This document shows positions 1 to 64,000 of a DNA stretch of 64,000 nucleotides, piece by piece. Each line of letters opens with the position of its first letter. Position 1 is the stretch's first letter. The position numbers were made by a program, and so were the translations under genes. The notes below the pieces were generated by a model. That model had not been told where the DNA came from. It did no database searches and was given only the letters and a program-made list of their open reading frames with translations. Origin of the DNA: a virus; the IMG/VR virus record IMGVR_UViG_3300024052_000085, positions 1 through 64,000 of that record; one strand, written 5' to 3'.

Positions 1-33
1 CCCGGGGGTCAGGGGGTGTCTACATAATAATAT

Positions 34-75
34 CGACATCAGGGGACGACCTCGAGTTAGACGACATCAGAGGAC
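34..75. repeat. two direct copies of CGACATCAGRGGAC
   Basis: The 14-base word CGACATCAGRGGAC occurs at 34-47 and 62-75, a 28-base period. It lies in the GC-richer start of the window, before an AT-rich stretch. The core CATCAG also appears in the promoter motif found at 9750, 15086 and 55184. It may be a regulator-binding iteron; two copies are too few to call an origin. Confidence 0.45.
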
Positions 76-115
76 AGCGAGTATTATATATATAGATTAA
101 TTATATAGATGAATT

Positions 116-134
116 AGATCTATATAATAGATCT
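116..134. promoter_or_regulatory. inverted repeat over a -10-like TATAAT (possible operator)
   Basis: AGATCTAT and ATAGATCT form a perfect 8-base inverted repeat around three bases and overlap a TATAAT at 123-128. No good -35 is seen. The rest of 1-275 is AT-rich with no convincing gene. The site could be the promoter/operator of the first gene. Confidence 0.4.
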
Positions 135-275
135 TCTCTAGATGAGAAAAGTCCCTGGGAGGAGTCTGCTTATGGACTAATCTGAGCACTCTCTGTTTCT
201 AGTTGGGAGAAGGCGCTCGGCGAATAACTAAGATCTGAGGGAAGTGAGGGTACGGGCGAGGATGGATTATCTATA

Positions 276-701
276 ATGCCTCAAACAGCTCGCGCTATCG
301 CTAAGTCCCAATCTACCGGAACGACCTCTCAGTCGAATAGAGACTACCACAATAGCTCACGTGGTCAGTTTAGAGATGCGCTCTGGTCTGAGTATCAGAA
401 GGACGCTCGCGCAATTACAACTCTCTGGAAACAGGGACATGCGCTCGCGGATGGAACTCCCTTTACTGAAGATATGGCTGACGCTGCTATAGCTACGCGT
501 TATCTCAAGTACAAGGAAGATCTGGCCTTATATGCTCCGGCTAAGAAGGAGCGGGGAGGCACGGCAAGGGTTATGATGTCTGGAGACGCGCAAGCGGCTA
601 TAGATGCAATGCTCTCTGCTCGTGGATCTGAAGTCTCGATCATGGATAAGGCTGAGGAAGTTGCGGAAGGTGCGGACGCAGTGAAAGCGAAGAAAGAGTA
701 A
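276..701 (+). CDS. hypothetical protein, 141 aa, helical, GC-richer codons
   Basis: Function not recognised. The N-terminal 30 residues are rich in Ser, Thr, Gln and Asn and look disordered. The rest is helical and charged, ending in an Ala/Glu/Lys-rich tail. Codon choice (GCG, CTC, CGC, GGA) differs from the AT-ending codons of most of the window and resembles the ssDNA-binding-like gene and the two coat-like genes, which suggests high expression. It is the first gene after the left leader and stands apart from the genes behind it, so it may be an early, abundant DNA- or host-binding protein. Confidence 0.75.
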   Translation: MPQTARAIAKSQSTGTTSQSNRDYHNSSRGQFRDALWSEYQKDARAITTLWKQGHALADGTPFTEDMADAAIATRYLKYKEDLALYAPAKKERGGTARVMMSGDAQAAIDAMLSARGSEVSIMDKAEEVAEGADAVKAKKE

Positions 702-793
702 CTGATATAGGGGGCTTACTAATGGAACAATACTGTAAGCTCTCTAGGTCAGGGACTATGGAATAAAAAGTCTCTGGTATTAGGAGGTCCTTC

Positions 794-1018
794 ATGGACA
801 AGATCATCGTTTCGGCGATGGCTCGTTGTGAGAGGACTAGGTGTAACGTTCGAGTTAACTCTCGTTACGTGCTCGAGTCAGGCGTTCGACGTGCTTTCTG
901 TACTGAGAAATGCTTTATAGAGCAAGTGGCTAAAGAGAAAACTAATAAAGCGAAACGCTTAGTCATCAACGATGTGTCAGCTGTAGATATGGTAGAAGAT
1001 CTTTTGAAAGCGGTCTAA
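794..1018 (+). CDS. small zinc-finger protein, 74 aa
   Basis: Cysteines in the order C-x4-C and later F-C-x3-C (residues about 12-17 and 36-40) suggest a small treble-clef-like zinc knuckle, followed by a charged helical tail. A consensus AGGAGGT ribosome binding site lies seven bases before ATG. The cysteine layout resembles the 63-residue protein at 19955. A terminator follows directly, so this gene closes the first transcription unit. Role unknown; nucleic-acid or sigma/RNA-polymerase binding is a guess. Confidence 0.7.
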   Translation: MDKIIVSAMARCERTRCNVRVNSRYVLESGVRRAFCTEKCFIEQVAKEKTNKAKRLVINDVSAVDMVEDLLKAV

Positions 1019-1032
1019 AGGGAAGAGAGAGA

Positions 1033-1060
1033 GGGGGTCTCAGAGATGAGATCCTCTTTT
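1033..1060 (+). terminator. rho-independent terminator
   Basis: A 10-bp stem (GGGGGTCTCA region with TGAGATCCTC, containing G-U pairs) closes a GAGA loop and is followed by a T-rich run, directly after the stop of the 74-aa gene. Confidence 0.75.
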
Positions 1061-1389
1061 CTATAGTCGAGAGGACGCTGCGACTTTAAATAAAGGACTC
1101 AGGGGGGATTATTGCTCCTGGGTGAGGAGGAATCTTTGTTTATGGAGACTGGATATAGTTTCCTGAAGGTAAGATAATGTAGTGGATTTAACTCCCTTCA
1201 CTTAACCCACTATAGCCACATAGCATCAGATGAAAATCGAAAAACTTGTGGATACCATGGCGATTATTATATAATATATATAACAACTAAAAATCTAGAT
1301 AAATATAACGTATAACTGAGATATCAAAAAGGAGATGGATAAGAGTAACTAGATGTTTAGTATTGTTAATATATTATAGGAGTAAGGTT
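1061..1389 (+). other. non-coding leader with two hairpins and a promoter
   Basis: About 330 bases without a convincing gene. It holds a G-rich hairpin near 1098-1125, a second hairpin at 1180-1212 (TAGTGG with CCACTA), one GCATCAGAT element at 1223 lacking the matching -10 seen elsewhere, and a sigma-70-type promoter. Only very short reading frames (14 codons or fewer) begin at its ATGs. Confidence 0.5.
1246..1275 (+). promoter_or_regulatory. sigma-70-type promoter
   Basis: TTGTGG, 18 bases, then TATAAT, in an AT-rich tract ahead of the gene block starting near 1390. Transcription would give a leader of roughly 100 bases. Confidence 0.6.
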
Positions 1390-1713
1390 TTGACGTCTAA
1401 GAATAAAATTGAAGAGTTTGAAGAGATTGAAGTCTCTAGTAACGGTTCTAGTAACGGATCATCGATGACTGATATGGAAGTAGATGCTCTGTTGGCAGAT
1501 GCTCTAAAGAAAGAGAACTACTCTAAAGAGTATAATCAACGTCCTGAGGTTAAAGAAGCTCGTAAGATTTATAACGAGTTGCGTCAAGCGAAACAGAAAG
1601 TAGGATCTCTGTTGTTGCACGAGCAAATCACGAGAGACGAGGCTGTGGCTTTCTTGAGTCAAATTAAGAATAAACAGGTCCCGGATCTCAAGATGTTTAA
1701 GGTATCTAGCTAA
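1390..1713 (+). CDS. hypothetical protein, about 107 aa
   Basis: Function not recognised. The N-terminus is acidic with two copies of SNGS; the C-terminal 70 residues are helical and charged. I chose the TTG at 1390 because a GGAG sits seven bases before it; an upstream TTG at 1363 would add nine residues without a ribosome binding site. First gene behind the promoter at 1246-1275. Confidence 0.6.
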   Translation: MTSKNKIEEFEEIEVSSNGSSNGSSMTDMEVDALLADALKKENYSKEYNQRPEVKEARKIYNELRQAKQKVGSLLLHEQITRDEAVAFLSQIKNKQVPDLKMFKVSS

Positions 1714-1741
1714 TGAAGATAGGGAGGAGGGAGGGATCTCT

Positions 1742-2182
1742 TTGTTGATTAGATATATTAGAATAGAAAGACTAAGGAGAAAGGCTTTGAGAAAAACGAT
1801 ATATCCCGTAGGTATGCCAAAGGATAAGAAAAACGAAATCTCTCGAAAGAGCGGTTATGTTGCTTTGTGTCATCTACGAGACAGTTACAGAGAAGAATAT
1901 CGTAGCGCTGTAACTAGTATTACTGGTGACAAAAAGTTAAATACTACTCATAGAGCTATGGTTATTGTCTCGAATGCTCATACAACAGAATATGATCAAT
2001 TGAGAATCGACAGTCGTACTATATTAATTAATGAATGGATTGCGATGGAAGCAAGTCCTTCAGAGTTAAAGGCTTGTGCTAATAGTGCTTTTAAGTCAAA
2101 GGAAGAAGATCCTAAGCAATCCGAGTCTTTGAGTTTCTTTGGAAAACTACTCTCAAAAGTAGGACTTAGAAACGTTAACTAA
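1742..2182 (+). CDS. hypothetical basic protein, 146 aa
   Basis: Not recognised. Strongly basic over the first 30 residues (many Arg/Lys), then mixed helix, with a Ser/Lys-rich tail. The TTG start follows a G-rich GGAGGGAGGG tract; a later ATG at 1814 is the alternative. Its stop overlaps the next ATG (TAATG), so translation is probably coupled. Confidence 0.6.
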   Translation: MLIRYIRIERLRRKALRKTIYPVGMPKDKKNEISRKSGYVALCHLRDSYREEYRSAVTSITGDKKLNTTHRAMVIVSNAHTTEYDQLRIDSRTILINEWIAMEASPSELKACANSAFKSKEEDPKQSESLSFFGKLLSKVGLRNVN

Positions 2183-2346
2183 TGTGTACGAGAGCTGGAG
2201 AAATAACGCATGAACCAGAACATCAGGATTGTATTTGGTGTTGTTGGTGTGACTGTTTTGGGGATTGTCATATTTCTCTTCTCGAATGCAATCAAAAGGA
2301 ATTAGATTATTTTGAAGATCTTTATAAAGGAGGATTTGGAACATAA
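2182..2346 (+). CDS. cysteine-rich mini-protein, 54 aa
   Basis: Short gene held between two TAATG junctions, which supports it being real. The middle carries a dense cluster (C-x2-CC-x-C-x-C-x3-CH, residues about 17-30) plus an early Cys2 and a Cys at about 36, enough to bind one or two zinc ions. The C-terminus is acidic and aromatic. No family recognised. The reverse-strand reading frame over the same bases is a shadow. Confidence 0.65.
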   Translation: MCTRAGEITHEPEHQDCIWCCWCDCFGDCHISLLECNQKELDYFEDLYKGGFGT

Positions 2347-2594
2347 TGAATGTAATAACGTTTAGTAATAGAGAGAGAGGAGAGTTCTTTTTCTCGACTG
2401 ATCATTGTCAAGGAGCGAAGGAAGATACAATTCTAGATAATAATTGGGTTCCGGTTACTCAAAGATTACCAATTAGAATAGTTCCTCGTCCAGGCTTTGA
2501 GAATGGTATGATTAGAACTATTGATGGGCTTATAGCTATCTTCTTCTCTGATATGACTTTGATAGCTAATCCAGATGTGAGGTTTCGAAGGTGA
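2346..2594 (+). CDS. hypothetical protein, 82 aa
   Basis: Not recognised. A compact, probably beta-rich sequence with a conserved-looking VPVTQRLP segment. It shares its start with the stop of the 54-aa gene and overlaps the GTG of the next gene, so it belongs to the translationally coupled run between 1.4 and 3.8 kb. Confidence 0.65.
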   Translation: MNVITFSNRERGEFFFSTDHCQGAKEDTILDNNWVPVTQRLPIRIVPRPGFENGMIRTIDGLIAIFFSDMTLIANPDVRFRR

Positions 2595-2797
2595 ATAGAT
2601 TAATTGACTATGGCAAAATTGATAGATGTCCAATATCTGATGTAGACTATAGCGAAGATGATGAAGTTCTAGTTACTGTTGAACTGAGTGACTTTAGAGA
2701 TGTTAGAATCTCGTATAAAGCTATAGTAGCACTGTATGAAGGACTGATGGAGAATCATCCAGGTTATCCTGATAAGTTATATGAGGTTTGTAAATGA
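2591..2797 (+). CDS. hypothetical acidic protein, 68 aa
   Basis: Not recognised. Acidic, mixed strand and helix. It starts with GTG overlapping the previous stop (GTGA), and its own stop overlaps the start of the sigma-like gene (ATGA). It may work together with that transcription protein; this is inference from the tight coupling only. Confidence 0.65.
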
Positions 2798-3081
2798 CGC
2801 CGTTTGAAGAACAAGTTAAGAAGATTCGAGAACGTTTGGATGTTTTAACTGTTAGAGAGAAAGTAGTTTTATCTTATAGATTCGGATTGGCTGATGGACG
2901 ATCTCTTTCTTTAGAAGAAGTGGGAAAGGGGTTAGGAGTAACTCGTGAAAGAGTTCGTCAGATCGAAGCTAAGGCTTTAAGGAAGATAAATTCTCCTAAG
3001 CAATTGACTAGTGAAGAAAGAAGGGAGGAAAAAGATTCTCGGATGTTGGATAAAGTATTGGGGTGTATCAATAATGGATAG
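2794..3081 (+). CDS. sigma-70 region 4 protein (stand-alone)
   Basis: 95 residues that correspond to region 4 of a primary sigma factor: a helix ending in YRFGL (residues about 26-33), then the helix-turn-helix with [17 protein letters not shown] (about 48-64), the -35 recognition signature of RpoD-type factors. Regions 1-3 are absent. Region 4 binds the -35 element and the RNA-polymerase beta flap, so the protein may redirect or block host promoter use, as small phage sigma-like or anti-sigma proteins do. It sits in a coupled early operon. It is the best single sign that the host is a bacterium. Confidence 0.85.
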
Positions 3082-3526
3082 AAGGGATCATACAGATAGC
3101 TATAGATGGTGGGATGAAGTCTCTCCTGATAGAATAAAGGTAACTTTAAGGGATGCTTTTCTAGATGAAGAAGACAATCTCGTTTCTGTAGATGAAGATC
3201 TAGAGGAAGTTAATAAGAGGTGGTATCATATCAAATGGGTTATATGTACTATGTGTCAAGGTAGAGGACAGTATATAAATCCAAGTATTGATAGTCATGG
3301 GTTAACTAGTGAAGATTTTGATCGGGATCCAGATTTCAAGGATGACTATCTTAGTGGTCTATATAATATGACATGTGAGTTATGCGGAGGACGGGCAGTA
3401 CAACCCGAGTTCGATGAAGACTATAATTCAAATGCAAAAGAGTTGATAGAAGCTAGGGATAAATTTCTAGATATGTTACAGGGATGGGATGCTGAATCAG
3501 AAATGGAAAGGATGATGGGTGCATAA
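3074..3526 (+). CDS. zinc-binding protein with DnaJ-type CxxCxGRG motifs, 150 aa
   Basis: Two CxxC knuckles, CTMCQGRG and CELCGGR, about 35 residues apart, resemble the DnaJ central zinc domain. The flanks are acidic. I set the start at the ATG that overlaps the end of the sigma-like gene; an upstream in-frame ATG lies inside that gene and has no ribosome binding site. The pair with the J-domain protein at 16969 is notable, but direct partnership is speculative. Confidence 0.7.
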
Positions 3527-3802
3527 ATGGGACCTTTTACAGATTCAATGATTTGTAGGAATCAAAGTAGTGGACATTTAGTTGTTAGGTGTAAAGGATG
3601 TGGAAGTCGTCATTCTACTAAGAATATTGGATGGTGTGATGATAAAACTAAAGTTGTACGTTTAGCTCGTTCTCTATTCGATATGTTCGATGAGCGTTGT
3701 AGTTGCGATGATCCAGCGGAGTTTCCATTAGTTCACGATTGTGATGTCGATGATATTTGTTTTGATTGGGAAACTAAAACGTTTGTTAAAATAGGAGCGT
3801 GA
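3527..3802 (+). CDS. cysteine-rich protein, 91 aa
   Basis: Several Cys/His pairs: C-x2-C near residue 23, single Cys near 36, C-x-C near 64 and further Cys near 76 and 81, consistent with one or two zinc sites. It begins on the base after the previous stop. Not recognised. It ends the coupled run that starts near 1390. Confidence 0.65.
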   Translation: MGPFTDSMICRNQSSGHLVVRCKGCGSRHSTKNIGWCDDKTKVVRLARSLFDMFDERCSCDDPAEFPLVHDCDVDDICFDWETKTFVKIGA

Positions 3803-3810
3803 TACGATTT

Positions 3811-3838
3811 CAGCTTATAACTTTCGGGTTATAGGCTG
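3811..3838 (+). other. 11-bp RNA hairpin
   Basis: CAGCTTATAAC pairs with GTTATAGGCTG (one G-T pair) across a six-base loop, right after the 91-aa gene. No T-run follows, so it is more likely an RNA-processing or stability element than an intrinsic terminator. Confidence 0.55.
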
Positions 3839-3899
3839 GCGTCGGATTATGATCTTAGTAAGATTATTAGTTCGAAATACGAAATAAGGAGGTTAATTG

Positions 3900-4055
3900 A
3901 TGCCAGAGATTACAGAAGAACAAATGGCAAAGCTTGAGAAAGCAGAACGCGAATCAGAACGTCGTAAAGAGTCGAATCGTAAGCGGTCTGTTGCTATCCG
4001 AGAGCTTATTAAGTCTCATCAAGACGAATATAAGCGTAACTTCGACGCAGCTTAA
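3900..4055 (+). CDS. small helical charged protein, 51 aa
   Basis: A highly charged single-helix protein (Glu/Arg/Lys with heptad-like spacing) behind a strong AAGGAGG ribosome binding site. Codons such as CGC, CGT, TCG and GAC are GC-richer than those of its neighbours, suggesting strong expression. No family recognised. Confidence 0.65.
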   Translation: MPEITEEQMAKLEKAERESERRKESNRKRSVAIRELIKSHQDEYKRNFDAA

Positions 4056-4070
4056 GGAATACTCAAAGGT

Positions 4071-4098
4071 GGAGGCAGTATCTAAGGATGCTGTCTTC
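4071..4098 (+). other. 12-bp RNA hairpin
   Basis: GGCAGTATC pairs with GATGCTGTC across a TAAG loop, with three further pairs below. It lies between two small genes and has no T-run. It resembles in position the hairpin at 3811. Confidence 0.5.
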
Positions 4099-4136
4099 AT
4101 CTAATCTCTACATGATATAGAAAGGAGAAGAAAAGC

Positions 4137-4256
4137 ATGTATGAGCTAGGTTTTGAATACGGATTGTATATAGTATGGGCTATTACGTTACTTATTGCTT
4201 TTAGTAGTGGACAATATCTTAATACACGTACTCGCAAGCGTAAAGGTAAGAAGTAA
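4137..4256 (+). CDS. small membrane protein, 39 aa
   Basis: One predicted membrane helix (residues about 8-24) followed by a basic tail rich in Arg and Lys, giving an N-out/C-in type II-like arrangement. AAGGAG lies upstream, and the stop overlaps the next ATG (TAATG). Role unknown. Confidence 0.65.
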   Translation: MYELGFEYGLYIVWAITLLIAFSSGQYLNTRTRKRKGKK

Positions 4257-4471
4257 TGGAGAATTGTGGGTTGTGTGGCCAGGAAGTCGAAGGCTTTGCT
4301 GTTCGCCAAAGTTCTGAAGATAGTGAACAGTACGGTAAAGGACTTTGTGGACTCTGTTTAGATTTTATTGTTTCGTTTTCTATGTCTTCAACGTTTAAAG
4401 AAGCTGAGACGTTAACTAAATCTGAACCTCTTAGGTTTCTAAGACTTAAACAAAAATTAGAGGTTATATAA
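4256..4471 (+). CDS. zinc-knuckle protein, 71 aa
   Basis: C-x2-C at residues 4-7 and again near 30-33 form a probable zinc ribbon; the C-terminal half is a charged helix. Coupled by TAATG overlaps to the genes on both sides. Family not recognised. Confidence 0.7.
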   Translation: MENCGLCGQEVEGFAVRQSSEDSEQYGKGLCGLCLDFIVSFSMSSTFKEAETLTKSEPLRFLRLKQKLEVI

Positions 4472-4638
4472 TGAAAGAAGTTACGATATCTCTGAAAATA
4501 GATAGGATAACTAAAAACAAGGTTCTATTCAAAAATGTTGAAAGTCCTGGTCTTAATGTAGATAGTATCTATATTGATAAGAAACATTTCGAGGGTCAAG
4601 ATCCCCCAGATGAGATCAAGATTACTGTAGCGGCTTAA
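4471..4638 (+). CDS. hypothetical protein, 55 aa
   Basis: A short beta-rich sequence of alternating hydrophobic and charged residues. It starts on the last base of the previous stop codon. Same length, but not the same sequence, as the small gene at 6469. Not recognised. Confidence 0.6.
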   Translation: MKEVTISLKIDRITKNKVLFKNVESPGLNVDSIYIDKKHFEGQDPPDEIKITVAA

Positions 4639-4739
4639 TGAATTCCTCCGAAGGCAGAAGCCGGATTCCGTCCCGGACTGATGAATATATGACGACGCCT
4701 AGGAGGACAATAAAATATAGGAGTCAAAAGAAATAAAAT
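4639..4739 (+). other. structured leader that can hide a ribosome binding site
   Basis: TCCTCC at 4644-4649 can pair with GGAGGA at 4702-4707. Between them are two small hairpins: GGC-AGAA-GCC (4653-4662) and TCCG-TCC-CGGA (4667-4677). The outer pairing would mask an AGGAGG, although a second GGAG closer to the next gene stays free. Possible translational control element. Confidence 0.45.
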
Positions 4740-5306
4740 ATGGTAACTAATAATATAGATGTAATGAATATCTATAGGCAAGCTAGAGAAAAGGTTGATG
4801 ATAAGTTTGCTAAAGAGAAAGAAGATTATGAAATGAAGACTGCTTTTCTTTGTAGTAAAGATGTTGTTGGCTTTCTAGAAGATATAGGTAATTCTTTAGC
4901 TGGAGATTCGCTTCATTGGGTTAGTGTTGAAGAGAGATGGACTAAATATGAAGATAAGTTTCAAGGAGGGGTTCAAGTACTGATTCGTATTTCTTCAGAC
5001 GATGAAGAATCTGCTGATGTAGTTAGAGGTAAGATACAGAGAGTTTATCATGCTCCTGCTACTCGTTCGGTTAATAACTATGATGGTTCAATATCTTATA
5101 ACTTTGATAAGGCTATAAGTTCTGTAACTACTACGGATGAAAATGACGAAGAAGTGTTTATAGCTCCAGGAAATATTAAAGTTTCTATTGGTCGAGGATC
5201 TCTAGCTGCTTCATGTGAAGTTGTAGAAGTGATAGAAACAGTTAAGAGATTCGAAATAAAATGTACAGATGGAATGGAGGGTATAGATCAAGATGGTAAT
5301 GAATAA
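4740..5306 (+). CDS. hypothetical protein, 188 aa
   Basis: Not recognised. The first 55 residues are helical and charged; the rest is probably beta-rich with several acidic loops. No Cys pattern, membrane segment or catalytic motif is seen. It lies behind the structured leader at 4639-4739 and overlaps the next gene by 14 bases. Confidence 0.7.
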   Translation: MVTNNIDVMNIYRQAREKVDDKFAKEKEDYEMKTAFLCSKDVVGFLEDIGNSLAGDSLHWVSVEERWTKYEDKFQGGVQVLIRISSDDEESADVVRGKIQRVYHAPATRSVNNYDGSISYNFDKAISSVTTTDENDEEVFIAPGNIKVSIGRGSLAASCEVVEVIETVKRFEIKCTDGMEGIDQDGNE

Positions 5307-5538
5307 AGAAGGGCAAGCGATAGAATGTATTGGATTTATGACTTCTATGAGAGGTAGGTTGATTTTAGATCAAGCTTTATCGCTAGCTATTAGGGAGTTA
5401 GATAAAGTTGAGGGTGCTATGAAACAAGTTTCTAACATTGCAGATATGAAATATCTAAGAGATAGTTTTTGTGGTGATATGAAAGGAGTTTCTAATCTTA
5501 TAGAGACAGAGGAAGTTAAAGAAAGTTATTTAAGTTAG
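5293..5538 (+). CDS. hypothetical helical protein, 81 aa
   Basis: Mostly helical, charged, without recognised motifs. Two close ATG codons (5293 and 5299) could start it, both inside the end of the preceding gene. A terminator follows the stop. Confidence 0.65.
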   Translation: MVMNKEGQAIECIGFMTSMRGRLILDQALSLAIRELDKVEGAMKQVSNIADMKYLRDSFCGDMKGVSNLIETEEVKESYLS

Positions 5539-5552
5539 CATTCAGATTAAGA

Positions 5553-5584
5553 GGGGGGAGTATTATTACTCTCCTTTCTTTGTC
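5553..5584 (+). terminator. rho-independent terminator
   Basis: GGGGAGT pairs with ACTCTCC across an ATTATT loop, followed by a T-rich stretch (TTTCTTTG), just after the 81-aa gene. Confidence 0.7.
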
Positions 5585-5626
5585 TGCATACTAGATGCGG
5601 AAATCTTAAAAGGAGGTGAAGAATAT

Positions 5627-5791
5627 ATGGTTACACTATTTGAAGATTCTAGAGACGATGCAGAGAATAGAGGAGAACGTTTAGGTTACTGCAATACACA
5701 TCATGTTAGAGTTGTGGACGAAGATTGTCCTCAATGCAAAGATGATGAATATCGTAGCAATTTACAAGATCTTATAAAAGGTGAAGAGTAA
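5627..5791 (+). CDS. small zinc-binding protein, 54 aa
   Basis: One Cys, two His and a C-x2-C (YCNTHH then CPQC) in an otherwise acidic sequence make a likely single zinc site. A consensus AAAGGAGGTG ribosome binding site precedes the ATG, and the stop overlaps the next start. Not recognised. Confidence 0.65.
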   Translation: MVTLFEDSRDDAENRGERLGYCNTHHVRVVDEDCPQCKDDEYRSNLQDLIKGEE

Positions 5792-6066
5792 TGAGAGTTA
5801 CCTTGTTTACAGTTGGAGTAGCTGAGATGGATGACGATGATGTATTTCATGGTAGTCCAGTTGAGTTACAAGAAGCTTTAAGAGAATATTGTAATGAAAG
5901 AGGCTTAGTTAAGGAGTTTATTGTAGATTATGTTTTGTCTAGGTACGAAGATCATAAAGACCTTGAAGAAGGCTGCGACGAAACTCATACGAAAAAGTGG
6001 AAAGAAAATGGATGTGGATCCTGTATAGATATAATAGAAGATTTTAAAGAAGGACGTATTAGCTAA
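5791..6066 (+). CDS. hypothetical acidic protein, 91 aa
   Basis: Very acidic, helical, with Cys residues near 68, 81 and 84. Translation is coupled to the 54-aa zinc protein by a TAATG overlap. No family recognised. Confidence 0.65.
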   Translation: MRVTLFTVGVAEMDDDDVFHGSPVELQEALREYCNERGLVKEFIVDYVLSRYEDHKDLEEGCDETHTKKWKENGCGSCIDIIEDFKEGRIS

Positions 6067-6086
6067 TGGATACGTATTAATAATAT

Positions 6087-6488
6087 ATGGATCAATTTGA
6101 AGAAGTACTTGATGTTGTTGTTAGAGGTGAAAATATTCGTGATTCTTTATTCTTTAGGTCGAATGATGACTTTGAAGAGAGAATTTCAGGAATGCTAGAA
6201 AGTAGGGAAAAGTACTTGAAGACTTTTAAAGGTCCTCAGGATATAGCTGAAGCAAAGATACTCTATGAAGAAGCCATCTCTGACTATTTTGGGGATATTA
6301 CTATTCCAAATGTAATAGAACTTATCTGGGAGAGAGAAGATCTAAGGTTAGGCTTTCTTACTTATGTTCTAGAGTATTATGAATCTTCTGCTAAGAATAA
6401 TGAATTTGGCTTAAATCCTTGGGATGATCAAAATAGAAGAATTTTATTAGGAGTTAAAGCAAAACTAGATGAAATATCTAATAACTGA
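6087..6488 (+). CDS. hypothetical helical acidic protein, 133 aa
   Basis: All-helical, acidic, no Cys cluster or membrane segment. It overlaps the next small gene by 20 bases. Its charge and length would suit a protein-binding or DNA-mimic role, but there is no direct evidence. Confidence 0.65.
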   Translation: MDQFEEVLDVVVRGENIRDSLFFRSNDDFEERISGMLESREKYLKTFKGPQDIAEAKILYEEAISDYFGDITIPNVIELIWEREDLRLGFLTYVLEYYESSAKNNEFGLNPWDDQNRRILLGVKAKLDEISNN

Positions 6489-6636
6489 AGGCGATCTTGA
6501 GGTTCTCAAATTGGAGGGTCCTAGTCTTATGAGTATTCTAGGATTTGAAGAACAGGATGAAGATAACTTTTCTGTTGGTATTCTTCTAACAGCAGAAGAT
6601 GGTACCGAATATTCGCTAATTATAGGGGATAAGTAA
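6469..6636 (+). CDS. hypothetical protein, 55 aa
   Basis: Short acidic protein with alternating hydrophobic strands in its second half. The ATG lies inside the end of the previous gene; a second ATG at 6529 would leave only 35 residues. I favour the longer form because of the overlapping layout seen throughout the window. Confidence 0.5.
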   Translation: MKYLITEGDLEVLKLEGPSLMSILGFEEQDEDNFSVGILLTAEDGTEYSLIIGDK

Positions 6637-6784
6637 ACTTTGGGGTTCGTTCTCCCAAGTATGATAGGTGGGACATACTATTGTATTAAGGGCAAACAAG
6701 AACGATAATGGATGTCACTGGAACTCCAATCAGGATGGCGTCCGCCCCAATAATTCAAATACCTGCAAATATAAAGGAGTACTA
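6637..6784 (+). other. structured leader of the ParB-like gene
   Basis: 148 bases with three hairpins: CTTGGG-type pairing near 6638-6660, AGTATG with CATACT near 6659-6680, and GGATGTC (6710-6716) with GGCGTCC (6737-6743). GC-richer than its surroundings. A reading frame continues upstream of the gene here, but the good AAAGGAG and ATG at its end argue that it is an untranslated leader. Confidence 0.45.
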
Positions 6785-7660
6785 ATGGTACGCAAATTAT
6801 TTGGCTCAACGGAAAATATTGTTATTGAACCTAGTCAAGAACAAAATTCTTTATTCGAACATTCTAGAGTTAATGTTACACCTTTAATAGCTCGAGAATG
6901 GTTAGATACTATGATTGTTAATCGTAGACCTGTAAAGAGTAAGATTAAACAATACGGCGAGTCTATGAAACAAGGTAAATGGTTCGATCAGGGTGAATGT
7001 ATTAAGTTTGACTTTGAAGGTCATCTTAAAGATGGTCAGAATAGATTACTGGCTATAATTGATCAAGATATGACTGTTCCTTTAGAAGTACTTAGAGGAG
7101 TTCATCCAGAATCTCAAAAGTATATGGATATTGGGGCAGCAAGGAAGCCTGCAGATAGTCTATATATGGCAGGTATTGAATATTCTTCAAAGATTAGTAC
7201 GTCTCTAACTTTATTGAATCAATACGATAGTCAAGGGTTCATAAGCATTCAGGGAGGTAGTAAAAGGTTAAATACTTTCGAAGTTATTGAAGCTTTAGAA
7301 AAGTATCCTGGTATAGTAGATAGTGCTAAGTGTATCTTTAATACTTCTGTAGCTCAGAAACTTATGACTGGTTCTCATTTGGTATTCTGTCATTACATCT
7401 TTAATAGGATTGATCCGAATGTGTGTACTTCTTTCTGGGATCAAGTAGATAAGGGTTACAATCTTACGAAAAATGATCCGATTCATCTTCTGAGGGAAAA
7501 GATGATAACTAATAAAGCAGCTAGTCTTGCAACTAAGCAAAATCCAATAGTTATGATAGCTTTTGTTGTAAAGGCGTGGAACCTTCACAGAGCAGGTAGA
7601 AGTATTAGTCGGTTACAGTATTCAGCTACCAGCAACGATCAGTTTCCGAAGGCAATTTAA
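6785..7660 (+). CDS. ParB/Srx-fold-like protein, 291 aa
   Basis: The N-terminal part (residues about 30-105) has the ParB-like pattern: VNRRPVKSKIKQYGESM, then LKDGQNRLLAII. Related proteins with DGQ-R-LAA motifs are common in phages and bind DNA or hydrolyse nucleotides; the exact role here is unknown. The rest is helical. Start chosen at the ATG behind AAAGGAG; an upstream in-frame ATG at 6668 would run through a structured leader. It could serve in partition, regulation or host-DNA attack. Confidence 0.7.
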   Translation: MVRKLFGSTENIVIEPSQEQNSLFEHSRVNVTPLIAREWLDTMIVNRRPVKSKIKQYGESMKQGKWFDQGECIKFDFEGHLKDGQNRLLAIIDQDMTVPLEVLRGVHPESQKYMDIGAARKPADSLYMAGIEYSSKISTSLTLLNQYDSQGFISIQGGSKRLNTFEVIEALEKYPGIVDSAKCIFNTSVAQKLMTGSHLVFCHYIFNRIDPNVCTSFWDQVDKGYNLTKNDPIHLLREKMITNKAASLATKQNPIVMIAFVVKAWNLHRAGRSISRLQYSATSNDQFPKAI

Positions 7661-7671
7661 GGAGATTAAAC

Positions 7672-7887
7672 GTGCTTTGTACAGTACTGATAACGAAAAA
7701 ATATCCTGATGAGGAACTTCCAACAATGGAGTGGGATGAAGAGGAACCCGGCATCTTAGAAGTATACGTTAACCATACAGATGGACAAAAAGCTTGTATA
7801 ACTATAGATGCTGAATTCCTAAATTTGCTAGGAGAGTGTATAGAGGAAGGATATTCGCAGGATGTTTTGAAACATTTAAGTTCATAA
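7672..7887 (+). CDS. hypothetical acidic protein, 71 aa
   Basis: GTG start behind AAGGAG. Acidic, with a beta-rich first half and a helical end. No recognised motif. It is followed by a 9-bp hairpin at 7896-7920 without a T-run. Confidence 0.65.
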   Translation: MLCTVLITKKYPDEELPTMEWDEEEPGILEVYVNHTDGQKACITIDAEFLNLLGECIEEGYSQDVLKHLSS

Positions 7888-7895
7888 GGAGATTA

Positions 7896-7920
7896 GAGGG
7901 GCTAGTGTCGATAGCCTCTC
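7896..7920 (+). other. 9-bp RNA hairpin
   Basis: GAGGGGCTA pairs with TAGCCTCTC across a seven-base loop. No T-run follows, so a processing or anti-decay role is as likely as termination. Confidence 0.5.
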
Positions 7921-7964
7921 AGATCTGCGTATGAATAATAAGCGTAGTAAAGGAGGTGAAGATA

Positions 7965-8264
7965 ATGGCGATCACTGAAGAACAACTAAAGGATTTTGAA
8001 CTCTGGATTAAAGAAACTGATAGGATTGACGAGCTATATAAGGATCTTAAGCCTTCGGAAATCCGAGAACTTGTTAGAGAATTTTGTGGAAGTATAGTTG
8101 CTAATATGACTCTAGAAGATATAGTTGCAATAGGCGATTCAGCTAATCCTATATTTCATATAGACTTAGATTATCTAGATGATAAGATTAAGAAGTATGA
8201 AGTAGATATAGTTTTAGATTATAAACATGATCAAACATATCAAGAGGAGATGAATAATGATTGA
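7965..8264 (+). CDS. hypothetical acidic helical protein, 99 aa
   Basis: All-helical acidic protein without recognised motifs. Start chosen at the ATG eight bases after AGGAGGT; an in-frame GTG at 7956 lies within that binding site. Overlaps the next gene by eight bases. Confidence 0.65.
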   Translation: MAITEEQLKDFELWIKETDRIDELYKDLKPSEIRELVREFCGSIVANMTLEDIVAIGDSANPIFHIDLDYLDDKIKKYEVDIVLDYKHDQTYQEEMNND

Positions 8265-8454
8265 TAATGAAAAGATCAAGCAAGACGTATTAGATGGAAA
8301 CATTACTATAATTGCTGTAATCGATGCAGTAATAGAAATAAATGGATTCGTTGGAGTAGGTCTTATTACTCTAGGAGATGATCTTAAAGATTATTGCTAT
8401 GGGTATTCTAAAATGGTGCATAATAAAGGGAGGAGAGATGATAGGAATGCCTAA
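8257..8454 (+). CDS. hypothetical protein, 65 aa
   Basis: Short protein with a hydrophobic centre and a basic tail, behind a GAGGAG site. No recognised family. Overlaps the small membrane gene that follows. Confidence 0.6.
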   Translation: MIDNEKIKQDVLDGNITIIAVIDAVIEINGFVGVGLITLGDDLKDYCYGYSKMVHNKGRRDDRNA

Positions 8455-8539
8455 AGCAGATTTTAAAACGATAATAGCGTTTATTGTTGGTACTTTAGTT
8501 GTACTTTGTATAATTGCGACAATAGCAACGAATTTGTAA
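8438..8539 (+). CDS. single-pass membrane micro-protein, 33 aa
   Basis: Almost the whole protein is one hydrophobic helix, with Lys and Asp in a short N-terminal head. A GGGAGGAG site precedes two close in-frame ATGs (8438 and 8447). Such tiny membrane proteins in phages can be holin-like, superinfection-related or virion components; which applies is not clear. Confidence 0.5.
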   Translation: MIGMPKADFKTIIAFIVGTLVVLCIIATIATNL

Positions 8540-8557
8540 TAGAAGGAGGGATAATTT

Positions 8558-8743
8558 ATGTTAGACTTAGAAGAAGAAATGGATCAAGTTCTAGAAAAGT
8601 GGATTCATAATCTGTATTATGATCTTCCTAGGGAAGAAGTTCCTATTGGAGAGTTTCGTATAGTAGTAGAACAAGTAGATAAAGCTATTTTGAGGTATCA
8701 GCAAGAAACTTTAAGGATATTAGATAATGCCAACAGTAACTAG
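8558..8743 (+). CDS. hypothetical acidic protein, 61 aa
   Basis: Helical, acidic, with strong GAAGGAGGG upstream. Ends inside the next gene. Not recognised. Confidence 0.6.
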   Translation: MLDLEEEMDQVLEKWIHNLYYDLPREEVPIGEFRIVVEQVDKAILRYQQETLRILDNANSN

Positions 8744-9005
8744 TCTAGTAAGAGGCGGAGAAAATGTTAAAGTAAAATGGTCTATAGGACACTGTGGAAT
8801 GCTCTTAGAGTGGATGCAGTCTGAGAATTCTCTTCCAGGAGATAAAGAACCAGAGCTTTTTCCTACTAGTTATGTATTTCTAGAGGATCATTCTAGGACT
8901 TTTATGGAAAGCGATGTGTATCGTGATGGAGATCCTGACAAAATGGAAACGTTTGAAGTGAAAGCTGGGGATAAATACGAATGTTGGCACGAGTTTAAGA
9001 GGTAG
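8727..9005 (+). CDS. hypothetical protein, 92 aa
   Basis: Mixed strand and helix, with two Trp and a conserved-looking SIGHCGMLLEWM segment. No known family seen. Its first codons overlap the previous gene. Confidence 0.6.
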   Translation: MPTVTSLVRGGENVKVKWSIGHCGMLLEWMQSENSLPGDKEPELFPTSYVFLEDHSRTFMESDVYRDGDPDKMETFEVKAGDKYECWHEFKR

Positions 9006-9006
9006 T

Positions 9007-9303
9007 ATGAGTTTAGAATATTTAAATGGTACAGATCTTGAGTCTATTCCTAATCCTATTAGAAAGGATTATCTAGACTATATGAGATGGATCCAGGCAA
9101 AAGAAGACCACAGAAAACTTATTCAGAAGAGATCGGTAACAAGGCGTAAAGATGCTTTGGATTATATTGAAGGACTGAAGCAGGTTATGCATCATCCTGA
9201 TCTTATAGAATTAAAGAAAGTGGTTTTACGTCATTCTCAGTTATTCAGTCTTACAGCTATTCACGAGATTTGTAAGAAAATAGATGAAGTTTGTGGAGAA
9301 TAA
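9007..9303 (+). CDS. hypothetical basic helical protein, 98 aa
   Basis: Helical and positively charged in the middle (RKLIQKRSVTRRKD), so it may bind nucleic acid. No recognised domain. It starts directly after the previous stop. Confidence 0.6.
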   Translation: MSLEYLNGTDLESIPNPIRKDYLDYMRWIQAKEDHRKLIQKRSVTRRKDALDYIEGLKQVMHHPDLIELKKVVLRHSQLFSLTAIHEICKKIDEVCGE

Positions 9304-9307
9304 TTTA

Positions 9308-9748
9308 ATGATTGAAGAACCTAGTAAGAGTCTTAAGGTAAAAAGGAATCTTCGTGTAAACGTCTATAGAGTTGAGAGGGCATATGGAGGTTCAGAAGAG
9401 GGAGGTTGGTGGTTCGATCAAGGAAGGTTTGTAGAAAGTTGGCCTTGTACTTGCGAATGTAGTCTTCCTATAGAAGAAAGACCGACAGAAGATGAAAGAG
9501 GTAACCAGGGGTGGTATGCTCAATTAGATACTTGGTGGGGCCATCATGAAGAAGGATGTAATTCTCTAGAGTGTTATGAGAAAATAGATAAAGTTTTCTC
9601 AGAACATCAAGATGAGTGGTATCCTCAATTCTCCGGAGATGAGTCCGAACCTAGAAGAGGAGAGACTTTTAGTACTGGTAAGATACAAATCGATATCGAA
9701 CTTAATTGTGGCAAGAACTTTCCGGAGCATATGCCTCACTATTCTTAA
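9308..9748 (+). CDS. hypothetical Trp-rich protein, 146 aa
   Basis: Rich in Trp, Gly and Glu with Cys near residues 45, 47 and 79. An ATG 24 bases earlier is possible, but this one has GGAG at suitable spacing. No family recognised. Last gene before the promoter at 9750. Confidence 0.6.
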   Translation: MIEEPSKSLKVKRNLRVNVYRVERAYGGSEEGGWWFDQGRFVESWPCTCECSLPIEERPTEDERGNQGWYAQLDTWWGHHEEGCNSLECYEKIDKVFSEHQDEWYPQFSGDESEPRRGETFSTGKIQIDIELNCGKNFPEHMPHYS

Positions 9749-9749
9749 A

Positions 9750-9774
9750 GCATCAGATTAATTTATGTTAAAAT
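9750..9774 (+). promoter_or_regulatory. element-type promoter GCATCAGATTAAT...TAAAAT
   Basis: GCATCAGATTAATTTA followed by a -10-like TAAAAT, 18 bases after the first G. Same motif and spacing as at 15086, 33507 and 55184. It lies 25 bases before the start of the next gene. Confidence 0.65.
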
Positions 9775-9799
9775 AATGATATGAACATAAGGAATAAGT

Positions 9800-10663
9800 A
9801 TGCAGTTCGATAGAGATAAAAGAAAAGCTTATGCTAGAGAGTATCAAGCTAATAAGAAGAGGGAACAAGATCTTCTTAAGAGATGGATAGCTGAAAATCC
9901 TGAAGCTTATCAGAAAAAGTTAGCAGTTATCAAAGCTAAAGCTGATAAAGAGCAATCTAGAGTTCAAGATTTCAGGGATATTGTAGGTACTGAGTACTTT
10001 AAAGCAGTTTCAATACATGCATGTCCTGATTTAATGTGTGAGTGCGGTATTCCGGAGTCTCCAGCTATGCATTCTCCTATGCAAAGATCTAAGAGAAATT
10101 GTAGTACGTGTGGAGAAGACTATTCTGCAGTATTTTATCAAGTAGGATATGAGACTAAAGATCAACATAAATGCGATAGATGGGGTCTGTTTGTAATGTC
10201 TCCTCAAGAATATACTTCTATCAGTAAGGTAGATGGATTGTATAATCAATGGTCTAATAAAGTAATGTTAGCAGGTCCTGGAGAAAGGTATAATAACAGT
10301 AAACCTAATGGACATATAACTCTACAATGGTTTAAACCTTCTAGAGCTTTGTTTGCTGTATGTAATTACTGTAATGAAGGTTTAGATCAAGGGTATCTAT
10401 CTTTCGCAGAAAGAGTTCATAATACTATCTCTGGTCAAGGACATTATGGAGACTCTTTACTGTCGTGTTTAAGATGTACAGAGAAACATTATCAAGCTCC
10501 TCTACCTTTCCAGTGGGAAATTAGAGATTGGGAGATTGGATTCTTTAGTAATAAAGAGTTTGATTGGAGCATTCATCATCAATCTCAAAGAGATGAGATA
10601 GAGAAAAACTTTATGAAATATAAAGGGTATTTAGATTCTATAGACTTTAATGATCTGAGGTAA
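9800..10663 (+). CDS. multi-zinc-finger protein, 287 aa
   Basis: A charged helical N-terminus (residues 1-55) is followed by repeated Cys pairs: C-x-C near 77-79, C-x2-C near 97-100, C-x2-C near 190-193 and C-x2-C near 226-229. The pattern suggests two zinc-ribbon modules. No catalytic motif recognised. It opens the operon that leads to the family-B-like polymerase, so a replication or transcription role is plausible. Confidence 0.65.
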   Translation: MQFDRDKRKAYAREYQANKKREQDLLKRWIAENPEAYQKKLAVIKAKADKEQSRVQDFRDIVGTEYFKAVSIHACPDLMCECGIPESPAMHSPMQRSKRNCSTCGEDYSAVFYQVGYETKDQHKCDRWGLFVMSPQEYTSISKVDGLYNQWSNKVMLAGPGERYNNSKPNGHITLQWFKPSRALFAVCNYCNEGLDQGYLSFAERVHNTISGQGHYGDSLLSCLRCTEKHYQAPLPFQWEIRDWEIGFFSNKEFDWSIHHQSQRDEIEKNFMKYKGYLDSIDFNDLR

Positions 10664-10668
10664 TTGTA

Positions 10669-11229
10669 TTGGTTCACGATAATCCCGAATTTTTAAGTAA
10701 GGTTAAGGGGGTTGTTTCCTTTCATAAGAAGGGAGACAACTCTGATATTGCATTAGTAACTAGAGAGTGTCCTTATTGTTGGACAAGCGTAGAACAACCT
10801 GTTGAACATATATATGTTACCTGTCTTAGTTTATGGGGAACTTATATTTGCAGTAGTTGTGGAACTTATTATTACTTTGTAGGTGATAATATATATCAGT
10901 ATATCCCAGAAGCTCAGTTAATGCATATTCCTCATTATGCAAAGAGACCTTCTAGATTAGATACTATTAAGGATTATAATAGTCTATTTTATAGGGCCAA
11001 AGCTTTTAACTGGTTTGATACGATAAATCTGGAAGAAATAAGTATAGTTGAAAATGTTTGGACTATGGCTATAGAAGTTGCAGCTCAAATGAATACAAAG
11101 CTTAAGACAGGTATAGCTCCTGGATATAGTATTGGATACGAGTTATCTGGGGAGTTAGATCCTCAATCTTTAAATAGCGTAAAATTTGTTGAAGCTTTGG
11201 AGTTTCTTAAGGAGAAGGAGTTAGTGTAA
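10669..11229 (+). CDS. zinc-ribbon protein, 186 aa
   Basis: CPYC near residue 34 and CSSC near residue 61 form a zinc ribbon; the rest is aromatic and helical. TTG start five bases after the previous stop. The stop overlaps the next ATG. Function not recognised. Confidence 0.6.
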   Translation: MVHDNPEFLSKVKGVVSFHKKGDNSDIALVTRECPYCWTSVEQPVEHIYVTCLSLWGTYICSSCGTYYYFVGDNIYQYIPEAQLMHIPHYAKRPSRLDTIKDYNSLFYRAKAFNWFDTINLEEISIVENVWTMAIEVAAQMNTKLKTGIAPGYSIGYELSGELDPQSLNSVKFVEALEFLKEKELV

Positions 11230-11501
11230 TGTCTTTAGAATTTCAAACTAGAAGTAAGAATAGAGAAGACGCGAAGAATTTAAAGAAGAAGAAGATAAAG
11301 GTTTCTTTATTCAAGAATTTTAAAGCTAAAGATCTTCAACAAACAATTAAGCTGTTAGTTATCGGTCTTTCTTTAGGTAGCGGTATATTAGGAGCGGCAT
11401 ATCTTATTAGTGTAGGTATATCTCCTTATATAGGATTTATCTTTGGTGCAGGTGTATTAGCTGTACACTTAAATTATATAGCAACAGTAACAAAGTCATG
11501 A
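11229..11501 (+). CDS. two-helix membrane protein with basic head, 90 aa
   Basis: Residues 1-38 are strongly basic (KKKKIKVS); residues about 40-85 form two membrane helices joined by a short Gly/Pro turn. The basic head would face the cytoplasm. It may tether a replication complex to the membrane, judging only from its place among replication genes. Confidence 0.65.
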   Translation: MSLEFQTRSKNREDAKNLKKKKIKVSLFKNFKAKDLQQTIKLLVIGLSLGSGILGAAYLISVGISPYIGFIFGAGVLAVHLNYIATVTKS

Positions 11502-12031
11502 TCTGCGATAATTTAGAATATGCCATTAATGAATATTGTCTAGAATCTGGAAAGTTTCCAATATCAGATGGTAATTATGTTTCTAGTTGGATAGATCTAT
11601 ATCCTTTGACATGTAACAGGGAGTTTAGTAATTTAATTACTGAATCTCTCTGTTCTAAATTGTTTTCAAACTTTTGGCAATTTAGTTATGTAGCGGGAAA
11701 AGAACTTCATGGAACTCTATTAGCCAGTAGTTTAGTGGCCAAATGTAAATGGATAGATTCTGATTTGGTTATTGTACGTAAAGAAGCTAAGTCTATTAAA
11801 GTTCCTTATAATTTCGAGAAAGATTCTAATGAAAATAAATGTATTTTATTGGATGAAGTTATAAGTTCAGGTACTAATATGGAGTCTTCAATTATAGATC
11901 TAAACAATAGAGGATTTCAGGTAGTTGGAGTAATGAGTGTAGTATATAGAGGTGGAGGAGCTAAAGAGAAAGCAGAAGGGATGGGTATTCCTTTTGACTA
12001 TCTATATAAGATTCCCGAGGAGTTGATATGA
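11498..12031 (+). CDS. phosphoribosyltransferase-like (orotate PRTase-type), 177 aa
   Basis: The PRPP-binding loop is clear: CILLDEVISSGTNM near residues 115-128, with one of the usual two acids. A GKELHGTLLASSL segment upstream and VIVRKEAKSI fit the orotate PRTase layout (catalytic Lys loop). Proteins of this type join a base to PRPP. In a virus it may serve pyrimidine supply or base salvage. Whether all catalytic residues are present is not certain. Confidence 0.65.
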   Translation: MICDNLEYAINEYCLESGKFPISDGNYVSSWIDLYPLTCNREFSNLITESLCSKLFSNFWQFSYVAGKELHGTLLASSLVAKCKWIDSDLVIVRKEAKSIKVPYNFEKDSNENKCILLDEVISSGTNMESSIIDLNNRGFQVVGVMSVVYRGGGAKEKAEGMGIPFDYLYKIPEELI

Positions 12032-12330
12032 GTTATAGATTAGTAGATTTAATTCTTAAAGAAGAGTCTAGAAGAGGACGTAGAAATGTACGAGACAGAC
12101 TTGCTAGAGAATATATTCAGAATCATCCAGAAATAAAACAAGATCCGAATAGTATTATTGATTCTAACGATATTCCTGAAGGCACTACTGAAAGTGCAAT
12201 AAGGGGTATAGCTAGATTTTACAATAAATCTAGTTTAGTAAGACAGATATTACGAGAACGGAGAAACGATGACAACACCGAACAGGCCGAATCGTCGAAG
12301 GCAACCGAGTCCAGCCGAACTACAGAGTAG
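12028..12330 (+). CDS. hypothetical basic protein, 100 aa
   Basis: Basic in the first half, Ser/Thr/Glu-rich at the end. No recognised motif. It overlaps both neighbours, by 4 and 62 bases; the 62-base overlap is unusually long for this window. Confidence 0.55.
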   Translation: MSYRLVDLILKEESRRGRRNVRDRLAREYIQNHPEIKQDPNSIIDSNDIPEGTTESAIRGIARFYNKSSLVRQILRERRNDDNTEQAESSKATESSRTTE

Positions 12331-12685
12331 GGTAGATGCCTTATCTCGTTGGATTTCAAGAGATAGAGCTCAAAGAATGGCTCCCTATATGCCTAATCCA
12401 AGTGGTAATAGTCCGGGAGCTAGACGTACTCAAAGAATTTTAATAGCTATGAGAGCTAGAGTTATGGATGCTCAAAAACAATTAGAAAATGAATCGATTG
12501 TTGATGTCGATACTGGTGATCTTATTCATCCTATTTACGGTGTTGTAGATGAGGGTCGTAGATATCGGGGAGGTAACTATGGTAACCTTGCTATAGACGT
12601 AGCTACTACAGATGTTGAAACTATGATATTTACTGGAGATACAGATAATTTGGAGCCTGAACTACATGCTATCGTCAGCCCGTGA
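12269..12685 (+). CDS. hypothetical protein, 138 aa
   Basis: Arg/Pro-rich N-terminus, helical middle, acidic end. Placed directly before the polymerase gene and overlapping it by 20 bases. A primer-protein or accessory role is conceivable for a gene next to a family-B polymerase, but nothing in the sequence proves it. Confidence 0.55.
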   Translation: MTTPNRPNRRRQPSPAELQSRVDALSRWISRDRAQRMAPYMPNPSGNSPGARRTQRILIAMRARVMDAQKQLENESIVDVDTGDLIHPIYGVVDEGRRYRGGNYGNLAIDVATTDVETMIFTGDTDNLEPELHAIVSP

Positions 12686-14390
12686 TAAATGGGAGCTTGA
12701 ATCTCAAGAAAGATATAAAAGACTCTTTAGAAGTGAACCTGAATATGAACAAGAAAGAGAACTTCCAGATATAATTGCAAATAGGTTTGCTAACTCTCCT
12801 TCAGGTATGGGATTTCATGGTTTAAAGATAGAAGTTGACAACCTAGGAAATCCTAGACTTTGGTCAGAACAGGAAGAGTTAGATACTTATGATATATTTG
12901 AATGGATATTAGATAAAGAAGCAGTAACTTCAGTAGATGGTAGAGGGGTCTTTGATAGTATATTTAAGATTCTTAGTCCTAAACAGATAAAGGAGATTGC
13001 AATATTAGGTAAGACTACTATTTCAGATGGTACTCAACTGATCATACCAGGCAATGCTCCTTGGCTATCTGTACGTAAAGGTAATAAGACAGGTAAACTT
13101 ACAAATATTTATGGTCTTTTGTCTTTACAGAAGGAATTTGATACTGAATTTACAGATCCTGCACACTTTAGGAAGGCAACAGAACTGGCACATGCTAGAT
13201 TATGGAATGCAGGTTTAGGAGATTTAAGTATTAGATCTCCAGGTAACTTAATTGAGGCTATGGTTATTAGAAAATCTCCTCGGCAACCTTTACCTAATCT
13301 ATTACATGTCCAAAGGTTTGCGACAGCATTTAAACCTGCAAGAATAGAAGGTACTACGTTTGGGATTAATGAGGTAATTGACTACGATATTACTTCTGCT
13401 TTTCCTTCCGTTATAAGTGACTTAGTCGATTTAAACTCAATATATTGGTTAGATACTCATAAGCCTCAAGACGAAGCTATTTACGCAGCTATTAGATGTG
13501 ATTTGGAAATAAATCAATCTTTGATTAGAGGACCTATATCTGTAAGGTTAGGTACTAATTCGTCTTTCTTTCCTATAGGCATTATTTCAAGTATTTGGAT
13601 TAGTAAACCCGAATATGATTTGTTAAAAGATTATCCGGAGCTTGGTAAAGTTACTACAATACACGAAGCTTCTTGGGGTTGTCTAAGTAATCCTGAAAGT
13701 GCTGAAATTTATCCTTTCAGACGTCTACTTAAGAATTTATTGTTCCCTCTACGTCAGAGAGATAAATTTTTAGGTGGATATCTTAAATTAGCTATGGCAG
13801 CTTTATGGGGTAAGTTTATTTCTTCATATGAAGTTCAAGATACTTTGGATGGTGAGAAATATACTAGGTCTTCTAGTCTTTATAATCCTATATTTGCCTC
13901 TCATGTTACGGGAGCAGTTAGAGCTAGTCTTTATAGAACTAGCTTAGGTAAAGAAGTGGTAGGAGAATTCGTAGATGGTATAGCCTTATTAGAGTCTACT
14001 AGAACAAGAAATGGTTTTGGAGGTCTAATTCAAGAAGGCTCTGGAACGATGGTTCTATTCGACGATCAATATAAAGGTTGTGATTGGAAGAATCCTGAAG
14101 TATTAGTTTGGGCTCAAGGATATAAAGATAAGTATTTCTTCGAGATGCCAAGAAATTACAGAAATTCTTTACAATTTGCATATCAGAAATTTGGAACTGA
14201 TGGAGCAGCATCTGAAATGTCTAGGGAGTCTACTATAATGCAGCATATACCTATAGGACCTTCTAGAAGACTTATGGATGCTTACAGAGTAGGAGACTTC
14301 TTAAATTATTCTCTACCTAGTGCACCTCCTAGAATGTCAGATTTAATGACAATAATGTATCAGAGATCATTTAGTAGGAAGATAAGATAA
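12666..14390 (+). CDS. divergent family-B DNA polymerase (palm motifs A, B, C)
   Basis: 574 residues. Motif A is DYDITSAFPS (about 239-248), matching the D-x2-S-x-Y-P-S pattern. Motif B is LKLAMAALWGKF (about 373-385), close to the LK-x3-NSLYGKF of protein-primed enzymes. Motif C is EFVDGIAL (about 434-441) with the metal-binding Asp, although the usual second Asp is replaced. No clear 3'-5' exonuclease motif is seen in the N-terminus. Shorter than most family-B polymerases. It lies in the same operon as a Sak4-like ATPase, while a full PolA-type polymerase lies at 23368, so the element has two polymerases. Confidence 0.7.
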   Translation: MLSSARDKWELESQERYKRLFRSEPEYEQERELPDIIANRFANSPSGMGFHGLKIEVDNLGNPRLWSEQEELDTYDIFEWILDKEAVTSVDGRGVFDSIFKILSPKQIKEIAILGKTTISDGTQLIIPGNAPWLSVRKGNKTGKLTNIYGLLSLQKEFDTEFTDPAHFRKATELAHARLWNAGLGDLSIRSPGNLIEAMVIRKSPRQPLPNLLHVQRFATAFKPARIEGTTFGINEVIDYDITSAFPSVISDLVDLNSIYWLDTHKPQDEAIYAAIRCDLEINQSLIRGPISVRLGTNSSFFPIGIISSIWISKPEYDLLKDYPELGKVTTIHEASWGCLSNPESAEIYPFRRLLKNLLFPLRQRDKFLGGYLKLAMAALWGKFISSYEVQDTLDGEKYTRSSSLYNPIFASHVTGAVRASLYRTSLGKEVVGEFVDGIALLESTRTRNGFGGLIQEGSGTMVLFDDQYKGCDWKNPEVLVWAQGYKDKYFFEMPRNYRNSLQFAYQKFGTDGAASEMSRESTIMQHIPIGPSRRLMDAYRVGDFLNYSLPSAPPRMSDLMTIMYQRSFSRKIR

Positions 14391-15079
14391 TGTCGCTTAA
14401 ACAAAGAGAGAAAATTATTAGCGAGCACTTTAGAAGATTGGCTGATCCTGTATTTGCTAGAAGAAGTAATGTTCAGTCAATGCATACTAGATATAAGACT
14501 ACAGATGTAATTAGAATGCATTCTAAGCTTTCGAATCCCGACTTTAAGGGTCTAATGCTGAAAGCTGATGAACTAATGATTAATGAGAATATTACTCTAT
14601 GGGAACCTTCCTCTCCAGATTGGACAAATGAGGTTCTTTATCACATACATTATGATCCTGACATTAGAGAAGATAAGGAAGATCTTGCAGATAGAGAAAC
14701 TGAGTATGAACGTAGAAGAAATGTTACTCAGTGGAGAGATGAATTTCCAGATATTCTTAAAGAATATAGCTGGAACAGATTAGACTGGTTATGGGATATG
14801 TCCTGGTCCTTCTATGTTTCCTATAGAGACCAATTTAGACAAGGACATTTACAAGTATATAAAAGTATTCTAGGAGAAATACCTAGAGGATTAGAAGATA
14901 TTCCATATCAAAGTGTTATGACAGCTGAACGTAAGTATCGACAAAGGTCTTTTAATGAAAAGATGAGCAAAGCAATACTAAGAAAAGATACTGAAACTCT
15001 AGAACATATGGGCTTTACAGAAGATGAAATCTCTAAAGCATATGAGCGTGCTGATCATATACAATCTCGAAGGGGGTAA
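14390..15079 (+). CDS. hypothetical helical protein, 229 aa
   Basis: Mostly helical, charged, Trp-rich in the middle; no recognised fold. It starts on the last base of the polymerase stop codon, so it may be a partner of that polymerase. The promoter at 15086 follows seven bases later. Confidence 0.65.
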   Translation: MSLKQREKIISEHFRRLADPVFARRSNVQSMHTRYKTTDVIRMHSKLSNPDFKGLMLKADELMINENITLWEPSSPDWTNEVLYHIHYDPDIREDKEDLADRETEYERRRNVTQWRDEFPDILKEYSWNRLDWLWDMSWSFYVSYRDQFRQGHLQVYKSILGEIPRGLEDIPYQSVMTAERKYRQRSFNEKMSKAILRKDTETLEHMGFTEDEISKAYERADHIQSRRG

Positions 15080-15085
15080 TTTGAA

Positions 15086-15110
15086 GCATCAGATTAAATT
15101 ATATTATAAT
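15086..15110 (+). promoter_or_regulatory. element-type promoter GCATCAGATTAAATTA...TATAAT
   Basis: Best copy of the recurring motif: GCATCAGATTAAATTA, then a perfect TATAAT. A TTGAAG just before the element gives a partial -35 (18-base spacer). It precedes the Sak4-like gene. Confidence 0.75.
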
Positions 15111-15131
15111 AAATCATAAGGAGTTCGAGAA

Positions 15132-15971
15132 ATGACAACAACATCTGTCTGGGTTGACGGAAAAAAAGGAAAAACGTTAGATGTATCAGAATACATAGAC
15201 GGTTCTCCATGGGATGGAGAATATGCTACTTTCAATATGATGATTTATGGTGAACCTGGAGAAGGTAAGACTCCTCTATTAGGTTCAGTTGTAGATGTTC
15301 CTTCAATGCTTCCAGCATTGCTTATTGATTGCGATTCGGGAACTTTAAGTATTCGAAACAGAGATGGATTGAATACGTTACATCTTAATAAGATGGCCGC
15401 TCAACTCTCAAATGAACAAGGTAAAGAGATAAGTCCTTGGAAAGCTCTTGAAGAGACTTATAGATGGTTGACTCAAGACGATCACGATTACAAAACCGTA
15501 ATGTTAGATGGAGGTACAGAGATACAGAGATACTGTGAGTTAGAATGTATAGCTTATGGTATTGAAAAGAAGAATTCAGGAGACCATGATCCAGAGCTTG
15601 CTGAACTTGCAGACTATAGAAGGATTCACGAAAGAATGAAGCGTATGTATATGCGTTTTAGAGACCTTCAAACCAAAGATGGTAGAAGGATAAACTTCTT
15701 AGCAACAGCACATGAAGGTAAAGCTAAGGATGATCTTTCAGGTAAGATGTATATTCAACCTTTATTCATAGGAAAAGCTACAGTTCTTATCTCTTCTGTT
15801 TTCGATATATTAGCAAGACTAACTACATCCGATGTAGGTACTAAGAAGGATGTTAAGGTTCTTGTTCCTGCTGTTAATGGTACAGCTAGAGGACGAGATA
15901 GATCAGGCAGTTTAGGTGGGTTTGTTGAAGACCCTACAATGGCAAAGTTAGCAGAAAAAATAAGAGGTTAA
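15132..15971 (+). CDS. Sak4-like RecA-fold ATPase (single-strand annealing/recombination)
   Basis: 279 residues with Walker A GEPGEGKT (about 40-47) and Walker B TVMLDGG (about 123-129), in the AAA_24/Sak4 arrangement used by many phages for recombination-dependent replication. Acts on DNA in the cytoplasm, probably together with the ssDNA-binding-like protein encoded next. Strong AAGGAG site; its own promoter at 15086. A RecA- or DnaB-type role cannot be excluded from motifs alone. Confidence 0.75.
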   Translation: MTTTSVWVDGKKGKTLDVSEYIDGSPWDGEYATFNMMIYGEPGEGKTPLLGSVVDVPSMLPALLIDCDSGTLSIRNRDGLNTLHLNKMAAQLSNEQGKEISPWKALEETYRWLTQDDHDYKTVMLDGGTEIQRYCELECIAYGIEKKNSGDHDPELAELADYRRIHERMKRMYMRFRDLQTKDGRRINFLATAHEGKAKDDLSGKMYIQPLFIGKATVLISSVFDILARLTTSDVGTKKDVKVLVPAVNGTARGRDRSGSLGGFVEDPTMAKLAEKIRG

Positions 15972-16020
15972 GAAAAGGATTGTTAGATGTTTGAAATCTC
16001 ATCTAGGGGAAGGTCCTTAG

Positions 16021-16042
16021 CACATAAAATTATATATAAAAG
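16021..16042 (+). promoter_or_regulatory. possible promoter of the ssDNA-binding-like gene
   Basis: CACATAAAATTATATATAAA resembles the CATCAGATTAAATTA plus TATAAT promoters but is degenerate. It lies just before the gene and inside the span of the inverted repeat. Confidence 0.3.
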
Positions 16043-16044
16043 AA

Positions 16045-16494
16045 ATGGTGAATACATTGGTTAAAGTTAATTTGGCAAATCAAGAAATGCGAACCTTCGA
16101 TCCCGTACCTGCTGGTACTTACAGAGTAACTGTAGATCAGTGCGAGGAACGTCAATCTCAGATGTCTGGCAATGCCAACATCTTCTGGCTGTTCCGTATT
16201 ACTGACGTCATCAGCACTCAGGGTGATGGAGGCGGCGCTGGTCTAGTAGATCGTACTATTATGCATGGAACTTCTCTTCAGGAGAGCGCTCTTTGGAATC
16301 TCTTCCGGACTCTAGTAGCTCTGGGTGAAGATCCTCAAGGATTGCAGGATGGTGAGTTTGAACTCGAGCCTGATACTCAGATTGGTAAGGAGTGTGTAGT
16401 TACTGTTCGTATCCGTGACTACCAAGGTCAGCCAACAAATAACATAACAGCTCTTCGGGCTCTGTCTGAGTCTGAAGCCGGTGCTCTAGCCTAG
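16045..16494 (+). CDS. DUF669-like ssDNA-binding protein, 149 aa
   Basis: The N-terminal FDPVPAGTYRVTV strand pair, a central GNANIFWLFRI and TSLQESALWNLFRTLVALG, and a C-terminal VTVRIRDYQG match the layout of phage DUF669 proteins, which are thought to bind ssDNA next to Sak-type recombinases. Codon use is clearly GC-richer than in its neighbours, as expected for an abundant protein. A 15-base inverted repeat brackets the gene. Confidence 0.7.
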   Translation: MVNTLVKVNLANQEMRTFDPVPAGTYRVTVDQCEERQSQMSGNANIFWLFRITDVISTQGDGGGAGLVDRTIMHGTSLQESALWNLFRTLVALGEDPQGLQDGEFELEPDTQIGKECVVTVRIRDYQGQPTNNITALRALSESEAGALA

Positions 16495-16549
16495 GTTATA
16501 ACCTAAAAAGTAGTACCTCACTTCCCCTAGATGAGGTCTCAGGCATCTA

Positions 16550-16969
16550 ATGATTCTTTATCACATTAGTCCATCAAAGAGAAGATTAAAGATACGTAGA
16601 GAGGGATTAAAACCTCCTACGTTTCTTTGTAGTAAGAAGGATCTCTCAAGCTGGTTAATGTCAGCTCTTATTAATTTCTATAATACAGGTAGAGGAGGTG
16701 TACTCACACTATACGAAGTTAAAATTCCAAATAACTGGTTCTACGACGGTAGTTTAGTATTTAAAAGAAATGCTGATATAGGACCTGAATATGTTATTGG
16801 TGAAACTATAGATAAGTCTAGAGTAAAATCTATAGGTACTGTTAGAGTAAAAGATACAGTTGAAAGAGGTATTAAAGAGGGGTGGTTAATTCAAGTTATG
16901 TCTTCAGGTAAAGAAGTAAGACCAAAATGGAAGTCTAGAAAAAGAAAGCAATTTGCTAGAGTGTCGTAA
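16550..16969 (+). CDS. ADP-ribosyltransferase-fold-like protein, 139 aa
   Basis: Starts with LYHISP-x9-EGLKP, has a middle FLCSKKD and ends with EYVIGETIDKSRVKSIG. This order (His-containing first strand, EG-L-P turn, late E-V-I strand) is typical of small ART/KptA-like domains that use NAD. The tail is strongly basic. Phage enzymes of this type can modify host proteins or nucleic acids. The catalytic triad cannot be confirmed by eye. Confidence 0.5.
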   Translation: MILYHISPSKRRLKIRREGLKPPTFLCSKKDLSSWLMSALINFYNTGRGGVLTLYEVKIPNNWFYDGSLVFKRNADIGPEYVIGETIDKSRVKSIGTVRVKDTVERGIKEGWLIQVMSSGKEVRPKWKSRKRKQFARVS

Positions 16970-17415
16970 TGGCTACATTACAAGCTGGAGTCTATTACGA
17001 CCATCCTGGATGGTATCGTTTAGTATGTCGTTATGATCCTTGGATGCAAGAAAACTTAAAAGCAAGTATAGGTTTAGGTAATTATAAATATGACCCTAAA
17101 CTAAAATTATGGTATGTAAGAGAGCCTTATAGAAAGACTACTGTAGATCTCTTAACTAGTCATGGCTATACTGTTTCCTTCGAAGGTAAAGAAGAAAATA
17201 AGAAGGAACAAAAATCAGGACCTAAGAATGTCTCTTCTGTTAGAGGAGATAATCCTTGGTCCATTATTTTTGGTCGCTTGCCAGATACTAATCATGGCCA
17301 AGAACTACGTGTTAAACTTTATAGGGAAGTTACTAAGATATTACACCCAGATAAAGGAGGCCATGAAGAAGCTATGAAGGAATTGAATGAAGCCTGGAGT
17401 AAATTAAAACCATGA
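16969..17415 (+). CDS. J-domain protein, 148 aa
   Basis: The C-terminal 40 residues are a J-domain half with the HPD signature inside ILHPDKGGHEEAMKELN, which normally stimulates DnaK. The N-terminal 75 residues (YDPKLKLWYV...LLTSHGY) look like a small nucleic-acid-binding module of the kind seen next to helicases. Helix I of the J-domain is short. It could recruit host DnaK to a replication or assembly complex, as viral J-proteins do. The start overlaps the previous stop. Confidence 0.7.
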   Translation: MATLQAGVYYDHPGWYRLVCRYDPWMQENLKASIGLGNYKYDPKLKLWYVREPYRKTTVDLLTSHGYTVSFEGKEENKKEQKSGPKNVSSVRGDNPWSIIFGRLPDTNHGQELRVKLYREVTKILHPDKGGHEEAMKELNEAWSKLKP

Positions 17416-17663
17416 TGAAAAATGATTTAGATGATGACAATAATCAATTTATTTGGTGGTTAGGAGAACTCGGAGTTTATTTATTAGAATGCTATAAATT
17501 CAATCTTATGGACCTTCTCGCAAATCATCCAGAAATAGCTAATAAATCTGCAGAGTTAATGAGAGAAGAATTTATGAAGGGTATGGATCCTCATACTTTT
17601 GGAGATTCTATAGTACCTAAAGAGTATACTAAAGTAGAAGGTATTAAGGAGAATTATGCCTGA
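17412..17663 (+). CDS. hypothetical acidic protein, 83 aa
   Basis: Acidic and helical. Overlaps the J-domain gene by four bases and the methyltransferase-like gene by eight. Not recognised. Confidence 0.6.
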   Translation: MMKNDLDDDNNQFIWWLGELGVYLLECYKFNLMDLLANHPEIANKSAELMREEFMKGMDPHTFGDSIVPKEYTKVEGIKENYA

Positions 17664-18132
17664 TAAAGAAGAGATTGAACTTGACATAGGTTTTTCCTAC
17701 TTTGGGGATCCTGATTTAGTTACAGAGTATGAAGGTGGGAGTTCTTTTAACTTACAGCCTGGATCTCATAAAAAGGTTATAGGTATAGATTTACAAACTG
17801 TTCCAGAAGACATTCCAGTAGACCAAATAAAAGCAAGTGCTGATTATCTTCCTATACAAGATCAAAGTGTTGATTCAGTATTTGCAGGTGGAGTCTTCGG
17901 AGCTTATGTTGATCTAGAAGACTCTGTTAAAGAAGCAGATAGAGTCTTAAGGCCTGGAGGTAAAATGTTCATAAGAACTTGGGGTAGATATATGCCTCGT
18001 TTGAAATTACTTCTTAAACGTGGATATTACATAACTGAAATGGGTACTCCAGACTCTAAGGATCTCTTTCCAGGCGAGAACCCTTTAGACTTTGAATGGC
18101 ACGTAAGAGCAGTTAAGAGAGGTAAGAGGTAA
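17656..18132 (+). CDS. short SAM-methyltransferase-fold protein, 158 aa
   Basis: Has class-I methyltransferase landmarks in shortened form: ELDIGFSYFG (motif I, with a degenerate Gly loop), VIGIDLQ (acidic end of strand 2), ADYLPIQDQSVDSVFAG and RVLRPGGKMFIRTWG. Ordinary type-11 methyltransferases are longer. Two similar proteins are encoded at 46015 and 52723. The substrate is unknown; the same fold can also be used without catalysis. Confidence 0.65.
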   Translation: MPDKEEIELDIGFSYFGDPDLVTEYEGGSSFNLQPGSHKKVIGIDLQTVPEDIPVDQIKASADYLPIQDQSVDSVFAGGVFGAYVDLEDSVKEADRVLRPGGKMFIRTWGRYMPRLKLLLKRGYYITEMGTPDSKDLFPGENPLDFEWHVRAVKRGKR

Positions 18133-18134
18133 CA

Positions 18135-18338
18135 ATGGTAGTTGGAGAGTTTTTTAAAGAAGGTAACAAACGTATGTTATGGGTGAGATGTCCTATGTGT
18201 GAAGAGGAAAGAGGAGCACCTGTAAGGACTAAAGAAGATCTACCTAGTCGTTTGTGTAAAGTATGTAATTTGAAGAACGCTAAAATTAATATGGAGAGTA
18301 TATGGAATATTATAAAGAATGATCATACTCAGAGGTAG
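18135..18338 (+). CDS. zinc-ribbon protein of a three-member family, 67 aa
   Basis: VGEFFKEGNKRMLWVRCPMC near the start and CKVC later form a zinc ribbon. The same order (V/I-G-[ED]-x-[FWY] head, W-x-[RK]CPxC, L-C-x2-C) recurs at 50639 and 50830. Role unknown; binding to nucleic acid or RNA polymerase is a guess. Confidence 0.7.
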   Translation: MVVGEFFKEGNKRMLWVRCPMCEEERGAPVRTKEDLPSRLCKVCNLKNAKINMESIWNIIKNDHTQR

Positions 18339-18398
18339 ATGAGAAAACGTAGGCGTACTAGAGGTAATAAACGTTATATTAAATATAAGCGAGGTTAT

Positions 18399-19103
18399 AT
18401 GAAAGGATTGGTTTTACATTCAGGAGGATTAGACTCTTCTACGTTACTTGCAGCGGCTGCAGATGAGTGTGATGAGGTAGTAGGTCTTTCTATTGCATAC
18501 GGTCAAAAACATCAAGATAGAGAGATTAGAGCAGCGAGGGAAGTTTGTGCTTACTTTAAAGCAGAGCATCTTGAAATTGAGTTGCCAGATGTCTTCAAAG
18601 GCTTTGGTAGTACTCTTATGGATTCTGATAAAGATAATCCGCATCTTACCTATGAAGAGATCCGCGCTAGCGAAGGTCCTTCTCCTACGTATGTTCCGTT
18701 CCGAAATGCGAATCTTCTTTCCATAGCAACAGCAACTGCTCAGATACATAAATGTGATATAGTATACTTTGGAGCTCACTCGGATGATGCTCACAATTAT
18801 GCTTATCCTGATTGTACTCCTGAATTCATTGGAGCTATGGCAAATGCTATTAGTGTTGGAACGTATTATACTGTACGGTTGAAAACTCCTATTATGTGGA
18901 TGACTAAAGGTCAAGTTACTGAATGGGGTCAAAGTTTAGGAGTTCCCTTTGCAATGACTTATTCTTGTTACGAAGGTACTGAGATACACTGTGGAGAATG
19001 TCCTACCTGTGTTTCAAGACAAGTAGCGTTTGAGGAGGCAGGCATTGACGATCCCACAGAATATACCGGAGGAGCCCAACGCGAAAAAGCCATTCACGGT
19101 TAG
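18399..19103 (+). CDS. queC: QueC, 7-cyano-7-deazaguanine (preQ0) synthase
   Basis: Converts 7-carboxy-7-deazaguanine to preQ0 using ATP and ammonia. The PP-loop SGGLDSS is at residues 8-14, and the zinc-binding SCYEGTEIHCGECPTC is near 190-205. Length (234 aa) is normal for QueC. I start at the ATG after CGAGG; an in-frame ATG at 18339 would add 20 very basic residues not found in the family. It lies with queE and folE, which points to a deazaguanine pathway. Confidence 0.9.
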   Translation: MKGLVLHSGGLDSSTLLAAAADECDEVVGLSIAYGQKHQDREIRAAREVCAYFKAEHLEIELPDVFKGFGSTLMDSDKDNPHLTYEEIRASEGPSPTYVPFRNANLLSIATATAQIHKCDIVYFGAHSDDAHNYAYPDCTPEFIGAMANAISVGTYYTVRLKTPIMWMTKGQVTEWGQSLGVPFAMTYSCYEGTEIHCGECPTCVSRQVAFEEAGIDDPTEYTGGAQREKAIHG

Positions 19104-19251
19104 TCTAAGTATCTCTTATAGTGTTCCAAGACGCTACTCCAGAATACAAGCTGAAAGTAAAGAACAAGCTTTAGAAATTGCTCTAGAACAGTTACAAAAA
19201 GATACTTGGGGAGTACAGGATGTTAAAGTAATGTCAGTTGAAGAGGGTTAA
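19030..19251 (+). CDS. hypothetical protein overlapping the queC end, up to 73 aa
   Basis: Overlaps queC by up to 74 bases and ends just before queE. The unique part has strand-strand-helix character (SLSISYSVPRR, then a Glu/Gln/Ala-rich helix). Start uncertain: TTG at 19030 or 19045. It is not QueD, whose zinc-binding His motifs are absent. Weakly resembles small phage proteins with an amphipathic helix. Confidence 0.5.
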   Translation: MRRQALTIPQNIPEEPNAKKPFTVSLSISYSVPRRYSRIQAESKEQALEIALEQLQKDTWGVQDVKVMSVEEG

Positions 19252-19252
19252 T

Positions 19253-19954
19253 GTGGTAGACGCTTTAGATATTAAGAAAATAGAAGTTACGGAGATCTTT
19301 AGTTCTCTTCAAGGAGAGGGTAAGAGATGTGGAGTTCCTGCAACCTTTGTAAGATTAAGAAGATGTAATCTAGCTTGCATATGGTGCGATCAAAAAGAGA
19401 CTTGGGATGTAAACGATCCTGGGTATAACAATTATGAACTTAAGCATATATCTGAAATAAGACAACAGATATTAGACTACAATAATAGACTATTAGTTAT
19501 TACAGGAGGTGAACCTCTACTTTGGCAAAGAGAGCTAAGATATTTAATTGACTCAATGCCAAGTGAGATTAGTATAGAGATAGAATCTAACGGAACTATA
19601 GATCCAAGTTTTCTAAAGTTGACTAGGACTGAATTTAATATTTCACCTAAGATGTCTAACTCTGGAAACGGTGAAAGAAATACTAAAGTACATGACGAAT
19701 ACCTCGATCTATTTAAACTTAGAAGGGTCGTATTTAAGTTTGTAGTTAAGACAGCTAGTGATTTTGAAGAGGTAGATAGGTTTGTAGCTAATTATAATTT
19801 AAATCCTAAAGGTATTTATGTTATGCCTGAAGGAGTTGACCGAGAAACCATTTGCACTAGACTTCCAATCCTCTTCGATTATTGTAATGAGAGAGGATAT
19901 AATTTAACTACTAGATTACACGTTCTAGCCTTTGGAGATATGAAAGGAGTTTAA
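19253..19954 (+). CDS. queE: QueE, 7-carboxy-7-deazaguanine synthase (radical SAM)
   Basis: Radical-SAM enzyme that contracts carboxytetrahydropterin to 7-carboxy-7-deazaguanine. C38-x3-C42-x2-C45 ligates the 4Fe-4S cluster; FSSLQGEG before it and ITGGEPLLW near residue 85 bind substrate and SAM, all typical of QueE. I chose GTG at 19253; TTG at 19238 is possible. Provides the precursor for QueC. Confidence 0.9.
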   Translation: MVDALDIKKIEVTEIFSSLQGEGKRCGVPATFVRLRRCNLACIWCDQKETWDVNDPGYNNYELKHISEIRQQILDYNNRLLVITGGEPLLWQRELRYLIDSMPSEISIEIESNGTIDPSFLKLTRTEFNISPKMSNSGNGERNTKVHDEYLDLFKLRRVVFKFVVKTASDFEEVDRFVANYNLNPKGIYVMPEGVDRETICTRLPILFDYCNERGYNLTTRLHVLAFGDMKGV

Positions 19955-20146
19955 ATGCTAAGATCAACCATGATTACATGTTGCTATAAAGTATGTGGTA
20001 AAAACCATGGTTCTTCCCTAGGGTTACACTTTGATACTGATATTAAAGAAGTGTATTGTAACGTAAAGTGTTATGTAGAAGACTATTTCCTGAAACATAC
20101 AGGAAGACAAGGCGAAATTATAGAAACTGATAGAGGGTATAATTAA
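19955..20146 (+). CDS. small zinc-knuckle protein, 63 aa
   Basis: CC-x3-C near residues 9-14 and C-x3-C near 35-39 with a following aromatic helix, a layout like the 74-aa protein at 794. It is set between queE and folE and coupled to folE by TAATG. Function unknown. Confidence 0.65.
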   Translation: MLRSTMITCCYKVCGKNHGSSLGLHFDTDIKEVYCNVKCYVEDYFLKHTGRQGEIIETDRGYN

Positions 20147-20823
20147 TGGTAGAGCAGACTAACGAAGATCCAAGAGTAGTTGGAGGAGACTTTACAGAGA
20201 TTGTAAAATCAAGAAATAAAGGAGTTGAAGAAGATATTAATTATGGAGATAAAGAGAGAGGTAAAGATTTAGAAGACGCAGCTAAGTTAATAATCAAAGC
20301 TCTAGGCGAAGATATAAATGCAGAAGGACTATCTGAGACTCCAAGACGTTTCAGAGAAATGTTTATGGAGGATTTCTGGCCTGGAGATTCTTTAGATACT
20401 GTTCTAGGTGAAATGGTAATGGAAGAAAGCTTTGACCAAATGGTTATAGTTAAAGATATCCCAATCCGTTCACATTGCGAACATCACATATTACCTTGGT
20501 GGGGTAAGGTTTGTTTAGGTTATATTCCTCATGCTAAAACTGTTGGGTTAAGTAAAATGACTAGAATGGTTGATGCAGCAGGTAAAGGACTAACTATTCA
20601 AGAGAGAGTAACTGATAGTATTGCTCAGAGTATGAATAGAGTTCTAGATCCTAAAGGTGTAATGATAGTAGTTGAAGCAGTTCATATGTGTACTCTAATG
20701 AGAGGAGTAAAAACTGAAATGCAAAGATTTACTACCAGCACGGCTAAAGGAGTATTCTTAACTAATTCAGCACCTAGACAAGAGTTTCTAACCTTGTTTG
20801 CTAAAAATGGAAGTTTGATTTAA
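20146..20823 (+). CDS. folE: FolE, GTP cyclohydrolase I
   Basis: Opens GTP to dihydroneopterin triphosphate, the first step of deazaguanine and folate synthesis. CEHHILPWWG (about 110-119) supplies one zinc Cys and two His, and VHMCTLMRG (about 183-191) the second Cys; both are family hallmarks. The N-terminal 40 residues are extra and charged. With QueE and QueC it covers three of four preQ0 steps; QueD was not found in this window and may come from the host. Confidence 0.93.
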   Translation: MVEQTNEDPRVVGGDFTEIVKSRNKGVEEDINYGDKERGKDLEDAAKLIIKALGEDINAEGLSETPRRFREMFMEDFWPGDSLDTVLGEMVMEESFDQMVIVKDIPIRSHCEHHILPWWGKVCLGYIPHAKTVGLSKMTRMVDAAGKGLTIQERVTDSIAQSMNRVLDPKGVMIVVEAVHMCTLMRGVKTEMQRFTTSTAKGVFLTNSAPRQEFLTLFAKNGSLI

Positions 20824-20829
20824 TTTCTT

Positions 20830-20951
20830 CTCTAGCTTTGCTAGAGAGGTACTGTTGATCGGGAAACCGGCATGAGGATCACCTCCCTCAAACTACCTCC
20901 CGTCACGTGTGGGGCCGGCTGTAATCGTGGTTATCAACAGTACCTCTCTAG
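20830..20951 (+). ncRNA. large folded RNA element with 19-bp outer stem
   Basis: CTAGAGAGGTACTGTTGAT (20841-20859) is fully complementary to 20933-20951. Inside lie CGG-GAAA-CCG (GNRA tetraloop), GAGG-ATCA-CCTC and a CCGGC/GCCGG stem, giving a compact branched fold, GC-richer than its surroundings. A competing hairpin (CTCTAGC-TTT-GCTAGAG, 20830-20846) shares bases with the outer stem, so two states are possible. It sits between folE and a gene with an AAAGGAG site. It could be a riboswitch, a viral ncRNA or a cruciform replication site. No known family was recognised. Confidence 0.75.
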
Positions 20952-20971
20952 TAAATATAAAGGAGAAATAA

Positions 20972-21175
20972 ATGTTAACAACATTCGAAGAATTGCAAGT
21001 CTATCTTAGATCAGAACATCCATCAAGTCATAGTGTAGGGCCTTGTGTACTGTGTAGTGAAACAACTTCTGATAGATGTATTAGATGTAAAAAGTATTTC
21101 TGCGGAACTCATGTAGGACGTAAAGACTGTATCACCCCTAGAGATCTGTATGCAAATAAAATTGAAGATCGTTAA
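20972..21175 (+). CDS. AN1-like zinc-finger protein, 67 aa
   Basis: CVLC, CIRC, then FCGTH and a final C in the order C-x2-C-x7-C-x2-C-x4-C-x2-H, close to the AN1-type or B-box-type zinc finger. Translation site AAAGGAG lies just outside the folded RNA. Role unknown; it may be controlled by that RNA. Confidence 0.65.
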   Translation: MLTTFEELQVYLRSEHPSSHSVGPCVLCSETTSDRCIRCKKYFCGTHVGRKDCITPRDLYANKIEDR

Positions 21176-21189
21176 GGAAGAGTTAAAGG

Positions 21190-22269
21190 ATGCTTATAGA
21201 GAGTTTACACGGAGAATCTCAATGGACCAGAAGTCCAATGACCAACGGAAATATAAGAATGTCAATGACAGAAAACTGTCCTAGACAACAAGTGTATGTC
21301 GCTTTGGGGATAGAACAAGACTATCCTGAGACTGGAAGATCTCAAATGGCTGCTGATGATGGTAATCTACATGAAGCTGATGTAGTAAATAGATTCTTAG
21401 CAGCTGGTTATCGTTGTTGGAATTACGGTGAAGACCAAGCTATGGTGCATTTTGAAAGGGATGGTGTACGCTTTAGAGGACATCCTGATTTATTCATGGA
21501 AACTCCCGAAGGTGAAGTAATAGGAGTAGAACTCAAAGGTTATAGAGATGAAACCTTTAGACAGTTCGTTCAAGGAGCTGTACAGACAGTTCCAGGAATG
21601 TGGTCTGTTTCAGATTGGTCTAAACTAACTAAGAGACCTTATCCTTTAATGGGTCAATTACAAATGTATCTTCATTCTGATACTTCTACTAGTTATGGAA
21701 TAGATAAATGGGTTCTAGTTATGAAGAATAAAAACACTGCAGAGCTAGCTGAGTGTATTATTACTAAAGATGACGATTATATTAATAGACTAATAAGAAA
21801 GTGGAAAGGTTTCTGGGCTTATATTGAAGCTGGAAGACTTCCAGATAGATTCTTTGGAGATGATAGCATAGAATGTCGAAGATGTCTGTTTCGTCAAAAG
21901 TGTTGGAATCTTGGTGAAGTATTTACTTCAAAAGAGGATGTAGTTCACGTTAAAGGTTTAGAGAAGTTTGCTTCTATGCGAAGAGAAGGAAGTCTTTTAA
22001 AGAAGGATGCTGAAGGCCTATTAGAAGAATCTAGAATGGCTTTTCTAACTGAACATATTAATAAAGAAGCTACTAGGATAGAGTGTGACGGTCTTACAAG
22101 TACTGTAAGCGAAAGAAATAGAAGAGGTTTAGATAGTACAGAAGTAAATAAGGTTCTGGCCTATATGCTAGAAAAAGGTAATATTGACGATCAACAATAT
22201 GATGATTGTTTTAATGATGTAAGTTATCAGGAGGTTAGATTTAAAGATGTTAAACCCCGAGATGCCTGA
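21190..22269 (+). CDS. Cas4/RecB-like PD-(D/E)XK nuclease, probably with Fe-S cluster
   Basis: 359 residues. GHPDLF followed by GVELKG gives the D...E-x-K nuclease core, and MGQLQMYL gives the following Q-x3-Y motif. An early Cys in ENCPRQQ and a late C-x2-C-x5-C (ECRRCLFRQKCW) match the four cysteines that bind a 4Fe-4S cluster in Cas4/AddB-type nucleases. Likely a 5'-3' exonuclease producing ends for Sak4-dependent recombination. No cas1, cas2 or CRISPR array accompanies it. Confidence 0.8.
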   Translation: MLIESLHGESQWTRSPMTNGNIRMSMTENCPRQQVYVALGIEQDYPETGRSQMAADDGNLHEADVVNRFLAAGYRCWNYGEDQAMVHFERDGVRFRGHPDLFMETPEGEVIGVELKGYRDETFRQFVQGAVQTVPGMWSVSDWSKLTKRPYPLMGQLQMYLHSDTSTSYGIDKWVLVMKNKNTAELAECIITKDDDYINRLIRKWKGFWAYIEAGRLPDRFFGDDSIECRRCLFRQKCWNLGEVFTSKEDVVHVKGLEKFASMRREGSLLKKDAEGLLEESRMAFLTEHINKEATRIECDGLTSTVSERNRRGLDSTEVNKVLAYMLEKGNIDDQQYDDCFNDVSYQEVRFKDVKPRDA

Positions 22270-22627
22270 TACTAAGTCTATGAACTTTGAAGAATTGGTA
22301 GAGTATCGTAAAGGTATTGGTTATAATGTTTATGGAGTAGAATTAAGTTATGGCGTGATTGTAGATAGTGCTTACTATAAAGATGTTACATGGGAATGCA
22401 TAGAAGAATTAGCAGACGCTTTTGTATATTTAGACTTTGAAAGAGAAAAGTTGATAAACAGATCTTCTAAAGTAAATGTAAGAAGGATAGAATCTATTCA
22501 GAATAGAGTTAAAGACTGCGTAGTATTTATAAACAATTATAGAGACCTAATTAAAGAAAAATTTCCAGAACTTTTGGAGGATACATTACAAGATGAAATT
22601 CGCACCGGTACTGTCAGAGAAGTATGA
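22247..22627 (+). CDS. hypothetical helical protein, 126 aa
   Basis: Mostly helical and acidic; overlaps the nuclease by 23 bases and the DpdA-like gene by 35. Not recognised. Its position suggests a partner of DNA modification or processing, but this rests only on the overlap. Confidence 0.6.
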   Translation: MLNPEMPDTKSMNFEELVEYRKGIGYNVYGVELSYGVIVDSAYYKDVTWECIEELADAFVYLDFEREKLINRSSKVNVRRIESIQNRVKDCVVFINNYRDLIKEKFPELLEDTLQDEIRTGTVREV

Positions 22628-23378
22628 TCCAGCTAAATATTCCAATTATCATTTAGTATTGGCAAATGAAGTTATTAGTGATAACAGTTACGCTAATTAT
22701 TATAGCTCACTCGCTATCGACCATACTATTATTCTAGATAGCGGAACTGTCGAAATAGGTTATGCAGATTCTGAAATGATATTTGCAGCAGTAGAGAAAT
22801 TAAATAGAGAAGTTATTGTAGTTGCTCCAGATTTCTTAGGAGATAAAGATCGTACAATATTAGAGACTGAAGACTTTCTAAGTCAGGATGGATGTCCTGG
22901 CAAAGATAATGTAATGATAGTACCTCAAGGTGAAACTCCTGAAGAGTGGATTGAATGTTTTGATTACTTAGATCTTAATTACAATGAAAAGTTTAAGTGG
23001 GTTGGGATCCCTAGGATATCAGAAGACTTTCCAGGAGGTAGAAGTTGGTTGTATCAAAATGTAATGCAGATACACCGTAGGAGGAGGAGTATGAATGATC
23101 AACCTAAAATTCATCTTTTGGGACTACAACATACTTTAGATGAGATAGAATGGGCAAAACATTTCAGTTCTAGAATTGTAGGTGTTGATAGCAGTGCTCC
23201 TCTTAAAGCCGCAGAAATTAACGTTTTATGTTCTGAAGTTGTAGACTTTAGATTACTTACAGATATAAATGTAAATCCTTCAGAGGATTTAGTAGCCGAA
23301 AGAATACAAGAAATGGTTGAATATACTTCTTTCAGATGGAGTGTTAAAACTCAGGGAGAATTAATAAATGGAGCCTAA
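22593..23378 (+). CDS. dpdA: DpdA-like 7-deazaguanine transglycosylase acting on DNA
   Basis: 261 residues, shorter than tRNA-guanine transglycosylase but with its order of signatures: ILDSG (47-51), VVAPDFLGD (76-84), IVPQGET (109-115), VGIPR (137-141), IHLLGLQ (about 173-179) and GVDSSAP (about 197-203). Phage DpdA enzymes swap guanine in DNA for preQ0 or a derivative. FolE, QueE and QueC encoded 2-4 kb upstream would supply the base. A tRNA-acting role is less likely because no tRNA-binding domain is seen. The sequence is divergent. Confidence 0.65.
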   Translation: MKFAPVLSEKYDPAKYSNYHLVLANEVISDNSYANYYSSLAIDHTIILDSGTVEIGYADSEMIFAAVEKLNREVIVVAPDFLGDKDRTILETEDFLSQDGCPGKDNVMIVPQGETPEEWIECFDYLDLNYNEKFKWVGIPRISEDFPGGRSWLYQNVMQIHRRRRSMNDQPKIHLLGLQHTLDEIEWAKHFSSRIVGVDSSAPLKAAEINVLCSEVVDFRLLTDINVNPSEDLVAERIQEMVEYTSFRWSVKTQGELINGA

Positions 23379-25812
23379 ATATCCTGGATGTAATTGCGAA
23401 GAGTGTCCTTTAAAAGATGAAGGTTTTGTTCCACCTAGCGGACCTGAAGATTCTGATATCTTATTTATAGGACAAGCTCCTGCATATTACGAAGTTAGGA
23501 GTGGTAAACCCTTCTCAGGACCTTCAGGTAGTGTACTCGATGGTTCTCTAGAGAGTGTAGGATTACGTCGAGAAGACGTAAGAACAGATAATAGTGTACT
23601 TTGCTTTAATGCAGCAGGTTCAGGAGATCCTTCAATAGCTGCAGTAAGAGCATGTAATGGGCACATTAAAGAGGCTTTAAGTAAATCTAAATATGTTGTA
23701 CCTATGGGCAATAGTGCTTTAACTGCTATCTTTGATAAAGAAGTTGAAGGAATAACTCAATATGCTAATACACTATTCAGGCATAACGATAATATTATTC
23801 TTCCGCTAATACATCCAGCATTTTATCTTAGACAGTCAGGTGAAATGTTTAGAGACTTTTTAGAGGGTATGGCTCTACTCAAAGATCAAATAGACGGAGG
23901 TACTCTTTGGAATGACTTAGACTTTAAGTTTACAGTATTTAGGACTGTAGATGAAGTGATTCCTTTTCTAGAGAACCTCAGAGATAATCCTCCAGAGACT
24001 CTTGCAGTTGACTTAGAAACAGATTTCCCAGATCCCGTAAGAGGTGTTATAACAGGTGTTTCGCTTTGTAGTAGATATGATGAGGCTTTTATTATTCCTT
24101 GGGACTCTAACTATTTGGAAAGTCACGGAAGCGATATTGAACCGCTTTTGGAATATCAAAACGTCTTCGACTTGCTCAAAGAAGCTTTAGAAGCTCAAGA
24201 TGGAGTAGTAATGCATAATGCTCCTTTCGATGCAAGACTATTACGTCGAGAGGGTATAAATATTAGAGTCAGAGATGACAGTCTTTTAATGCATTATGCT
24301 TTAGATGAAAGAGCAACATCTCAAGGATTAAAGAAAGTTGCTAAAGTAATGTTAGGTATTCAAGATTGGGAATCTGATCTTAAACAATACTTACCTAATA
24401 AGGCCGCTCCGTATACTATGATACCTCCTGAAGTATTATATCCTTATGCTGCTAGGGATGCATGCTATACTTTAGTCTTGAGAGATTTACTTAGGAAACG
24501 TTTAGATGCTCCGGGAAACGAAGGTCCGTCATCTTTATACGAAAATATCTTAACTCCTTGTAACGAACTACTAATGGCTCTTAGTTTAGAAGGCGTGTCT
24601 ATGGATTCGCAAATTCTTGTAGACGCTATGACTGAGATGCCTGCTAAGCTTACAGAGCTAGAAAAAGAATTAGAAGAGTTGTCAGGAGATAGATGGTTTA
24701 ATCCTAGAAGCCCTAAACAGATTTCTGAAGTTATGTTTGGAAAACTTGGATTGAGACAGATTAATGGAACTAGTACAAATAAAGAAGTATTAGAACAGCT
24801 CTCTGGAGAACATGCTTTTGTAGATACTCTTATAGAGTATAGACAGTATCTAAAAGTATCTTCTACCTATATGGAAAACTTTGCTAAGAGTTACCAAAAT
24901 GGTAAAGGTTATCCAGATCTAAGATTATTTGGAACTGTTACAGGAAGGTTAAGTGGTAGTAAACTTAATCCTCTTACAATGCCTAGAGAGAGTAGAGGTG
25001 ATTTATATCGTTCTATAAAGAATGTATTTATAGCAGATCCAGATTGTTTCTTATGGGCTTCAGATTACAGAGCTGCTGAATTAAGAGTTATGGCTGTATT
25101 AGCAAACGATGATTGGTTAATAGAACAATTAAGTAGTCCTGATATAGATTTTCACTCTATAATGGCTGAACAAATATTCGGCGAAGAATTTATGGGTGCG
25201 GATAAATCCAGACAGAAGGAACTTCGAGTTATAGCAAAGATGTTCGTCTTTGGTCTTAACTATGGAAGAGAAGCTCCCTCAATAGCTAAACAGTTAGGTT
25301 GCGGCATTAATGAAGCTACTGATTTAATAGCAAAATATTTTAAACCAATGCCTAACGTATTAGCATGGCGTAAAGAAATGGAACGTACAGCTGTTGAAGA
25401 TGAATATCTAGAGAATCCTTTTGGAAGACGAAGACGCTTTTCTTTAATAACAAAAGATAATATTCATGATATAAAGAAGCAAGCTATTAACTCTCCAGTA
25501 CAAGCTACAGCTAATGATCTTAACTTACTAACTATGGAAAGGATTAGAAGAGAGCTTGGACCTGAAGTAAGAACATTATGGCCAGTACATGATAGTATAC
25601 TAATGAATGTTAAGGAGACAGTACCTAACGAAACACTATATGATCTAAGAGATATACTGTTTAAATATCCCAGTGAATTACTAAAGACAAGACTTCCTTT
25701 CTTTATTGATATCGCAGTAGGATATGCTTGGGGAACCTTAAAAGAAGTTAATGAAATTGAAGAGATTAAGGGTGCTTTAGCTCAACTCACACCTAGCAAC
25801 TCAGCATCATAG
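23368..25812 (+). CDS. uracil-DNA glycosylase / 3'-5' exonuclease / PolA-type DNA polymerase fusion
   Basis: Three domains in 814 residues. Residues about 1-185 match family-4 uracil-DNA glycosylase: C10, C13, C79 and C96 fit the 4Fe-4S ligands, with GQAPAYYE and HPAFYLR as active-site motifs. About 190-370 is a DnaQ-like exonuclease with D215-L-E217. About 400-800 is a family-A polymerase: motif A SDYRAAELRVMA (about 562), motif B RVIAKMFVFGLNYG (about 620) and motif C HDSIL (about 740). A glycosylase domain in front of a phage polymerase may scan for uracil or handle modified bases. Probably the main replicase. Confidence 0.92.
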   Translation: MEPKYPGCNCEECPLKDEGFVPPSGPEDSDILFIGQAPAYYEVRSGKPFSGPSGSVLDGSLESVGLRREDVRTDNSVLCFNAAGSGDPSIAAVRACNGHIKEALSKSKYVVPMGNSALTAIFDKEVEGITQYANTLFRHNDNIILPLIHPAFYLRQSGEMFRDFLEGMALLKDQIDGGTLWNDLDFKFTVFRTVDEVIPFLENLRDNPPETLAVDLETDFPDPVRGVITGVSLCSRYDEAFIIPWDSNYLESHGSDIEPLLEYQNVFDLLKEALEAQDGVVMHNAPFDARLLRREGINIRVRDDSLLMHYALDERATSQGLKKVAKVMLGIQDWESDLKQYLPNKAAPYTMIPPEVLYPYAARDACYTLVLRDLLRKRLDAPGNEGPSSLYENILTPCNELLMALSLEGVSMDSQILVDAMTEMPAKLTELEKELEELSGDRWFNPRSPKQISEVMFGKLGLRQINGTSTNKEVLEQLSGEHAFVDTLIEYRQYLKVSSTYMENFAKSYQNGKGYPDLRLFGTVTGRLSGSKLNPLTMPRESRGDLYRSIKNVFIADPDCFLWASDYRAAELRVMAVLANDDWLIEQLSSPDIDFHSIMAEQIFGEEFMGADKSRQKELRVIAKMFVFGLNYGREAPSIAKQLGCGINEATDLIAKYFKPMPNVLAWRKEMERTAVEDEYLENPFGRRRRFSLITKDNIHDIKKQAINSPVQATANDLNLLTMERIRRELGPEVRTLWPVHDSILMNVKETVPNETLYDLRDILFKYPSELLKTRLPFFIDIAVGYAWGTLKEVNEIEEIKGALAQLTPSNSAS

Positions 25813-25818
25813 TAAGGT

Positions 25819-25848
25819 TTGAATGTTTAAAAGAAGCATCCCTATAAT
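25819..25848 (+). promoter_or_regulatory. sigma-70 promoter of the virion module
   Basis: TTGAAT, 18 bases, then TATAAT, about 48 bases before the 29-residue basic peptide. It lies in the short gap after the polymerase gene. Confidence 0.7.
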
Positions 25849-25896
25849 TAATTAAGGTGTTACACACTATTTACTTTTTTATGGAGGTAGTCAATC

Positions 25897-25986
25897 GTGG
25901 CTAAAGTTAAAGGATACTCTTACAAACGGAAGGGTAAAACCATCCGAGTAAAGGGTTACAGTCGCAAAAAGTCCAAGAAACGCTAG
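25897..25986 (+). CDS. very basic 29-residue peptide
   Basis: GTG start eight bases after GGAGGT. Nearly half of the residues are Lys or Arg, with a repeated Lys-Gly-Tyr-Ser pattern at both ends. It lies between two sigma-70-type promoters and just before the coat-like genes. A role in condensing or coating virion DNA, as for small basic virion proteins, is likely but inferred. Confidence 0.7.
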   Translation: MAKVKGYSYKRKGKTIRVKGYSRKKSKKR

Positions 25987-25988
25987 TC

Positions 25989-26017
25989 TTGACTACTTTG
26001 GACATTAAAGTTAAAAT
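25989..26017 (+). promoter_or_regulatory. near-consensus sigma-70 promoter of the coat-like genes
   Basis: TTGACT, 17 bases, then TAAAAT, directly ahead of the first 66-residue gene. The best canonical promoter in the window, fitting high coat-protein output. Confidence 0.75.
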
Positions 26018-26038
26018 ATTGAAAGGAGGGAACACCTT

Positions 26039-26239
26039 ATGATTGAGTCAGTTATTAACGCTTTGGTTGCAGGTCTGATCGGCACGATTTCTTTTGTAGT
26101 TATCAAGAGTGTCGTTGCGGCTCAGAACACCACAGGTTGGTCTGCAGCTGAAATTGCCATCGTGACAATTATTCCTGTTGTTCTGGCGATCTTGGTCGTC
26201 GTCGGCATGTTTATGGGTCTCACGAAGCTTCGTTCCTAA
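26039..26239 (+). CDS. putative major coat protein 1, two-helix membrane protein, 66 aa
   Basis: Two hydrophobic helices (residues about 8-27 and 40-61) joined by a polar AAQNTTGWSAAE loop. This small two-helix plan with a TTGW turn resembles coat proteins of archaeal spindle-shaped viruses and, more loosely, filamentous-phage coats. Behind a near-consensus promoter and an AAAGGAGGG site; GC-richer codons. The next gene encodes the same protein with 64 of 66 residues identical. No signal peptide cleavage site is evident. Confidence 0.75.
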   Translation: MIESVINALVAGLIGTISFVVIKSVVAAQNTTGWSAAEIAIVTIIPVVLAILVVVGMFMGLTKLRS

Positions 26240-26287
26240 GTGGAAAATCCTATTAGGCAAAATTTTGAAAAAGGAGGTTAACTTATT

Positions 26288-26488
26288 ATGATTGAGTCAG
26301 TTATTAATGCTCTAGTCGCAGGTTTGATTGGTACGATCTCCTTCGTTGTAATTAAGTCTGTTGTTGCAGCCCAGAACACTACAGGCTGGAGTGCAGCTGA
26401 GATTGCTATCGTAACTATTATCCCTGTTGTACTCGCGATTCTCGTAGTTGTGGGTATGTTTATGGGACTAACTAAGATGCGAGCTTAG
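26288..26488 (+). CDS. putative major coat protein 2, near-identical copy, 66 aa
   Basis: Differs from the first copy only in the last few residues (Leu to Met, Ser to Ala), yet 36 of 66 codons differ synonymously by my count. So the protein is under strong constraint while the DNA has drifted or been kept different. AAAAGGAGG site; a strong terminator follows. The two copies may mix in the virion or adjust dosage. Confidence 0.75.
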   Translation: MIESVINALVAGLIGTISFVVIKSVVAAQNTTGWSAAEIAIVTIIPVVLAILVVVGMFMGLTKMRA

Positions 26489-26518
26489 GGTTAACTATGG
26501 GCTGATTGCCCAGGGTAT

Positions 26519-26563
26519 TGGGGATTCAGAACTTTTCGTAGCTGTTCTGGATCCCCATTTTTT
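26519..26563 (+). terminator. strong rho-independent terminator
   Basis: A 14-bp stem (TGGGGATTCAGAAC with GTTCTGGATCCCCA, one G-T pair), an 11-base loop and a TTTTTT run. It separates the highly expressed coat-like genes from the giant gene behind. Confidence 0.9.
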
Positions 26564-26580
26564 ATTCTAGGAGTTTCCAA

Positions 26581-29500
26581 ATGGGTCTTGATCATAGGTT
26601 TGGGGGAGATCATCCTCTTTCTTCTGGTCCTGCTAATGTACCAGAGCCTGAAGAATTACAACAAATTACAGAATCTGAACCTGAATCTGTAGATACTTAT
26701 GAACCGCCTGAAATGATCTCTTCAGGTATTCATGAAGTGTTTACTCAGGAAGATATTGATTCTGCAGCTGATGATTGGCAAGATATAATGGATGCTCAGG
26801 AGCCAGATCCAGAACCTGAGTATGAACCAGATCCTGAACCTGATCCTATACCTGAACCTGTTGAAACTTTTATAGAAGATGACATCTTTTTCGATCAAAC
26901 TGCTTCAGATGAAGAATATGAAGAGATAATAGATGCTGCTATTGAAGCAGCTATAGAAGAGCCTGTTGTAATAGTTCCTGCACCTGCTATAGGACCTCAG
27001 GAATCCGAACTTCCATTTATAGCTCCTCCTGACGAAATTATACTTCCTGATTCAGTTACATCTGAAAGTCAAGAAGAGACTGAAACTAACGTTGAACTAG
27101 CTACTATTGCATTACAGACTGAGAAAGATTTATTAATAGTAGAAACTCAAAATGATAACTTTGAAGAACTTGTTGAAAATATAGAAACAGTAACGGCTTC
27201 AGACGTGTTTAGGCAAGAAGCTGTAGGTAGTATTACTTCAGAACAAGCTGCTACTGTTTTAACTGAGATTAAAGGTAATCAAGAACAAGAACAACACGCT
27301 GCTCAGGTAGAGGCTTTAAGGCCTGCTACAGAGATTCAAGAAAGCTTAACAACCTTAATCGAAATGGAAGGTGAAGGTTCAAGTTTCTTCTCTACCGTAA
27401 ATAATCACTTTACAAGACATGTAGAATCTAGAACTGAAAGAGGTCTAGTTACTGATGAGGCTGAAGCAACTAGACTTTTTGAAACTATCCGAGATCAGTT
27501 AGCTCCTCAGTTAAAAGATCAGATAACCCACTTAGTATCTTCGGGAAACACTAGTATTATAAATGCTCTAGATCATGGTTTTACTGAGAGAGAACTTAGA
27601 GATTTTGGTTACACTACTGAACACTATCAAAATGCAGTAGAAACTAGAACTATTAGAGACGCTGTTATTATCAGCCATCAAGGAAATGTAATAGAGGCAC
27701 TTGTAAAGAGTGAAGATGTTACAGAAGATAATTTAATTAAATTATATTCTGAAGAGACTGTAGCTCAAATAGTTAACGTTTCTAACTTCGCAGACTCTGA
27801 AGGAATTGTAGATCCTTATGCTGCTATAGTTACAGATTCTGACAACATAGCAGAAGATCTTAAATTGTTCTTTAACGAAGATTTTATAGATACTCTAGGA
27901 GAAGTTAGTGAGTATATTGAAGTTGGAGAAGAGGGTGAAGAGTCTTTAGTAAATGCAGAAAGTTACGTTAGAGACAGCCTTGAAGATGGTGATCTAGAAG
28001 TAGTAGAAGAGAATCTAACTAAGTTAGGTTTCTCTAATGCTTCATCTTATATCGAAAGCGTACAGACAATTGTAAAGGCCGAAATTGCTACAGATGTAAT
28101 TGAAGAAGCTATAGGTATAGAAGATCTAAATAATTTCGAACCAGATAATAAAACTAGATCCAGTAAAATATTTACATTATATGCAAGAACAGAAAATTCT
28201 GATTCCCAAGTATTAGTAGACTACGGTTATCCTGAAGATATTTCTGAAGGTATAATAGTAGTTAAAGATTTTATTGATACTGAAGGTGTTTTAGATTCTT
28301 ATGGTGCTGCTCTAGGTGGTAAGACTAAAGAAGAACTAGAGGGTGCTGGTATTACAGAAGCTGATGCTAATTCAGCCACTCAATGGGGTCGAGTATCTAG
28401 AGCTATTTATGCAGATATTGGAGTACGTCCAGAAAATGTTACTCCTCTACAAGCAGCTAAATCTCAAGGTATTTATGGTACTTCAATACTATTTGGAGAT
28501 AACATTGCTTGGGCTGCAATGCATACTGTTCCACATCTTACTAAAGATGGTACCTTACTACCTCAAGTAGCTATGGCTAACGGTTTAAATAGTAATCATT
28601 TAATTACTTTGGGCGTTCCGGAAGAGAGAGTAAGGAATCTTCGAACTTTATCTACGTACTTTAATAAAGATAATAGAGAATACGATACCGCTTTAATGTG
28701 GTCAGATCCAGAAGCTCGAGAAGCAATCTTAAATCTAGCTCCTCAAGATACCGATAGTTTAGAATCAGCTTTTAAGTTCGGAGAAGCTAGAGAAACCTTT
28801 AGACTATCTTTTGGTATTGATTCGTATTCAGACGATCCAGGAATAGATGCTCCTACAGACCTCAGTACTGCTACTCCTATAGCTTTTATTCATCAAGGCG
28901 GTGATCCTCAAGTTCTTAAAGATATGACTGTCGATCCCGAAACTGTAGATGCGATAGTTACTTTAAATAACTTTGGAACGATATCTAGAGAAGGTAGTAT
29001 AGATATTAGAAGATCTATGGATCATAACGAAGCTGAACCTGATAAAGGAATTAAAGCTGCGTTAAGAACTTTAGAAGTGTCTTGGGAAGATATAAACAAA
29101 CAAGAGAAAAGAATAGAAGAAGCTCCTTTAGTAAGAGCTGCTCAATCTAGACTTGGATTAACTGATAGTAGTCTGCCTGATGAGATAACAGGAGATGTTA
29201 GTACTTTTAATCCTACTAAATACTATCTAGAAAACGGTCCTGAAGATTTTACAATTGCAAAGTTTAAACCTGAATACGTTGAAGCTTTAGAAACTTTATA
29301 TAACAACGATAGAATAGCTTCTGATGGCTCGCTGTTAATAGGTAATTTAATCACTCTTAAAGATGATTTTACTACTGAATGGGTTCCTGCTGCAATACCT
29401 TTAGAAAACGAAGAGTATCAAGCTTTAACTACTTTAGGAGTCGATGTAACTGAGATTCCAGAGTATGAAAGCTATATGCATTCTTTAGTAAAGACTGAAG

Positions 29501-32500
29501 GTGTTCCAGATGAGCTTAGTTTAATTACTGAATACGATTCTAATGGTGAGCTAGTAAGATCTTCTCAGGATATGGTCTTAGCTAGATTAAATATAATTAA
29601 CAATCCTGGAAGTAATAGAGAAACTCCAGATGAAGTAAGAGAAAGAGAATCTGGGAGAGGTTCTCTAGCTTCTATATCTAGAACATCTATTCCTGATATT
29701 GCTTCTATAGCTAATATTAAGGGCGTCGATAATATTATCAATTACTTTGATTGGAGTGGACCTCAGGAAGTAGTAGATTTAGGTAAAAGGTATTTTAATT
29801 ATCTACGTACTCAGAAAGAGAGAGATAAAGAACGAAGAGAGCAAATAGCTCTTCTAAAGGCAGAGGGTGAACTTGCTTTAGAAGACACTAGATTCATTTC
29901 TGCTTTATCTGGTGATCAAACGTTTACTCCTAACGTTGCAACTCTTTGGAAGTCCGTAACTTCGGATGATAAGTTTGACTATGAAGATTATTTACCAGGT
30001 ATGTTGCCTTTAGATTCTAGAACTCCTTTAGGTGTTAGGGATCAAGCAAGAATAGCTGCCTCAGGAGAAGGTATAGGTACTCAGGCAGCTCTTATGGCGG
30101 CTGGAGCCGTTATGGGTATGGTAGATCCTCTTCAGATAGGTTCAGATGTAAAAGAAGGTTGGGGTGCATGGGAGCAGGAACAAGAGCTTATCGATCAACG
30201 TAGAGCAGAAAGAATTGAAGCCTTAACTTCTACAGAATTAGCAGAAGAGGAACGAGTTAAAGAAGAGGGATTGTCTAGAACTGAAATGATGTTCTCGTCT
30301 GCAGCACTTTCAGGAATTGATTCAAAAGGGCCTTCAGCAGATGTAATAAGAATGATTCCTGGCCAAGAAGATTATGCTCCAGGTAGAATAGAATGGTTTA
30401 CTAAAATGATGGCTGTAGGTATGGTTCCTGGAGTAGGAACTGTTCAAGGTGTTACTGCAGCTATTAAAGCTCCAGAACATATTTCTAGAAGCATGGCTAT
30501 AGGTCAAGCTGTTGGCTCTACTATTATGGATCTAGCTTTCTTCCTTCCTTTGGCAAAAATTAGAATACGTCCTTCAACCATTAAAAATACTGGAGTGACA
30601 CATATTTCTAATAGAGCTGATGATGCTATAAGAGAGTTTTCTAAAGCTCGAGATGTTCTATTAAAACAAGGTAAAGATGCTCCTACACTAAAATTTGAAG
30701 AAGTCTCTAGTTATGACCATATACGAGAAGTTAATAGAGTTATAGATAATCTAGAAGACGTTGAGGGATTAAATATACTTCCAGACGAGTTAGTCGTTTC
30801 GAATAATTTAGATCCTATGCACGTATCAAATTCTATAAACGCTCGGAAGGGTATAATAGATCATCTAGATAGTAAGGTAACTGTTGAAAATCTTCTTGAT
30901 GATGTAAACTCTCCTAAAAATATTTCAGACAAAGTTAAATTAGAATTTGAAATCGATACTAACGTACCCGATCCTAGATTAAATTCTGAAGATCTTAATA
31001 CTGTTATTCAACTTCTTAAAGAAGACAAACCTGAAAGTGTACAGATTGAATATTGGGCAGTTAAGGAATCCAAAGATTCTGCTCCAGCAATAAAACCAGA
31101 AGGTACTATTAAATCTAAAAGTCCTGCTGCAGAGATTGCAGAACTTCGTAGATCTGCTAATTCTATTGAAGAACTTAATATCCCAAGCATGAAAGAGACA
31201 ATACGTGCTAATGAACAAAACCCTAGTGGAGGTATTGATAGAGCACAATTTTTAGACGAATCTTTAAATCGTTTAGAAGAACAAGTAGCGAGTAAGAGAA
31301 GTAGAGCGGATCTTCTTGAAAGAGGAGAGACACCAGAAGACTTTTCAACAATAATATCTGAAGGAGATTTACTATCTTCAATCAATAGAGTTACTCCTAC
31401 TGAACTTAAAGCTTATGTTGATGGTATTCGTGAAGCACTTGAAGAAGCAGATATAACTGTAGTTGTTAAAGTTAAAGAAGGAAAGGCAATAACTGCAGAT
31501 CAAGTATTGACTCCTGATGAAATAAAATTTATACCTGAACAATCTAAGTTCGACGCTGCTGCAGAAGGTTTTGGAACTCCTCCTAAAGATGAAGTTGTAA
31601 AGATGCCTTCTGAGGATGATTTTTTTACTCGTTTAGATGATCAATGGGAGCCAGAGGGTACATCAGATTTTAATATTCAAGATATTATAGGACCTGGACC
31701 TAGCGATGGCCCTACGGCATTTACAGGAACGTCTGCTGTTATGGAACGAGTAGGTGCGGAAGTACAGCCTCAAGTATCTTCTGCTCAACTACAACAAGCT
31801 ATGCAGCAAGCAGACAACCTAGGTATACAAATAAAAGGTACTGTAACAAGTCCTGAAGATTTAAATTACTATGTTCAATATACTACTGAAACGACAGCTA
31901 CACCTGTAACTCTTTCTTTCACTGACTTCTTTGGTCCCGCTTTAGGTACTTCTCTATCTTCGACTATGGAACAATATAGAGGTCTTGATTATGCTGAGTT
32001 ACCTAAATCTTTATCTGTTACAGGTTATACTCCTGTAATTGATTTGTCTGCCTATAACTTTAATACTTCAGGAGAAGCTTCAGCTGTTCCAACGTCTTAT
32101 ACCCCCTACTTTAGTAGCTATATTGGAGAAGACCAAGTAAGTCAGGGAATTAATCCTATTCTCTATAATAGAGGTTTAGAAGGTTTAGCTATAGCCCCTA
32201 ATATAGGTTCTAATAAATCTCCTCAAGGTCTATTAGGAGGAGTAGATACTATAGGTAAGTTTGATAAAACGATTCCTATGATGTTAACTGCACCTGATAA
32301 TCCAGTAAGATTTGAACCAGGTAAAGGTTGGGTTCAAGATACTGGAGAGTATACTTTTACTGATGCTACAGGCGGTCAAGAACAAAGAATAATATCTACA
32401 GGCACTGGAACAGAAGGAATGTCAGGTGTAACACCTTCTGAATTTACAAGTCCGGGCTCTAGACAATTTGTAGGTCCTGGATCTAAACAATTTGTAGCTC

Positions 32501-33192
32501 CTGGAGAGGGTATATCTAGTAGTCCTGTTTCAGGCACTAGGTCGAGTACTAGTTCTTCTACAAGCGCAGCTAGTAAGGCGGGAACTAAATCATCTACTAG
32601 TTCAGCAACTAAATCAGCAACTAGCTCTGGAACCAAGTCTGCTACAAGTGCTACTACAGCTTCAGCTCAATCAATTCAGTCAGCTATGTCCACAGGAACA
32701 GCTTCTGCAGTTAGTGTTTCGACTGGAGTTAGTGTAGATGTATCTCCTTTAATATCTCCGGCGATCAAACCTGTAGTTAAACCTAAACTTAAGGATAAGC
32801 TTAAGGAAGATACAAAAGTTAAGAGTCCAAAATTACCTAAGAGAAAACCTAAAGTTAGGGGAAAGGATAAGGATAAGAAAGTGGACGAGAAATATAAGGC
32901 AGCTAATATTAAAGGTGCAGTAGCTTGGAAGCAAGATGATGTTACTGGTGTTTATGTAATTTGGTATCCTCCGTATAATTTAGAGACTTTAGATTATGCT
33001 CTTCAAATTCCTGGGGGAGTTAAACGAGTAAAGACTATTCAAACTGCTTGGAGATGGATACATAATAGAGGAGGTGAGGTACCTGAAGATTCTTTAAGAG
33101 AAGTAGCTCTACTAGCTAAATCGTCTGCTCCTAGTCCTGCAAGTACTTTAGATGATATCTTGGGAGGAGAAGGAAAATTAATATTAAAGTAG
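26581..33192 (+). CDS. giant protein, 2203 aa, acidic N-terminus, Ser/Thr-rich and basic C-terminus
   Basis: Function not recognised. Residues 1-150 are Pro/Glu/Asp-rich (many PEPDP-like repeats). The middle is long, helical and acidic, with a hydrophobic stretch near 1275-1325 (MMAVGMVPGVGTVQG...) that could insert in a membrane. Near 1980-2060 comes a Ser/Thr/Ala low-complexity tract, then a Lys-rich tract and a small C-terminal domain with several Trp (about 2110-2175). No signal peptide is seen. Placed between coat and ATPase genes, it may be an internal or tegument-like virion protein or scaffold. Confidence 0.85.
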   Translation: MGLDHRFGGDHPLSSGPANVPEPEELQQITESEPESVDTYEPPEMISSGIHEVFTQEDIDSAADDWQDIMDAQEPDPEPEYEPDPEPDPIPEPVETFIEDDIFFDQTASDEEYEEIIDAAIEAAIEEPVVIVPAPAIGPQESELPFIAPPDEIILPDSVTSESQEETETNVELATIALQTEKDLLIVETQNDNFEELVENIETVTASDVFRQEAVGSITSEQAATVLTEIKGNQEQEQHAAQVEALRPATEIQESLTTLIEMEGEGSSFFSTVNNHFTRHVESRTERGLVTDEAEATRLFETIRDQLAPQLKDQITHLVSSGNTSIINALDHGFTERELRDFGYTTEHYQNAVETRTIRDAVIISHQGNVIEALVKSEDVTEDNLIKLYSEETVAQIVNVSNFADSEGIVDPYAAIVTDSDNIAEDLKLFFNEDFIDTLGEVSEYIEVGEEGEESLVNAESYVRDSLEDGDLEVVEENLTKLGFSNASSYIESVQTIVKAEIATDVIEEAIGIEDLNNFEPDNKTRSSKIFTLYARTENSDSQVLVDYGYPEDISEGIIVVKDFIDTEGVLDSYGAALGGKTKEELEGAGITEADANSATQWGRVSRAIYADIGVRPENVTPLQAAKSQGIYGTSILFGDNIAWAAMHTVPHLTKDGTLLPQVAMANGLNSNHLITLGVPEERVRNLRTLSTYFNKDNREYDTALMWSDPEAREAILNLAPQDTDSLESAFKFGEARETFRLSFGIDSYSDDPGIDAPTDLSTATPIAFIHQGGDPQVLKDMTVDPETVDAIVTLNNFGTISREGSIDIRRSMDHNEAEPDKGIKAALRTLEVSWEDINKQEKRIEEAPLVRAAQSRLGLTDSSLPDEITGDVSTFNPTKYYLENGPEDFTIAKFKPEYVEALETLYNNDRIASDGSLLIGNLITLKDDFTTEWVPAAIPLENEEYQALTTLGVDVTEIPEYESYMHSLVKTEGVPDELSLITEYDSNGELVRSSQDMVLARLNIINNPGSNRETPDEVRERESGRGSLASISRTSIPDIASIANIKGVDNIINYFDWSGPQEVVDLGKRYFNYLRTQKERDKERREQIALLKAEGELALEDTRFISALSGDQTFTPNVATLWKSVTSDDKFDYEDYLPGMLPLDSRTPLGVRDQARIAASGEGIGTQAALMAAGAVMGMVDPLQIGSDVKEGWGAWEQEQELIDQRRAERIEALTSTELAEEERVKEEGLSRTEMMFSSAALSGIDSKGPSADVIRMIPGQEDYAPGRIEWFTKMMAVGMVPGVGTVQGVTAAIKAPEHISRSMAIGQAVGSTIMDLAFFLPLAKIRIRPSTIKNTGVTHISNRADDAIREFSKARDVLLKQGKDAPTLKFEEVSSYDHIREVNRVIDNLEDVEGLNILPDELVVSNNLDPMHVSNSINARKGIIDHLDSKVTVENLLDDVNSPKNISDKVKLEFEIDTNVPDPRLNSEDLNTVIQLLKEDKPESVQIEYWAVKESKDSAPAIKPEGTIKSKSPAAEIAELRRSANSIEELNIPSMKETIRANEQNPSGGIDRAQFLDESLNRLEEQVASKRSRADLLERGETPEDFSTIISEGDLLSSINRVTPTELKAYVDGIREALEEADITVVVKVKEGKAITADQVLTPDEIKFIPEQSKFDAAAEGFGTPPKDEVVKMPSEDDFFTRLDDQWEPEGTSDFNIQDIIGPGPSDGPTAFTGTSAVMERVGAEVQPQVSSAQLQQAMQQADNLGIQIKGTVTSPEDLNYYVQYTTETTATPVTLSFTDFFGPALGTSLSSTMEQYRGLDYAELPKSLSVTGYTPVIDLSAYNFNTSGEASAVPTSYTPYFSSYIGEDQVSQGINPILYNRGLEGLAIAPNIGSNKSPQGLLGGVDTIGKFDKTIPMMLTAPDNPVRFEPGKGWVQDTGEYTFTDATGGQEQRIISTGTGTEGMSGVTPSEFTSPGSRQFVGPGSKQFVAPGEGISSSPVSGTRSSTSSSTSAASKAGTKSSTSSATKSATSSGTKSATSATTASAQSIQSAMSTGTASAVSVSTGVSVDVSPLISPAIKPVVKPKLKDKLKEDTKVKSPKLPKRKPKVRGKDKDKKVDEKYKAANIKGAVAWKQDDVTGVYVIWYPPYNLETLDYALQIPGGVKRVKTIQTAWRWIHNRGGEVPEDSLREVALLAKSSAPSPASTLDDILGGEGKLILK

Positions 33193-33199
33193 GTTAATT

Positions 33200-33517
33200 A
33201 TGAGAAATATTTTAAGAAGGCAGTTTCATTGGGTTTATGGTAAAACGGGTATGGGTAAACCTATAGTTATGGGTCCTTATAGTGAACATTTAAAAGCGAA
33301 TACAATTTCTGAGAAATTAGAAGATGGTAGAGTCTTCAGTCTCAATACTCGAAATATGCAGCAAGCTACAAGAACTATTAAAGCTCAACTCGTTCAATCA
33401 ACAGGTAAAATAGATGAACATATTCAAAGACATGGACACTCTGTAGAAGGTCAGAAGGTTTCTTTTGATAATCCTACTTCTAGTTTAGCTAACGAAATTA
33501 TGAGATCCTCAGATTAA
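33200..33517 (+). CDS. hypothetical basic protein, 105 aa
   Basis: N-terminus RRQFHWVYGKTGMGKPIVMGPY could be taken for a P-loop but lacks the Gly-Lys-Ser/Thr end. Helical C-terminus. It lies seven bases behind the giant gene. The promoter at 33507 starts inside its last codons. Not recognised. Confidence 0.65.
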   Translation: MRNILRRQFHWVYGKTGMGKPIVMGPYSEHLKANTISEKLEDGRVFSLNTRNMQQATRTIKAQLVQSTGKIDEHIQRHGHSVEGQKVSFDNPTSSLANEIMRSSD

Positions 33518-33530
33518 ATTAGGTTATAAT
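33507..33530 (+). promoter_or_regulatory. element-type promoter CCTCAGATTAAATTA...TATAAT
   Basis: Same element and spacing as at 15086, with perfect TATAAT; the first bases overlap the end of the 105-aa gene. It leads into the membrane-protein and ATPase cluster behind a strong AAAGGAGG site. Confidence 0.7.
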
Positions 33531-33549
33531 TTTTCAAAGGAGGTTTAAT

Positions 33550-34140
33550 TTGGAACTTATTATAACGCTTATAAAATCATTCAGTCTTATGATGGGTATC
33601 TCAGGCGGAACATTATTAGTATTCGGTCTAGCGATGATCGTTTGGGTCCGCAAGAACGCTAAGTCAAAAGTATTTGCATTTTTTGTAGAACCTAATAGAG
33701 AATTAACCACAGAACTTATTACAATAGATCCTCAAAGCAATCCAGATAAAGTACGTTCGGAAGATGGCGGCGATTATCTAATACATCCTACTAAAATGTT
33801 TTGGCATTCATGGCCACCTGGATTTCCATCTTGGGTTAAAGAACCAATTCCTGCTTGCTTATATGTTAGAAATCAAGCAGAACCTTTAGATCCTGTAAAC
33901 ACTAAATCTATATTAACTGCTCACTCTCTTCGTTATATGACAGATGAAGAAATGTTAAGACAAACGTGGAAAGATGCAAGAGAACAATTAGATGCAGATA
34001 AACCATTCAATCAGTCAAAAATAAGTTTATATCTTTCTGTAGCAATAGTAATAGCACTTTGTGCTGTTGCTTATATGTCTTATAATAGTATGTCTATAAT
34101 GCAAGAGATTCAGTTACTACTTCAAGGAGCTGCATCGTAA
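33550..34140 (+). CDS. membrane protein with two helices, 196 aa
   Basis: A first helix at residues about 10-32 and a second near 165-183 enclose a soluble domain of about 130 residues with a HSWPPGFPSWVKEP segment. TTG start after AAAGGAGG. It heads the cluster with the Zot-like ATPase, so a morphogenesis role is likely. Family not recognised. Confidence 0.7.
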   Translation: MELIITLIKSFSLMMGISGGTLLVFGLAMIVWVRKNAKSKVFAFFVEPNRELTTELITIDPQSNPDKVRSEDGGDYLIHPTKMFWHSWPPGFPSWVKEPIPACLYVRNQAEPLDPVNTKSILTAHSLRYMTDEEMLRQTWKDAREQLDADKPFNQSKISLYLSVAIVIALCAVAYMSYNSMSIMQEIQLLLQGAAS

Positions 34141-34463
34141 TGGCTATAATACCTAGAGGTTTACTTGATGATGAGATGGGGGAGGATCCTCGTCCAGCTC
34201 CTTATAAAGTATTATTTGATAGTGACGATACGGAGTTAATTAAAATAACAGAAACTCCTACAAGAATGATACTTCCAATGGTTAGAATGGCTTTGATTGA
34301 TCAAGCTACCAATAAAAAAAGAAAGGAGTCTCTCATAAGTATTTTTATGAGAAACTTTGACTCTAGAATGATTTCTAGAGATCGTAAAGGAAGAATAGAA
34401 GCAGTTCAACTCCTTCAAAATAGAAGAATGGAAGAAGAAGGGTCTGACGATATTCCGTTATAG
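34140..34463 (+). CDS. hypothetical soluble protein, 107 aa
   Basis: Soluble, charged, helical in the second half. Coupled to the membrane protein before it by TAATG and followed by the Zot-like ATPase. Could be a small adaptor; no family recognised. Confidence 0.65.
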   Translation: MAIIPRGLLDDEMGEDPRPAPYKVLFDSDDTELIKITETPTRMILPMVRMALIDQATNKKRKESLISIFMRNFDSRMISRDRKGRIEAVQLLQNRRMEEEGSDDIPL

Positions 34464-34474
34464 GACATTAAATT

Positions 34475-35272
34475 ATGGCTACAGAATTAATAACACCAGA
34501 TACAGAACTAGTAACTGCTACTCCACAGCAGGTAGAAAAACCTTGGAACAAACTTACTCAAGCTGAACAAAGAGTTCTTATAGCTCAGGCTAAGCAAGAA
34601 AGGATTCTCCAAAAACAAGCTGAAGCTATAGGTTCTCTAGTACGTAACATTACATTATTCGAAGGTAAAAAGGGTAGAGGTAAAACTCTAGCTGCAGTAG
34701 CTATGGCTTATCAAATGAGAGAGTTTTTTGATATTCCAACTACTGTTATAGGCTCCAGTATGGATCTTACTGATAAATATGGTCCTTACACTTTCTTAGA
34801 TGAGAGAGAGTTTATAGATAATCTAGATCGCATTACCAAAATCAGTAAAGGTACTGAAGATGCTGAAGTAGGTGATGCTATAGAACAAGTTATGGATAAT
34901 ATGGGAATCTCAATCCATAATTCTCTTCTAGTATTCGACGAGGCTTACAAGTTCTTCGATGCTAGAACTCCTTCTGATAAGTTAGTTAGAGTATTCGGAT
35001 ACTTTGTAGCCCAGAGTCGTCATTATAAATGTAGTCTATTCTTAATATCTCCAAATAGAGATATGATAGATAAAAGAGTACGTAGACAGATAGATTGGTT
35101 TGCTAGATGTTTTACAAATAAGAGAACCAACATTACAACTGTAAGACTTACAGGCGGTGTTGAATCTTGGAAGCTTAGAGTTAACGGTCCTACCTATTGG
35201 GATATGTATGACACTCATGCTATACTTGGTTTTAGAGCTAAGCATCTCAATATAACGACAGAACAACAATGA
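34475..35272 (+). CDS. Zot-like (filamentous-phage morphogenesis type) ATPase
   Basis: 265 residues with Walker A EGKKGRGKT (63-71) and Walker B LLVFDEAYKFF (about 149-159), then ARTPSDKLV and the QSRHYKCSLFLISPN segment, matching the DEA-R...SRH...Q/SPN order of Zot/gpI-like ATPases. These drive DNA export and coat assembly at the inner membrane in filamentous phages and belong to the FtsK/HerA-type group. No C-terminal membrane helix is seen, unlike classic Zot; neighbouring membrane proteins may supply the anchor. Confidence 0.8.
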   Translation: MATELITPDTELVTATPQQVEKPWNKLTQAEQRVLIAQAKQERILQKQAEAIGSLVRNITLFEGKKGRGKTLAAVAMAYQMREFFDIPTTVIGSSMDLTDKYGPYTFLDEREFIDNLDRITKISKGTEDAEVGDAIEQVMDNMGISIHNSLLVFDEAYKFFDARTPSDKLVRVFGYFVAQSRHYKCSLFLISPNRDMIDKRVRRQIDWFARCFTNKRTNITTVRLTGGVESWKLRVNGPTYWDMYDTHAILGFRAKHLNITTEQQ

Positions 35273-35475
35273 TCTTGACTCTTACAACCTCAGGAAGAAG
35301 AAAAGCTAAGGACGTTATGGGTAAAGGGATAGAGCAATCTATCCTTTCTACCTTAGAAGAGAATGGTCCTGCTACTATCGAAGAACTAGCAAAAGATATT
35401 GCCATTGCAGAGTTTAAAGTTAAAGAAGCTGCTGCTAAGCTAGCTAACGGCAATTATCTTACGAGGGAAGACTAA
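35269..35475 (+). CDS. winged-helix protein, 68 aa
   Basis: The segment IEQSILSTLEENGPATIEELAKDI...EFKVKEAAAKL (read in parts) has winged-helix spacing. Coupled to the ATPase and the following membrane gene by start/stop overlaps. May regulate the late genes. Confidence 0.7.
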   Translation: MILTLTTSGRRKAKDVMGKGIEQSILSTLEENGPATIEELAKDIAIAEFKVKEAAAKLANGNYLTRED

Positions 35476-35780
35476 TGCCTGCTCTGTTTTTTATCTTAGG
35501 ATCTGTAATGCTATTTATGTTTATATTTATAGCAGGCAAAACAGGTCTAGGTACTATAAAACCTTTACTCTCAGTAGCTTATGTGGGTCTCTGGTTATAT
35601 TGTATGTTTGAAGCTGTAATGATATTTTCTACAGATAGAAAAAAGGGTAAAATGACTGTAGAAGAAGTACAGTCTGAATATGGAAGAAGAATTGGAGGAG
35701 GAAGAAGGAGAAAAAGAATTAGTACTCAGGAAGCTTATGCTGCAAGGATAGCAGCTTATGGTGAAGTATACAAAAGATAA
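35475..35780 (+). CDS. membrane protein with basic tail, 101 aa
   Basis: Two membrane helices (residues about 2-20 and 30-52) then an Arg/Lys-rich cytoplasmic tail (RRIGGGRRRKR). TAATG-coupled on both sides. The basic tail could touch DNA or acidic partners during assembly. Confidence 0.7.
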   Translation: MPALFFILGSVMLFMFIFIAGKTGLGTIKPLLSVAYVGLWLYCMFEAVMIFSTDRKKGKMTVEEVQSEYGRRIGGGRRRKRISTQEAYAARIAAYGEVYKR

Positions 35781-35872
35781 TGTTTACATTTGAACAAAGA
35801 CATATTTTATTGTTTGCAGTAATTGGAATTGTATTAATAGCTACGTTTATAGTTTTATATGATACGCCGTAA
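35780..35872 (+). CDS. single-helix membrane micro-protein, 30 aa
   Basis: One hydrophobic helix (about 9-25) with a short charged head. Begins on the last base of the previous stop codon and overlaps the next start. Possible minor virion protein. Confidence 0.55.
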   Translation: MFTFEQRHILLFAVIGIVLIATFIVLYDTP

Positions 35873-36965
35873 TATAGTAATCACGTCACTCCTAATAATT
35901 GTATTAGCTCTCATTCCGATGAGGGCTTTTGCTCTGTCTGATGTTCCAAATAAATTTGAAATTATAGACGTTATCAAAGCTCGTAGTGTAGTAGAAGTCG
36001 GAGATGCTTTATACATTATGCAGTACAATGTAGAATATACTGCACCAGCTTGGAGTTCTGCCTTTGATTCAATAGGAGGTTCAGGTTCAGGTATTGATGG
36101 AACTTTCCTAGGTGCTCTAAGAGACTATGATAGTACAGGTCCGTCCTATAATGATGCTGCTGGATTAATTGGAGGTATTTATACTGGCTCTAGTTTACAA
36201 GAAGGGTACGGATACGGAATTTGGTCTATATATGCATCTGCTAATACTTATGCTACTTACACATTTCCTAATGAAGAAGTTTTGTGTATGTTTAACGGTG
36301 CAAATGGGCCCGCTAACCAACTAATATGTAAAAATGCAGGTGACTTTGAAGAAGTAGGTTATGACAACCTAATAAATAATAGCGGTCTTCAGACTGAAGT
36401 AGTTAAGATGTTTAATACTTTGGAGATTCAATGGGACCAGATTAACCAAACCCAGAATAGTGGAGCTCCAAATAGTATTGACTTAATAAATATAGCCTCT
36501 AATGGAGAACCTCTATTAACTGCTTTAGGTTCGGATTATGCAAATAATACTATACTTAAATTAAAGTTAGCTTTGGTAGACCTCTTTGAGGCGGGTACTG
36601 TTTCACCTAGTTATATAGAAGAAACTTTTGATACTACTTATTCAGACAATATGACTAACTATTTTGTAGGTACTGATTTAGATCAAGATCCTGCGTCAGG
36701 CTCTCCTTTAGTTATGTTAGGTGTCTGGTTAAGTATGCCTACTATAGTTGTTTCTACTTTAATAGTTCTTATGGTAGGAGGTAGTATTGCGGGAGCTACT
36801 ATAATAGCTACAGGACGTTCTGAGATAGGAATGTTCTCGATGATAATGATAATTCAAGTAGCTGCATTTGTTGGAATGATAAGCTTTGCAGTAGCAGCAA
36901 TCTTAGCAATGTTAGGAGCTTTAGCATTGGGTTACATATTCTTCTATAAGAGTAGTACATCTTGA
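35859..36965 (+). CDS. exported membrane protein with signal peptide and three C-terminal helices, 368 aa
   Basis: A signal peptide ending in an A-x-A site (MRAFA near residue 25), an extracellular region of about 250 residues rich in Asn, Ser, Gly and Tyr, and three membrane helices (about 285-362). Two Cys occur near 144 and 155. A virion membrane or fusion-type glycoprotein is one reading. It overlaps both neighbours. Confidence 0.75.
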   Translation: MIRRNIVITSLLIIVLALIPMRAFALSDVPNKFEIIDVIKARSVVEVGDALYIMQYNVEYTAPAWSSAFDSIGGSGSGIDGTFLGALRDYDSTGPSYNDAAGLIGGIYTGSSLQEGYGYGIWSIYASANTYATYTFPNEEVLCMFNGANGPANQLICKNAGDFEEVGYDNLINNSGLQTEVVKMFNTLEIQWDQINQTQNSGAPNSIDLINIASNGEPLLTALGSDYANNTILKLKLALVDLFEAGTVSPSYIEETFDTTYSDNMTNYFVGTDLDQDPASGSPLVMLGVWLSMPTIVVSTLIVLMVGGSIAGATIIATGRSEIGMFSMIMIIQVAAFVGMISFAVAAILAMLGALALGYIFFYKSSTS

Positions 36966-38287
36966 AAAAGAAAAATCTAGTAACTATAATATTAATAACA
37001 CTTACTACTCTTCTTTTAGGAGGTGTAGTTCAAGGGGATTCGGTACACGTAGGAGGAGCTGCATTAGTTCAGGGTATTGAAGTTCCTGCAGCCTCTGTTG
37101 CGGCTGTAGATGTTACTGTAGCTGTAAAAATTGATAGTGAATCCGAAATAGCTTCTGGTATAAGCGACGATGAAGTAGGAGATACTGGAGTTGCAACTGC
37201 TTTGATAACAATGCAATTGCATTCAGGAACTACTGATGTTCCTTTTATGCCTGGAACTAAGAATCAGCCAATACTTCAATATATAGATAAAGTGGGGACT
37301 AATGTTACCTCAGGTACTACTACACCTGCTTATAGTGGAGTAGGTGAAGATTTATTACCCTCTGCCCCTGCTGAAGAAGTATTTATGGCTATAGATCATA
37401 GAGCTCTTACTTTAGAAATGGATATGGGTCAAACTTCTTCAGGTACTTCAAGTGATTGGGAACTATACTATTTTAATCCTACAACCAATCTTTGGGTACT
37501 TTTTCCTGATGCTGAGGCACGTTTTACTACAACAGTAGGTCTTACAACTTTAAGTAGTACTACTGATCTACCTCTTGGGTGGACTAAAGGTACTCCGACA
37601 GACTTTGTAAGTATGACAGCTAATGCTTATTGGATTAAACTTAAACAAATAGCTGTAATAACTCCAAAGGTTCCGCAAGTAAAAACGATAGAATATAGAA
37701 CAGGAATCATGTTGTTTCATATGGATGAACATCAGATAAGCTTTGCGCAAGACTTCCTAGTCTATAAAGGAGGTACTACTACAATGAGAACGTTTAATAG
37801 TTATTTTCCAGGCTTTGATGGAATTACCCAAGCAGATCAGCCTTATCTAGAAATGAATTATGGAGCAACTACATCAGGATCTACTGATTGGGGTTTTGAA
37901 AGTTCTGTAGGCCTTAATTTAGACAAGAATGAATCGGGAAGTATATTTTCTAAATCAGGTTCTATGACTTTTAACTTTACTACAGCTGCTGCAGCTGGAG
38001 GTAATAACGCATTTACATTGTCTACGCCTGGATCTTCAAGCTACTACGGAGAATGGTCACATAATGAAAATGATGGTGGTGGTTATTATTCAGGAGCTGG
38101 AATAGAATCTCACTCAAAAGGATTTACTAATAAAGCAAGTAAATATAAAACAGCGAGAGAAGAAGATAATTCGGATAGCGTAACCTCAGATACCGGCGTA
38201 GTCGGAATAAGTAATTTAAAAGGAACAGATCCGGGGGGAACTGACACTACTCCCGTTTTTGGAGCGAAATTAAATGACCCTAGTTAA
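36962..38287 (+). CDS. exported surface protein, 441 aa
   Basis: TTG start on the previous stop; N-terminal signal peptide (residues about 4-25). The rest is Thr/Ser/Gly-rich and beta-like with no further membrane helix, so it would be released or held non-covalently. The last residues, VFGAKLNDPS, match blade-end motifs in the giant protein that follows (FGSKLTDPS, IGTKLSDPA). Likely a virion surface subunit. Confidence 0.7.
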   Translation: MKKKNLVTIILITLTTLLLGGVVQGDSVHVGGAALVQGIEVPAASVAAVDVTVAVKIDSESEIASGISDDEVGDTGVATALITMQLHSGTTDVPFMPGTKNQPILQYIDKVGTNVTSGTTTPAYSGVGEDLLPSAPAEEVFMAIDHRALTLEMDMGQTSSGTSSDWELYYFNPTTNLWVLFPDAEARFTTTVGLTTLSSTTDLPLGWTKGTPTDFVSMTANAYWIKLKQIAVITPKVPQVKTIEYRTGIMLFHMDEHQISFAQDFLVYKGGTTTMRTFNSYFPGFDGITQADQPYLEMNYGATTSGSTDWGFESSVGLNLDKNESGSIFSKSGSMTFNFTTAAAAGGNNAFTLSTPGSSSYYGEWSHNENDGGGYYSGAGIESHSKGFTNKASKYKTAREEDNSDSVTSDTGVVGISNLKGTDPGGTDTTPVFGAKLNDPS

Positions 38288-41200
38288 ACATGCAGACAAG
38301 TCCTGGATTTTAACCTGGACTTTAAGTCTTTTAACGATTTTAGGTTTTATAGGTTTACTAGTATATTCTAGTTTACCTACAACTGTACTTGCTAGTCATG
38401 ATCCTACAGCAGATCCCGATGACCCACATGCTGCCTTTAGAGTAGTTGATGTTAGGGAGGCTTACGGCAGGTTAGTACTTGAAGTTCAACACTTTAAGTC
38501 TAATGGAGACCATTGGTTCTATGAAGTTTATACTTGGGAAGGTACAGAAGAATTTAATAGACTTCCAGCTATTAATCCTCAGGGTCAATTATTATTAGAA
38601 GATAATAGTATTGCTCCTTATATTGCTAATCCTGAATATAATGAAGTAGGTATACTAAATCTAGACGAGTACAGAAAGGATGTTCCTCCAGAAGTACAGT
38701 ACATACCAATTAAGAAAGTAGAGTTTGAATTCCAAAAGGTAATAGAGGATGTAATTCCGTCAGATCCAGGAAAAGATACTTACTTTCAGTTTCTTGTAAC
38801 TTCAGGGGAAACTATAGGCTGGGAACAAGAGCAAGTTCTACAGAAACTAGGCCCACCCCTATCCAGTTCAAATAACGTAGTTGGAGATTTAGCCCCCGTA
38901 GTTGGGGATACATTAACTTATATTTACAGTGATGGTCCTGAACTACAATATTCTAATGAGACAGCCTTAAATAAAGAGGCTATTATTCAACAGGTAGCCT
39001 CTATTCATCAAGTACGCACAGAAAAGGGTTGGACAGGTAATAAGGGTAGAGTATTATCTCCTGAAGTTAAAAGCACTCCTAAATCAATAGAGGGAGCTAA
39101 ACTTCTAAGTATTAGATTTGCTCATCTACAGGGAACTACTTATTTTGAAGATGGAACTATATTTAATGGAGACACTGATCTCTTAGCAGGTATTGACGAT
39201 TATTTTGAGAGAGTTGATTTAAGGACTGATAGAAGTAAGACCTACAGTATTGGAGAAGATCTATATAGAACTGAACTGTATCAGACTGCTATTCATAGTG
39301 AAAATGAAAATGGAGAACTCTTAGATATATCCTATGACTTCATCAGAGTGCCAGATACCGATACCTGGGTAATGGGGACTCATCCAGATTATAAAGTTAT
39401 TGCTGATGAATCTACTCTAACTATAATAGATCCCACAGACACATATGGAGGTAGATGGTATACTCCTGCTCCTCTAACTTTTAAGGATAATACTGCTTAC
39501 TACTATGATGATGGATTAAAGTGGGTCTATTCTCTAACTCCTTCTGGAATAAAACTTGATGCTGAAGTTCATGAACCTAGGGGAGAAAGAGACTATGAAT
39601 TTACTTTCTTACCTTTGGGTGAAGGTATACAACCCTTTAGAATAGATAGTGATGGTAATGCAGTAACTGCTGATAGAGCTGTATCCACTACAGGTGGGGA
39701 AATTTACTTTGACTTTACTTTAAATGAGAATGATTATAGTATTGAACCTCAGTTAGTTGTTCCACGAGCTTTTGCTGAATTTGGAGAGGATATTAATAAA
39801 GTAAGGGTGAGTGCTTCTCCTTGGGAGATAGTAGACGACTATACGATTAAATTTACTTTTGATGATAAGGATATAACGAGTTATCCTTATGTACTTGATC
39901 CTACTACTACTATTTCACTAGTTGGAAATCCTCTACAAAATGGTATGATGTTCGGGACTATGTACTGTAATCCTATAACAGCTGGGTTTTACCCAAACTG
40001 GACTTGTGGTAGTGTTCATGGAACTGGACCAGAAGACTATTATATAGGTAAGTCTTCTGGTTCAGCTTATGAAGCAAAGAGGGGGATGATTAAGTTTGAC
40101 TTGAATAGTCTTCCTGCAGGTATTGTTATAACTAGAGCTTATATAGATATGTATAACTTTACTGGTGGAAGGAACTTTGATTCCACAGATTATGGGGATG
40201 ACCGTATTAATTTCCATAGACTTAGAAAAGAATGGGATATGAACGCAAACTGGACTAAAGCTACCAATAGTGTAAACTGGACAGGAGGTGGTGCTAGTCA
40301 AGACTGTTGGCATATAACTGCTAATAGCAATACTGGTTGTGATAGAGATACTGAAGTGTCTGCATCACTTGATGCTTATTCTGCTACCTCTCATCCTAAT
40401 GATAGCAATGCAGACTGTAACTGTTGGCATAGATGGGAAGGTGAAAAGTTATTAGTAGATGTTAGGCAGATGTATAGTGGTATGCGCCCTAACTATGGAT
40501 GGGTTATTGAACATCCTCAAGCTGAAAACTCTGCTAAACTGCAGGGTACCTGGGCCTACTGGTATTATGGCTATTATGGCTATAACCAAGTAGTAACACT
40601 TGGTCTTGCTACATATGCTCCACATATGACTGTGGAATATACTTTCCCTTCAATTGACAGTTGTGTTACTCAGACTAATTGGTATACAACAAATCAGGGT
40701 AGTTCCCCAGCTATGTGGGATGGTCAGATAGCTCACAACAATAACCACGTTGCTGCAACCTTCGTAACTAGAACTAGAGAACCTACAACATCTAATTCTG
40801 GGAACGCTAATTATGATACTGATATTACTGATACCCATATTAAAGTAGGTTGGTATGCAAAGCAAGGTATGACAAACGTTTTCTGGATACAACGAGGTGT
40901 TGTAATGTACGACACTTCAAATCTTCCAGATGATGCTATAGTAGTAGATGCAAAGTGGCACTTCACAATTAGTGCTAAAGCCAACCAAAATACTTCTGTT
41001 ACAGCTGAATATGCCTATGATGGGTCTGTTGGTAGTTTCAACTCCTTAGCTAGTCAATCTATAAATTTAGTTGGACTGAATTATACAGACCCTGATGGAC
41101 TGAATCCTAATAGTGGTTTAGCTGGAGCTAATAGACATGACTTAACTAGTATGACCACTTGGAATACTAATGACTATGGCGTCCTAAAACGTTCTGTAGA

Positions 41201-44200
41201 ACCAATGACAGTAGATATGTATATCTACGATGCAAAACAGAATTCTCAAGGTAATATTAACAATGCAGGAGGAGGCCTTTACGGTCAAACACATTATGTA
41301 GATAGTCCCTATCATCATAGAGACCTTACAGACTTTGGTATGGCCTACATAAATAAAACTGGTATTACTAAGTTTGCAATTCTACATAGTGATGATAGAC
41401 AAGGTGACCCTCCTATTTGGTATAATGACTTGTGGTCTTACCTCAATATAGCCTCTTCTGAGGCAGGTTCTCAGTATGAACATAAGTTAGAAGTTACTTA
41501 TAGAGTACCTTGTGCTGAAGTGGGTACTGAAGCTACAGATACAGTTACTAATACCGCAGTTAGTACATACTATGGTACAGATGCTAATGACGATTGGAGT
41601 TATCAAATAGGTAACTATCCTGCTCAGGGAGCTACTAGAAAATGGCATGGTATGTGGGCTGATTCAGCTCATGCTATGCAGAACGCTTCCATTCTGTATT
41701 TGAGTTTTGGTCAACATAGTTCAGGGCAAACTAACTGGTCAACCCTTGCTGGGGATGAATACTACTTTGCTTTTAGATCTGTAGTTAACTTCGATACTAG
41801 TAACCTCCCAGATTATACTCAATGTACGTCTGCTACTCATACTTCTTATCCAGCTGTAGATGGAGAGTATCAGACATACAACTCAGCTGGTTATGAATGG
41901 TATAACATGACCAATGAGAACAGAACTACTGGCTCCAATACTCAAACAACTGATTCTACATCTACTACTATGAGAGTAGGGTTCCAGATGCATTCTACTC
42001 AAAGGAAGTATACTCATCAGTGGCGATCTGAATTACAGTTTGATACTTCAGGTATTCCAGCTAATGCTGTAATTACTGATGCTACCTTAAGGTTGAAGAA
42101 AGCTAACTCACCTGGTGTTTATAGTGCTAATTCTGTTGTAGGTATGGAGAGATCTAATACTTGGGGTGCTGGACCTAATGGTACTAGCCTACAAGAGGAT
42201 GACTATGATAATATGGACTTTAGAGCCATAGCTTTTGGTCAACCAAATGATACTGCTCCAGGTATTAAGTATTTCCAGATTAATAGCCTGGGTCTTGAGA
42301 ACTCAATAAAGAAAGGTGTTGGGGCTATTACTCAGTTAGGCCTTATGGATTCAAGGATATTAAATAATAAAGAGATTTGGAACGGCAGCAACAGTACTGC
42401 TACCTCATGGTATACAGTAGAGAATGGTAACGCTACCACTAAACCTCAATTATCTGTAAACTACTATGTACCTTGTGACAATGGTATTATAGATGCATGG
42501 TTAGACCTTGGAATCTCTGGAGCTAGACTATGGTCTAAAAATAGTCCACTAGGAGCCCATAACTGGTTTGGCTCAGGAAATGCATACACACTTAACTCCT
42601 TAAAACCTCATCCAGAAAGTGACCTAACAGTTGTGGGAGTAAAGGTAGAAGCTGGGCATGCGGATAACTATGGTTCTGCTGTAGCTAGTGATTTCCATAA
42701 ACATACTAAAGGCCAGATTACAGAAGAAATACCTGCTGTTAGGATGAACTGGGACGATTATACTAGATTCCAGTTTACTGATGAAGGTCTATATTCTGTA
42801 AATACAACTGGACATACTCAAATAGGTTTGCAGTTAGGTAATGACTACTGGGATTATGAACCAGTACATAATGGAGGAGGGTGGTCCTACGAAATTGTTC
42901 TCCATTCCTATACTGATGCTACTTCCAGGCCTAAGTTAACTGTTGTTCATGGTTATCAGAATCAAGCAGCTTTCTATTCTAATGCTATACATAATAAAGT
43001 ATTAACTATCAATACTAGTGGTACTACTTGGGTAAACCCTCTGACTAATACCATGAAACAGGATATAATAAATGGTATAACAGGTCACTTATCTGAAAGT
43101 ACTTCTTGGAATACTGCTGTTAAAGCCAATATGTCAGTTGGAGAAGTAATAAGGACTGACGATGATACAGTTACTATAACTTTCGGGAATCATAGTACTT
43201 ATGCTCCTAGTGTAGCTGAAACTATGACCATACTTATACCTGCTAGTGCTACTAACGATGCTCTTGCTAGTCTACCATCTCGTAGTACTTTTCAGGTAGA
43301 TCCTGTTCCATTTTCTTTTACAGCAGCAACTCCTACAATGGCTACTAATACAGGTCCTTTGACTTTAACCTTAACAGGTGCAGGTCTTCCCCCAGGAGGT
43401 AGCTTACCTTTCCAAGGATCAGAAGATGTAAGGATGCAGAAATCTGGTGAACCTGATATTGTATGTTCAGGAGTTTCTGGAGGAGGTAGCTCGTCTGTTG
43501 TTAGTTGCCCTACAACTGGAGCACCTGTAGGAGCTTGGGATATTAAAGTTATAAACGGTGCAGGACTAACTGGTACACTTTCTGCTAATACTACTTTATA
43601 TTCTCCTTGGTCTAGTACAGTAAATGGAGGAGACTTTAGTCCTGGAGGATCAGACTATGGTGTATTTGCTCATGATGCAGTTCCCTACTTCACAGTTCAA
43701 GCTTTTGATGAAGTAGAAAAAGAATGGGGTGTCGCTTCTAGTCCTCCTACTTCATTACCTACTACTGCTGGTATGGATGCTGAATTTAATTTAACAAAGA
43801 CTAGAATAGTAGTTGCTACTTCTACAACTATAACCCCTTTATATGCTTATGAGTTTTCACCTCTAACAGGAGTTATTGGAGGAACATCTTCACCTGCTTC
43901 ACCAACTCTTATGGGAACTACCTCTTTAGACTTTGGATATGCCGATAATGTTATCGGAACAACAACTACTGGTGGTGACTATTTCTACATAAATGATGTT
44001 GACACATCAGCTGCTATAGCTAGCTTCTGGACTAGTACATTAGCTAATACTTCTACTAAACCTACAGCTACTTGTAACGATATTGATGTTACGGTAAGTT
44101 ATATAGCTGTAGGATGTGATTCTGCTCCCTACTTATTTGTATACAACTTCGATAACGCTACTCCTGCTATAGGTACTAAACTTAGTGATCCTGCTAATCC

Positions 44201-45968
44201 TCCTACAGCTTCTGTAACTGGAGTCGAGTTTAGTCCAGACATGAATAAGATAGCTATAACTTGGGATACTTACCTATCGGTATACGAGTTTGATGATGCT
44301 ACAGGAACAATAGGTACTTTAGAAAGTGTTAGCTTAGCTAGTACTGCTACGGGATTAGACTGGCAAAATGAGAATACTACAGGTGTTACATCAATTGCTG
44401 CAAGTTCAACCTTAACACCTTTCATACATGCTTGGCCTTACAATACAAGTTTGAGTACCGGAGCTTTTGGGTCTAAATTAACAGACCCAAGTCCTTTACC
44501 TTCTGGAGCTGGTACTTTTGTAGGTATACATATAAATGATGATGTAGTAGTATTGGGTCAGAGTGTATCTCCTTACATAACTACCTATGAATATACGGGT
44601 ACTAGCGATGACGACTTTGCAATCAATAGATTGGTATTAAATTTCGATACTTCATACCTACCTGATGATGCTGTAATTACAGATGTTAAGCTTAACATAC
44701 CCCATGTTGCCTTAACCGCAGCTAATACATTACCCGGAACTACTCATTGGGACTTATATGTTCAAGAAGGATCTATTGCTGCTGAACCTATATCAGTTAC
44801 AGACTTTGACTTTAATAAATACGATCTACCAACATATCCAGTTATAGGATCTAAAAATAGTGCCGCAATGACAGGTTCTTCTTTTAGTATTAACTTAAGT
44901 GCATCTACTTTCATTAATAGTACTGGAATCTCTCAGTTAATATTAAGACATGAACATGAAGTGAGTTCGACTTCAACTCCTGCTGCACAGACAGATCAGT
45001 TTATAGAAATTAATTACGGAGGTCAGGAAGTAGGTAACGAATTCCCTACAGCTTGTACTTCAGATAGTACTTGGGGTACTATACAATCAGATAGTGCATA
45101 CAATATGTGTAATGCTACTAATGTACCTAAATTATTAATTACTTACACTTCTGTAAGTTCAGGTACTCCTGCAGACCTTGTAACTAATATAACGAGTATT
45201 GCTAACATACCAAAATCTGATGGAACTTATACTGTAGGAATACTTGCTAAAGGACCTGTAATAGTTTCTAAGGTTGAAGGTAATAGTACAAATACTACGG
45301 ATTACGGTTTCAATAGAGTTCAAGTAGATAATCTAAATAGTTGGAGTTTCCATACTTCAAGCGATCCTCAGAAACCTACCTCATTTGTTAACTACACTAG
45401 GATATATAGAAATCCTACAACCTATAATGCTATAAATCCCATTGTCGACTGGACTCTGACTGGTATACATAGCTTCCCCGAAAATTGGTTTTACGATTTA
45501 GGTACTGATGCTAATATCGATAACGCAGTTTATGAAATTGCAATTCCTTCAAGTTCAGTCTCACCAACGTTATCCAATAACGTAGGTATTGCAAGTGTAG
45601 CACCATTAAATGCTGCTTTACCTTCATATTCTCAGTTAGTAGGTATTTCAGATAATACTCCCGATCTTACTACCAGTTCATCTTCGGGAGTTGCAGGACT
45701 ACCTCTAGAACCCTTCTGGTTATATATAGAGTCTCAAACTGGAATGCCCGCAAAAGTAATGGTTTTGATGTTTGCATTATCATTCGTGATATTTGCAGGT
45801 GTTCTAGCCTTTAGATCATTCCAATCTGTAGCAGCATCTTTCATAGTAATGATTATAATGATAGCAGTATTTGCACTATCATTCGGAGGAGTATTCCCAT
45901 GGTGGATGCTAATAACATTTGCAATGACAGGTGGTATCTTCGTATTCGCTAGGAGAGCATACGTATAA
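38274..45968 (+). CDS. giant membrane-anchored surface protein, 2564 aa
   Basis: A signal/anchor helix (residues about 10-32), a very long exported Thr/Ser/Asn/Tyr-rich part, and three membrane helices at the end (about 2480-2560). Five DNRLRE-like beta modules carry the pattern FDTSxLPDxAxxxDA near residues 602, 872, 1168, 1250 and 2118; these occur in cell-surface and carbohydrate-binding proteins. Near 1680-1780 lies an IPT/TIG-like domain, and near 1790-2100 a beta-propeller-like region with AYEFSP repeats. Few Cys. Best reading: receptor-binding spike or virion coat protein, possibly glycosylated. Confidence 0.85.
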   Translation: MTLVKHADKSWILTWTLSLLTILGFIGLLVYSSLPTTVLASHDPTADPDDPHAAFRVVDVREAYGRLVLEVQHFKSNGDHWFYEVYTWEGTEEFNRLPAINPQGQLLLEDNSIAPYIANPEYNEVGILNLDEYRKDVPPEVQYIPIKKVEFEFQKVIEDVIPSDPGKDTYFQFLVTSGETIGWEQEQVLQKLGPPLSSSNNVVGDLAPVVGDTLTYIYSDGPELQYSNETALNKEAIIQQVASIHQVRTEKGWTGNKGRVLSPEVKSTPKSIEGAKLLSIRFAHLQGTTYFEDGTIFNGDTDLLAGIDDYFERVDLRTDRSKTYSIGEDLYRTELYQTAIHSENENGELLDISYDFIRVPDTDTWVMGTHPDYKVIADESTLTIIDPTDTYGGRWYTPAPLTFKDNTAYYYDDGLKWVYSLTPSGIKLDAEVHEPRGERDYEFTFLPLGEGIQPFRIDSDGNAVTADRAVSTTGGEIYFDFTLNENDYSIEPQLVVPRAFAEFGEDINKVRVSASPWEIVDDYTIKFTFDDKDITSYPYVLDPTTTISLVGNPLQNGMMFGTMYCNPITAGFYPNWTCGSVHGTGPEDYYIGKSSGSAYEAKRGMIKFDLNSLPAGIVITRAYIDMYNFTGGRNFDSTDYGDDRINFHRLRKEWDMNANWTKATNSVNWTGGGASQDCWHITANSNTGCDRDTEVSASLDAYSATSHPNDSNADCNCWHRWEGEKLLVDVRQMYSGMRPNYGWVIEHPQAENSAKLQGTWAYWYYGYYGYNQVVTLGLATYAPHMTVEYTFPSIDSCVTQTNWYTTNQGSSPAMWDGQIAHNNNHVAATFVTRTREPTTSNSGNANYDTDITDTHIKVGWYAKQGMTNVFWIQRGVVMYDTSNLPDDAIVVDAKWHFTISAKANQNTSVTAEYAYDGSVGSFNSLASQSINLVGLNYTDPDGLNPNSGLAGANRHDLTSMTTWNTNDYGVLKRSVEPMTVDMYIYDAKQNSQGNINNAGGGLYGQTHYVDSPYHHRDLTDFGMAYINKTGITKFAILHSDDRQGDPPIWYNDLWSYLNIASSEAGSQYEHKLEVTYRVPCAEVGTEATDTVTNTAVSTYYGTDANDDWSYQIGNYPAQGATRKWHGMWADSAHAMQNASILYLSFGQHSSGQTNWSTLAGDEYYFAFRSVVNFDTSNLPDYTQCTSATHTSYPAVDGEYQTYNSAGYEWYNMTNENRTTGSNTQTTDSTSTTMRVGFQMHSTQRKYTHQWRSELQFDTSGIPANAVITDATLRLKKANSPGVYSANSVVGMERSNTWGAGPNGTSLQEDDYDNMDFRAIAFGQPNDTAPGIKYFQINSLGLENSIKKGVGAITQLGLMDSRILNNKEIWNGSNSTATSWYTVENGNATTKPQLSVNYYVPCDNGIIDAWLDLGISGARLWSKNSPLGAHNWFGSGNAYTLNSLKPHPESDLTVVGVKVEAGHADNYGSAVASDFHKHTKGQITEEIPAVRMNWDDYTRFQFTDEGLYSVNTTGHTQIGLQLGNDYWDYEPVHNGGGWSYEIVLHSYTDATSRPKLTVVHGYQNQAAFYSNAIHNKVLTINTSGTTWVNPLTNTMKQDIINGITGHLSESTSWNTAVKANMSVGEVIRTDDDTVTITFGNHSTYAPSVAETMTILIPASATNDALASLPSRSTFQVDPVPFSFTAATPTMATNTGPLTLTLTGAGLPPGGSLPFQGSEDVRMQKSGEPDIVCSGVSGGGSSSVVSCPTTGAPVGAWDIKVINGAGLTGTLSANTTLYSPWSSTVNGGDFSPGGSDYGVFAHDAVPYFTVQAFDEVEKEWGVASSPPTSLPTTAGMDAEFNLTKTRIVVATSTTITPLYAYEFSPLTGVIGGTSSPASPTLMGTTSLDFGYADNVIGTTTTGGDYFYINDVDTSAAIASFWTSTLANTSTKPTATCNDIDVTVSYIAVGCDSAPYLFVYNFDNATPAIGTKLSDPANPPTASVTGVEFSPDMNKIAITWDTYLSVYEFDDATGTIGTLESVSLASTATGLDWQNENTTGVTSIAASSTLTPFIHAWPYNTSLSTGAFGSKLTDPSPLPSGAGTFVGIHINDDVVVLGQSVSPYITTYEYTGTSDDDFAINRLVLNFDTSYLPDDAVITDVKLNIPHVALTAANTLPGTTHWDLYVQEGSIAAEPISVTDFDFNKYDLPTYPVIGSKNSAAMTGSSFSINLSASTFINSTGISQLILRHEHEVSSTSTPAAQTDQFIEINYGGQEVGNEFPTACTSDSTWGTIQSDSAYNMCNATNVPKLLITYTSVSSGTPADLVTNITSIANIPKSDGTYTVGILAKGPVIVSKVEGNSTNTTDYGFNRVQVDNLNSWSFHTSSDPQKPTSFVNYTRIYRNPTTYNAINPIVDWTLTGIHSFPENWFYDLGTDANIDNAVYEIAIPSSSVSPTLSNNVGIASVAPLNAALPSYSQLVGISDNTPDLTTSSSSGVAGLPLEPFWLYIESQTGMPAKVMVLMFALSFVIFAGVLAFRSFQSVAASFIVMIIMIAVFALSFGGVFPWWMLITFAMTGGIFVFARRAYV

Positions 45969-46022
45969 TGGCAGAGTGGAATAGAGAATATTTTGATGGG
46001 AGAGCATACGTATAATGGCAGA
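45952..46022. repeat. 47-base tandem duplication across a gene boundary
   Basis: The 24-base word at 45952-45975 recurs at 45999-46022. It covers the last codons of the giant gene, TAATG and the first codons of the next gene. The first copy starts a 15-codon frame ending in a repeat of the giant protein's C-terminus (RAYV). Confidence 0.8.
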
Positions 46023-46563
46023 TAGAGAATGTTTTGATTGGAATAGAGAATACTATGGTAAAACCCATCCACATAAAAAGTTCTATAACATTCCAGATGT
46101 AGAAGGAACTAAACATTTAGATATAGGGTGGAGCGAAGGAGATTTCCCAATAATTGGAGCTACTCTGGGAGTAGATCCTGGTAGTAATCGAAAATTTTGG
46201 AACTTTGAACACTCTCCAGAAGAGGATAAAGAAGTAACAGACTTTTATAGAAGTATAAACTTCGAAGAAATAGCTGCTAGTGGGACACATCTACCTTTTG
46301 CAAATGGAACTATAGACTCTGTATCATCTCAGCATTCAATGGGAATGGAATTCGATTTAGAAGAGGGATTAGCAGAAGCTATCAGAGTACTTAGGAGCGG
46401 AGGTAAGTTAGCAGTTTTAACATGGGTTACTACTGAAGAAATTGAAGAGTTAAGAAGATGGTTGAGAAGTCAACCTGTACAAAATGTTAGAATAAGAAAA
46501 AGAGATAAAGATGAAGACACTGATAATTTATTTCTTTACGGAATAGAGTTCACTAAGGTATAA
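46015..46563 (+). CDS. short SAM-methyltransferase-fold protein, 182 aa
   Basis: HLDIGWSEGDFPIIG (degenerate motif I), TLGVDPG, GTHLPFANGTIDSVSSQHS and RVLRSGGKLAVLTW give the compact class-I layout shared with the proteins at 17656 and 52723. Lies between a giant surface protein and a signal-peptide protein. Possible substrates are sugars, lipids or virion proteins; none is shown. Confidence 0.65.
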   Translation: MADRECFDWNREYYGKTHPHKKFYNIPDVEGTKHLDIGWSEGDFPIIGATLGVDPGSNRKFWNFEHSPEEDKEVTDFYRSINFEEIAASGTHLPFANGTIDSVSSQHSMGMEFDLEEGLAEAIRVLRSGGKLAVLTWVTTEEIEELRRWLRSQPVQNVRIRKRDKDEDTDNLFLYGIEFTKV

Positions 46564-46566
46564 TAA

Positions 46567-47370
46567 ATGAATAAATTAATGGCATTCTTCGTATTCACAT
46601 TCATATGTGGGTCAATGATCAGTTTTACAATGGAAGGGGGTTCTGGTATAGTAACAACTCATCTAAAAGACACTATTACCGCTTCACAGAATGTTATACC
46701 TGTAAATAGTATTGTAGGCTTTTTAACTGGAGGTGATAGGATAACAATCGAAGATGAAGATATTAGATATAATAGCGTACAAGCTGCAGGAATAATAACT
46801 TCTGTAGATCCGGGAGCTGATGGATTATACGACTCTAGCACCTTGGGTGCTGCTATAAATAATGATAACGTTTGTGAAGATGGATCTATATGGTTAGCCA
46901 GTAGAACCTTAATAACTAATGCATGCGTAGGAGCTGTAACAGGAGAGATAGCTTATACATGCCCTTGTATGGTCCTAACAAATAGTAATACGGTTCCAAT
47001 AATGAGAGGAGCTGATTCTTATGATAGTGAAGAGACTGAAGCTAAACCTCATGCAGGGCCAGATAACTCAAAAGTACCCCCAAGAAGAGGTACTAAAGTC
47101 TTTAACAGAGGGTCTTCATTAGTAAATCAGGCTTTAGGAATGAACATAGCTCAAAGTGCGACAACAGCAGGTGTTGCCAAAACATTTGTTCTATTGCCTA
47201 TAGCATTGAGTAAGACAGCAATAAAACTAGTAGCTTGGGACTTCGCATATCTAGAAGGAAACTTTTCATACTTTAAGTATATGATCTTGTATCCTATATC
47301 TGCAGGATTCATGTATACCATACTAATAACCGGTGCAAGTCTATTCCAGGGAGTCTTTAGAAGAGGATAA
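46567..47370 (+). CDS. exported membrane protein with signal peptide, 267 aa
   Basis: Signal peptide at residues 1-22, a soluble part with three or four Cys that could form disulfides (near 98, 119, 136 and 138), and one or two C-terminal hydrophobic helices (about 213-220 and 238-258). A likely virion membrane protein, by context. Confidence 0.7.
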   Translation: MNKLMAFFVFTFICGSMISFTMEGGSGIVTTHLKDTITASQNVIPVNSIVGFLTGGDRITIEDEDIRYNSVQAAGIITSVDPGADGLYDSSTLGAAINNDNVCEDGSIWLASRTLITNACVGAVTGEIAYTCPCMVLTNSNTVPIMRGADSYDSEETEAKPHAGPDNSKVPPRRGTKVFNRGSSLVNQALGMNIAQSATTAGVAKTFVLLPIALSKTAIKLVAWDFAYLEGNFSYFKYMILYPISAGFMYTILITGASLFQGVFRRG

Positions 47371-47371
47371 T

Positions 47372-47827
47372 ATGACTAGAAGAAGAGGAATTGGAACAGG
47401 ATCAATGGTCAGTAGAGATTTTCAAAGGAAACAAAATAGAGAACGTTCTCAGTTAATATCCCAAGCTATTATTAAAAGGGACTTAGATGATTCTTGGGTT
47501 GTTAGAGTTACTGAAACCCGTCAAAGTATGCAAAATGTAAGTGGTGAGTCTATACCTTATACTCATGCTGAAATAGTTCCAGTAGAGAATGCTAATGCAT
47601 TTAGGAAATATAAAGCATTGGGTTCTAGCGGAGATTCAAGAAATGCTGAATCTGGAGAATTGATTCAATCTGGAGGTATAACCAACGTAAAGTTTTATAT
47701 TCTCGGATTGATTGGTGATGGTGGTTCTTATCGTATAGGAGACCTTATAGAAGAATATGGACTCTCTAATGTATCTGGAGCCTTAACAGAGGGTATAACT
47801 CAGGGATTGATAGAGGTAGCTCGATGA
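47372..47827 (+). CDS. protein with C-terminal winged-helix segment, 151 aa
   Basis: Basic N-terminus (TRRRGIGTG), then a C-terminal winged-helix-like block (FYILGLIGDGGSYRIGDLIEE). Start placed at the ATG after the previous stop; an earlier start inside that gene is unlikely. Its end resembles the 68-aa winged-helix protein at 35269 in type. Confidence 0.65.
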   Translation: MTRRRGIGTGSMVSRDFQRKQNRERSQLISQAIIKRDLDDSWVVRVTETRQSMQNVSGESIPYTHAEIVPVENANAFRKYKALGSSGDSRNAESGELIQSGGITNVKFYILGLIGDGGSYRIGDLIEEYGLSNVSGALTEGITQGLIEVAR

Positions 47828-48012
47828 TATCCGAAACTGAAAAGTGCGTACATCATTGGATAATAGAAACTTCTACAGGTCCTACAAGTCAAGGTGAATG
47901 TCAGAAGTGTAATGCAAAGAAACTCTTCTCTAACTCTATAGGTATGAAAGAGATGCCTAGAAGTATTAACCTAGCTAGCCCTAATTCTTTAAATGGACGT
48001 TTCAATAACTAA
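47824..48012 (+). CDS. small zinc-ribbon protein, 62 aa
   Basis: C-x2-HW...GEC-x2-CNAKKLF fits the short phage zinc-ribbon type (C/H/C/C). The tail is Asn/Ser-rich. Overlaps both neighbours by four or fewer bases. Confidence 0.7.
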   Translation: MISETEKCVHHWIIETSTGPTSQGECQKCNAKKLFSNSIGMKEMPRSINLASPNSLNGRFNN

Positions 48013-48911
48013 TGAGTATGAAATCTGAATACGGAGGTATTTTCGGAGTAATCAATCCTAGAGAACTTAATCGTCTCTATGAGTTACTGGATGTTTGCGG
48101 ATCTATGGGATGGAAGATTGAAGAAGATCTTAGTATAGAAGACGAAACTGATAGAAGATGGGATTATAATAGAAGATTAGAAGCAGGAAATCCTCAGTAT
48201 CAATATGGTGGAGGACAATTTAGAGATCTAGCTCCTTTCGATTATTTAGAACTAGAGTATGATGGTAACTTTCAATTAATGACAGTACCAGCTTTTAATA
48301 CTTGGTTGAAGCAAGCGCGTAACTATGCCGCTAGATGGTTTAAACGTCTCCAGTCTAGATATGCTCAGAAGATACAGTTAGCAGATACAAAAGGAAAAGT
48401 AAGAATGGCTGACTATAATAGAATGGAAATGTTGGAACATCATATCAAAGCAGTTAAGGATAAAGATGAAGCATATATAGAAAGAAGTGTACCTATGTAT
48501 GATTCTAGTATAGAACCAGAAAGATATGCAGAATTCGAAAAGTATAAAGATCTTTATGACTGGAAAAAAGATATAGACTGGGTACTTGGTCCTCAAGGAC
48601 TATTACATACTGAAGATTCGGAAATAGAGATTGCTAGACAGAGTTGGATAGAAGGATTTAAGGAAATTTCAAAGTGTCTTCAAGATCTTACTAAAATTCA
48701 AAAGAATGTAGCTAGAAGATATAATCGTTGGTCTAGAAAAGATTTCAGATATACTGAAGATCCTACAGATCCCGACACTCCAGGGAAATTTTTTAACCCC
48801 GACTTTAGATATAATGTTTCCAGACGTCAGAGAGGCCTAACAGACAAAGAAGGTAAATACTTACATGACTGGAATCCAGATACAATGGAAAGCGGAGCGC
48901 AAGGATTATGA
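48012..48911 (+). CDS. hypothetical protein with N-terminal YGG-IF motif, 299 aa
   Basis: Starts with an E-YGGIFGVI segment that recurs in variants at 49738 (DAFGGLFSVL) and 50185 (DVYGGFYSPL). The rest is helical, charged and Trp/Tyr-rich. It overlaps the glycosyltransferase. Not recognised; possibly a virion protein with a shared sorting motif. Confidence 0.65.
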   Translation: MSMKSEYGGIFGVINPRELNRLYELLDVCGSMGWKIEEDLSIEDETDRRWDYNRRLEAGNPQYQYGGGQFRDLAPFDYLELEYDGNFQLMTVPAFNTWLKQARNYAARWFKRLQSRYAQKIQLADTKGKVRMADYNRMEMLEHHIKAVKDKDEAYIERSVPMYDSSIEPERYAEFEKYKDLYDWKKDIDWVLGPQGLLHTEDSEIEIARQSWIEGFKEISKCLQDLTKIQKNVARRYNRWSRKDFRYTEDPTDPDTPGKFFNPDFRYNVSRRQRGLTDKEGKYLHDWNPDTMESGAQGL

Positions 48912-49738
48912 TTTCAATAATCATACCAGCATATAAAGAGTACGATAACTTAGTTACTCTTATTCCTGAAATACGTAAAACCCTTAATGGCGATCTACAT
49001 GAAATAATTGTTGTAGATGACGATAGTAGGGATGGTACAGAAGGATTAGAGAATGCTAAGGTAATTGTTCGTAAGAACGAAAGAGGACTGTCGAGTGCTG
49101 TAATTAGAGGCATTAGAGAGTGTGAAACAGATGCTTTTGTAGTTATGGATGGAGATCATCAACATCCCCCTTCAGTCCTTCCTTCTCTAACTAGAGCATT
49201 AGACAATCATAATTTGGTTGTAGGCTCTAGATATGTTGAAGACGGAGGAACTTCTGGTTGGACTCTAACGAGAAAGATAGTAAGTAGAATAGCTAGTTTA
49301 ATGGGAAGACCTTTATGCGGTATTAGAGATTCTAGTTCAGGAATTTTTGGAACTTATAAATCGTTATTAAATATAGATAATCTTAACCCTATAGGATTTA
49401 AAATAGGTTTAGATATATACAACAAGTTACGCTATGAAAGTAAAACTGAAATACCTTATATATTCAGTTCACGTAAACATGGAGATTCTAAATTCACTTC
49501 TAAACAGGTTAAGGAGTATCTAAAGCAACTATTTAACTTATACATAGATTTCTTTAACCCTCGACAGTTAGGGAAGTATTGCTTGGTAGGTTCTCTTGGT
49601 GTAATTATCAACTTTGGTATTTTAATTGGATTAACAGAAGCCTTTGGATTTCATTATATAGTATCTGAAATGTTTGCTATAGGCTTAGTACTTATATCGA
49701 ACTTCATCTTAAATAAACATTGGACGTTTAAAGTATAA
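48908..49738 (+). CDS. GT2 glycosyltransferase fused to a short GtrA-type membrane domain, 276 aa
   Basis: Residues 1-200 are a GT2 domain of the dolichyl/polyprenyl-phosphate mannose synthase type: SIIIPAYKE, VVDDDSRDGT and MDGDHQHPP (D-x-D). Residues about 207-276 are GtrA-like with two membrane helices and the ending NFILNKHWTF; the usual third and fourth helices are absent. Would load a sugar on a lipid phosphate at the inner membrane, for use by the glycosyltransferase at 53304. Confidence 0.85.
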   Translation: MISIIIPAYKEYDNLVTLIPEIRKTLNGDLHEIIVVDDDSRDGTEGLENAKVIVRKNERGLSSAVIRGIRECETDAFVVMDGDHQHPPSVLPSLTRALDNHNLVVGSRYVEDGGTSGWTLTRKIVSRIASLMGRPLCGIRDSSSGIFGTYKSLLNIDNLNPIGFKIGLDIYNKLRYESKTEIPYIFSSRKHGDSKFTSKQVKEYLKQLFNLYIDFFNPRQLGKYCLVGSLGVIINFGILIGLTEAFGFHYIVSEMFAIGLVLISNFILNKHWTFKV

Positions 49739-50181
49739 TGGTAGGTAGAGATGCCTTCGGAGGTTTGTTTTCTGTTCTGACAAGATCAGAAGCTAGTTGG
49801 CTAGAAGATTACATTCGAGAGAATGCTGCTGAAGTATATGAGGATTATGAGGGACTAGCAAGTATGACTCTTAAAGACGTAATCCTGATGTTAAGCTTGG
49901 AAAATGAACAATTAGCTTACTCCATGAATGATAAAGAATGGAGAGAACAGTGGGATAACGAGAGTCTAGGGCCTTTAGGTTCTGAAAACGTAGTTAAACC
50001 TTTTAGAGATAGAATAGCTGCATTTAGAGCTATGCTTATCGAAGGAATGAGGATTCAGAAAAAGCTTGAAGCATACGCTAAGAAACATGAAATAAGCTAT
50101 AAGAAGATTAACTATAAACATTGGGGTCCTAAAGCTGATATGGATTATAATCCCAGAAACTTTACAGAGGTGAACTTTTAA
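49738..50181 (+). CDS. hypothetical protein with GRDAFGGLF head, 147 aa
   Basis: Short head VGRDAFGGLFSVL, then a helical charged body. Related at the N-terminus to the next gene and to 48012. Starts on the last base of the previous stop. Not recognised. Confidence 0.65.
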   Translation: MVGRDAFGGLFSVLTRSEASWLEDYIRENAAEVYEDYEGLASMTLKDVILMLSLENEQLAYSMNDKEWREQWDNESLGPLGSENVVKPFRDRIAAFRAMLIEGMRIQKKLEAYAKKHEISYKKINYKHWGPKADMDYNPRNFTEVNF

Positions 50182-50184
50182 ATT

Positions 50185-50616
50185 ATGGTAGGTAGAGATG
50201 TATACGGAGGATTCTATTCTCCTCTCAGTGGAAGAGATATTGCAGATATAAACAGTGTCCTAGAGACTACTGACTTCTATGCTTTTCTAGAACCCAGATT
50301 CCAAAAATTAGCAACACCGAGAGATATTAGGGGAATACCTAAAAATGTTCTTCTCGAGAACCTAGAAGTGTTTGAAAGGTCTAATAACCGTATGCTAAGA
50401 AAACATTCTAGAGAGACTGCTGAGCAATTTAGAGGAGAAAAAGATTACCCTTATTTAATGAGTCCAGAAGATGTAGGTCACTTTAAAAGACAAGGACTTA
50501 TAATTCGAAGAGCCATTGATAAACTAAAGGCCGATCAAAGAAGAGAGGGCTGGAGTAGTTATAAAGGTAATCCTAAATGGTTAGAACTTATGGAAGATCC
50601 TGGAACTGAAATATAA
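50185..50616 (+). CDS. hypothetical protein with GRDVYGGFY head, 143 aa
   Basis: Same VGRD-x2-GG head as the preceding protein, then a different helical basic body. The two may be distant paralogues or share only a short sorting signal. Confidence 0.65.
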   Translation: MVGRDVYGGFYSPLSGRDIADINSVLETTDFYAFLEPRFQKLATPRDIRGIPKNVLLENLEVFERSNNRMLRKHSRETAEQFRGEKDYPYLMSPEDVGHFKRQGLIIRRAIDKLKADQRREGWSSYKGNPKWLELMEDPGTEI

Positions 50617-50638
50617 TAACTGTAAAGGAATAGTATAT

Positions 50639-50833
50639 ATGCAAATTGGAGACACATATAGAGACAACAACCAAACTTACATTTGGTCTAAATGTCCTAT
50701 GTGCTTTTCTGAAAGAGGAGTAAGAAAACGTAGCTATATCCAAATTCCCCAATCTTTATGTCCTGACTGTAATTATATTAAGAGTAAGAGGGAGATGACT
50801 GGTTTGTGGGACTTTAAGAAGGCTCAAATATGA
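50639..50833 (+). CDS. zinc-ribbon protein of the three-member family, 64 aa
   Basis: IGDTYRDNNQTYIWSKCPMC head, then LCPDC and a charged tail. Closely similar in layout to 18135 and to the next gene. Overlaps that gene by four bases. Confidence 0.7.
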   Translation: MQIGDTYRDNNQTYIWSKCPMCFSERGVRKRSYIQIPQSLCPDCNYIKSKREMTGLWDFKKAQI

Positions 50834-51006
50834 AAGTAGGCGAGACATGGAAAGACGAAAGAGGTACTTGGTTTTGGGTAAGATGCCCTAATTGTAATGA
50901 GGAAAGAGAAGCTAGAAGAGCTTCAAAATATACTCCTGCTCTAAGGCTTTGTAAACCCTGCAATAAGAAAAGAGCTACTCAGTGGATGTCAGGACTAGTT
51001 TTATAA
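50830..51006 (+). CDS. zinc-ribbon protein of the three-member family, 58 aa
   Basis: VGETWKDERGTWFWVRCPNC head, then LCKPC and a basic tail. Third member of the family; tandem with the gene at 50639, so probably a local duplication. Stop overlaps the next ATG. Confidence 0.7.
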   Translation: MKVGETWKDERGTWFWVRCPNCNEEREARRASKYTPALRLCKPCNKKRATQWMSGLVL

Positions 51007-51203
51007 TGCAATTTAACAAAGAATACGAGAATATAGAAGGCGTAAATTATTTACTTAAGCATAGACGTAGTTTAAGAATGTGGGATCTAGGAACTTTACG
51101 AAGTGTTGCTTCTGCTTTCGACTTAAATGTTAAAGGTAGCAGAACTGTATTAATTGCAAGGCTAGAAAGAGTATATCAAGACTTAAAGAATAGAGGGTTC
51201 TAA
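51006..51203 (+). CDS. SAP-like DNA-binding protein, 65 aa
   Basis: LGTLRSVASAFDLNVKGSR with LIARL after it fits the SAP motif (helix, Gly, helix), which binds DNA. Start set at the ATG in the TAATG overlap; an earlier frame start lies inside the previous gene. Confidence 0.65.
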   Translation: MQFNKEYENIEGVNYLLKHRRSLRMWDLGTLRSVASAFDLNVKGSRTVLIARLERVYQDLKNRGF

Positions 51204-51204
51204 A

Positions 51205-51390
51205 ATGTACACTAAAAGAGAATGTGAATACGGTCCTGGAGAGTGGCCTCGCGAGTGTGGTACATGTAGTCACTATTCAGGTACACCAAATGCAGAAGTT
51301 ATAGATGCTACTTGCAGAATATTGGTACCTGAAGAAAATAACGTAGAAGAAGAGATGGTCTGTAAATTTCATGTAATGGTAAAAAGATAA
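51205..51390 (+). CDS. four-cysteine small protein, 61 aa
   Basis: Cys near residues 7, 18, 21, 36 and 52 (CGTCSHY is the core) suggest a zinc or Fe-S site. Starts just after the previous stop. Not recognised. Confidence 0.65.
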   Translation: MYTKRECEYGPGEWPRECGTCSHYSGTPNAEVIDATCRILVPEENNVEEEMVCKFHVMVKR

Positions 51391-51391
51391 T

Positions 51392-51772
51392 TTGGGTAAT
51401 CAATCTAAATCTCTTCAAGGAAGAGTAAGTAAACAAAGATACAAAGAACGAAAGTTAGAAGTATACAGTTTACTAGGAGGAAGGTGTGCCGAATGTCACG
51501 AGACAGATGATAGGGTTCTCCAAATTGACCATAGATATTCGGACGGTAATAAAGAAAGAAAATTTACTAGATCTCAACTGTACGCAAGGGTAAGAAAGAA
51601 CACTAACAGATATCAGTTACTATGCGCTAATTGCAATTGGAGAAAGAGAACTAAAGATATGGTAGTACAATCAAGAGATAATGTCTGGTGGAGAACTAAA
51701 AGTAAAATAGCTACATCGATTATACTAACAAGCTTTATAACAGCTTTAGGAGCGTACGTATATTATGACTAG
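51392..51772 (+). CDS. HNH endonuclease-like protein with membrane tail, 126 aa
   Basis: CAECHE, LQIDHRYSDG and LLCANCNWRKR form an HNH core with two zinc CxxC knuckles and the D-H of the active site. The last 18 residues are one hydrophobic helix (IATSIILTSFITALGAYV), unusual for HNH enzymes. TTG start. It may cut DNA at the membrane, for example during entry or against competitors; this is inference. Confidence 0.7.
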   Translation: MGNQSKSLQGRVSKQRYKERKLEVYSLLGGRCAECHETDDRVLQIDHRYSDGNKERKFTRSQLYARVRKNTNRYQLLCANCNWRKRTKDMVVQSRDNVWWRTKSKIATSIILTSFITALGAYVYYD

Positions 51773-52451
51773 TCCAAGTGGATACATTTGGTGCCCCCTA
51801 TGTAAAGCAATGAGACCTGGAGGTCTTGCCGGACATCCTACAGATACTGAAGGTAGATTGATAAATGCAGTAGTTCTACATAAAGACGTAGAACGTTCTA
51901 CAGGCAATCCTTTTAAAGGAATAGATTTAGATCCTCAAGAAGCTTATAGAGCTAGTACCCGTCAGAAAGGACGTTGGGTTGAGGGAGGTCCTGAAGCTGA
52001 TCCCAAGATGTCTATAGGTCAATTAATAGATGTTATGGCTTGGAATCTTTATACTACAGCAGCAGCTTATAAGTCTAAACATCCGGGATCTACTATGGAT
52101 CAGATTGCTTCAGGGATGAACTTAGATCACTTCTGGGAGCTAGCACAAGAATCTAGAGATTCAGGTTTCTTAGATGAACAATACTCTAATGCATGGATAT
52201 ATGAAAATATAATCCTACAACCTAATACCTGGAATAGAGTAATAAGAGATCTCGAAGGTTATCAAGCTACCAACCGTAACCGTGTATGGGATAACTCTTA
52301 TCTGAGTCCAGAACCAGGTTCTCGATCACGCCTACCTAAATCTGGAGGAGAAAAACGAAAGACATTCTACAGGAGACTATATCCTTCTATCAGAGGAGAG
52401 TCGACTGCAGGACCAGACGATCCAGGCAAGACTTCAGAATTCGGATTTTAG
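51765..52451 (+). CDS. hypothetical protein with N-terminal zinc knuckle, 228 aa
   Basis: GYIWCPLCKAMRPGG with His near 24 suggests a zinc finger in the first 40 residues; the rest is helical with a basic Ser-rich tail. Not recognised. Confidence 0.65.
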   Translation: MTSPSGYIWCPLCKAMRPGGLAGHPTDTEGRLINAVVLHKDVERSTGNPFKGIDLDPQEAYRASTRQKGRWVEGGPEADPKMSIGQLIDVMAWNLYTTAAAYKSKHPGSTMDQIASGMNLDHFWELAQESRDSGFLDEQYSNAWIYENIILQPNTWNRVIRDLEGYQATNRNRVWDNSYLSPEPGSRSRLPKSGGEKRKTFYRRLYPSIRGESTAGPDDPGKTSEFGF

Positions 52452-52454
52452 ATA

Positions 52455-52730
52455 ATGCCTAATAAACGTTACATTCTAACAGTTAAGTTTCCTACAAAGG
52501 ATCCTAGTCCTCCAGAGATGCAGGAGTTCTATGAAAACCTTTCAGATACTCTAAATGATAAATGGTACTATCAAGAGTATGGTGTTGCAGGTAAAAACAA
52601 AGGCTTTAGAAGAATTGGATTTCTTAATCTGACTCCTCTACAATTAAAAACAGTCAAGAAGAAAGCTAGAGAGTACCTTTCTAAAGTAACATTCTCTAAA
52701 AGCGTAAGTACAGAGAGGTCTGATGGCTAA
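52455..52730 (+). CDS. hypothetical protein, 91 aa
   Basis: Mixed alpha/beta, basic, with a Tyr/Trp-rich middle. Overlaps the methyltransferase-like gene that follows by eight bases. Not recognised. Confidence 0.6.
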   Translation: MPNKRYILTVKFPTKDPSPPEMQEFYENLSDTLNDKWYYQEYGVAGKNKGFRRIGFLNLTPLQLKTVKKKAREYLSKVTFSKSVSTERSDG

Positions 52731-53292
52731 GAAAAGACGAAGGCTAAATCTAGATATAGGCTATGCTGATGGTGAACCTGTAAGAGGAACTACTATAGGA
52801 CTAGATCCTTATCCACATTATCCTGAATCGGATTATCTGAAAGATCCAGAATTCATAGTACCTGATATACAAATTAAAGGAGAGGGTGAATCTCTTCCTT
52901 TTAAAACTGGTTCTTTAGATCGTACAACTTCTTTTTTCCCTGACGGAATAATGGCATTTCCTAATGAAGGATATGCTCAATTCAAGTCAAGAAAAATGTA
53001 TCCTTATCCTGAAGATTTTGATCCTGAAGAACATTGGATAGCTCTTATAGAGAGTCTTAGAGTATTAAGACCTGGAGGAACTACTAGACATGTTTGGGAT
53101 AATGAAATGGAAATCCCAACACCTTTACAAGTACGAAAGGATCCTTACTATCTAGCTCTGATACAGCTTCTTAAAAACCATGACATGGAAAATATTAAGA
53201 TTGAGATAGAAGACAACGGTCTCCAAGGATGGGAAGATGGAGTACCTCAATATCATTATGCATTCATATTGACTGCTAGGAAGAAAAAATAA
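52723..53292 (+). CDS. short SAM-methyltransferase-fold protein, 189 aa
   Basis: LNLDIGYADGEPVRG, TIGLDPY, GESLPFKTGSLDR and RVLRPGGTTRHVW follow the order of the paralogues at 17656 and 46015. It lies just before the DUF2723-type glycosyltransferase. Could act on the glycan or on a virion protein. Confidence 0.65.
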   Translation: MAKKRRRLNLDIGYADGEPVRGTTIGLDPYPHYPESDYLKDPEFIVPDIQIKGEGESLPFKTGSLDRTTSFFPDGIMAFPNEGYAQFKSRKMYPYPEDFDPEEHWIALIESLRVLRPGGTTRHVWDNEMEIPTPLQVRKDPYYLALIQLLKNHDMENIKIEIEDNGLQGWEDGVPQYHYAFILTARKKK

Positions 53293-53303
53293 AGGAGAAA
53301 TAG

Positions 53304-54716
53304 ATGGTACAAGTTTTACAAAGGCCTTGGGTTATTCCCTTAGCAATATTTATTATTGCTTCGGGATATTTCCTTTCTATGGCCGCAACGTTTCCTACAT
53401 TTTTTAACGCAAATTCGGATTCAGCATTATTCTTAATAGCAGCTAAATTCCTTAGAATAGGACATCCTAGCCCTGGCTATCCTTTATATACTTTAATAAA
53501 CGCAGGCTGGTTATATATAACTCCTTTCTGGAGCGAGGTATTCTCTCTTACATTCCTTAACGTAATATTCTCTGGTGCAGTTGCTGGTATACTCTACTTA
53601 ATAACTCGTACAGTGATGGCACCTCTACTTTGGATGTCTGCAGGTATAGTAGTAAGTCAATCTACCATCTTAGAGCAATATTCTTTGATGATTCTTTTTA
53701 TGGTAGTCTCTTATTACTTCTATCGTCAAGATAAACGTTCCTTAGCTTATGCAATTGCAAGCTTTGGAATTATGGTAAACCATCAAGCAGGCTTTTGTAT
53801 CATAGCTTACCTAGCTAACGATATATATCGCCATAATTCATTAAAACCTTTCTTGTGGTCTTTTATATCTCTTCCATTATTAGCTTATATACCTTTAGCT
53901 AACAGACCACCTTTTCTAATGATAGATGGAGACAGTCCAAGGAACTACATTAATTACTTCCTAGGTCAAAGAGGCCTCATAATGGGTCTATCTATAATTC
54001 CTACAGACGATCTAATAACCAGATCTTGGGAAACAGTCAGACTCGTATTAGGTGGATTAGGCATATCTGTAATACTTATATTCTTTGCGATTAAGAATAC
54101 AATCAAAGATAGTATAGTCTTACCTATAATGTTCTTTCTACCTCTATTATATTACTTCGGTATGTTAAGCTCTTGGGCCTATACATATACATTGCCTATT
54201 ATAGCATTCGGAATAATTCTAGCTTGTCAATACGAGTGGAAGTTTATTAGAAACGCTTGTATAGCAGGTTCTATAGTCCTTATAGCTATGAATTTCATGT
54301 GGTATGACTTCGGAAGAACATTAGATGAAGAAAGAACCAACGTACAATTCTTAGAGACATTAGAAGAACTTCCATCAGACGCTGTAGTAATAAGTAATAA
54401 AGGATTTCTAACTCCTTTATGGATAATGTTACATAATCTAGAAAACGATACAGAAATTAAAAATCTCAGTTGGGATCTCTTAGGAGAGTATGCTACCAAT
54501 ACTAAAGATTGGAATCCTGATTTAGATGTTCTTGTTAATGCTGAAGAGGATGGAAGATTATATGAGTATTCTTTGATAGATGCAAAGACTTTAGAAGTAC
54601 AACTTAAACAGTTAGATAAGGACGATAAAGAATATACTGATTTTATTAAGTGGTTAGAAAGTCCAATAACTGCAAGATTAGACTGTAAGCTTAGAGAGAG
54701 GCAATGGACATGTTAA
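53304..54716 (+). CDS. DUF2723/PMT-type membrane glycosyltransferase, 470 aa
   Basis: About ten membrane helices. NSDSALFLIAAKFLRIGHPS with PGYPLY after it (residues about 34-60) matches the first-loop signature of DUF2723 (GT-C-like) proteins, which transfer sugar from a lipid carrier; the acidic residue of the loop is present. A soluble C-terminal domain of about 130 residues follows. Together with the GT2-GtrA gene it suggests a virus-coded O-glycosylation route for the exported giant proteins. Confidence 0.75.
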   Translation: MVQVLQRPWVIPLAIFIIASGYFLSMAATFPTFFNANSDSALFLIAAKFLRIGHPSPGYPLYTLINAGWLYITPFWSEVFSLTFLNVIFSGAVAGILYLITRTVMAPLLWMSAGIVVSQSTILEQYSLMILFMVVSYYFYRQDKRSLAYAIASFGIMVNHQAGFCIIAYLANDIYRHNSLKPFLWSFISLPLLAYIPLANRPPFLMIDGDSPRNYINYFLGQRGLIMGLSIIPTDDLITRSWETVRLVLGGLGISVILIFFAIKNTIKDSIVLPIMFFLPLLYYFGMLSSWAYTYTLPIIAFGIILACQYEWKFIRNACIAGSIVLIAMNFMWYDFGRTLDEERTNVQFLETLEELPSDAVVISNKGFLTPLWIMLHNLENDTEIKNLSWDLLGEYATNTKDWNPDLDVLVNAEEDGRLYEYSLIDAKTLEVQLKQLDKDDKEYTDFIKWLESPITARLDCKLRERQWTC

Positions 54717-55015
54717 CCAAAATCATTCAGGGAGCTTCAGTACTACTAATTCCTGTATGGATCCTACTAGCATATTTGTCAGTACCTTTAGTGACAGGAG
54801 TTGAAATAGTATACCCGCTTAGAGGAGTAATTCTGTCAGGGAAGAATGCTTTATTCTTTTTCAACATTATAGCTGTAGCTGCTATGGGAGGTTATTTAGC
54901 TAGTAAGTTTAGGAATAACAAACCAGTATATATTGCTATACAAACTACAACATTTATTCTGGTAATTCTAATAGCTTGGATAACTTCGAAGATTCAGCAT
55001 TCTTATACAATATAA
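54704..55015 (+). CDS. three-helix membrane protein, 103 aa
   Basis: Three hydrophobic helices (about 9-27, 44-66 and 76-96). Overlaps the glycosyltransferase by 13 bases, so it may be a partner subunit. Not recognised. Confidence 0.65.
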   Translation: MDMLTKIIQGASVLLIPVWILLAYLSVPLVTGVEIVYPLRGVILSGKNALFFFNIIAVAAMGGYLASKFRNNKPVYIAIQTTTFILVILIAWITSKIQHSYTI

Positions 55016-55016
55016 T

Positions 55017-55163
55017 ATGGGTAAGAAAAGAAGACTATTCAAGATCAGGTTTAAAGTAAATGGCAAAGCTAAGACATATAGAACGATGGCTAAGTCTAGT
55101 CATGATGCTGCAAAGAGAATGAAAAGTATAGGTCAAATAATTAGTATAACTCAGGAACATTAG
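55017..55163 (+). CDS. small basic protein, 48 aa
   Basis: Basic, with a strand-strand-helix pattern (LFKIRFKVNGK, then KTYRTMAKSSHDAAKR) like the C-terminus of the protein at 59846. Likely nucleic-acid binding. It closes the operon ahead of the promoter at 55184. Confidence 0.6.
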   Translation: MGKKRRLFKIRFKVNGKAKTYRTMAKSSHDAAKRMKSIGQIISITQEH

Positions 55164-55183
55164 CTCACACCACACCATATATA

Positions 55184-55208
55184 GCATCAGATCAAATTAG
55201 AGTAAAAT
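55184..55208 (+). promoter_or_regulatory. element-type promoter GCATCAGATCAAATTA...TAAAAT
   Basis: GCATCAGATCAAATTA with TAAAAT at the same distance as in the copies at 9750 and 15086. It opens the last operon of the window. Confidence 0.65.
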
Positions 55209-55239
55209 ATCCATATAGAAGTACAAAAAGAGGTTTCGT

Positions 55240-57273
55240 ATGGCAGCTACCGTACATAATTATGAAGCAGGCGACGTGGTATCTATTACGTCCCAAAAAG
55301 GTTTCTATACAGAAGAGTTCGGTGAGATAAATAGAAGTAAGCCCGGAGGTCCCGGATTACTGCGTCTAAATCCTGGAATTGAGACGAAGTATTCTATTTG
55401 CTTTATTGATGCAGACGGTGATGGTAATGTAGACACTACCGAATGTATTTGGATTCCTATTCCTAACACTATAGGTGTTATGGCAGTTCATGGTTATGGA
55501 TTAAACTTTCCTATTCCTCCTACTGACGAAGGCGTAAACCTACTTCGTAGTGCATTTAGGAAAGTAAGGGGAGCTGCTGCTAATGTTCTTGAACTAGGTA
55601 GTCCGAGTCCTCGGGAAAATAGAGAGCAAAGAGACGCTCCTTCAGACGATAAGAGGATGTATATAACTGACGAGGGAATGCAAGCCTTCGACGATGTATA
55701 TACTAGAGAACAAGAAAGAGTACAACAACTAAAAGGTCCTGAAGCTCTTTCAGAAGCAAAGAAGATACGTCAAGATCGTGCAGATATCCTTTCATTCATT
55801 AATGAGAAGAGATCAGATAAAGAAATTCATGCTAGATTTGGTGACTCAGAATTCCATCGCATGAAAGCCGAAGGGCATTATTCATATAATGAAGAAGACT
55901 GGCATTTTTATGAATCAGAAGAATCTGAAGAAACAGTAGCAGACTCTTCAGGTCAAGATCTGTATAATCTAGAAGGTCCCGAAAGTGTATTTGAAGCTGG
56001 CAAAGAAACTTCAGAAACAAGACCAGATCAAGATACTGATTTAGTAGTATCAGAACCAGAAGTATCTACTGAAGTATCAGACTCTCCAGGTCCCAAAGCT
56101 TCCAGAAATGGTAAACGTGCTTTGGGTAATATAGCTAACTTAGGTAGATCATTTGCTATTGGAAAATTAGCCCAGACAGATATAGGACAGAAGCTTGGTG
56201 TAGAAGCAAGAACACATAGAATGCTTGCACATATTCCAATTGAGACAGCTGTTGTATTCTTATCAGATATGCCAGAGCTTGGAGTTGAAAAGAATGATAA
56301 GGGTACAGTTAAATTAGGTCCTAGAGGAAGAGAAAAGGTTGTTTACTTTGGTGAAGGTGAATACGTTATACCAAAGCAAAATACTATTCTTGGTTTAGCA
56401 ACCTCTGCTCCTACTCAAGCAACTTCAGTTACAGCTATTACAGGTAAGTGGGGAGCTACTTCAACTACACCATCTAGTGTTCTTTCTTCTATAGATCCTT
56501 TTACAGGTAGAAGTTCAAGAAGTTCAATAGACTTTAATGACGGTTTACCTCCAGGTTTTAATGCTGAACACTATGCAAGTTTATCTCGTACGGCACGAAA
56601 TCAATACTTAAGATCTTTTAAAAGTATTGATATAGGATATATAGGTACTGCAAAAGAGCGTAACACAAGACCTAGCATTGAAAGAAAAATACAAGCCAGA
56701 CTTAGAAAAGAAAACCAACATATTCAAAGTCAAAGCGAATCAGAAGAAAGAAGGAAGAATAAAGCACCCAGACCCCCCAGCGCAACTACTATAAGAGAAT
56801 CGATGGTTAAAGTTGTCTTTGACGAAGAAACAGATCGCTGGGTAGCTCTAATACAAATACCTTCTGACAGAGTTCCTTCTACTGCAGTAGCTCCTGGAGG
56901 TATAGATCTGGAAACTTCTAGATGGAAACCTATTTCAACCTCTGAGAGAAATAAAATACAAAATGTTATAGAGGAATGGAAACGTCTTAATCCGAGTAAA
57001 ATTCCAAACTACGAAATACGCGATAAACTAAAGATAGGTACTCAAGACAGTGCTATTCGAGATATCTATAGCGGAAATATAGGAATGGATAGAAGCGATA
57101 TTGATGACGTAGCAAATTTTGTTGATGACGGTATGATTAATTTCGTTCAACAACATGCTACAGGACAACCAGGCTATACAAGCGAAGACATGTCTAAAAT
57201 TAATTTAGGTAGAGGTTTTGAAATCAATCCACAAAACTTAGAACACGATTATAGTTTTGACGATGAAGAATAA
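55240..57273 (+). CDS. large hypothetical protein with EF-hand-like loop, 677 aa
   Basis: N-terminus beta-rich; DADGDGNVDTTE near residues 51-62 matches a calcium-binding EF/dockerin loop. The middle is acidic, disordered and Ser/Glu-rich; the end is helical and acidic. No membrane helix. First gene behind its own promoter. Possibly a virion or scaffold protein; family not recognised. Confidence 0.7.
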   Translation: MAATVHNYEAGDVVSITSQKGFYTEEFGEINRSKPGGPGLLRLNPGIETKYSICFIDADGDGNVDTTECIWIPIPNTIGVMAVHGYGLNFPIPPTDEGVNLLRSAFRKVRGAAANVLELGSPSPRENREQRDAPSDDKRMYITDEGMQAFDDVYTREQERVQQLKGPEALSEAKKIRQDRADILSFINEKRSDKEIHARFGDSEFHRMKAEGHYSYNEEDWHFYESEESEETVADSSGQDLYNLEGPESVFEAGKETSETRPDQDTDLVVSEPEVSTEVSDSPGPKASRNGKRALGNIANLGRSFAIGKLAQTDIGQKLGVEARTHRMLAHIPIETAVVFLSDMPELGVEKNDKGTVKLGPRGREKVVYFGEGEYVIPKQNTILGLATSAPTQATSVTAITGKWGATSTTPSSVLSSIDPFTGRSSRSSIDFNDGLPPGFNAEHYASLSRTARNQYLRSFKSIDIGYIGTAKERNTRPSIERKIQARLRKENQHIQSQSESEERRKNKAPRPPSATTIRESMVKVVFDEETDRWVALIQIPSDRVPSTAVAPGGIDLETSRWKPISTSERNKIQNVIEEWKRLNPSKIPNYEIRDKLKIGTQDSAIRDIYSGNIGMDRSDIDDVANFVDDGMINFVQQHATGQPGYTSEDMSKINLGRGFEINPQNLEHDYSFDDEE

Positions 57274-57653
57274 TGGTTATTAAAGTTAGATTAGGTAAAA
57301 CTGTACGTCCTTGGGGAACTTTCTATGATTTAGAAAGAGAAGAGGGTTATCTAGTAAAGAAACTACACTTACGTCCCGAATCTCGTACTAGTCTACAATA
57401 TCATACAGAAAGAGAAGAAGTATGGGTTGTAGTAAGTGGCCATGGTAACGCTTGGCACCAAAGTATGTTTGATACTAACGATCCTGTATGTGAAACCATA
57501 GGTGTTGGCGATACTCTTAGAGTTGGAATAGGAGAACCTCATAGAATAGAAAATACTTCTACATCTGAAGATTTAGTTATAGTAGAAGTTCAACTTGGTG
57601 AAATTTGCGATGAAGAAGATATAGTTAGAATAGCTGATGATTACGGAAGATAA
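57273..57653 (+). CDS. cupin, mannose-6-phosphate isomerase type II-like, 126 aa
   Basis: VRPWGTFYDL, a central cupin with QYHTEREEVWVVVSG and later GEPHRIEN gives the metal-binding His/Glu set of the ManC/AlgA C-terminal isomerase domain. Would interconvert fructose- and mannose-6-phosphate, feeding GDP-mannose. Fits with the glycosyltransferases at 48908 and 53304. A GDP-mannose pyrophosphorylase domain is absent. Confidence 0.8.
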   Translation: MVIKVRLGKTVRPWGTFYDLEREEGYLVKKLHLRPESRTSLQYHTEREEVWVVVSGHGNAWHQSMFDTNDPVCETIGVGDTLRVGIGEPHRIENTSTSEDLVIVEVQLGEICDEEDIVRIADDYGR

Positions 57654-57691
57654 GGGGTAATTATTTAAGGCCGCAGTTAATTATTTACCCC
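57654..57691 (+). other. imperfect 15-bp RNA hairpin
   Basis: GGGGTAA pairs with TTACCCC, with two mismatches and a TTAA/TTAA upper stem, just after the cupin gene. No T-run directly follows. Processing or termination element. Confidence 0.5.
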
Positions 57692-57743
57692 AGAGATCAG
57701 ACATCCTCAAGATCAACCCCACTTTTATTAGGAGAGCAAAATT

Positions 57744-58058
57744 ATGACTATGTATTATCCAACAATTAAAGGTATGAAGCTAACTCAGAAGAGCGACTTT
57801 GATCCCAGTAGTAAAATTGAAGATTATATATTCAATGAACTTATGTCTAAGCCGTGGACTGAAGAGGATTACTTTAGAGAACATCTAGGTCATGGACCTA
57901 AACCTAGTTGGAGAAATCTAAACCCAGCAGAAACTATATGGAAGAACTCTATTAGAAATGGTTTCATAAGTAGTAATCCTGAAGATAACTTCTATACTAT
58001 AAGAAGCCACTCTACTTACGGAGAACAAGTAGAATTTATGCAAGATCCTACTATATGA
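57744..58058 (+). CDS. hypothetical protein, 104 aa
   Basis: Aromatic and helical; TTAGGAG site upstream. Overlaps the next gene by four bases. Shares the motif of a proline-rich centre and a C-terminal NPEDN with the 142-aa protein at 58248 (NPQDN), hinting at distant relation. Confidence 0.6.
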   Translation: MTMYYPTIKGMKLTQKSDFDPSSKIEDYIFNELMSKPWTEEDYFREHLGHGPKPSWRNLNPAETIWKNSIRNGFISSNPEDNFYTIRSHSTYGEQVEFMQDPTI

Positions 58059-58261
58059 GAATAACTAAAGAACATACAACCATACACGGTGGTCCGATAC
58101 CTGAGAAAAGAGTATTAGCTGATAAGAAATTCATTATCAATGAGAAGCTTAAAAAGATAGTTATTAAGCACCAAAGAGGTTTTTTAAGCGATCGCCAAAA
58201 GGCTGAGTTAATAGCTGTACACTTAAAAGAATATAAGGAATTGGAAGATGCCATTCGATAA
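58055..58261 (+). CDS. hypothetical basic protein, 68 aa
   Basis: Basic and helical, His/Lys-rich in the first half. Between two overlapping genes. Not recognised. Confidence 0.6.
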   Translation: MRITKEHTTIHGGPIPEKRVLADKKFIINEKLKKIVIKHQRGFLSDRQKAELIAVHLKEYKELEDAIR

Positions 58262-58676
58262 AATATTCGGTAAATTAAATAGAGGAGTAATTCAACCTGC
58301 AGAATCTCAAATTTCTGTAGGTTTCGATCTTGACGATTCTACCCAGAAAGATTGGATGAACGAAAAGAATTGGAGTAATACTTTCTCAAGCAGAGTATTT
58401 TATCCTACATCTTTAGGTATAGAATGGTACTCTAGTATTAGCGATCGTGCACCTGCCCATGTTAAGTTTATGATGTCTAAAAGTCCTATGACTAAACTTA
58501 ACTACCTAGATAAGTATCATAATGATGGTAGAGCAGATTCTGATATAGCCCAAGCTTTAAGTCTAGGATATATTTCTTTTAACCCTCAAGATAATGCAGC
58601 TGAAAGAGATATTGCTCTAACCGAAGGGTTTACTTTAGAAGACCATTTAGATAATACTCCTAAACATAAGACTTGA
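58248..58676 (+). CDS. hypothetical protein, 142 aa
   Basis: Mixed fold with an ALSLGYISFNPQDN segment resembling RNGFISSNPEDN of the gene at 57744. No catalytic motif seen. Confidence 0.6.
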   Translation: MPFDKIFGKLNRGVIQPAESQISVGFDLDDSTQKDWMNEKNWSNTFSSRVFYPTSLGIEWYSSISDRAPAHVKFMMSKSPMTKLNYLDKYHNDGRADSDIAQALSLGYISFNPQDNAAERDIALTEGFTLEDHLDNTPKHKT

Positions 58677-58709
58677 CCCTATACTGGAGACCCTCTGTAA
58701 GAGGATATA

Positions 58710-59846
58710 ATGAGAATTAAGTTTCCTAAATGGCGAAAACAGAACGAAGAAGATCTTTTAACTCCTGATGAGTTAAGAGAGCTTGCTGAGGAAGAAATTG
58801 AAGTAGAAATGCTACCTGGATATCCTCACGAAATTCATCCTGTAGGCCTAGTATCTGGAAGTGGAGTACCTATAACAGATAGTAGAATTTCTGGTCCTGG
58901 TACCTATAAATCAGATAGGGGAGGAGTTGCTGAGTTTGCAAGAGAATTTGAAGTTGGAGATGATTCACTACAAGCTGGATTAGAATTCGAAAGAGATAAA
59001 TATCCTACTGATTATTCTAAGATAGTAGGAATTCCAAAGTATACTACTAGAGCAATTAGTCATAAAGATCCTTGGGAAGTATCTGAAGATCTTTCTCACC
59101 GCAAAGGTAAGGGAAGTGTAGCAGGCATAAACAAACCTCCTGGAGAAGGTTGGCCAGATGTTATGGGCTTTGGAAGTCCTAAAGCTAATGAAATACATTG
59201 GCCTTTAAAAGGTATAGATGGTGAACTAGACCATCTCGATGTCTTAGCACATGAAATATCACATAAAGCTCTCGGACATTTTGATAAAAAAGCAACATCT
59301 GTAGGGCAATCTATAGAGTCTTATAACATATCTAAATTACCTTTTGTTGTAAAACAGCATCCAGAATTAATATCCGGAGGAACTACTAACGAGTACAGAG
59401 AGATCTTTGTGCAATCAGGTCAAATACTAGATGAATTTGAAGTTAGACTTTATCAAGAAGCTGAAGAATATCCAATAGACAAAGCATGTAGATTCGATAG
59501 ATTTGTTAAAACAACAAAACAGAATACTCCTAGAGACTGGCCTTCAGGAATAATAGATAGCATAGCAATACAAGCATTAATAAATATGACTCAAGAGGGA
59601 GTCATTCACGAAAAGACTGCGAGATTATATATACAGAGAATCAGAGGGGTGACCCCTAAGGAAGTACGTAGGCATTCTCCTTTAGGTTTATCAGATGAAC
59701 TAGATCTTGGAGATAGAATATACGATCCAGATGATCTTTGGATGGGACAAAGTTCAGCGAGCGAAGAAGAATATTTTCAAGCTCTCGAACAAGATAAAAG
59801 GAAATGGAGAAGAGTAGGTACTAAAAAAGGAAAGTGGACTAGATAG
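58710..59846 (+). CDS. putative HEXXH zinc metalloprotease, 378 aa
   Basis: DVLAHEISHKALGHF near residues 175-190 carries the HEXXH zinc motif, with candidate third ligands further on (H188 or a Glu in TNEYREI). Charged regions flank it; no signal peptide or membrane helix. Might mature virion proteins, such as the giant ones, or attack host targets. Confidence 0.65.
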   Translation: MRIKFPKWRKQNEEDLLTPDELRELAEEEIEVEMLPGYPHEIHPVGLVSGSGVPITDSRISGPGTYKSDRGGVAEFAREFEVGDDSLQAGLEFERDKYPTDYSKIVGIPKYTTRAISHKDPWEVSEDLSHRKGKGSVAGINKPPGEGWPDVMGFGSPKANEIHWPLKGIDGELDHLDVLAHEISHKALGHFDKKATSVGQSIESYNISKLPFVVKQHPELISGGTTNEYREIFVQSGQILDEFEVRLYQEAEEYPIDKACRFDRFVKTTKQNTPRDWPSGIIDSIAIQALINMTQEGVIHEKTARLYIQRIRGVTPKEVRRHSPLGLSDELDLGDRIYDPDDLWMGQSSASEEEYFQALEQDKRKWRRVGTKKGKWTR

Positions 59847-60103
59847 TGGAAGGTTTAGGAAGTGCAATAGTGGGTTTATTTGGTATAGCTGCACTAGCTG
59901 CAGTCTATAAGACTTTTCAAGATGGTGGAAGGCCGACTAAATACGAACTACATGAAACCTTTAAGACCAAAACCGAAGCATCCAAAGAAGCAGCTAGAAT
60001 GAGAGCTAAAGGAATTAAAGCTAGATTTACAAAATCTGGCAATAAATTTAATGTTTGGATTAGCGAAAAGACTTCAAATATGATGACTTGGCCTTATAAC
60101 TAA
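59846..60103 (+). CDS. small membrane-anchored basic protein, 85 aa
   Basis: One N-terminal hydrophobic helix (about 3-22) then a basic strand-helix-strand part with TEASKEAARMRAKG, similar in type to the 48-aa protein at 55017. GTG start on the previous stop (TAGTG). Confidence 0.65.
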   Translation: MEGLGSAIVGLFGIAALAAVYKTFQDGGRPTKYELHETFKTKTEASKEAARMRAKGIKARFTKSGNKFNVWISEKTSNMMTWPYN

Positions 60104-60675
60104 TGAATTACCAATTAAATTATAAAGGACCAGAATATTTAAGTAGTCTAAAAGGCGTTTGGGAAGATACTATACCGGAAGTAGGATCTCCAGGTTTCAA
60201 AAGAACTTTAGATAACATATTTGAAGAGGGTTCTTCATATCCATCAGCTAAAATTATCCAATCCATTTTCATTCTAAAAGCTTTAACAGGTAGAGAGAAA
60301 AAACGTCTATCTAGAATAACAAACAAACTTTGGGAAGAAGGAAAAATAGATCTAGACGAGGCTTCGCGTAGAGAGCTTCAGCAATATAAACTTGCTTATC
60401 CTATATTATCTTACGAACAGTTAAGAAGCAAAATTCCGGCTAGAGTAAGAACAATGAAAAAACAAGACTCTATAATGAAAACCGAAGAAGAGTTAATAGC
60501 TGAAGGTTACAGCTTAGTTTTTGAAGAACCATATCAGGGGATTGTAGATACTCGAGGTACTTGGAGAGATTCCGAGGGTTTTGGAGCTAGTAGAGAAAAG
60601 TATTTTGTAACTTCTTTACCTTGGGAGCAGACTCTAGAAGATCTAGTAGACGAAGAATACGTATTAGAGTTTTAA
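60103..60675 (+). CDS. hypothetical protein, 190 aa
   Basis: Helical, charged; no motif recognised. Start coupled to the previous stop by TAATG. Part of the uninterrupted last operon. Confidence 0.6.
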   Translation: MNYQLNYKGPEYLSSLKGVWEDTIPEVGSPGFKRTLDNIFEEGSSYPSAKIIQSIFILKALTGREKKRLSRITNKLWEEGKIDLDEASRRELQQYKLAYPILSYEQLRSKIPARVRTMKKQDSIMKTEEELIAEGYSLVFEEPYQGIVDTRGTWRDSEGFGASREKYFVTSLPWEQTLEDLVDEEYVLEF

Positions 60676-60678
60676 TTT

Positions 60679-61149
60679 ATGAGTACTTATAACGATAGCG
60701 GAAGAAGAATAGCTCCAGGTTCTGATCCTGAAGTTCTTGAACATATTTTTGAAATAAAACAAGAGATAGGGAAAGCTCGTCAGAAAGAAGCACGTAAAAA
60801 TAATTCTTGGAAGTATAGACATACTGAGAAGGGAATAGATACACGAAAGAACTATAGAAAGAATACTGTTAAAGGTATTCAACATAGAATTAATACTCTC
60901 ATAAACAGACGGGACGAACTTGCAGCAGCAAAAATGCTTAGCAGTCAAAAATACGATACCAGCGAGATGTTTTGGAACATTAAAGAACAGTTTCCAGAAA
61001 TGTCTATAGAGGGTATCGTAAAAGTTATGAGTATGAGACCTAGTAAACTTAGAGGTCAAGAATCTATTTTAGACTTTTTAGATAGCTTAGGAGAAGTACA
61101 AGGTCCTGGAGCTGAATTCTATAACTATCCAGGAGGTAGCGATATCTAA
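60679..61149 (+). CDS. hypothetical basic helical protein, 156 aa
   Basis: Very basic and helical in the first 90 residues (KARQKEARKNNSWK). No ribosome binding site visible. Likely nucleic-acid or protein binding; not recognised. Confidence 0.6.
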   Translation: MSTYNDSGRRIAPGSDPEVLEHIFEIKQEIGKARQKEARKNNSWKYRHTEKGIDTRKNYRKNTVKGIQHRINTLINRRDELAAAKMLSSQKYDTSEMFWNIKEQFPEMSIEGIVKVMSMRPSKLRGQESILDFLDSLGEVQGPGAEFYNYPGGSDI

Positions 61150-62105
61150 TGCCAGAAGAACTACCTGATCGAATAAGAGAGCGTATCTACGATCCAGATA
61201 AAGATGAAGCTGCTATAGCTCGTAGAAAAAAAGAAGAGCCTAAATCAGCTAATCCTAAAGGAACGCGAAGAGCAAGTATACCTGGTTATATGACTTTAGA
61301 CTCGAAATTTCGAGATTATATCCATATAGCAGCTCTAAAATATATGTGGGAATATGATTCTGTTCCCGTAGTAGATGCTCGTACAGATGAAGATGATTGG
61401 AAAACTTTAGAGTGGTCTAACTTTAAAAAGATACTTATAAAGGAAATAGATGGTAGAGGATACAATCAAATTCAAAGAGAGCTTATAGACGATTATGAAG
61501 AGCTGACTGGATTACAAAAAAAGATATTATCTTTCATTCGAGTTTCTAGAGATGGTCTAATTAGTGGATATCGTGCAAGAATAGAAGAGCATAATAAACA
61601 ACTTGAAAACCCTGAGAGAATCACTCAGTTACAAAGACGTAAGCCTGAAGGTTATTATACTAAAACTAGAAAACCCGGAGTTAGAGGAAGACCTACAGGG
61701 TCTTTTAAATCTCCCGAAGAAAGAAAAGCTGATAAAGAAAAAAGAGATAAATTCAAAGAGTCTATAGAAATAGAACAGGCTGCTGAAGCAGAAGTATCTC
61801 TTGATTTCTGGAGGCTGTCTACATTACCTCTAGAAGAGGACGGATTAGGCCTTGAGGAGCCAATGCTTCTCGAAGACTGGCAAGAAATGAAACTTGCAGA
61901 AATAAAAGAAAGACAGACTAGAGGAGAGTCTTCAGATGCTGCTTTAGAAGATTTACCTAGTTGGGCTAGAAGAGCTATACTAGAAAAAGGCCTTTCAGAC
62001 TTATTAGTAGCAATAGAATCTGAAGAACCTGGTGAATTCAATGAAAACCTTTTTTCTATCGATATGAGTATAGAATCTGACGATAATGAAGAGGTCGAAA
62101 TATAA
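61149..62105 (+). CDS. hypothetical protein with AT-hook-like motif, 318 aa
   Basis: Basic first two-thirds including RKPGVRGRPTGSFKS (about 172-186), which resembles an AT-hook (R-G-R-P), and a strongly acidic last third. May bind AT-rich DNA. Family not recognised. Confidence 0.65.
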   Translation: MPEELPDRIRERIYDPDKDEAAIARRKKEEPKSANPKGTRRASIPGYMTLDSKFRDYIHIAALKYMWEYDSVPVVDARTDEDDWKTLEWSNFKKILIKEIDGRGYNQIQRELIDDYEELTGLQKKILSFIRVSRDGLISGYRARIEEHNKQLENPERITQLQRRKPEGYYTKTRKPGVRGRPTGSFKSPEERKADKEKRDKFKESIEIEQAAEAEVSLDFWRLSTLPLEEDGLGLEEPMLLEDWQEMKLAEIKERQTRGESSDAALEDLPSWARRAILEKGLSDLLVAIESEEPGEFNENLFSIDMSIESDDNEEVEI

Positions 62106-62521
62106 TGGTATCTCGTGATTACACTTTAAATACAAAACTAGTACAAGCATTGCAGAAGGATAGTCCTGATCATGTTTATCTACGTACAATCTACGGAACT
62201 ACAGTAAGACTTAAAAAGTCAAAAGTTAGAGCATTTATTCGCACCTTACAAAAAATGAAAGCAGCAAGAGCATCTGGAATGGTAAACCAACCTTTCAGTT
62301 ATAAGAGAATTATTATGAATGCTCCAGAATATGTATTAATAATACCTGCAATAGCTGCTGAGTATCCTGACTTAATAAACGATGAAATTATGGACTACTT
62401 TGATGAATGTTCTCAACATATAGAAGATGCTGCTGTATACTTACTAAGTGAAGCATATAAGAATAAATCGAGTACTAAAGAAGTTAAACCGAAACCTTTA
62501 GATACATCCGATGCTGAATAA
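62105..62521 (+). CDS. hypothetical helical protein, 138 aa
   Basis: Basic N-terminal half, acidic C-terminal half, no motifs. Coupled by TAATG at the start; overlaps the next gene by 11 bases. Confidence 0.6.
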   Translation: MVSRDYTLNTKLVQALQKDSPDHVYLRTIYGTTVRLKKSKVRAFIRTLQKMKAARASGMVNQPFSYKRIIMNAPEYVLIIPAIAAEYPDLINDEIMDYFDECSQHIEDAAVYLLSEAYKNKSSTKEVKPKPLDTSDAE

Positions 62522-62732
62522 ACTAAAACTTAGAAAGATTAACGGTAAGCTATTTACTCCAAGATATATGGTTCCAGATAAGGAAGATATAGATATGTCT
62601 CGTCAAATAGAAGAAGAAATTTACTGTATTATTTGCACAAGCAGTAACATAACAGAACGTAACTGTAAAGTAATTTGCAACAACTGCGGGTACACAAGAG
62701 ACTGTAGCGACCCCTATATTAAAGGAGAATAA
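62511..62732 (+). CDS. zinc-ribbon protein, 73 aa
   Basis: CIIC and CNNCGY with a final Cys form a TFIIS/TFIIB-like zinc ribbon (C-x2-C...C-x2-C) in the last 40 residues. May touch RNA polymerase or DNA. Overlaps the gene before it. Confidence 0.7.
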   Translation: MLNKLKLRKINGKLFTPRYMVPDKEDIDMSRQIEEEIYCIICTSSNITERNCKVICNNCGYTRDCSDPYIKGE

Positions 62733-62735
62733 GAA

Positions 62736-63257
62736 ATGGAAATAACTAGTCAAGGTAATGAATTAAAGACAGCCCTTAGTACTCAAGAAAATCTTCCTGA
62801 GGATGGACAAAAAATCTTATCTGTATTACAAAATGCTGATCAAGGATCGTCTCCTGACGATTTAGCTTCTGTAATGGAAGATAAAGATGATTCGTTAGAC
62901 TCCCAACAATGGGAAGAAGTAATAGAAGGTCTCAAAGATAGAAATCTCTTGGCCGATAGTGTCGGTTCTAGTTCTCTAGAAAATACTATGGGATCTATGG
63001 ATCCTATAGGAGGCAGTGATACTCTGCAAGGTCATTCTGACGATGTAGGACATTTAATGTTACGTCCTCGAAATATGCAAAATGCCTCTAAAGACTGTAC
63101 ACGTTGCGGATCACACTTTACAGGTCAAAGAGCTTTATCAGATATAGATCTTTGTGTAGCTTGCGCTAGTCAAGATGCTGAATCTACATGGGGTGCAATG
63201 GATGATACAATCTCAAATATGGGTCTAACTATCGAGCCAGGAGAATTTAGTATCTAA
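62736..63257 (+). CDS. protein with helical N-terminus and zinc knuckle, 173 aa
   Basis: AAAGGAG site. The first 75 residues resemble a winged-helix fold (ILSVLQNADQGSSPDDLASVM); CTRCGSHF and CVAC near residues 120-145 form a zinc ribbon. A regulator is plausible. Confidence 0.65.
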   Translation: MEITSQGNELKTALSTQENLPEDGQKILSVLQNADQGSSPDDLASVMEDKDDSLDSQQWEEVIEGLKDRNLLADSVGSSSLENTMGSMDPIGGSDTLQGHSDDVGHLMLRPRNMQNASKDCTRCGSHFTGQRALSDIDLCVACASQDAESTWGAMDDTISNMGLTIEPGEFSI

Positions 63258-63712
63258 TGGCTGACTTTAGCAAACCGCCTGAAGGTGCTTTAGAAGTACT
63301 TTCGGCTGCCGCAGAGGTTATAACAGAAGCTACTGGCGGAGATACTGTTTATCTTTATGGTAGTGCAGGAAGATACTATAAAGGTATTTCAGACCCAGGA
63401 ATTAGAACTGTAGGTAGAAATAAAAGAATAGAACCAGGAAGAAGGTTCTCAGCTACTAGTGACTTTGATATAGGAATACAAACTGCAGATCCTAGAGATA
63501 CTCTAGCTATATTAAACGAGCTGATAGCTGAAGGTAGAATACCTAGATTTATTCCTAGAACTATAATACCTAAAGGCGATATCCGTACAATCCAAAATAA
63601 AGGAAATTGGCCTTCAGGACATATTGTATCCTATATAATCCATGACGGTCTATTACATGGAAGAGGTAAAGACCAATACATATTTGGAGATACCGAGGAA
63701 TATAGAGTATAA
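63257..63712 (+). CDS. nucleotidyltransferase-fold protein (MNT-like), 151 aa
   Basis: VYLYGSAGRYYKG near residues 29-41, then ATSDFDIGI near 68-76, gives the G-S-x-G-R...S-D-x-D pattern of polymerase-beta-type nucleotidyltransferases, which transfer NMP to RNA, antibiotics or proteins. An insert separates the two halves. Partner and substrate unknown. Confidence 0.65.
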   Translation: MADFSKPPEGALEVLSAAAEVITEATGGDTVYLYGSAGRYYKGISDPGIRTVGRNKRIEPGRRFSATSDFDIGIQTADPRDTLAILNELIAEGRIPRFIPRTIIPKGDIRTIQNKGNWPSGHIVSYIIHDGLLHGRGKDQYIFGDTEEYRV

Positions 63713-64000
63713 TGAATTTAAGCGAGTTATTTAAAATAGCATTGAAGAGCGGTGAGGATAAAGCTTTACTTAATAAGACTCTTAATCCTCTACGTAGAGC
63801 TGGAACTCAACACATTTTACGTCCTAGATACGGTATTCTAACCTTTGGAAGTCTGTTAAATGCCTCTGAAGAAGAACATAATAAGTGGCTTCAACTAAGA
63901 AGAGATATGGACCATGGTAAAATAGATGTCACAGTAGAAGACATACTTGAAGCATATCCTGACTACTTCGAAAGATTACGTATTAGAGAGTTCGGGCCAA
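63712..64000 (+). CDS. hypothetical protein, cut by the window end
   Basis: At least 96 residues, helical and charged, with no stop before the right edge. TAATG overlap with the previous stop supports the start. It may follow functionally from the nucleotidyltransferase. Not recognised. Confidence 0.6.
   Translation, partial: MNLSELFKIALKSGEDKALLNKTLNPLRRAGTQHILRPRYGILTFGSLLNASEEEHNKWLQLRRDMDHGKIDVTVEDILEAYPDYFERLRIREFGP

What the first reader, a model, noticed from the sequence alone, without database searches (positions are those of the whole stretch)
18399..23378. 7-deazaguanine DNA modification pathway with a short DpdA-like enzyme and no visible QueD
FolE, QueE and QueC are clear, and a TGT/DpdA-like protein lies 3.5 kb downstream. 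Phages with this set are known to replace part of their guanine with preQ0-type bases to escape restriction. QueD is missing from the window, and the DpdA-like protein is small (261 aa) and divergent, so both the exact base and the enzyme subtype may be new.
Basis: partly seen in the sequence, partly recalled or inferred. Interest (0 to 1): 0.82.

Follow-up and report, generated by a model that had tools for sequence, protein, structure and literature searches.

The report
preQ0 DNA-base pathway, non-tailed marine virus
This marine virus carries a complete gene set for making a modified guanine (preQ0) plus a compact enzyme that very probably swaps it into the viral DNA; the chemistry is known from tailed phages, but here it sits in a virus that looks like a spindle-shaped archaeal virus rather than a tailed phage.

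Summary
The genes are real. QueC (18399-19103), QueE (19238-19954), FolE (20146-20823) and a DpdA/TGT-like protein (22593-23378) are present and under strong purifying selection. QueD is not missing: it lies at 70381-70794 of the same 78.8-kb virus record, 6.4 kb past the window end. With all four preQ0 enzymes and no QueF over cut-off or amidotransferase seen, the predicted DNA base is 7-cyano- (preQ0) or 7-amido-7-deazaguanine (ADG).

The 261-aa enzyme is not unusually small. It belongs to a compact, mostly unannotated DpdA family (246-290 aa) found in Campylobacter, Cellulophaga, Flavobacterium, Bacillus and Brevundimonas phages, usually beside queuosine-pathway genes. Three Asp residues, invariant in the family, align with those of TGT, and the predicted fold's best solved match is TGT. 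It probably corresponds to the published DpdA3 subfamily, but that paper was not available.

No tailed-virus structural gene was found. The cluster abuts tandem 66-aa two-helix coat-like proteins whose best solved match is the coat of spindle-shaped virus SSV19; a Zot-like ATPase follows. A second, independent contig shows the same order up to the coat-like genes.

The parts
18399..19103 (+). QueC, 7-cyano-7-deazaguanine (preQ0) synthase, stand-alone (no fused amidotransferase domain), 234 aa
   Evidence: PF06508 E=1e-55, over the TIGR00364 equivalog cut-off; ATP motif SGGLDSS and Zn cysteines CxxxxxxxCxxCxxC read in the sequence; dN/dS 0.08 vs L002. The start aligns with the relative's MKGLVLHSGG.
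19238..19954 (+). QueE, 7-carboxy-7-deazaguanine synthase (radical SAM); exact start uncertain
   Evidence: PHROG_2076 E=9e-55, PF04055 E=4e-9, CxxxCxxC motif; dN/dS 0.18
20146..20823 (+). FolE, GTP cyclohydrolase I (first step of the pathway)
   Evidence: PF01227 E=3e-55, over the TIGR00063 cut-off; dN/dS 0.11
22593..23378 (+). Compact DpdA-family DNA-guanine transglycosylase (predicted), 261 aa; three conserved Asp D49, D80, D199
   Evidence: Homologues in 7-deazaguanine-pathway phages; AF2 model with best PDB match TGT; blind profile ranking recovers known DpdAs; dN/dS 0.18
23368..25812 (+). Uracil-DNA-glycosylase-superfamily domain + 3'-5' exonuclease + family A DNA polymerase; start overlaps the dpdA stop
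   Evidence: PF03167 E=8e-20, PF01612 E=2e-11, PF00476 E=4e-70; several of the best full-length phage matches are phages that also carry this DpdA family
21190..22269 (+). Cas4/RecE-like exonuclease inside the cluster (associated, not part of the pathway)
   Evidence: PHROG_1990 E=1e-13
26039..26239 (+). Coat-like 66-aa protein with two hydrophobic helices, copy 1 (evidence for virus type)
   Evidence: AF2 mean pLDDT 86; Foldseek top PDB match is SSV19 7xdi_A, TM 0.71/0.69, probability 0.95, E=0.47
26288..26488 (+). Coat-like 66-aa protein, copy 2 (97% identical)
   Evidence: Alignment A6; tandem pair also in L102 and L013
34475..35272 (+). Zot-like ATPase of the presumed virion module (evidence for virus type)
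   Evidence: PF05707 E=1e-8; relatives L012 (90% identity) and L013 (61%) in the same gene neighbourhood

Best explanation
The virus makes preQ0 from GTP with its own FolE, QueD, QueE and QueC. A compact DpdA-type transglycosylase then cuts guanine out of its DNA, probably through a covalent Asp intermediate as in TGT (D199 the predicted nucleophile, D49 and D80 the other active-site Asp), and puts the 7-deazaguanine base in its place after or during replication by the adjacent UDG-PolA polymerase. With no reductase or amidotransferase detected, the final base should be 7-cyano-7-deazaguanine (dPreQ0) or, if QueC stops at the amide, dADG. The benefit is protection of viral DNA from host nucleases. 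The carrier is most likely a non-tailed, spindle-shaped-like marine virus, probably of an archaeon. Shown here: the gene set, homology, purifying selection, synteny and predicted folds. Inferred: activity, the exact base, virion shape and host. The confidence given is for the DNA-modification part; for the virus type it is about two thirds.
For: All four preQ0 enzymes are in one record. QueF scores below cut-off: best on the related FolE, otherwise on a frame with four stops; QueC has no amidotransferase part. The inserting enzyme's homologues lie in phages with the same pathway: StAshley QueC-D-E-X-DNA polymerase, Youna2 and BSTP5 QueC-D-E-FolE-X-PolA, phi19:2 QueD-E-FolE-X, immuto QueD-E-FolE-X (annotated DpdA), CC_R7 QueC-X, and CP220, which has QueC elsewhere. 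Hutinet 2019 (PMC6884629) cites Campylobacter phages as highly modified by dADG while lacking the then-known DpdA. Invariant residues include D49, D80, H174 and D199; hhalign places D80, Q112 and D199 opposite the E. coli TGT motifs. The best Foldseek PDB match is TGT 3eou, E=1e-3, probability 1.0. In a blind ranking of 181 ORFs, the top three are an HVTV-1 protein and the DpdA1s of CAjan and 9g; E. coli TGT is sixth. The same linkage to the coat-like genes occurs in an independent contig.
Against: No direct match to TGT or DpdA HMMs for the window protein, although PF01702 also misses phage 9g with its demonstrated DpdA. The AF2 model is only moderate (mean pLDDT 69, pTM 0.69) and other TIM barrels score nearly as well. 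No mass spectrometry exists. The coat match is a simple two-helix hairpin with E=0.47. The record may be incomplete and no host was found.
Confidence: 0.8

Rival explanations
1. The virus makes preQ0 to boost host tRNA modification (queuosine or archaeosine), and the TGT-like protein acts on tRNA or is unrelated.
For: preQ0 is also the tRNA-modification precursor; Hutinet 2019 (PMC6884629) raises this for viruses with pathway genes but no DpdA.
Against: The enzyme lacks the CxCxxC zinc site of E. coli TGT; it is directly followed by the DNA polymerase gene here and in StAshley, Youna2 and BSTP5; its family occurs in Campylobacter phages, a group reported to carry dADG in DNA.
Confidence: 0.07
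2. The modified guanine enters as a dNTP: preQ0 is converted to a nucleotide by a phosphoribosyltransferase and incorporated by the polymerase; the TGT-like protein has an accessory role.
For: A phosphoribosyltransferase-like ORF lies at 11498-12031 and PRTases neighbour the clusters of StAshley and immuto; Hutinet 2019 mentions a dGTP-analogue route proposed for Campylobacter phages.
Against: The window PRTase is below cut-off and only weakly similar to immuto's; the TGT-like gene is the more regular companion; the same PRTase could simply salvage the displaced guanine.
Confidence: 0.1
3. On the virus type only: the carrier is a divergent tailed phage or archaeal tailed virus whose head and tail genes are not recognised or lie outside the record.
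For: The record may be incomplete; several replication genes resemble those of tailed phages.
Against: No terminase, portal, capsid or tail family in the ORFs scanned, including those around and to the right of the coat-like genes; the coat-like tandem pair and the Zot ATPase occur together in a second contig, L013, and the ATPase module recurs in L012.
Confidence: 0.25
4. Chimeric assembly that joined a phage que cluster to another virus.
For: The combination is unexpected.
Against: A second contig from another sample has the same order from QueC through DpdA and PolA to both coat-like genes, with 64-88% protein identity for the que, DpdA and PolA genes.
Confidence: 0.02

Closest known systems
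Compact DpdA family of Campylobacter phage CP220 gp056 (PHROG_19058), Cellulophaga phiST/phi19:2 gp042 (PHROG_20335) and Flavobacterium phage immuto gp206; probably the published DpdA3 subfamily (Cui et al. 2023, recalled from memory, paper not held)
   Same: Size 246-290 aa, same invariant residues, context of queuosine-pathway genes
   Different: Only 21-31% identity; window and L002 form their own clade beside Brevundimonas phage StAshley; they have Ser instead of Asn after the first Asp
DpdA1 of phages 9g and CAjan
   Same: Predicted reaction and aligned active-site motifs
   Different: Longer (306-317 aa), recovered only by profile comparison; the 9g pathway uses an amidotransferase-QueC fusion (PMC6884629), here QueC is stand-alone
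Group 2 of Hutinet et al. 2019 (FolE, QueD, QueE, QueC + DpdA, no amidotransferase; predicted dPreQ0 or dADG)
   Same: Same gene complement
   Different: QueD is about 50 kb away from the cluster; the phages of that paper are all tailed
Spindle-shaped archaeal viruses (SSV19, SSV1, putative marine thaumarchaeal viruses of PMC10866085)
   Same: Small two-helix coat-like proteins, an ATPase, no tailed-virus genes found
   Different: Genome 78.8 kb versus 27-38 kb for the putative marine ones; no sequence-level match to known coats; Zot-like ATPase; complete preQ0 pathway

Membership tests
DpdA / TGT superfamily | TGT-type (beta/alpha)8 barrel | tested here: met
   AF2 pLDDT 69; best PDB match TGT 3eou E=1e-3, prob 1.0, and three more TGT entries in the top seven. 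Moderate model quality; other TIM barrels follow closely.
DpdA / TGT superfamily | Three active-site Asp at the TGT positions | tested here: met
   D49, D80 and D199 invariant in 19 diverse members; profile alignment places D80 and D199 opposite the E. coli TGT catalytic motifs and D49 opposite the 9g LDSG motif. Positions in the model were not measured.
DpdA / TGT superfamily | Match to curated TGT or DpdA HMM | tested here: inconclusive
   No match for the window protein; but PF01702 also misses all of phage 9g including its demonstrated DpdA, and 3 of 37 relatives graze TGT at best E=0.016.
DpdA / TGT superfamily | Inserts a 7-deazaguanine base into DNA | not testable with these tools
   Needs enzymology or mass spectrometry.
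Canonical tRNA-guanine transglycosylase | CxCxxC zinc site in the C-terminal part | tested here: not met
   Absent in the window protein (only Cys 101, 122, 213) and all relatives examined, present in E. coli TGT at C302.
DpdA3 subfamily (Cui 2023) | Membership by the authors' sequence definition; complete guanine replacement | not tested
   Paper not held. Relatives in Campylobacter and Cellulophaga phages suggest it.
Virus-encoded preQ0 pathway (Hutinet group 2) | FolE, QueD, QueE, QueC and a DpdA; no amidotransferase or QueF | tested here: met
   the QueF model scores only below cut-off. ArcS was not searched separately, and the record may be incomplete.
Spindle-shaped virus | Small coat protein folding as a hydrophobic alpha-hairpin like SSV VP1 | tested here: inconclusive
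   Top PDB match SSV19 7xdi_A, TM 0.71/0.69, prob 0.95, but E=0.47 and a simple fold. Direct profile alignment to SSV1 VP3 failed.
Spindle-shaped virus | Spindle virion, archaeal host | not testable with these tools
   No isolate; host scans found nothing usable.
Tailed virus (Caudoviricetes) | Large terminase, portal, HK97 capsid, tail genes | tested here: not met
   None among the ORFs scanned with PHROGs, or by PF03237 on the whole record. Not every small ORF was scanned.

The most novel reading that the evidence does not exclude
This is the first complete 7-deazaguanine DNA-modification system (all four preQ0 enzymes plus its own transglycosylase) in a spindle-shaped archaeal virus lineage, acquired together with a UDG-PolA replication module shared with tailed bacteriophages. 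Hutinet 2019 lists 2 Bicaudaviridae and 12 Ligamenvirales among its archaeal viruses, so isolated pathway genes in non-tailed archaeal viruses are not new; the complete set would be, as far as I could find.
Probability: 0.5. Interest if true: 0.65.

Novelty: new member of a known kind. Interest (0 to 1): 0.5.

Why it matters
It corrects two open points of the finding (QueD exists; the short enzyme has a family) and gives a likely function to two PHROG families listed as unknown function (19058, 20335). If the virus type holds, guanine replacement, so far documented mainly in tailed viruses, also occurs in structurally unrelated spindle-shaped-type viruses, which would mean that replication-modification modules cross between very different virus lineages and that the unknown marine host presses DNA camouflage on its viruses. 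Modified DNA can also bias sequencing-library preparation, so such viruses may be under-counted.

Tried and rejected
Direct HMM and PDB sequence searches for the DpdA-like protein (Pfam, NCBIfam, PADLOC, PDB) gave nothing usable; the DUF6610 match (E=0.03) was treated as noise or a remote barrel relative. A search of viral contigs with the diverse six-sequence alignment was not possible (no conserved stretch); single-sequence scans with the StAshley and Youna2 proteins found nothing. Host search by the Zot ATPase and by a viral glycosyltransferase found no usable cellular relative. hhalign of the coat-like proteins with SSV1 VP3 failed. Chimeric assembly was considered and rejected because of the second contig. 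The paper defining DpdA3/DpdA4 could not be read, so the subfamily name is a lead only. Several calls used 18402 as QueC start, one codon after the ATG (18399); results are unaffected.

Full report
What is there. The window is the first 64,000 bases of a 78,758-base virus record of IMG/VR. Between 18.4 and 25.8 kb, all on the + strand, lie QueC, QueE, FolE, a Cas4-like exonuclease, a 126-aa protein, the 261-aa DpdA-like protein and a UDG-exonuclease-PolA polymerase, with small ORFs between them. QueC passes the TIGR00364 equivalog cut-off and has the PP-loop and the four zinc cysteines. QueE matches the phage QueE family at 9e-55. FolE passes TIGR00063.

QueD. A whole-record search with PF01242 finds QueD at 70381-70794 (E=6e-30), an ORF of 137 aa with the HGH motif and a preceding cysteine typical of QueD (sequence). 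So the preQ0 pathway is complete. No QueF passes its cut-off; the better of two sub-threshold hits is FolE itself, which shares the fold, and the other is a frame with four stops. QueC has no fused amidotransferase domain. By the scheme of Hutinet et al. 2019 (PMC6884629) this is the class predicted to carry dPreQ0 or dADG.

The inserting enzyme. The 261-aa protein matches no curated TGT or DpdA model, but that is uninformative: PF01702 finds nothing in phage 9g either, whose DpdA is demonstrated. tblastn finds relatives of 246-290 aa in Brevundimonas, Weizmannia, Bacillus, Cellulophaga and Campylobacter phages, and chaining adds Flavobacterium (annotated DNA guanine transglycosylase), Chryseobacterium and Aeromonas phages and 98 viral contigs close to the Flavobacterium phage. 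A profile of the family recovers the named-phage members at 9e-9 to 3e-151. Their neighbours are QueC, QueD, QueE, FolE and DNA polymerases. Hutinet 2019 discusses Campylobacter phages as dADG-modified without a recognisable DpdA; this family is the obvious candidate for the missing enzyme, which from memory is what Cui et al. 2023 named DpdA3. I could not open that paper.

Active site and fold. Across 19 diverse members L23, D49, D80, T88, R150, H174, L176, G177 and D199 never vary. Profile alignment puts D80 and D199 opposite the catalytic motifs of E. coli TGT and D49 opposite the LDSG motif of 9g DpdA. An AlphaFold2 model from 37 sequences (pLDDT 69, pTM 0.69) has TGT 3eou as its first PDB match (E=1e-3, probability 1.0), with TGT also third, fourth and seventh; other TIM barrels follow closely. 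In BFVD the best match is the Cellulophaga phiST member. In a blind test, the family profile was aligned to 181 ORFs of phages 9g and CAjan, halovirus HVTV-1 and an E. coli stretch; the top three were HVTV-1 gp69, CAjan DpdA1 and 9g DpdA1, and E. coli TGT was sixth. The zinc site of tRNA TGTs is absent, as it is in DpdA1.

Selection and synteny. A second contig (L002/L011/L102, another sample) has the same order from QueC to the coat-like genes, with 64-88% protein identity for the que, DpdA and PolA genes and dN/dS of 0.08-0.18. This excludes chance and makes chimeric assembly very unlikely.

The carrier. No terminase, portal, capsid or tail family was found among the ORFs scanned. Directly after the polymerase come two nearly identical 66-aa proteins, each with two hydrophobic helices; they are also paired in L102 and L013. 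The model (pLDDT 86) has as its first PDB match the spindle-shaped virus SSV19 (7xdi_A, TM 0.71/0.69, probability 0.95; E=0.47, so weak in itself). The same kind of evidence, a hairpin coat resembling SSV19 VP1, was used by the authors of PMC10866085 to nominate marine spindle-shaped viruses. A Zot-like ATPase and very long proteins (2203 aa; 2564 aa with predicted membrane helices near both ends) complete the picture. I read this as a large spindle-shaped-like virus, probability about two thirds, host probably archaeal but not shown.

Origin. Several of the best full-length phage matches of the UDG-PolA polymerase are phages that also carry this DpdA family (Youna2, BSP7, StAshley), and the DpdA tree puts the window beside StAshley (99/97, long branches). 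The que genes, DpdA and polymerase therefore look like one exchangeable module (inference).

Mechanism. FolE, QueD, QueE and QueC give preQ0 (established pathway). DpdA exchanges guanine for it in DNA (shown for phage DpdA in PMC6884629; inferred here). The released guanine may be salvaged by the phosphoribosyltransferase-like ORF at 11498-12031; PRTases also neighbour the clusters of StAshley and immuto, but this is only a lead.

Verdict. The chemistry is a known kind and the enzyme a member of a known though poorly annotated family, so the claims of a missing QueD and a possibly new subtype fall. The surprising part is the virus that carries it.

Noticed in passing
23368-25812: Uracil-DNA-glycosylase-superfamily domain fused to a family A DNA polymerase, start overlapping the dpdA stop; the best full-length phage matches include phages with this DpdA family, suggesting a functional link between the polymerase and modified DNA.
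   Followed up: partly
25897-25986: 29-aa very basic ORF (GTG start, GGAGG ribosome site) just before the coat-like genes, conserved in L102; possibly a VP2-like DNA-binding virion protein.
   Followed up: no
12666-14390: 574-aa protein with a possible family B polymerase motif A (phrog_11768 E=3e-4), so the virus may have two DNA polymerases.
   Followed up: no
L101:33803-34963: HVTV-1 gp69 (386 aa, unknown function) is the best match to the family profile in a blind test; probable transglycosylase of this dPreQ1-containing archaeal virus, which had no recognised DpdA in 2019.
   Followed up: partly
L007, L098, L100: The records of Cellulophaga phi19:2, Chryseobacterium MA9V-3 and Aeromonas Ahp1 members have no QueC match, so their base is probably an earlier intermediate (carboxy- or plain 7-deazaguanine).
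   Followed up: partly
11498-12031: Phosphoribosyltransferase-like ORF (PF00156 below cut-off); PRTases also flank the que clusters of StAshley and immuto. Possible guanine salvage.
   Followed up: partly
17656-18132, 46015-46563, 52723-53292: Short methyltransferase-like proteins, apparently similar to each other, one just upstream of QueC; the first evolves fast (dN/dS 0.46).
   Followed up: partly
38274-45968: 2564-aa protein with signal-like N-terminus and C-terminal membrane helices, no PHROG match; probable surface or receptor-binding protein.
   Followed up: no
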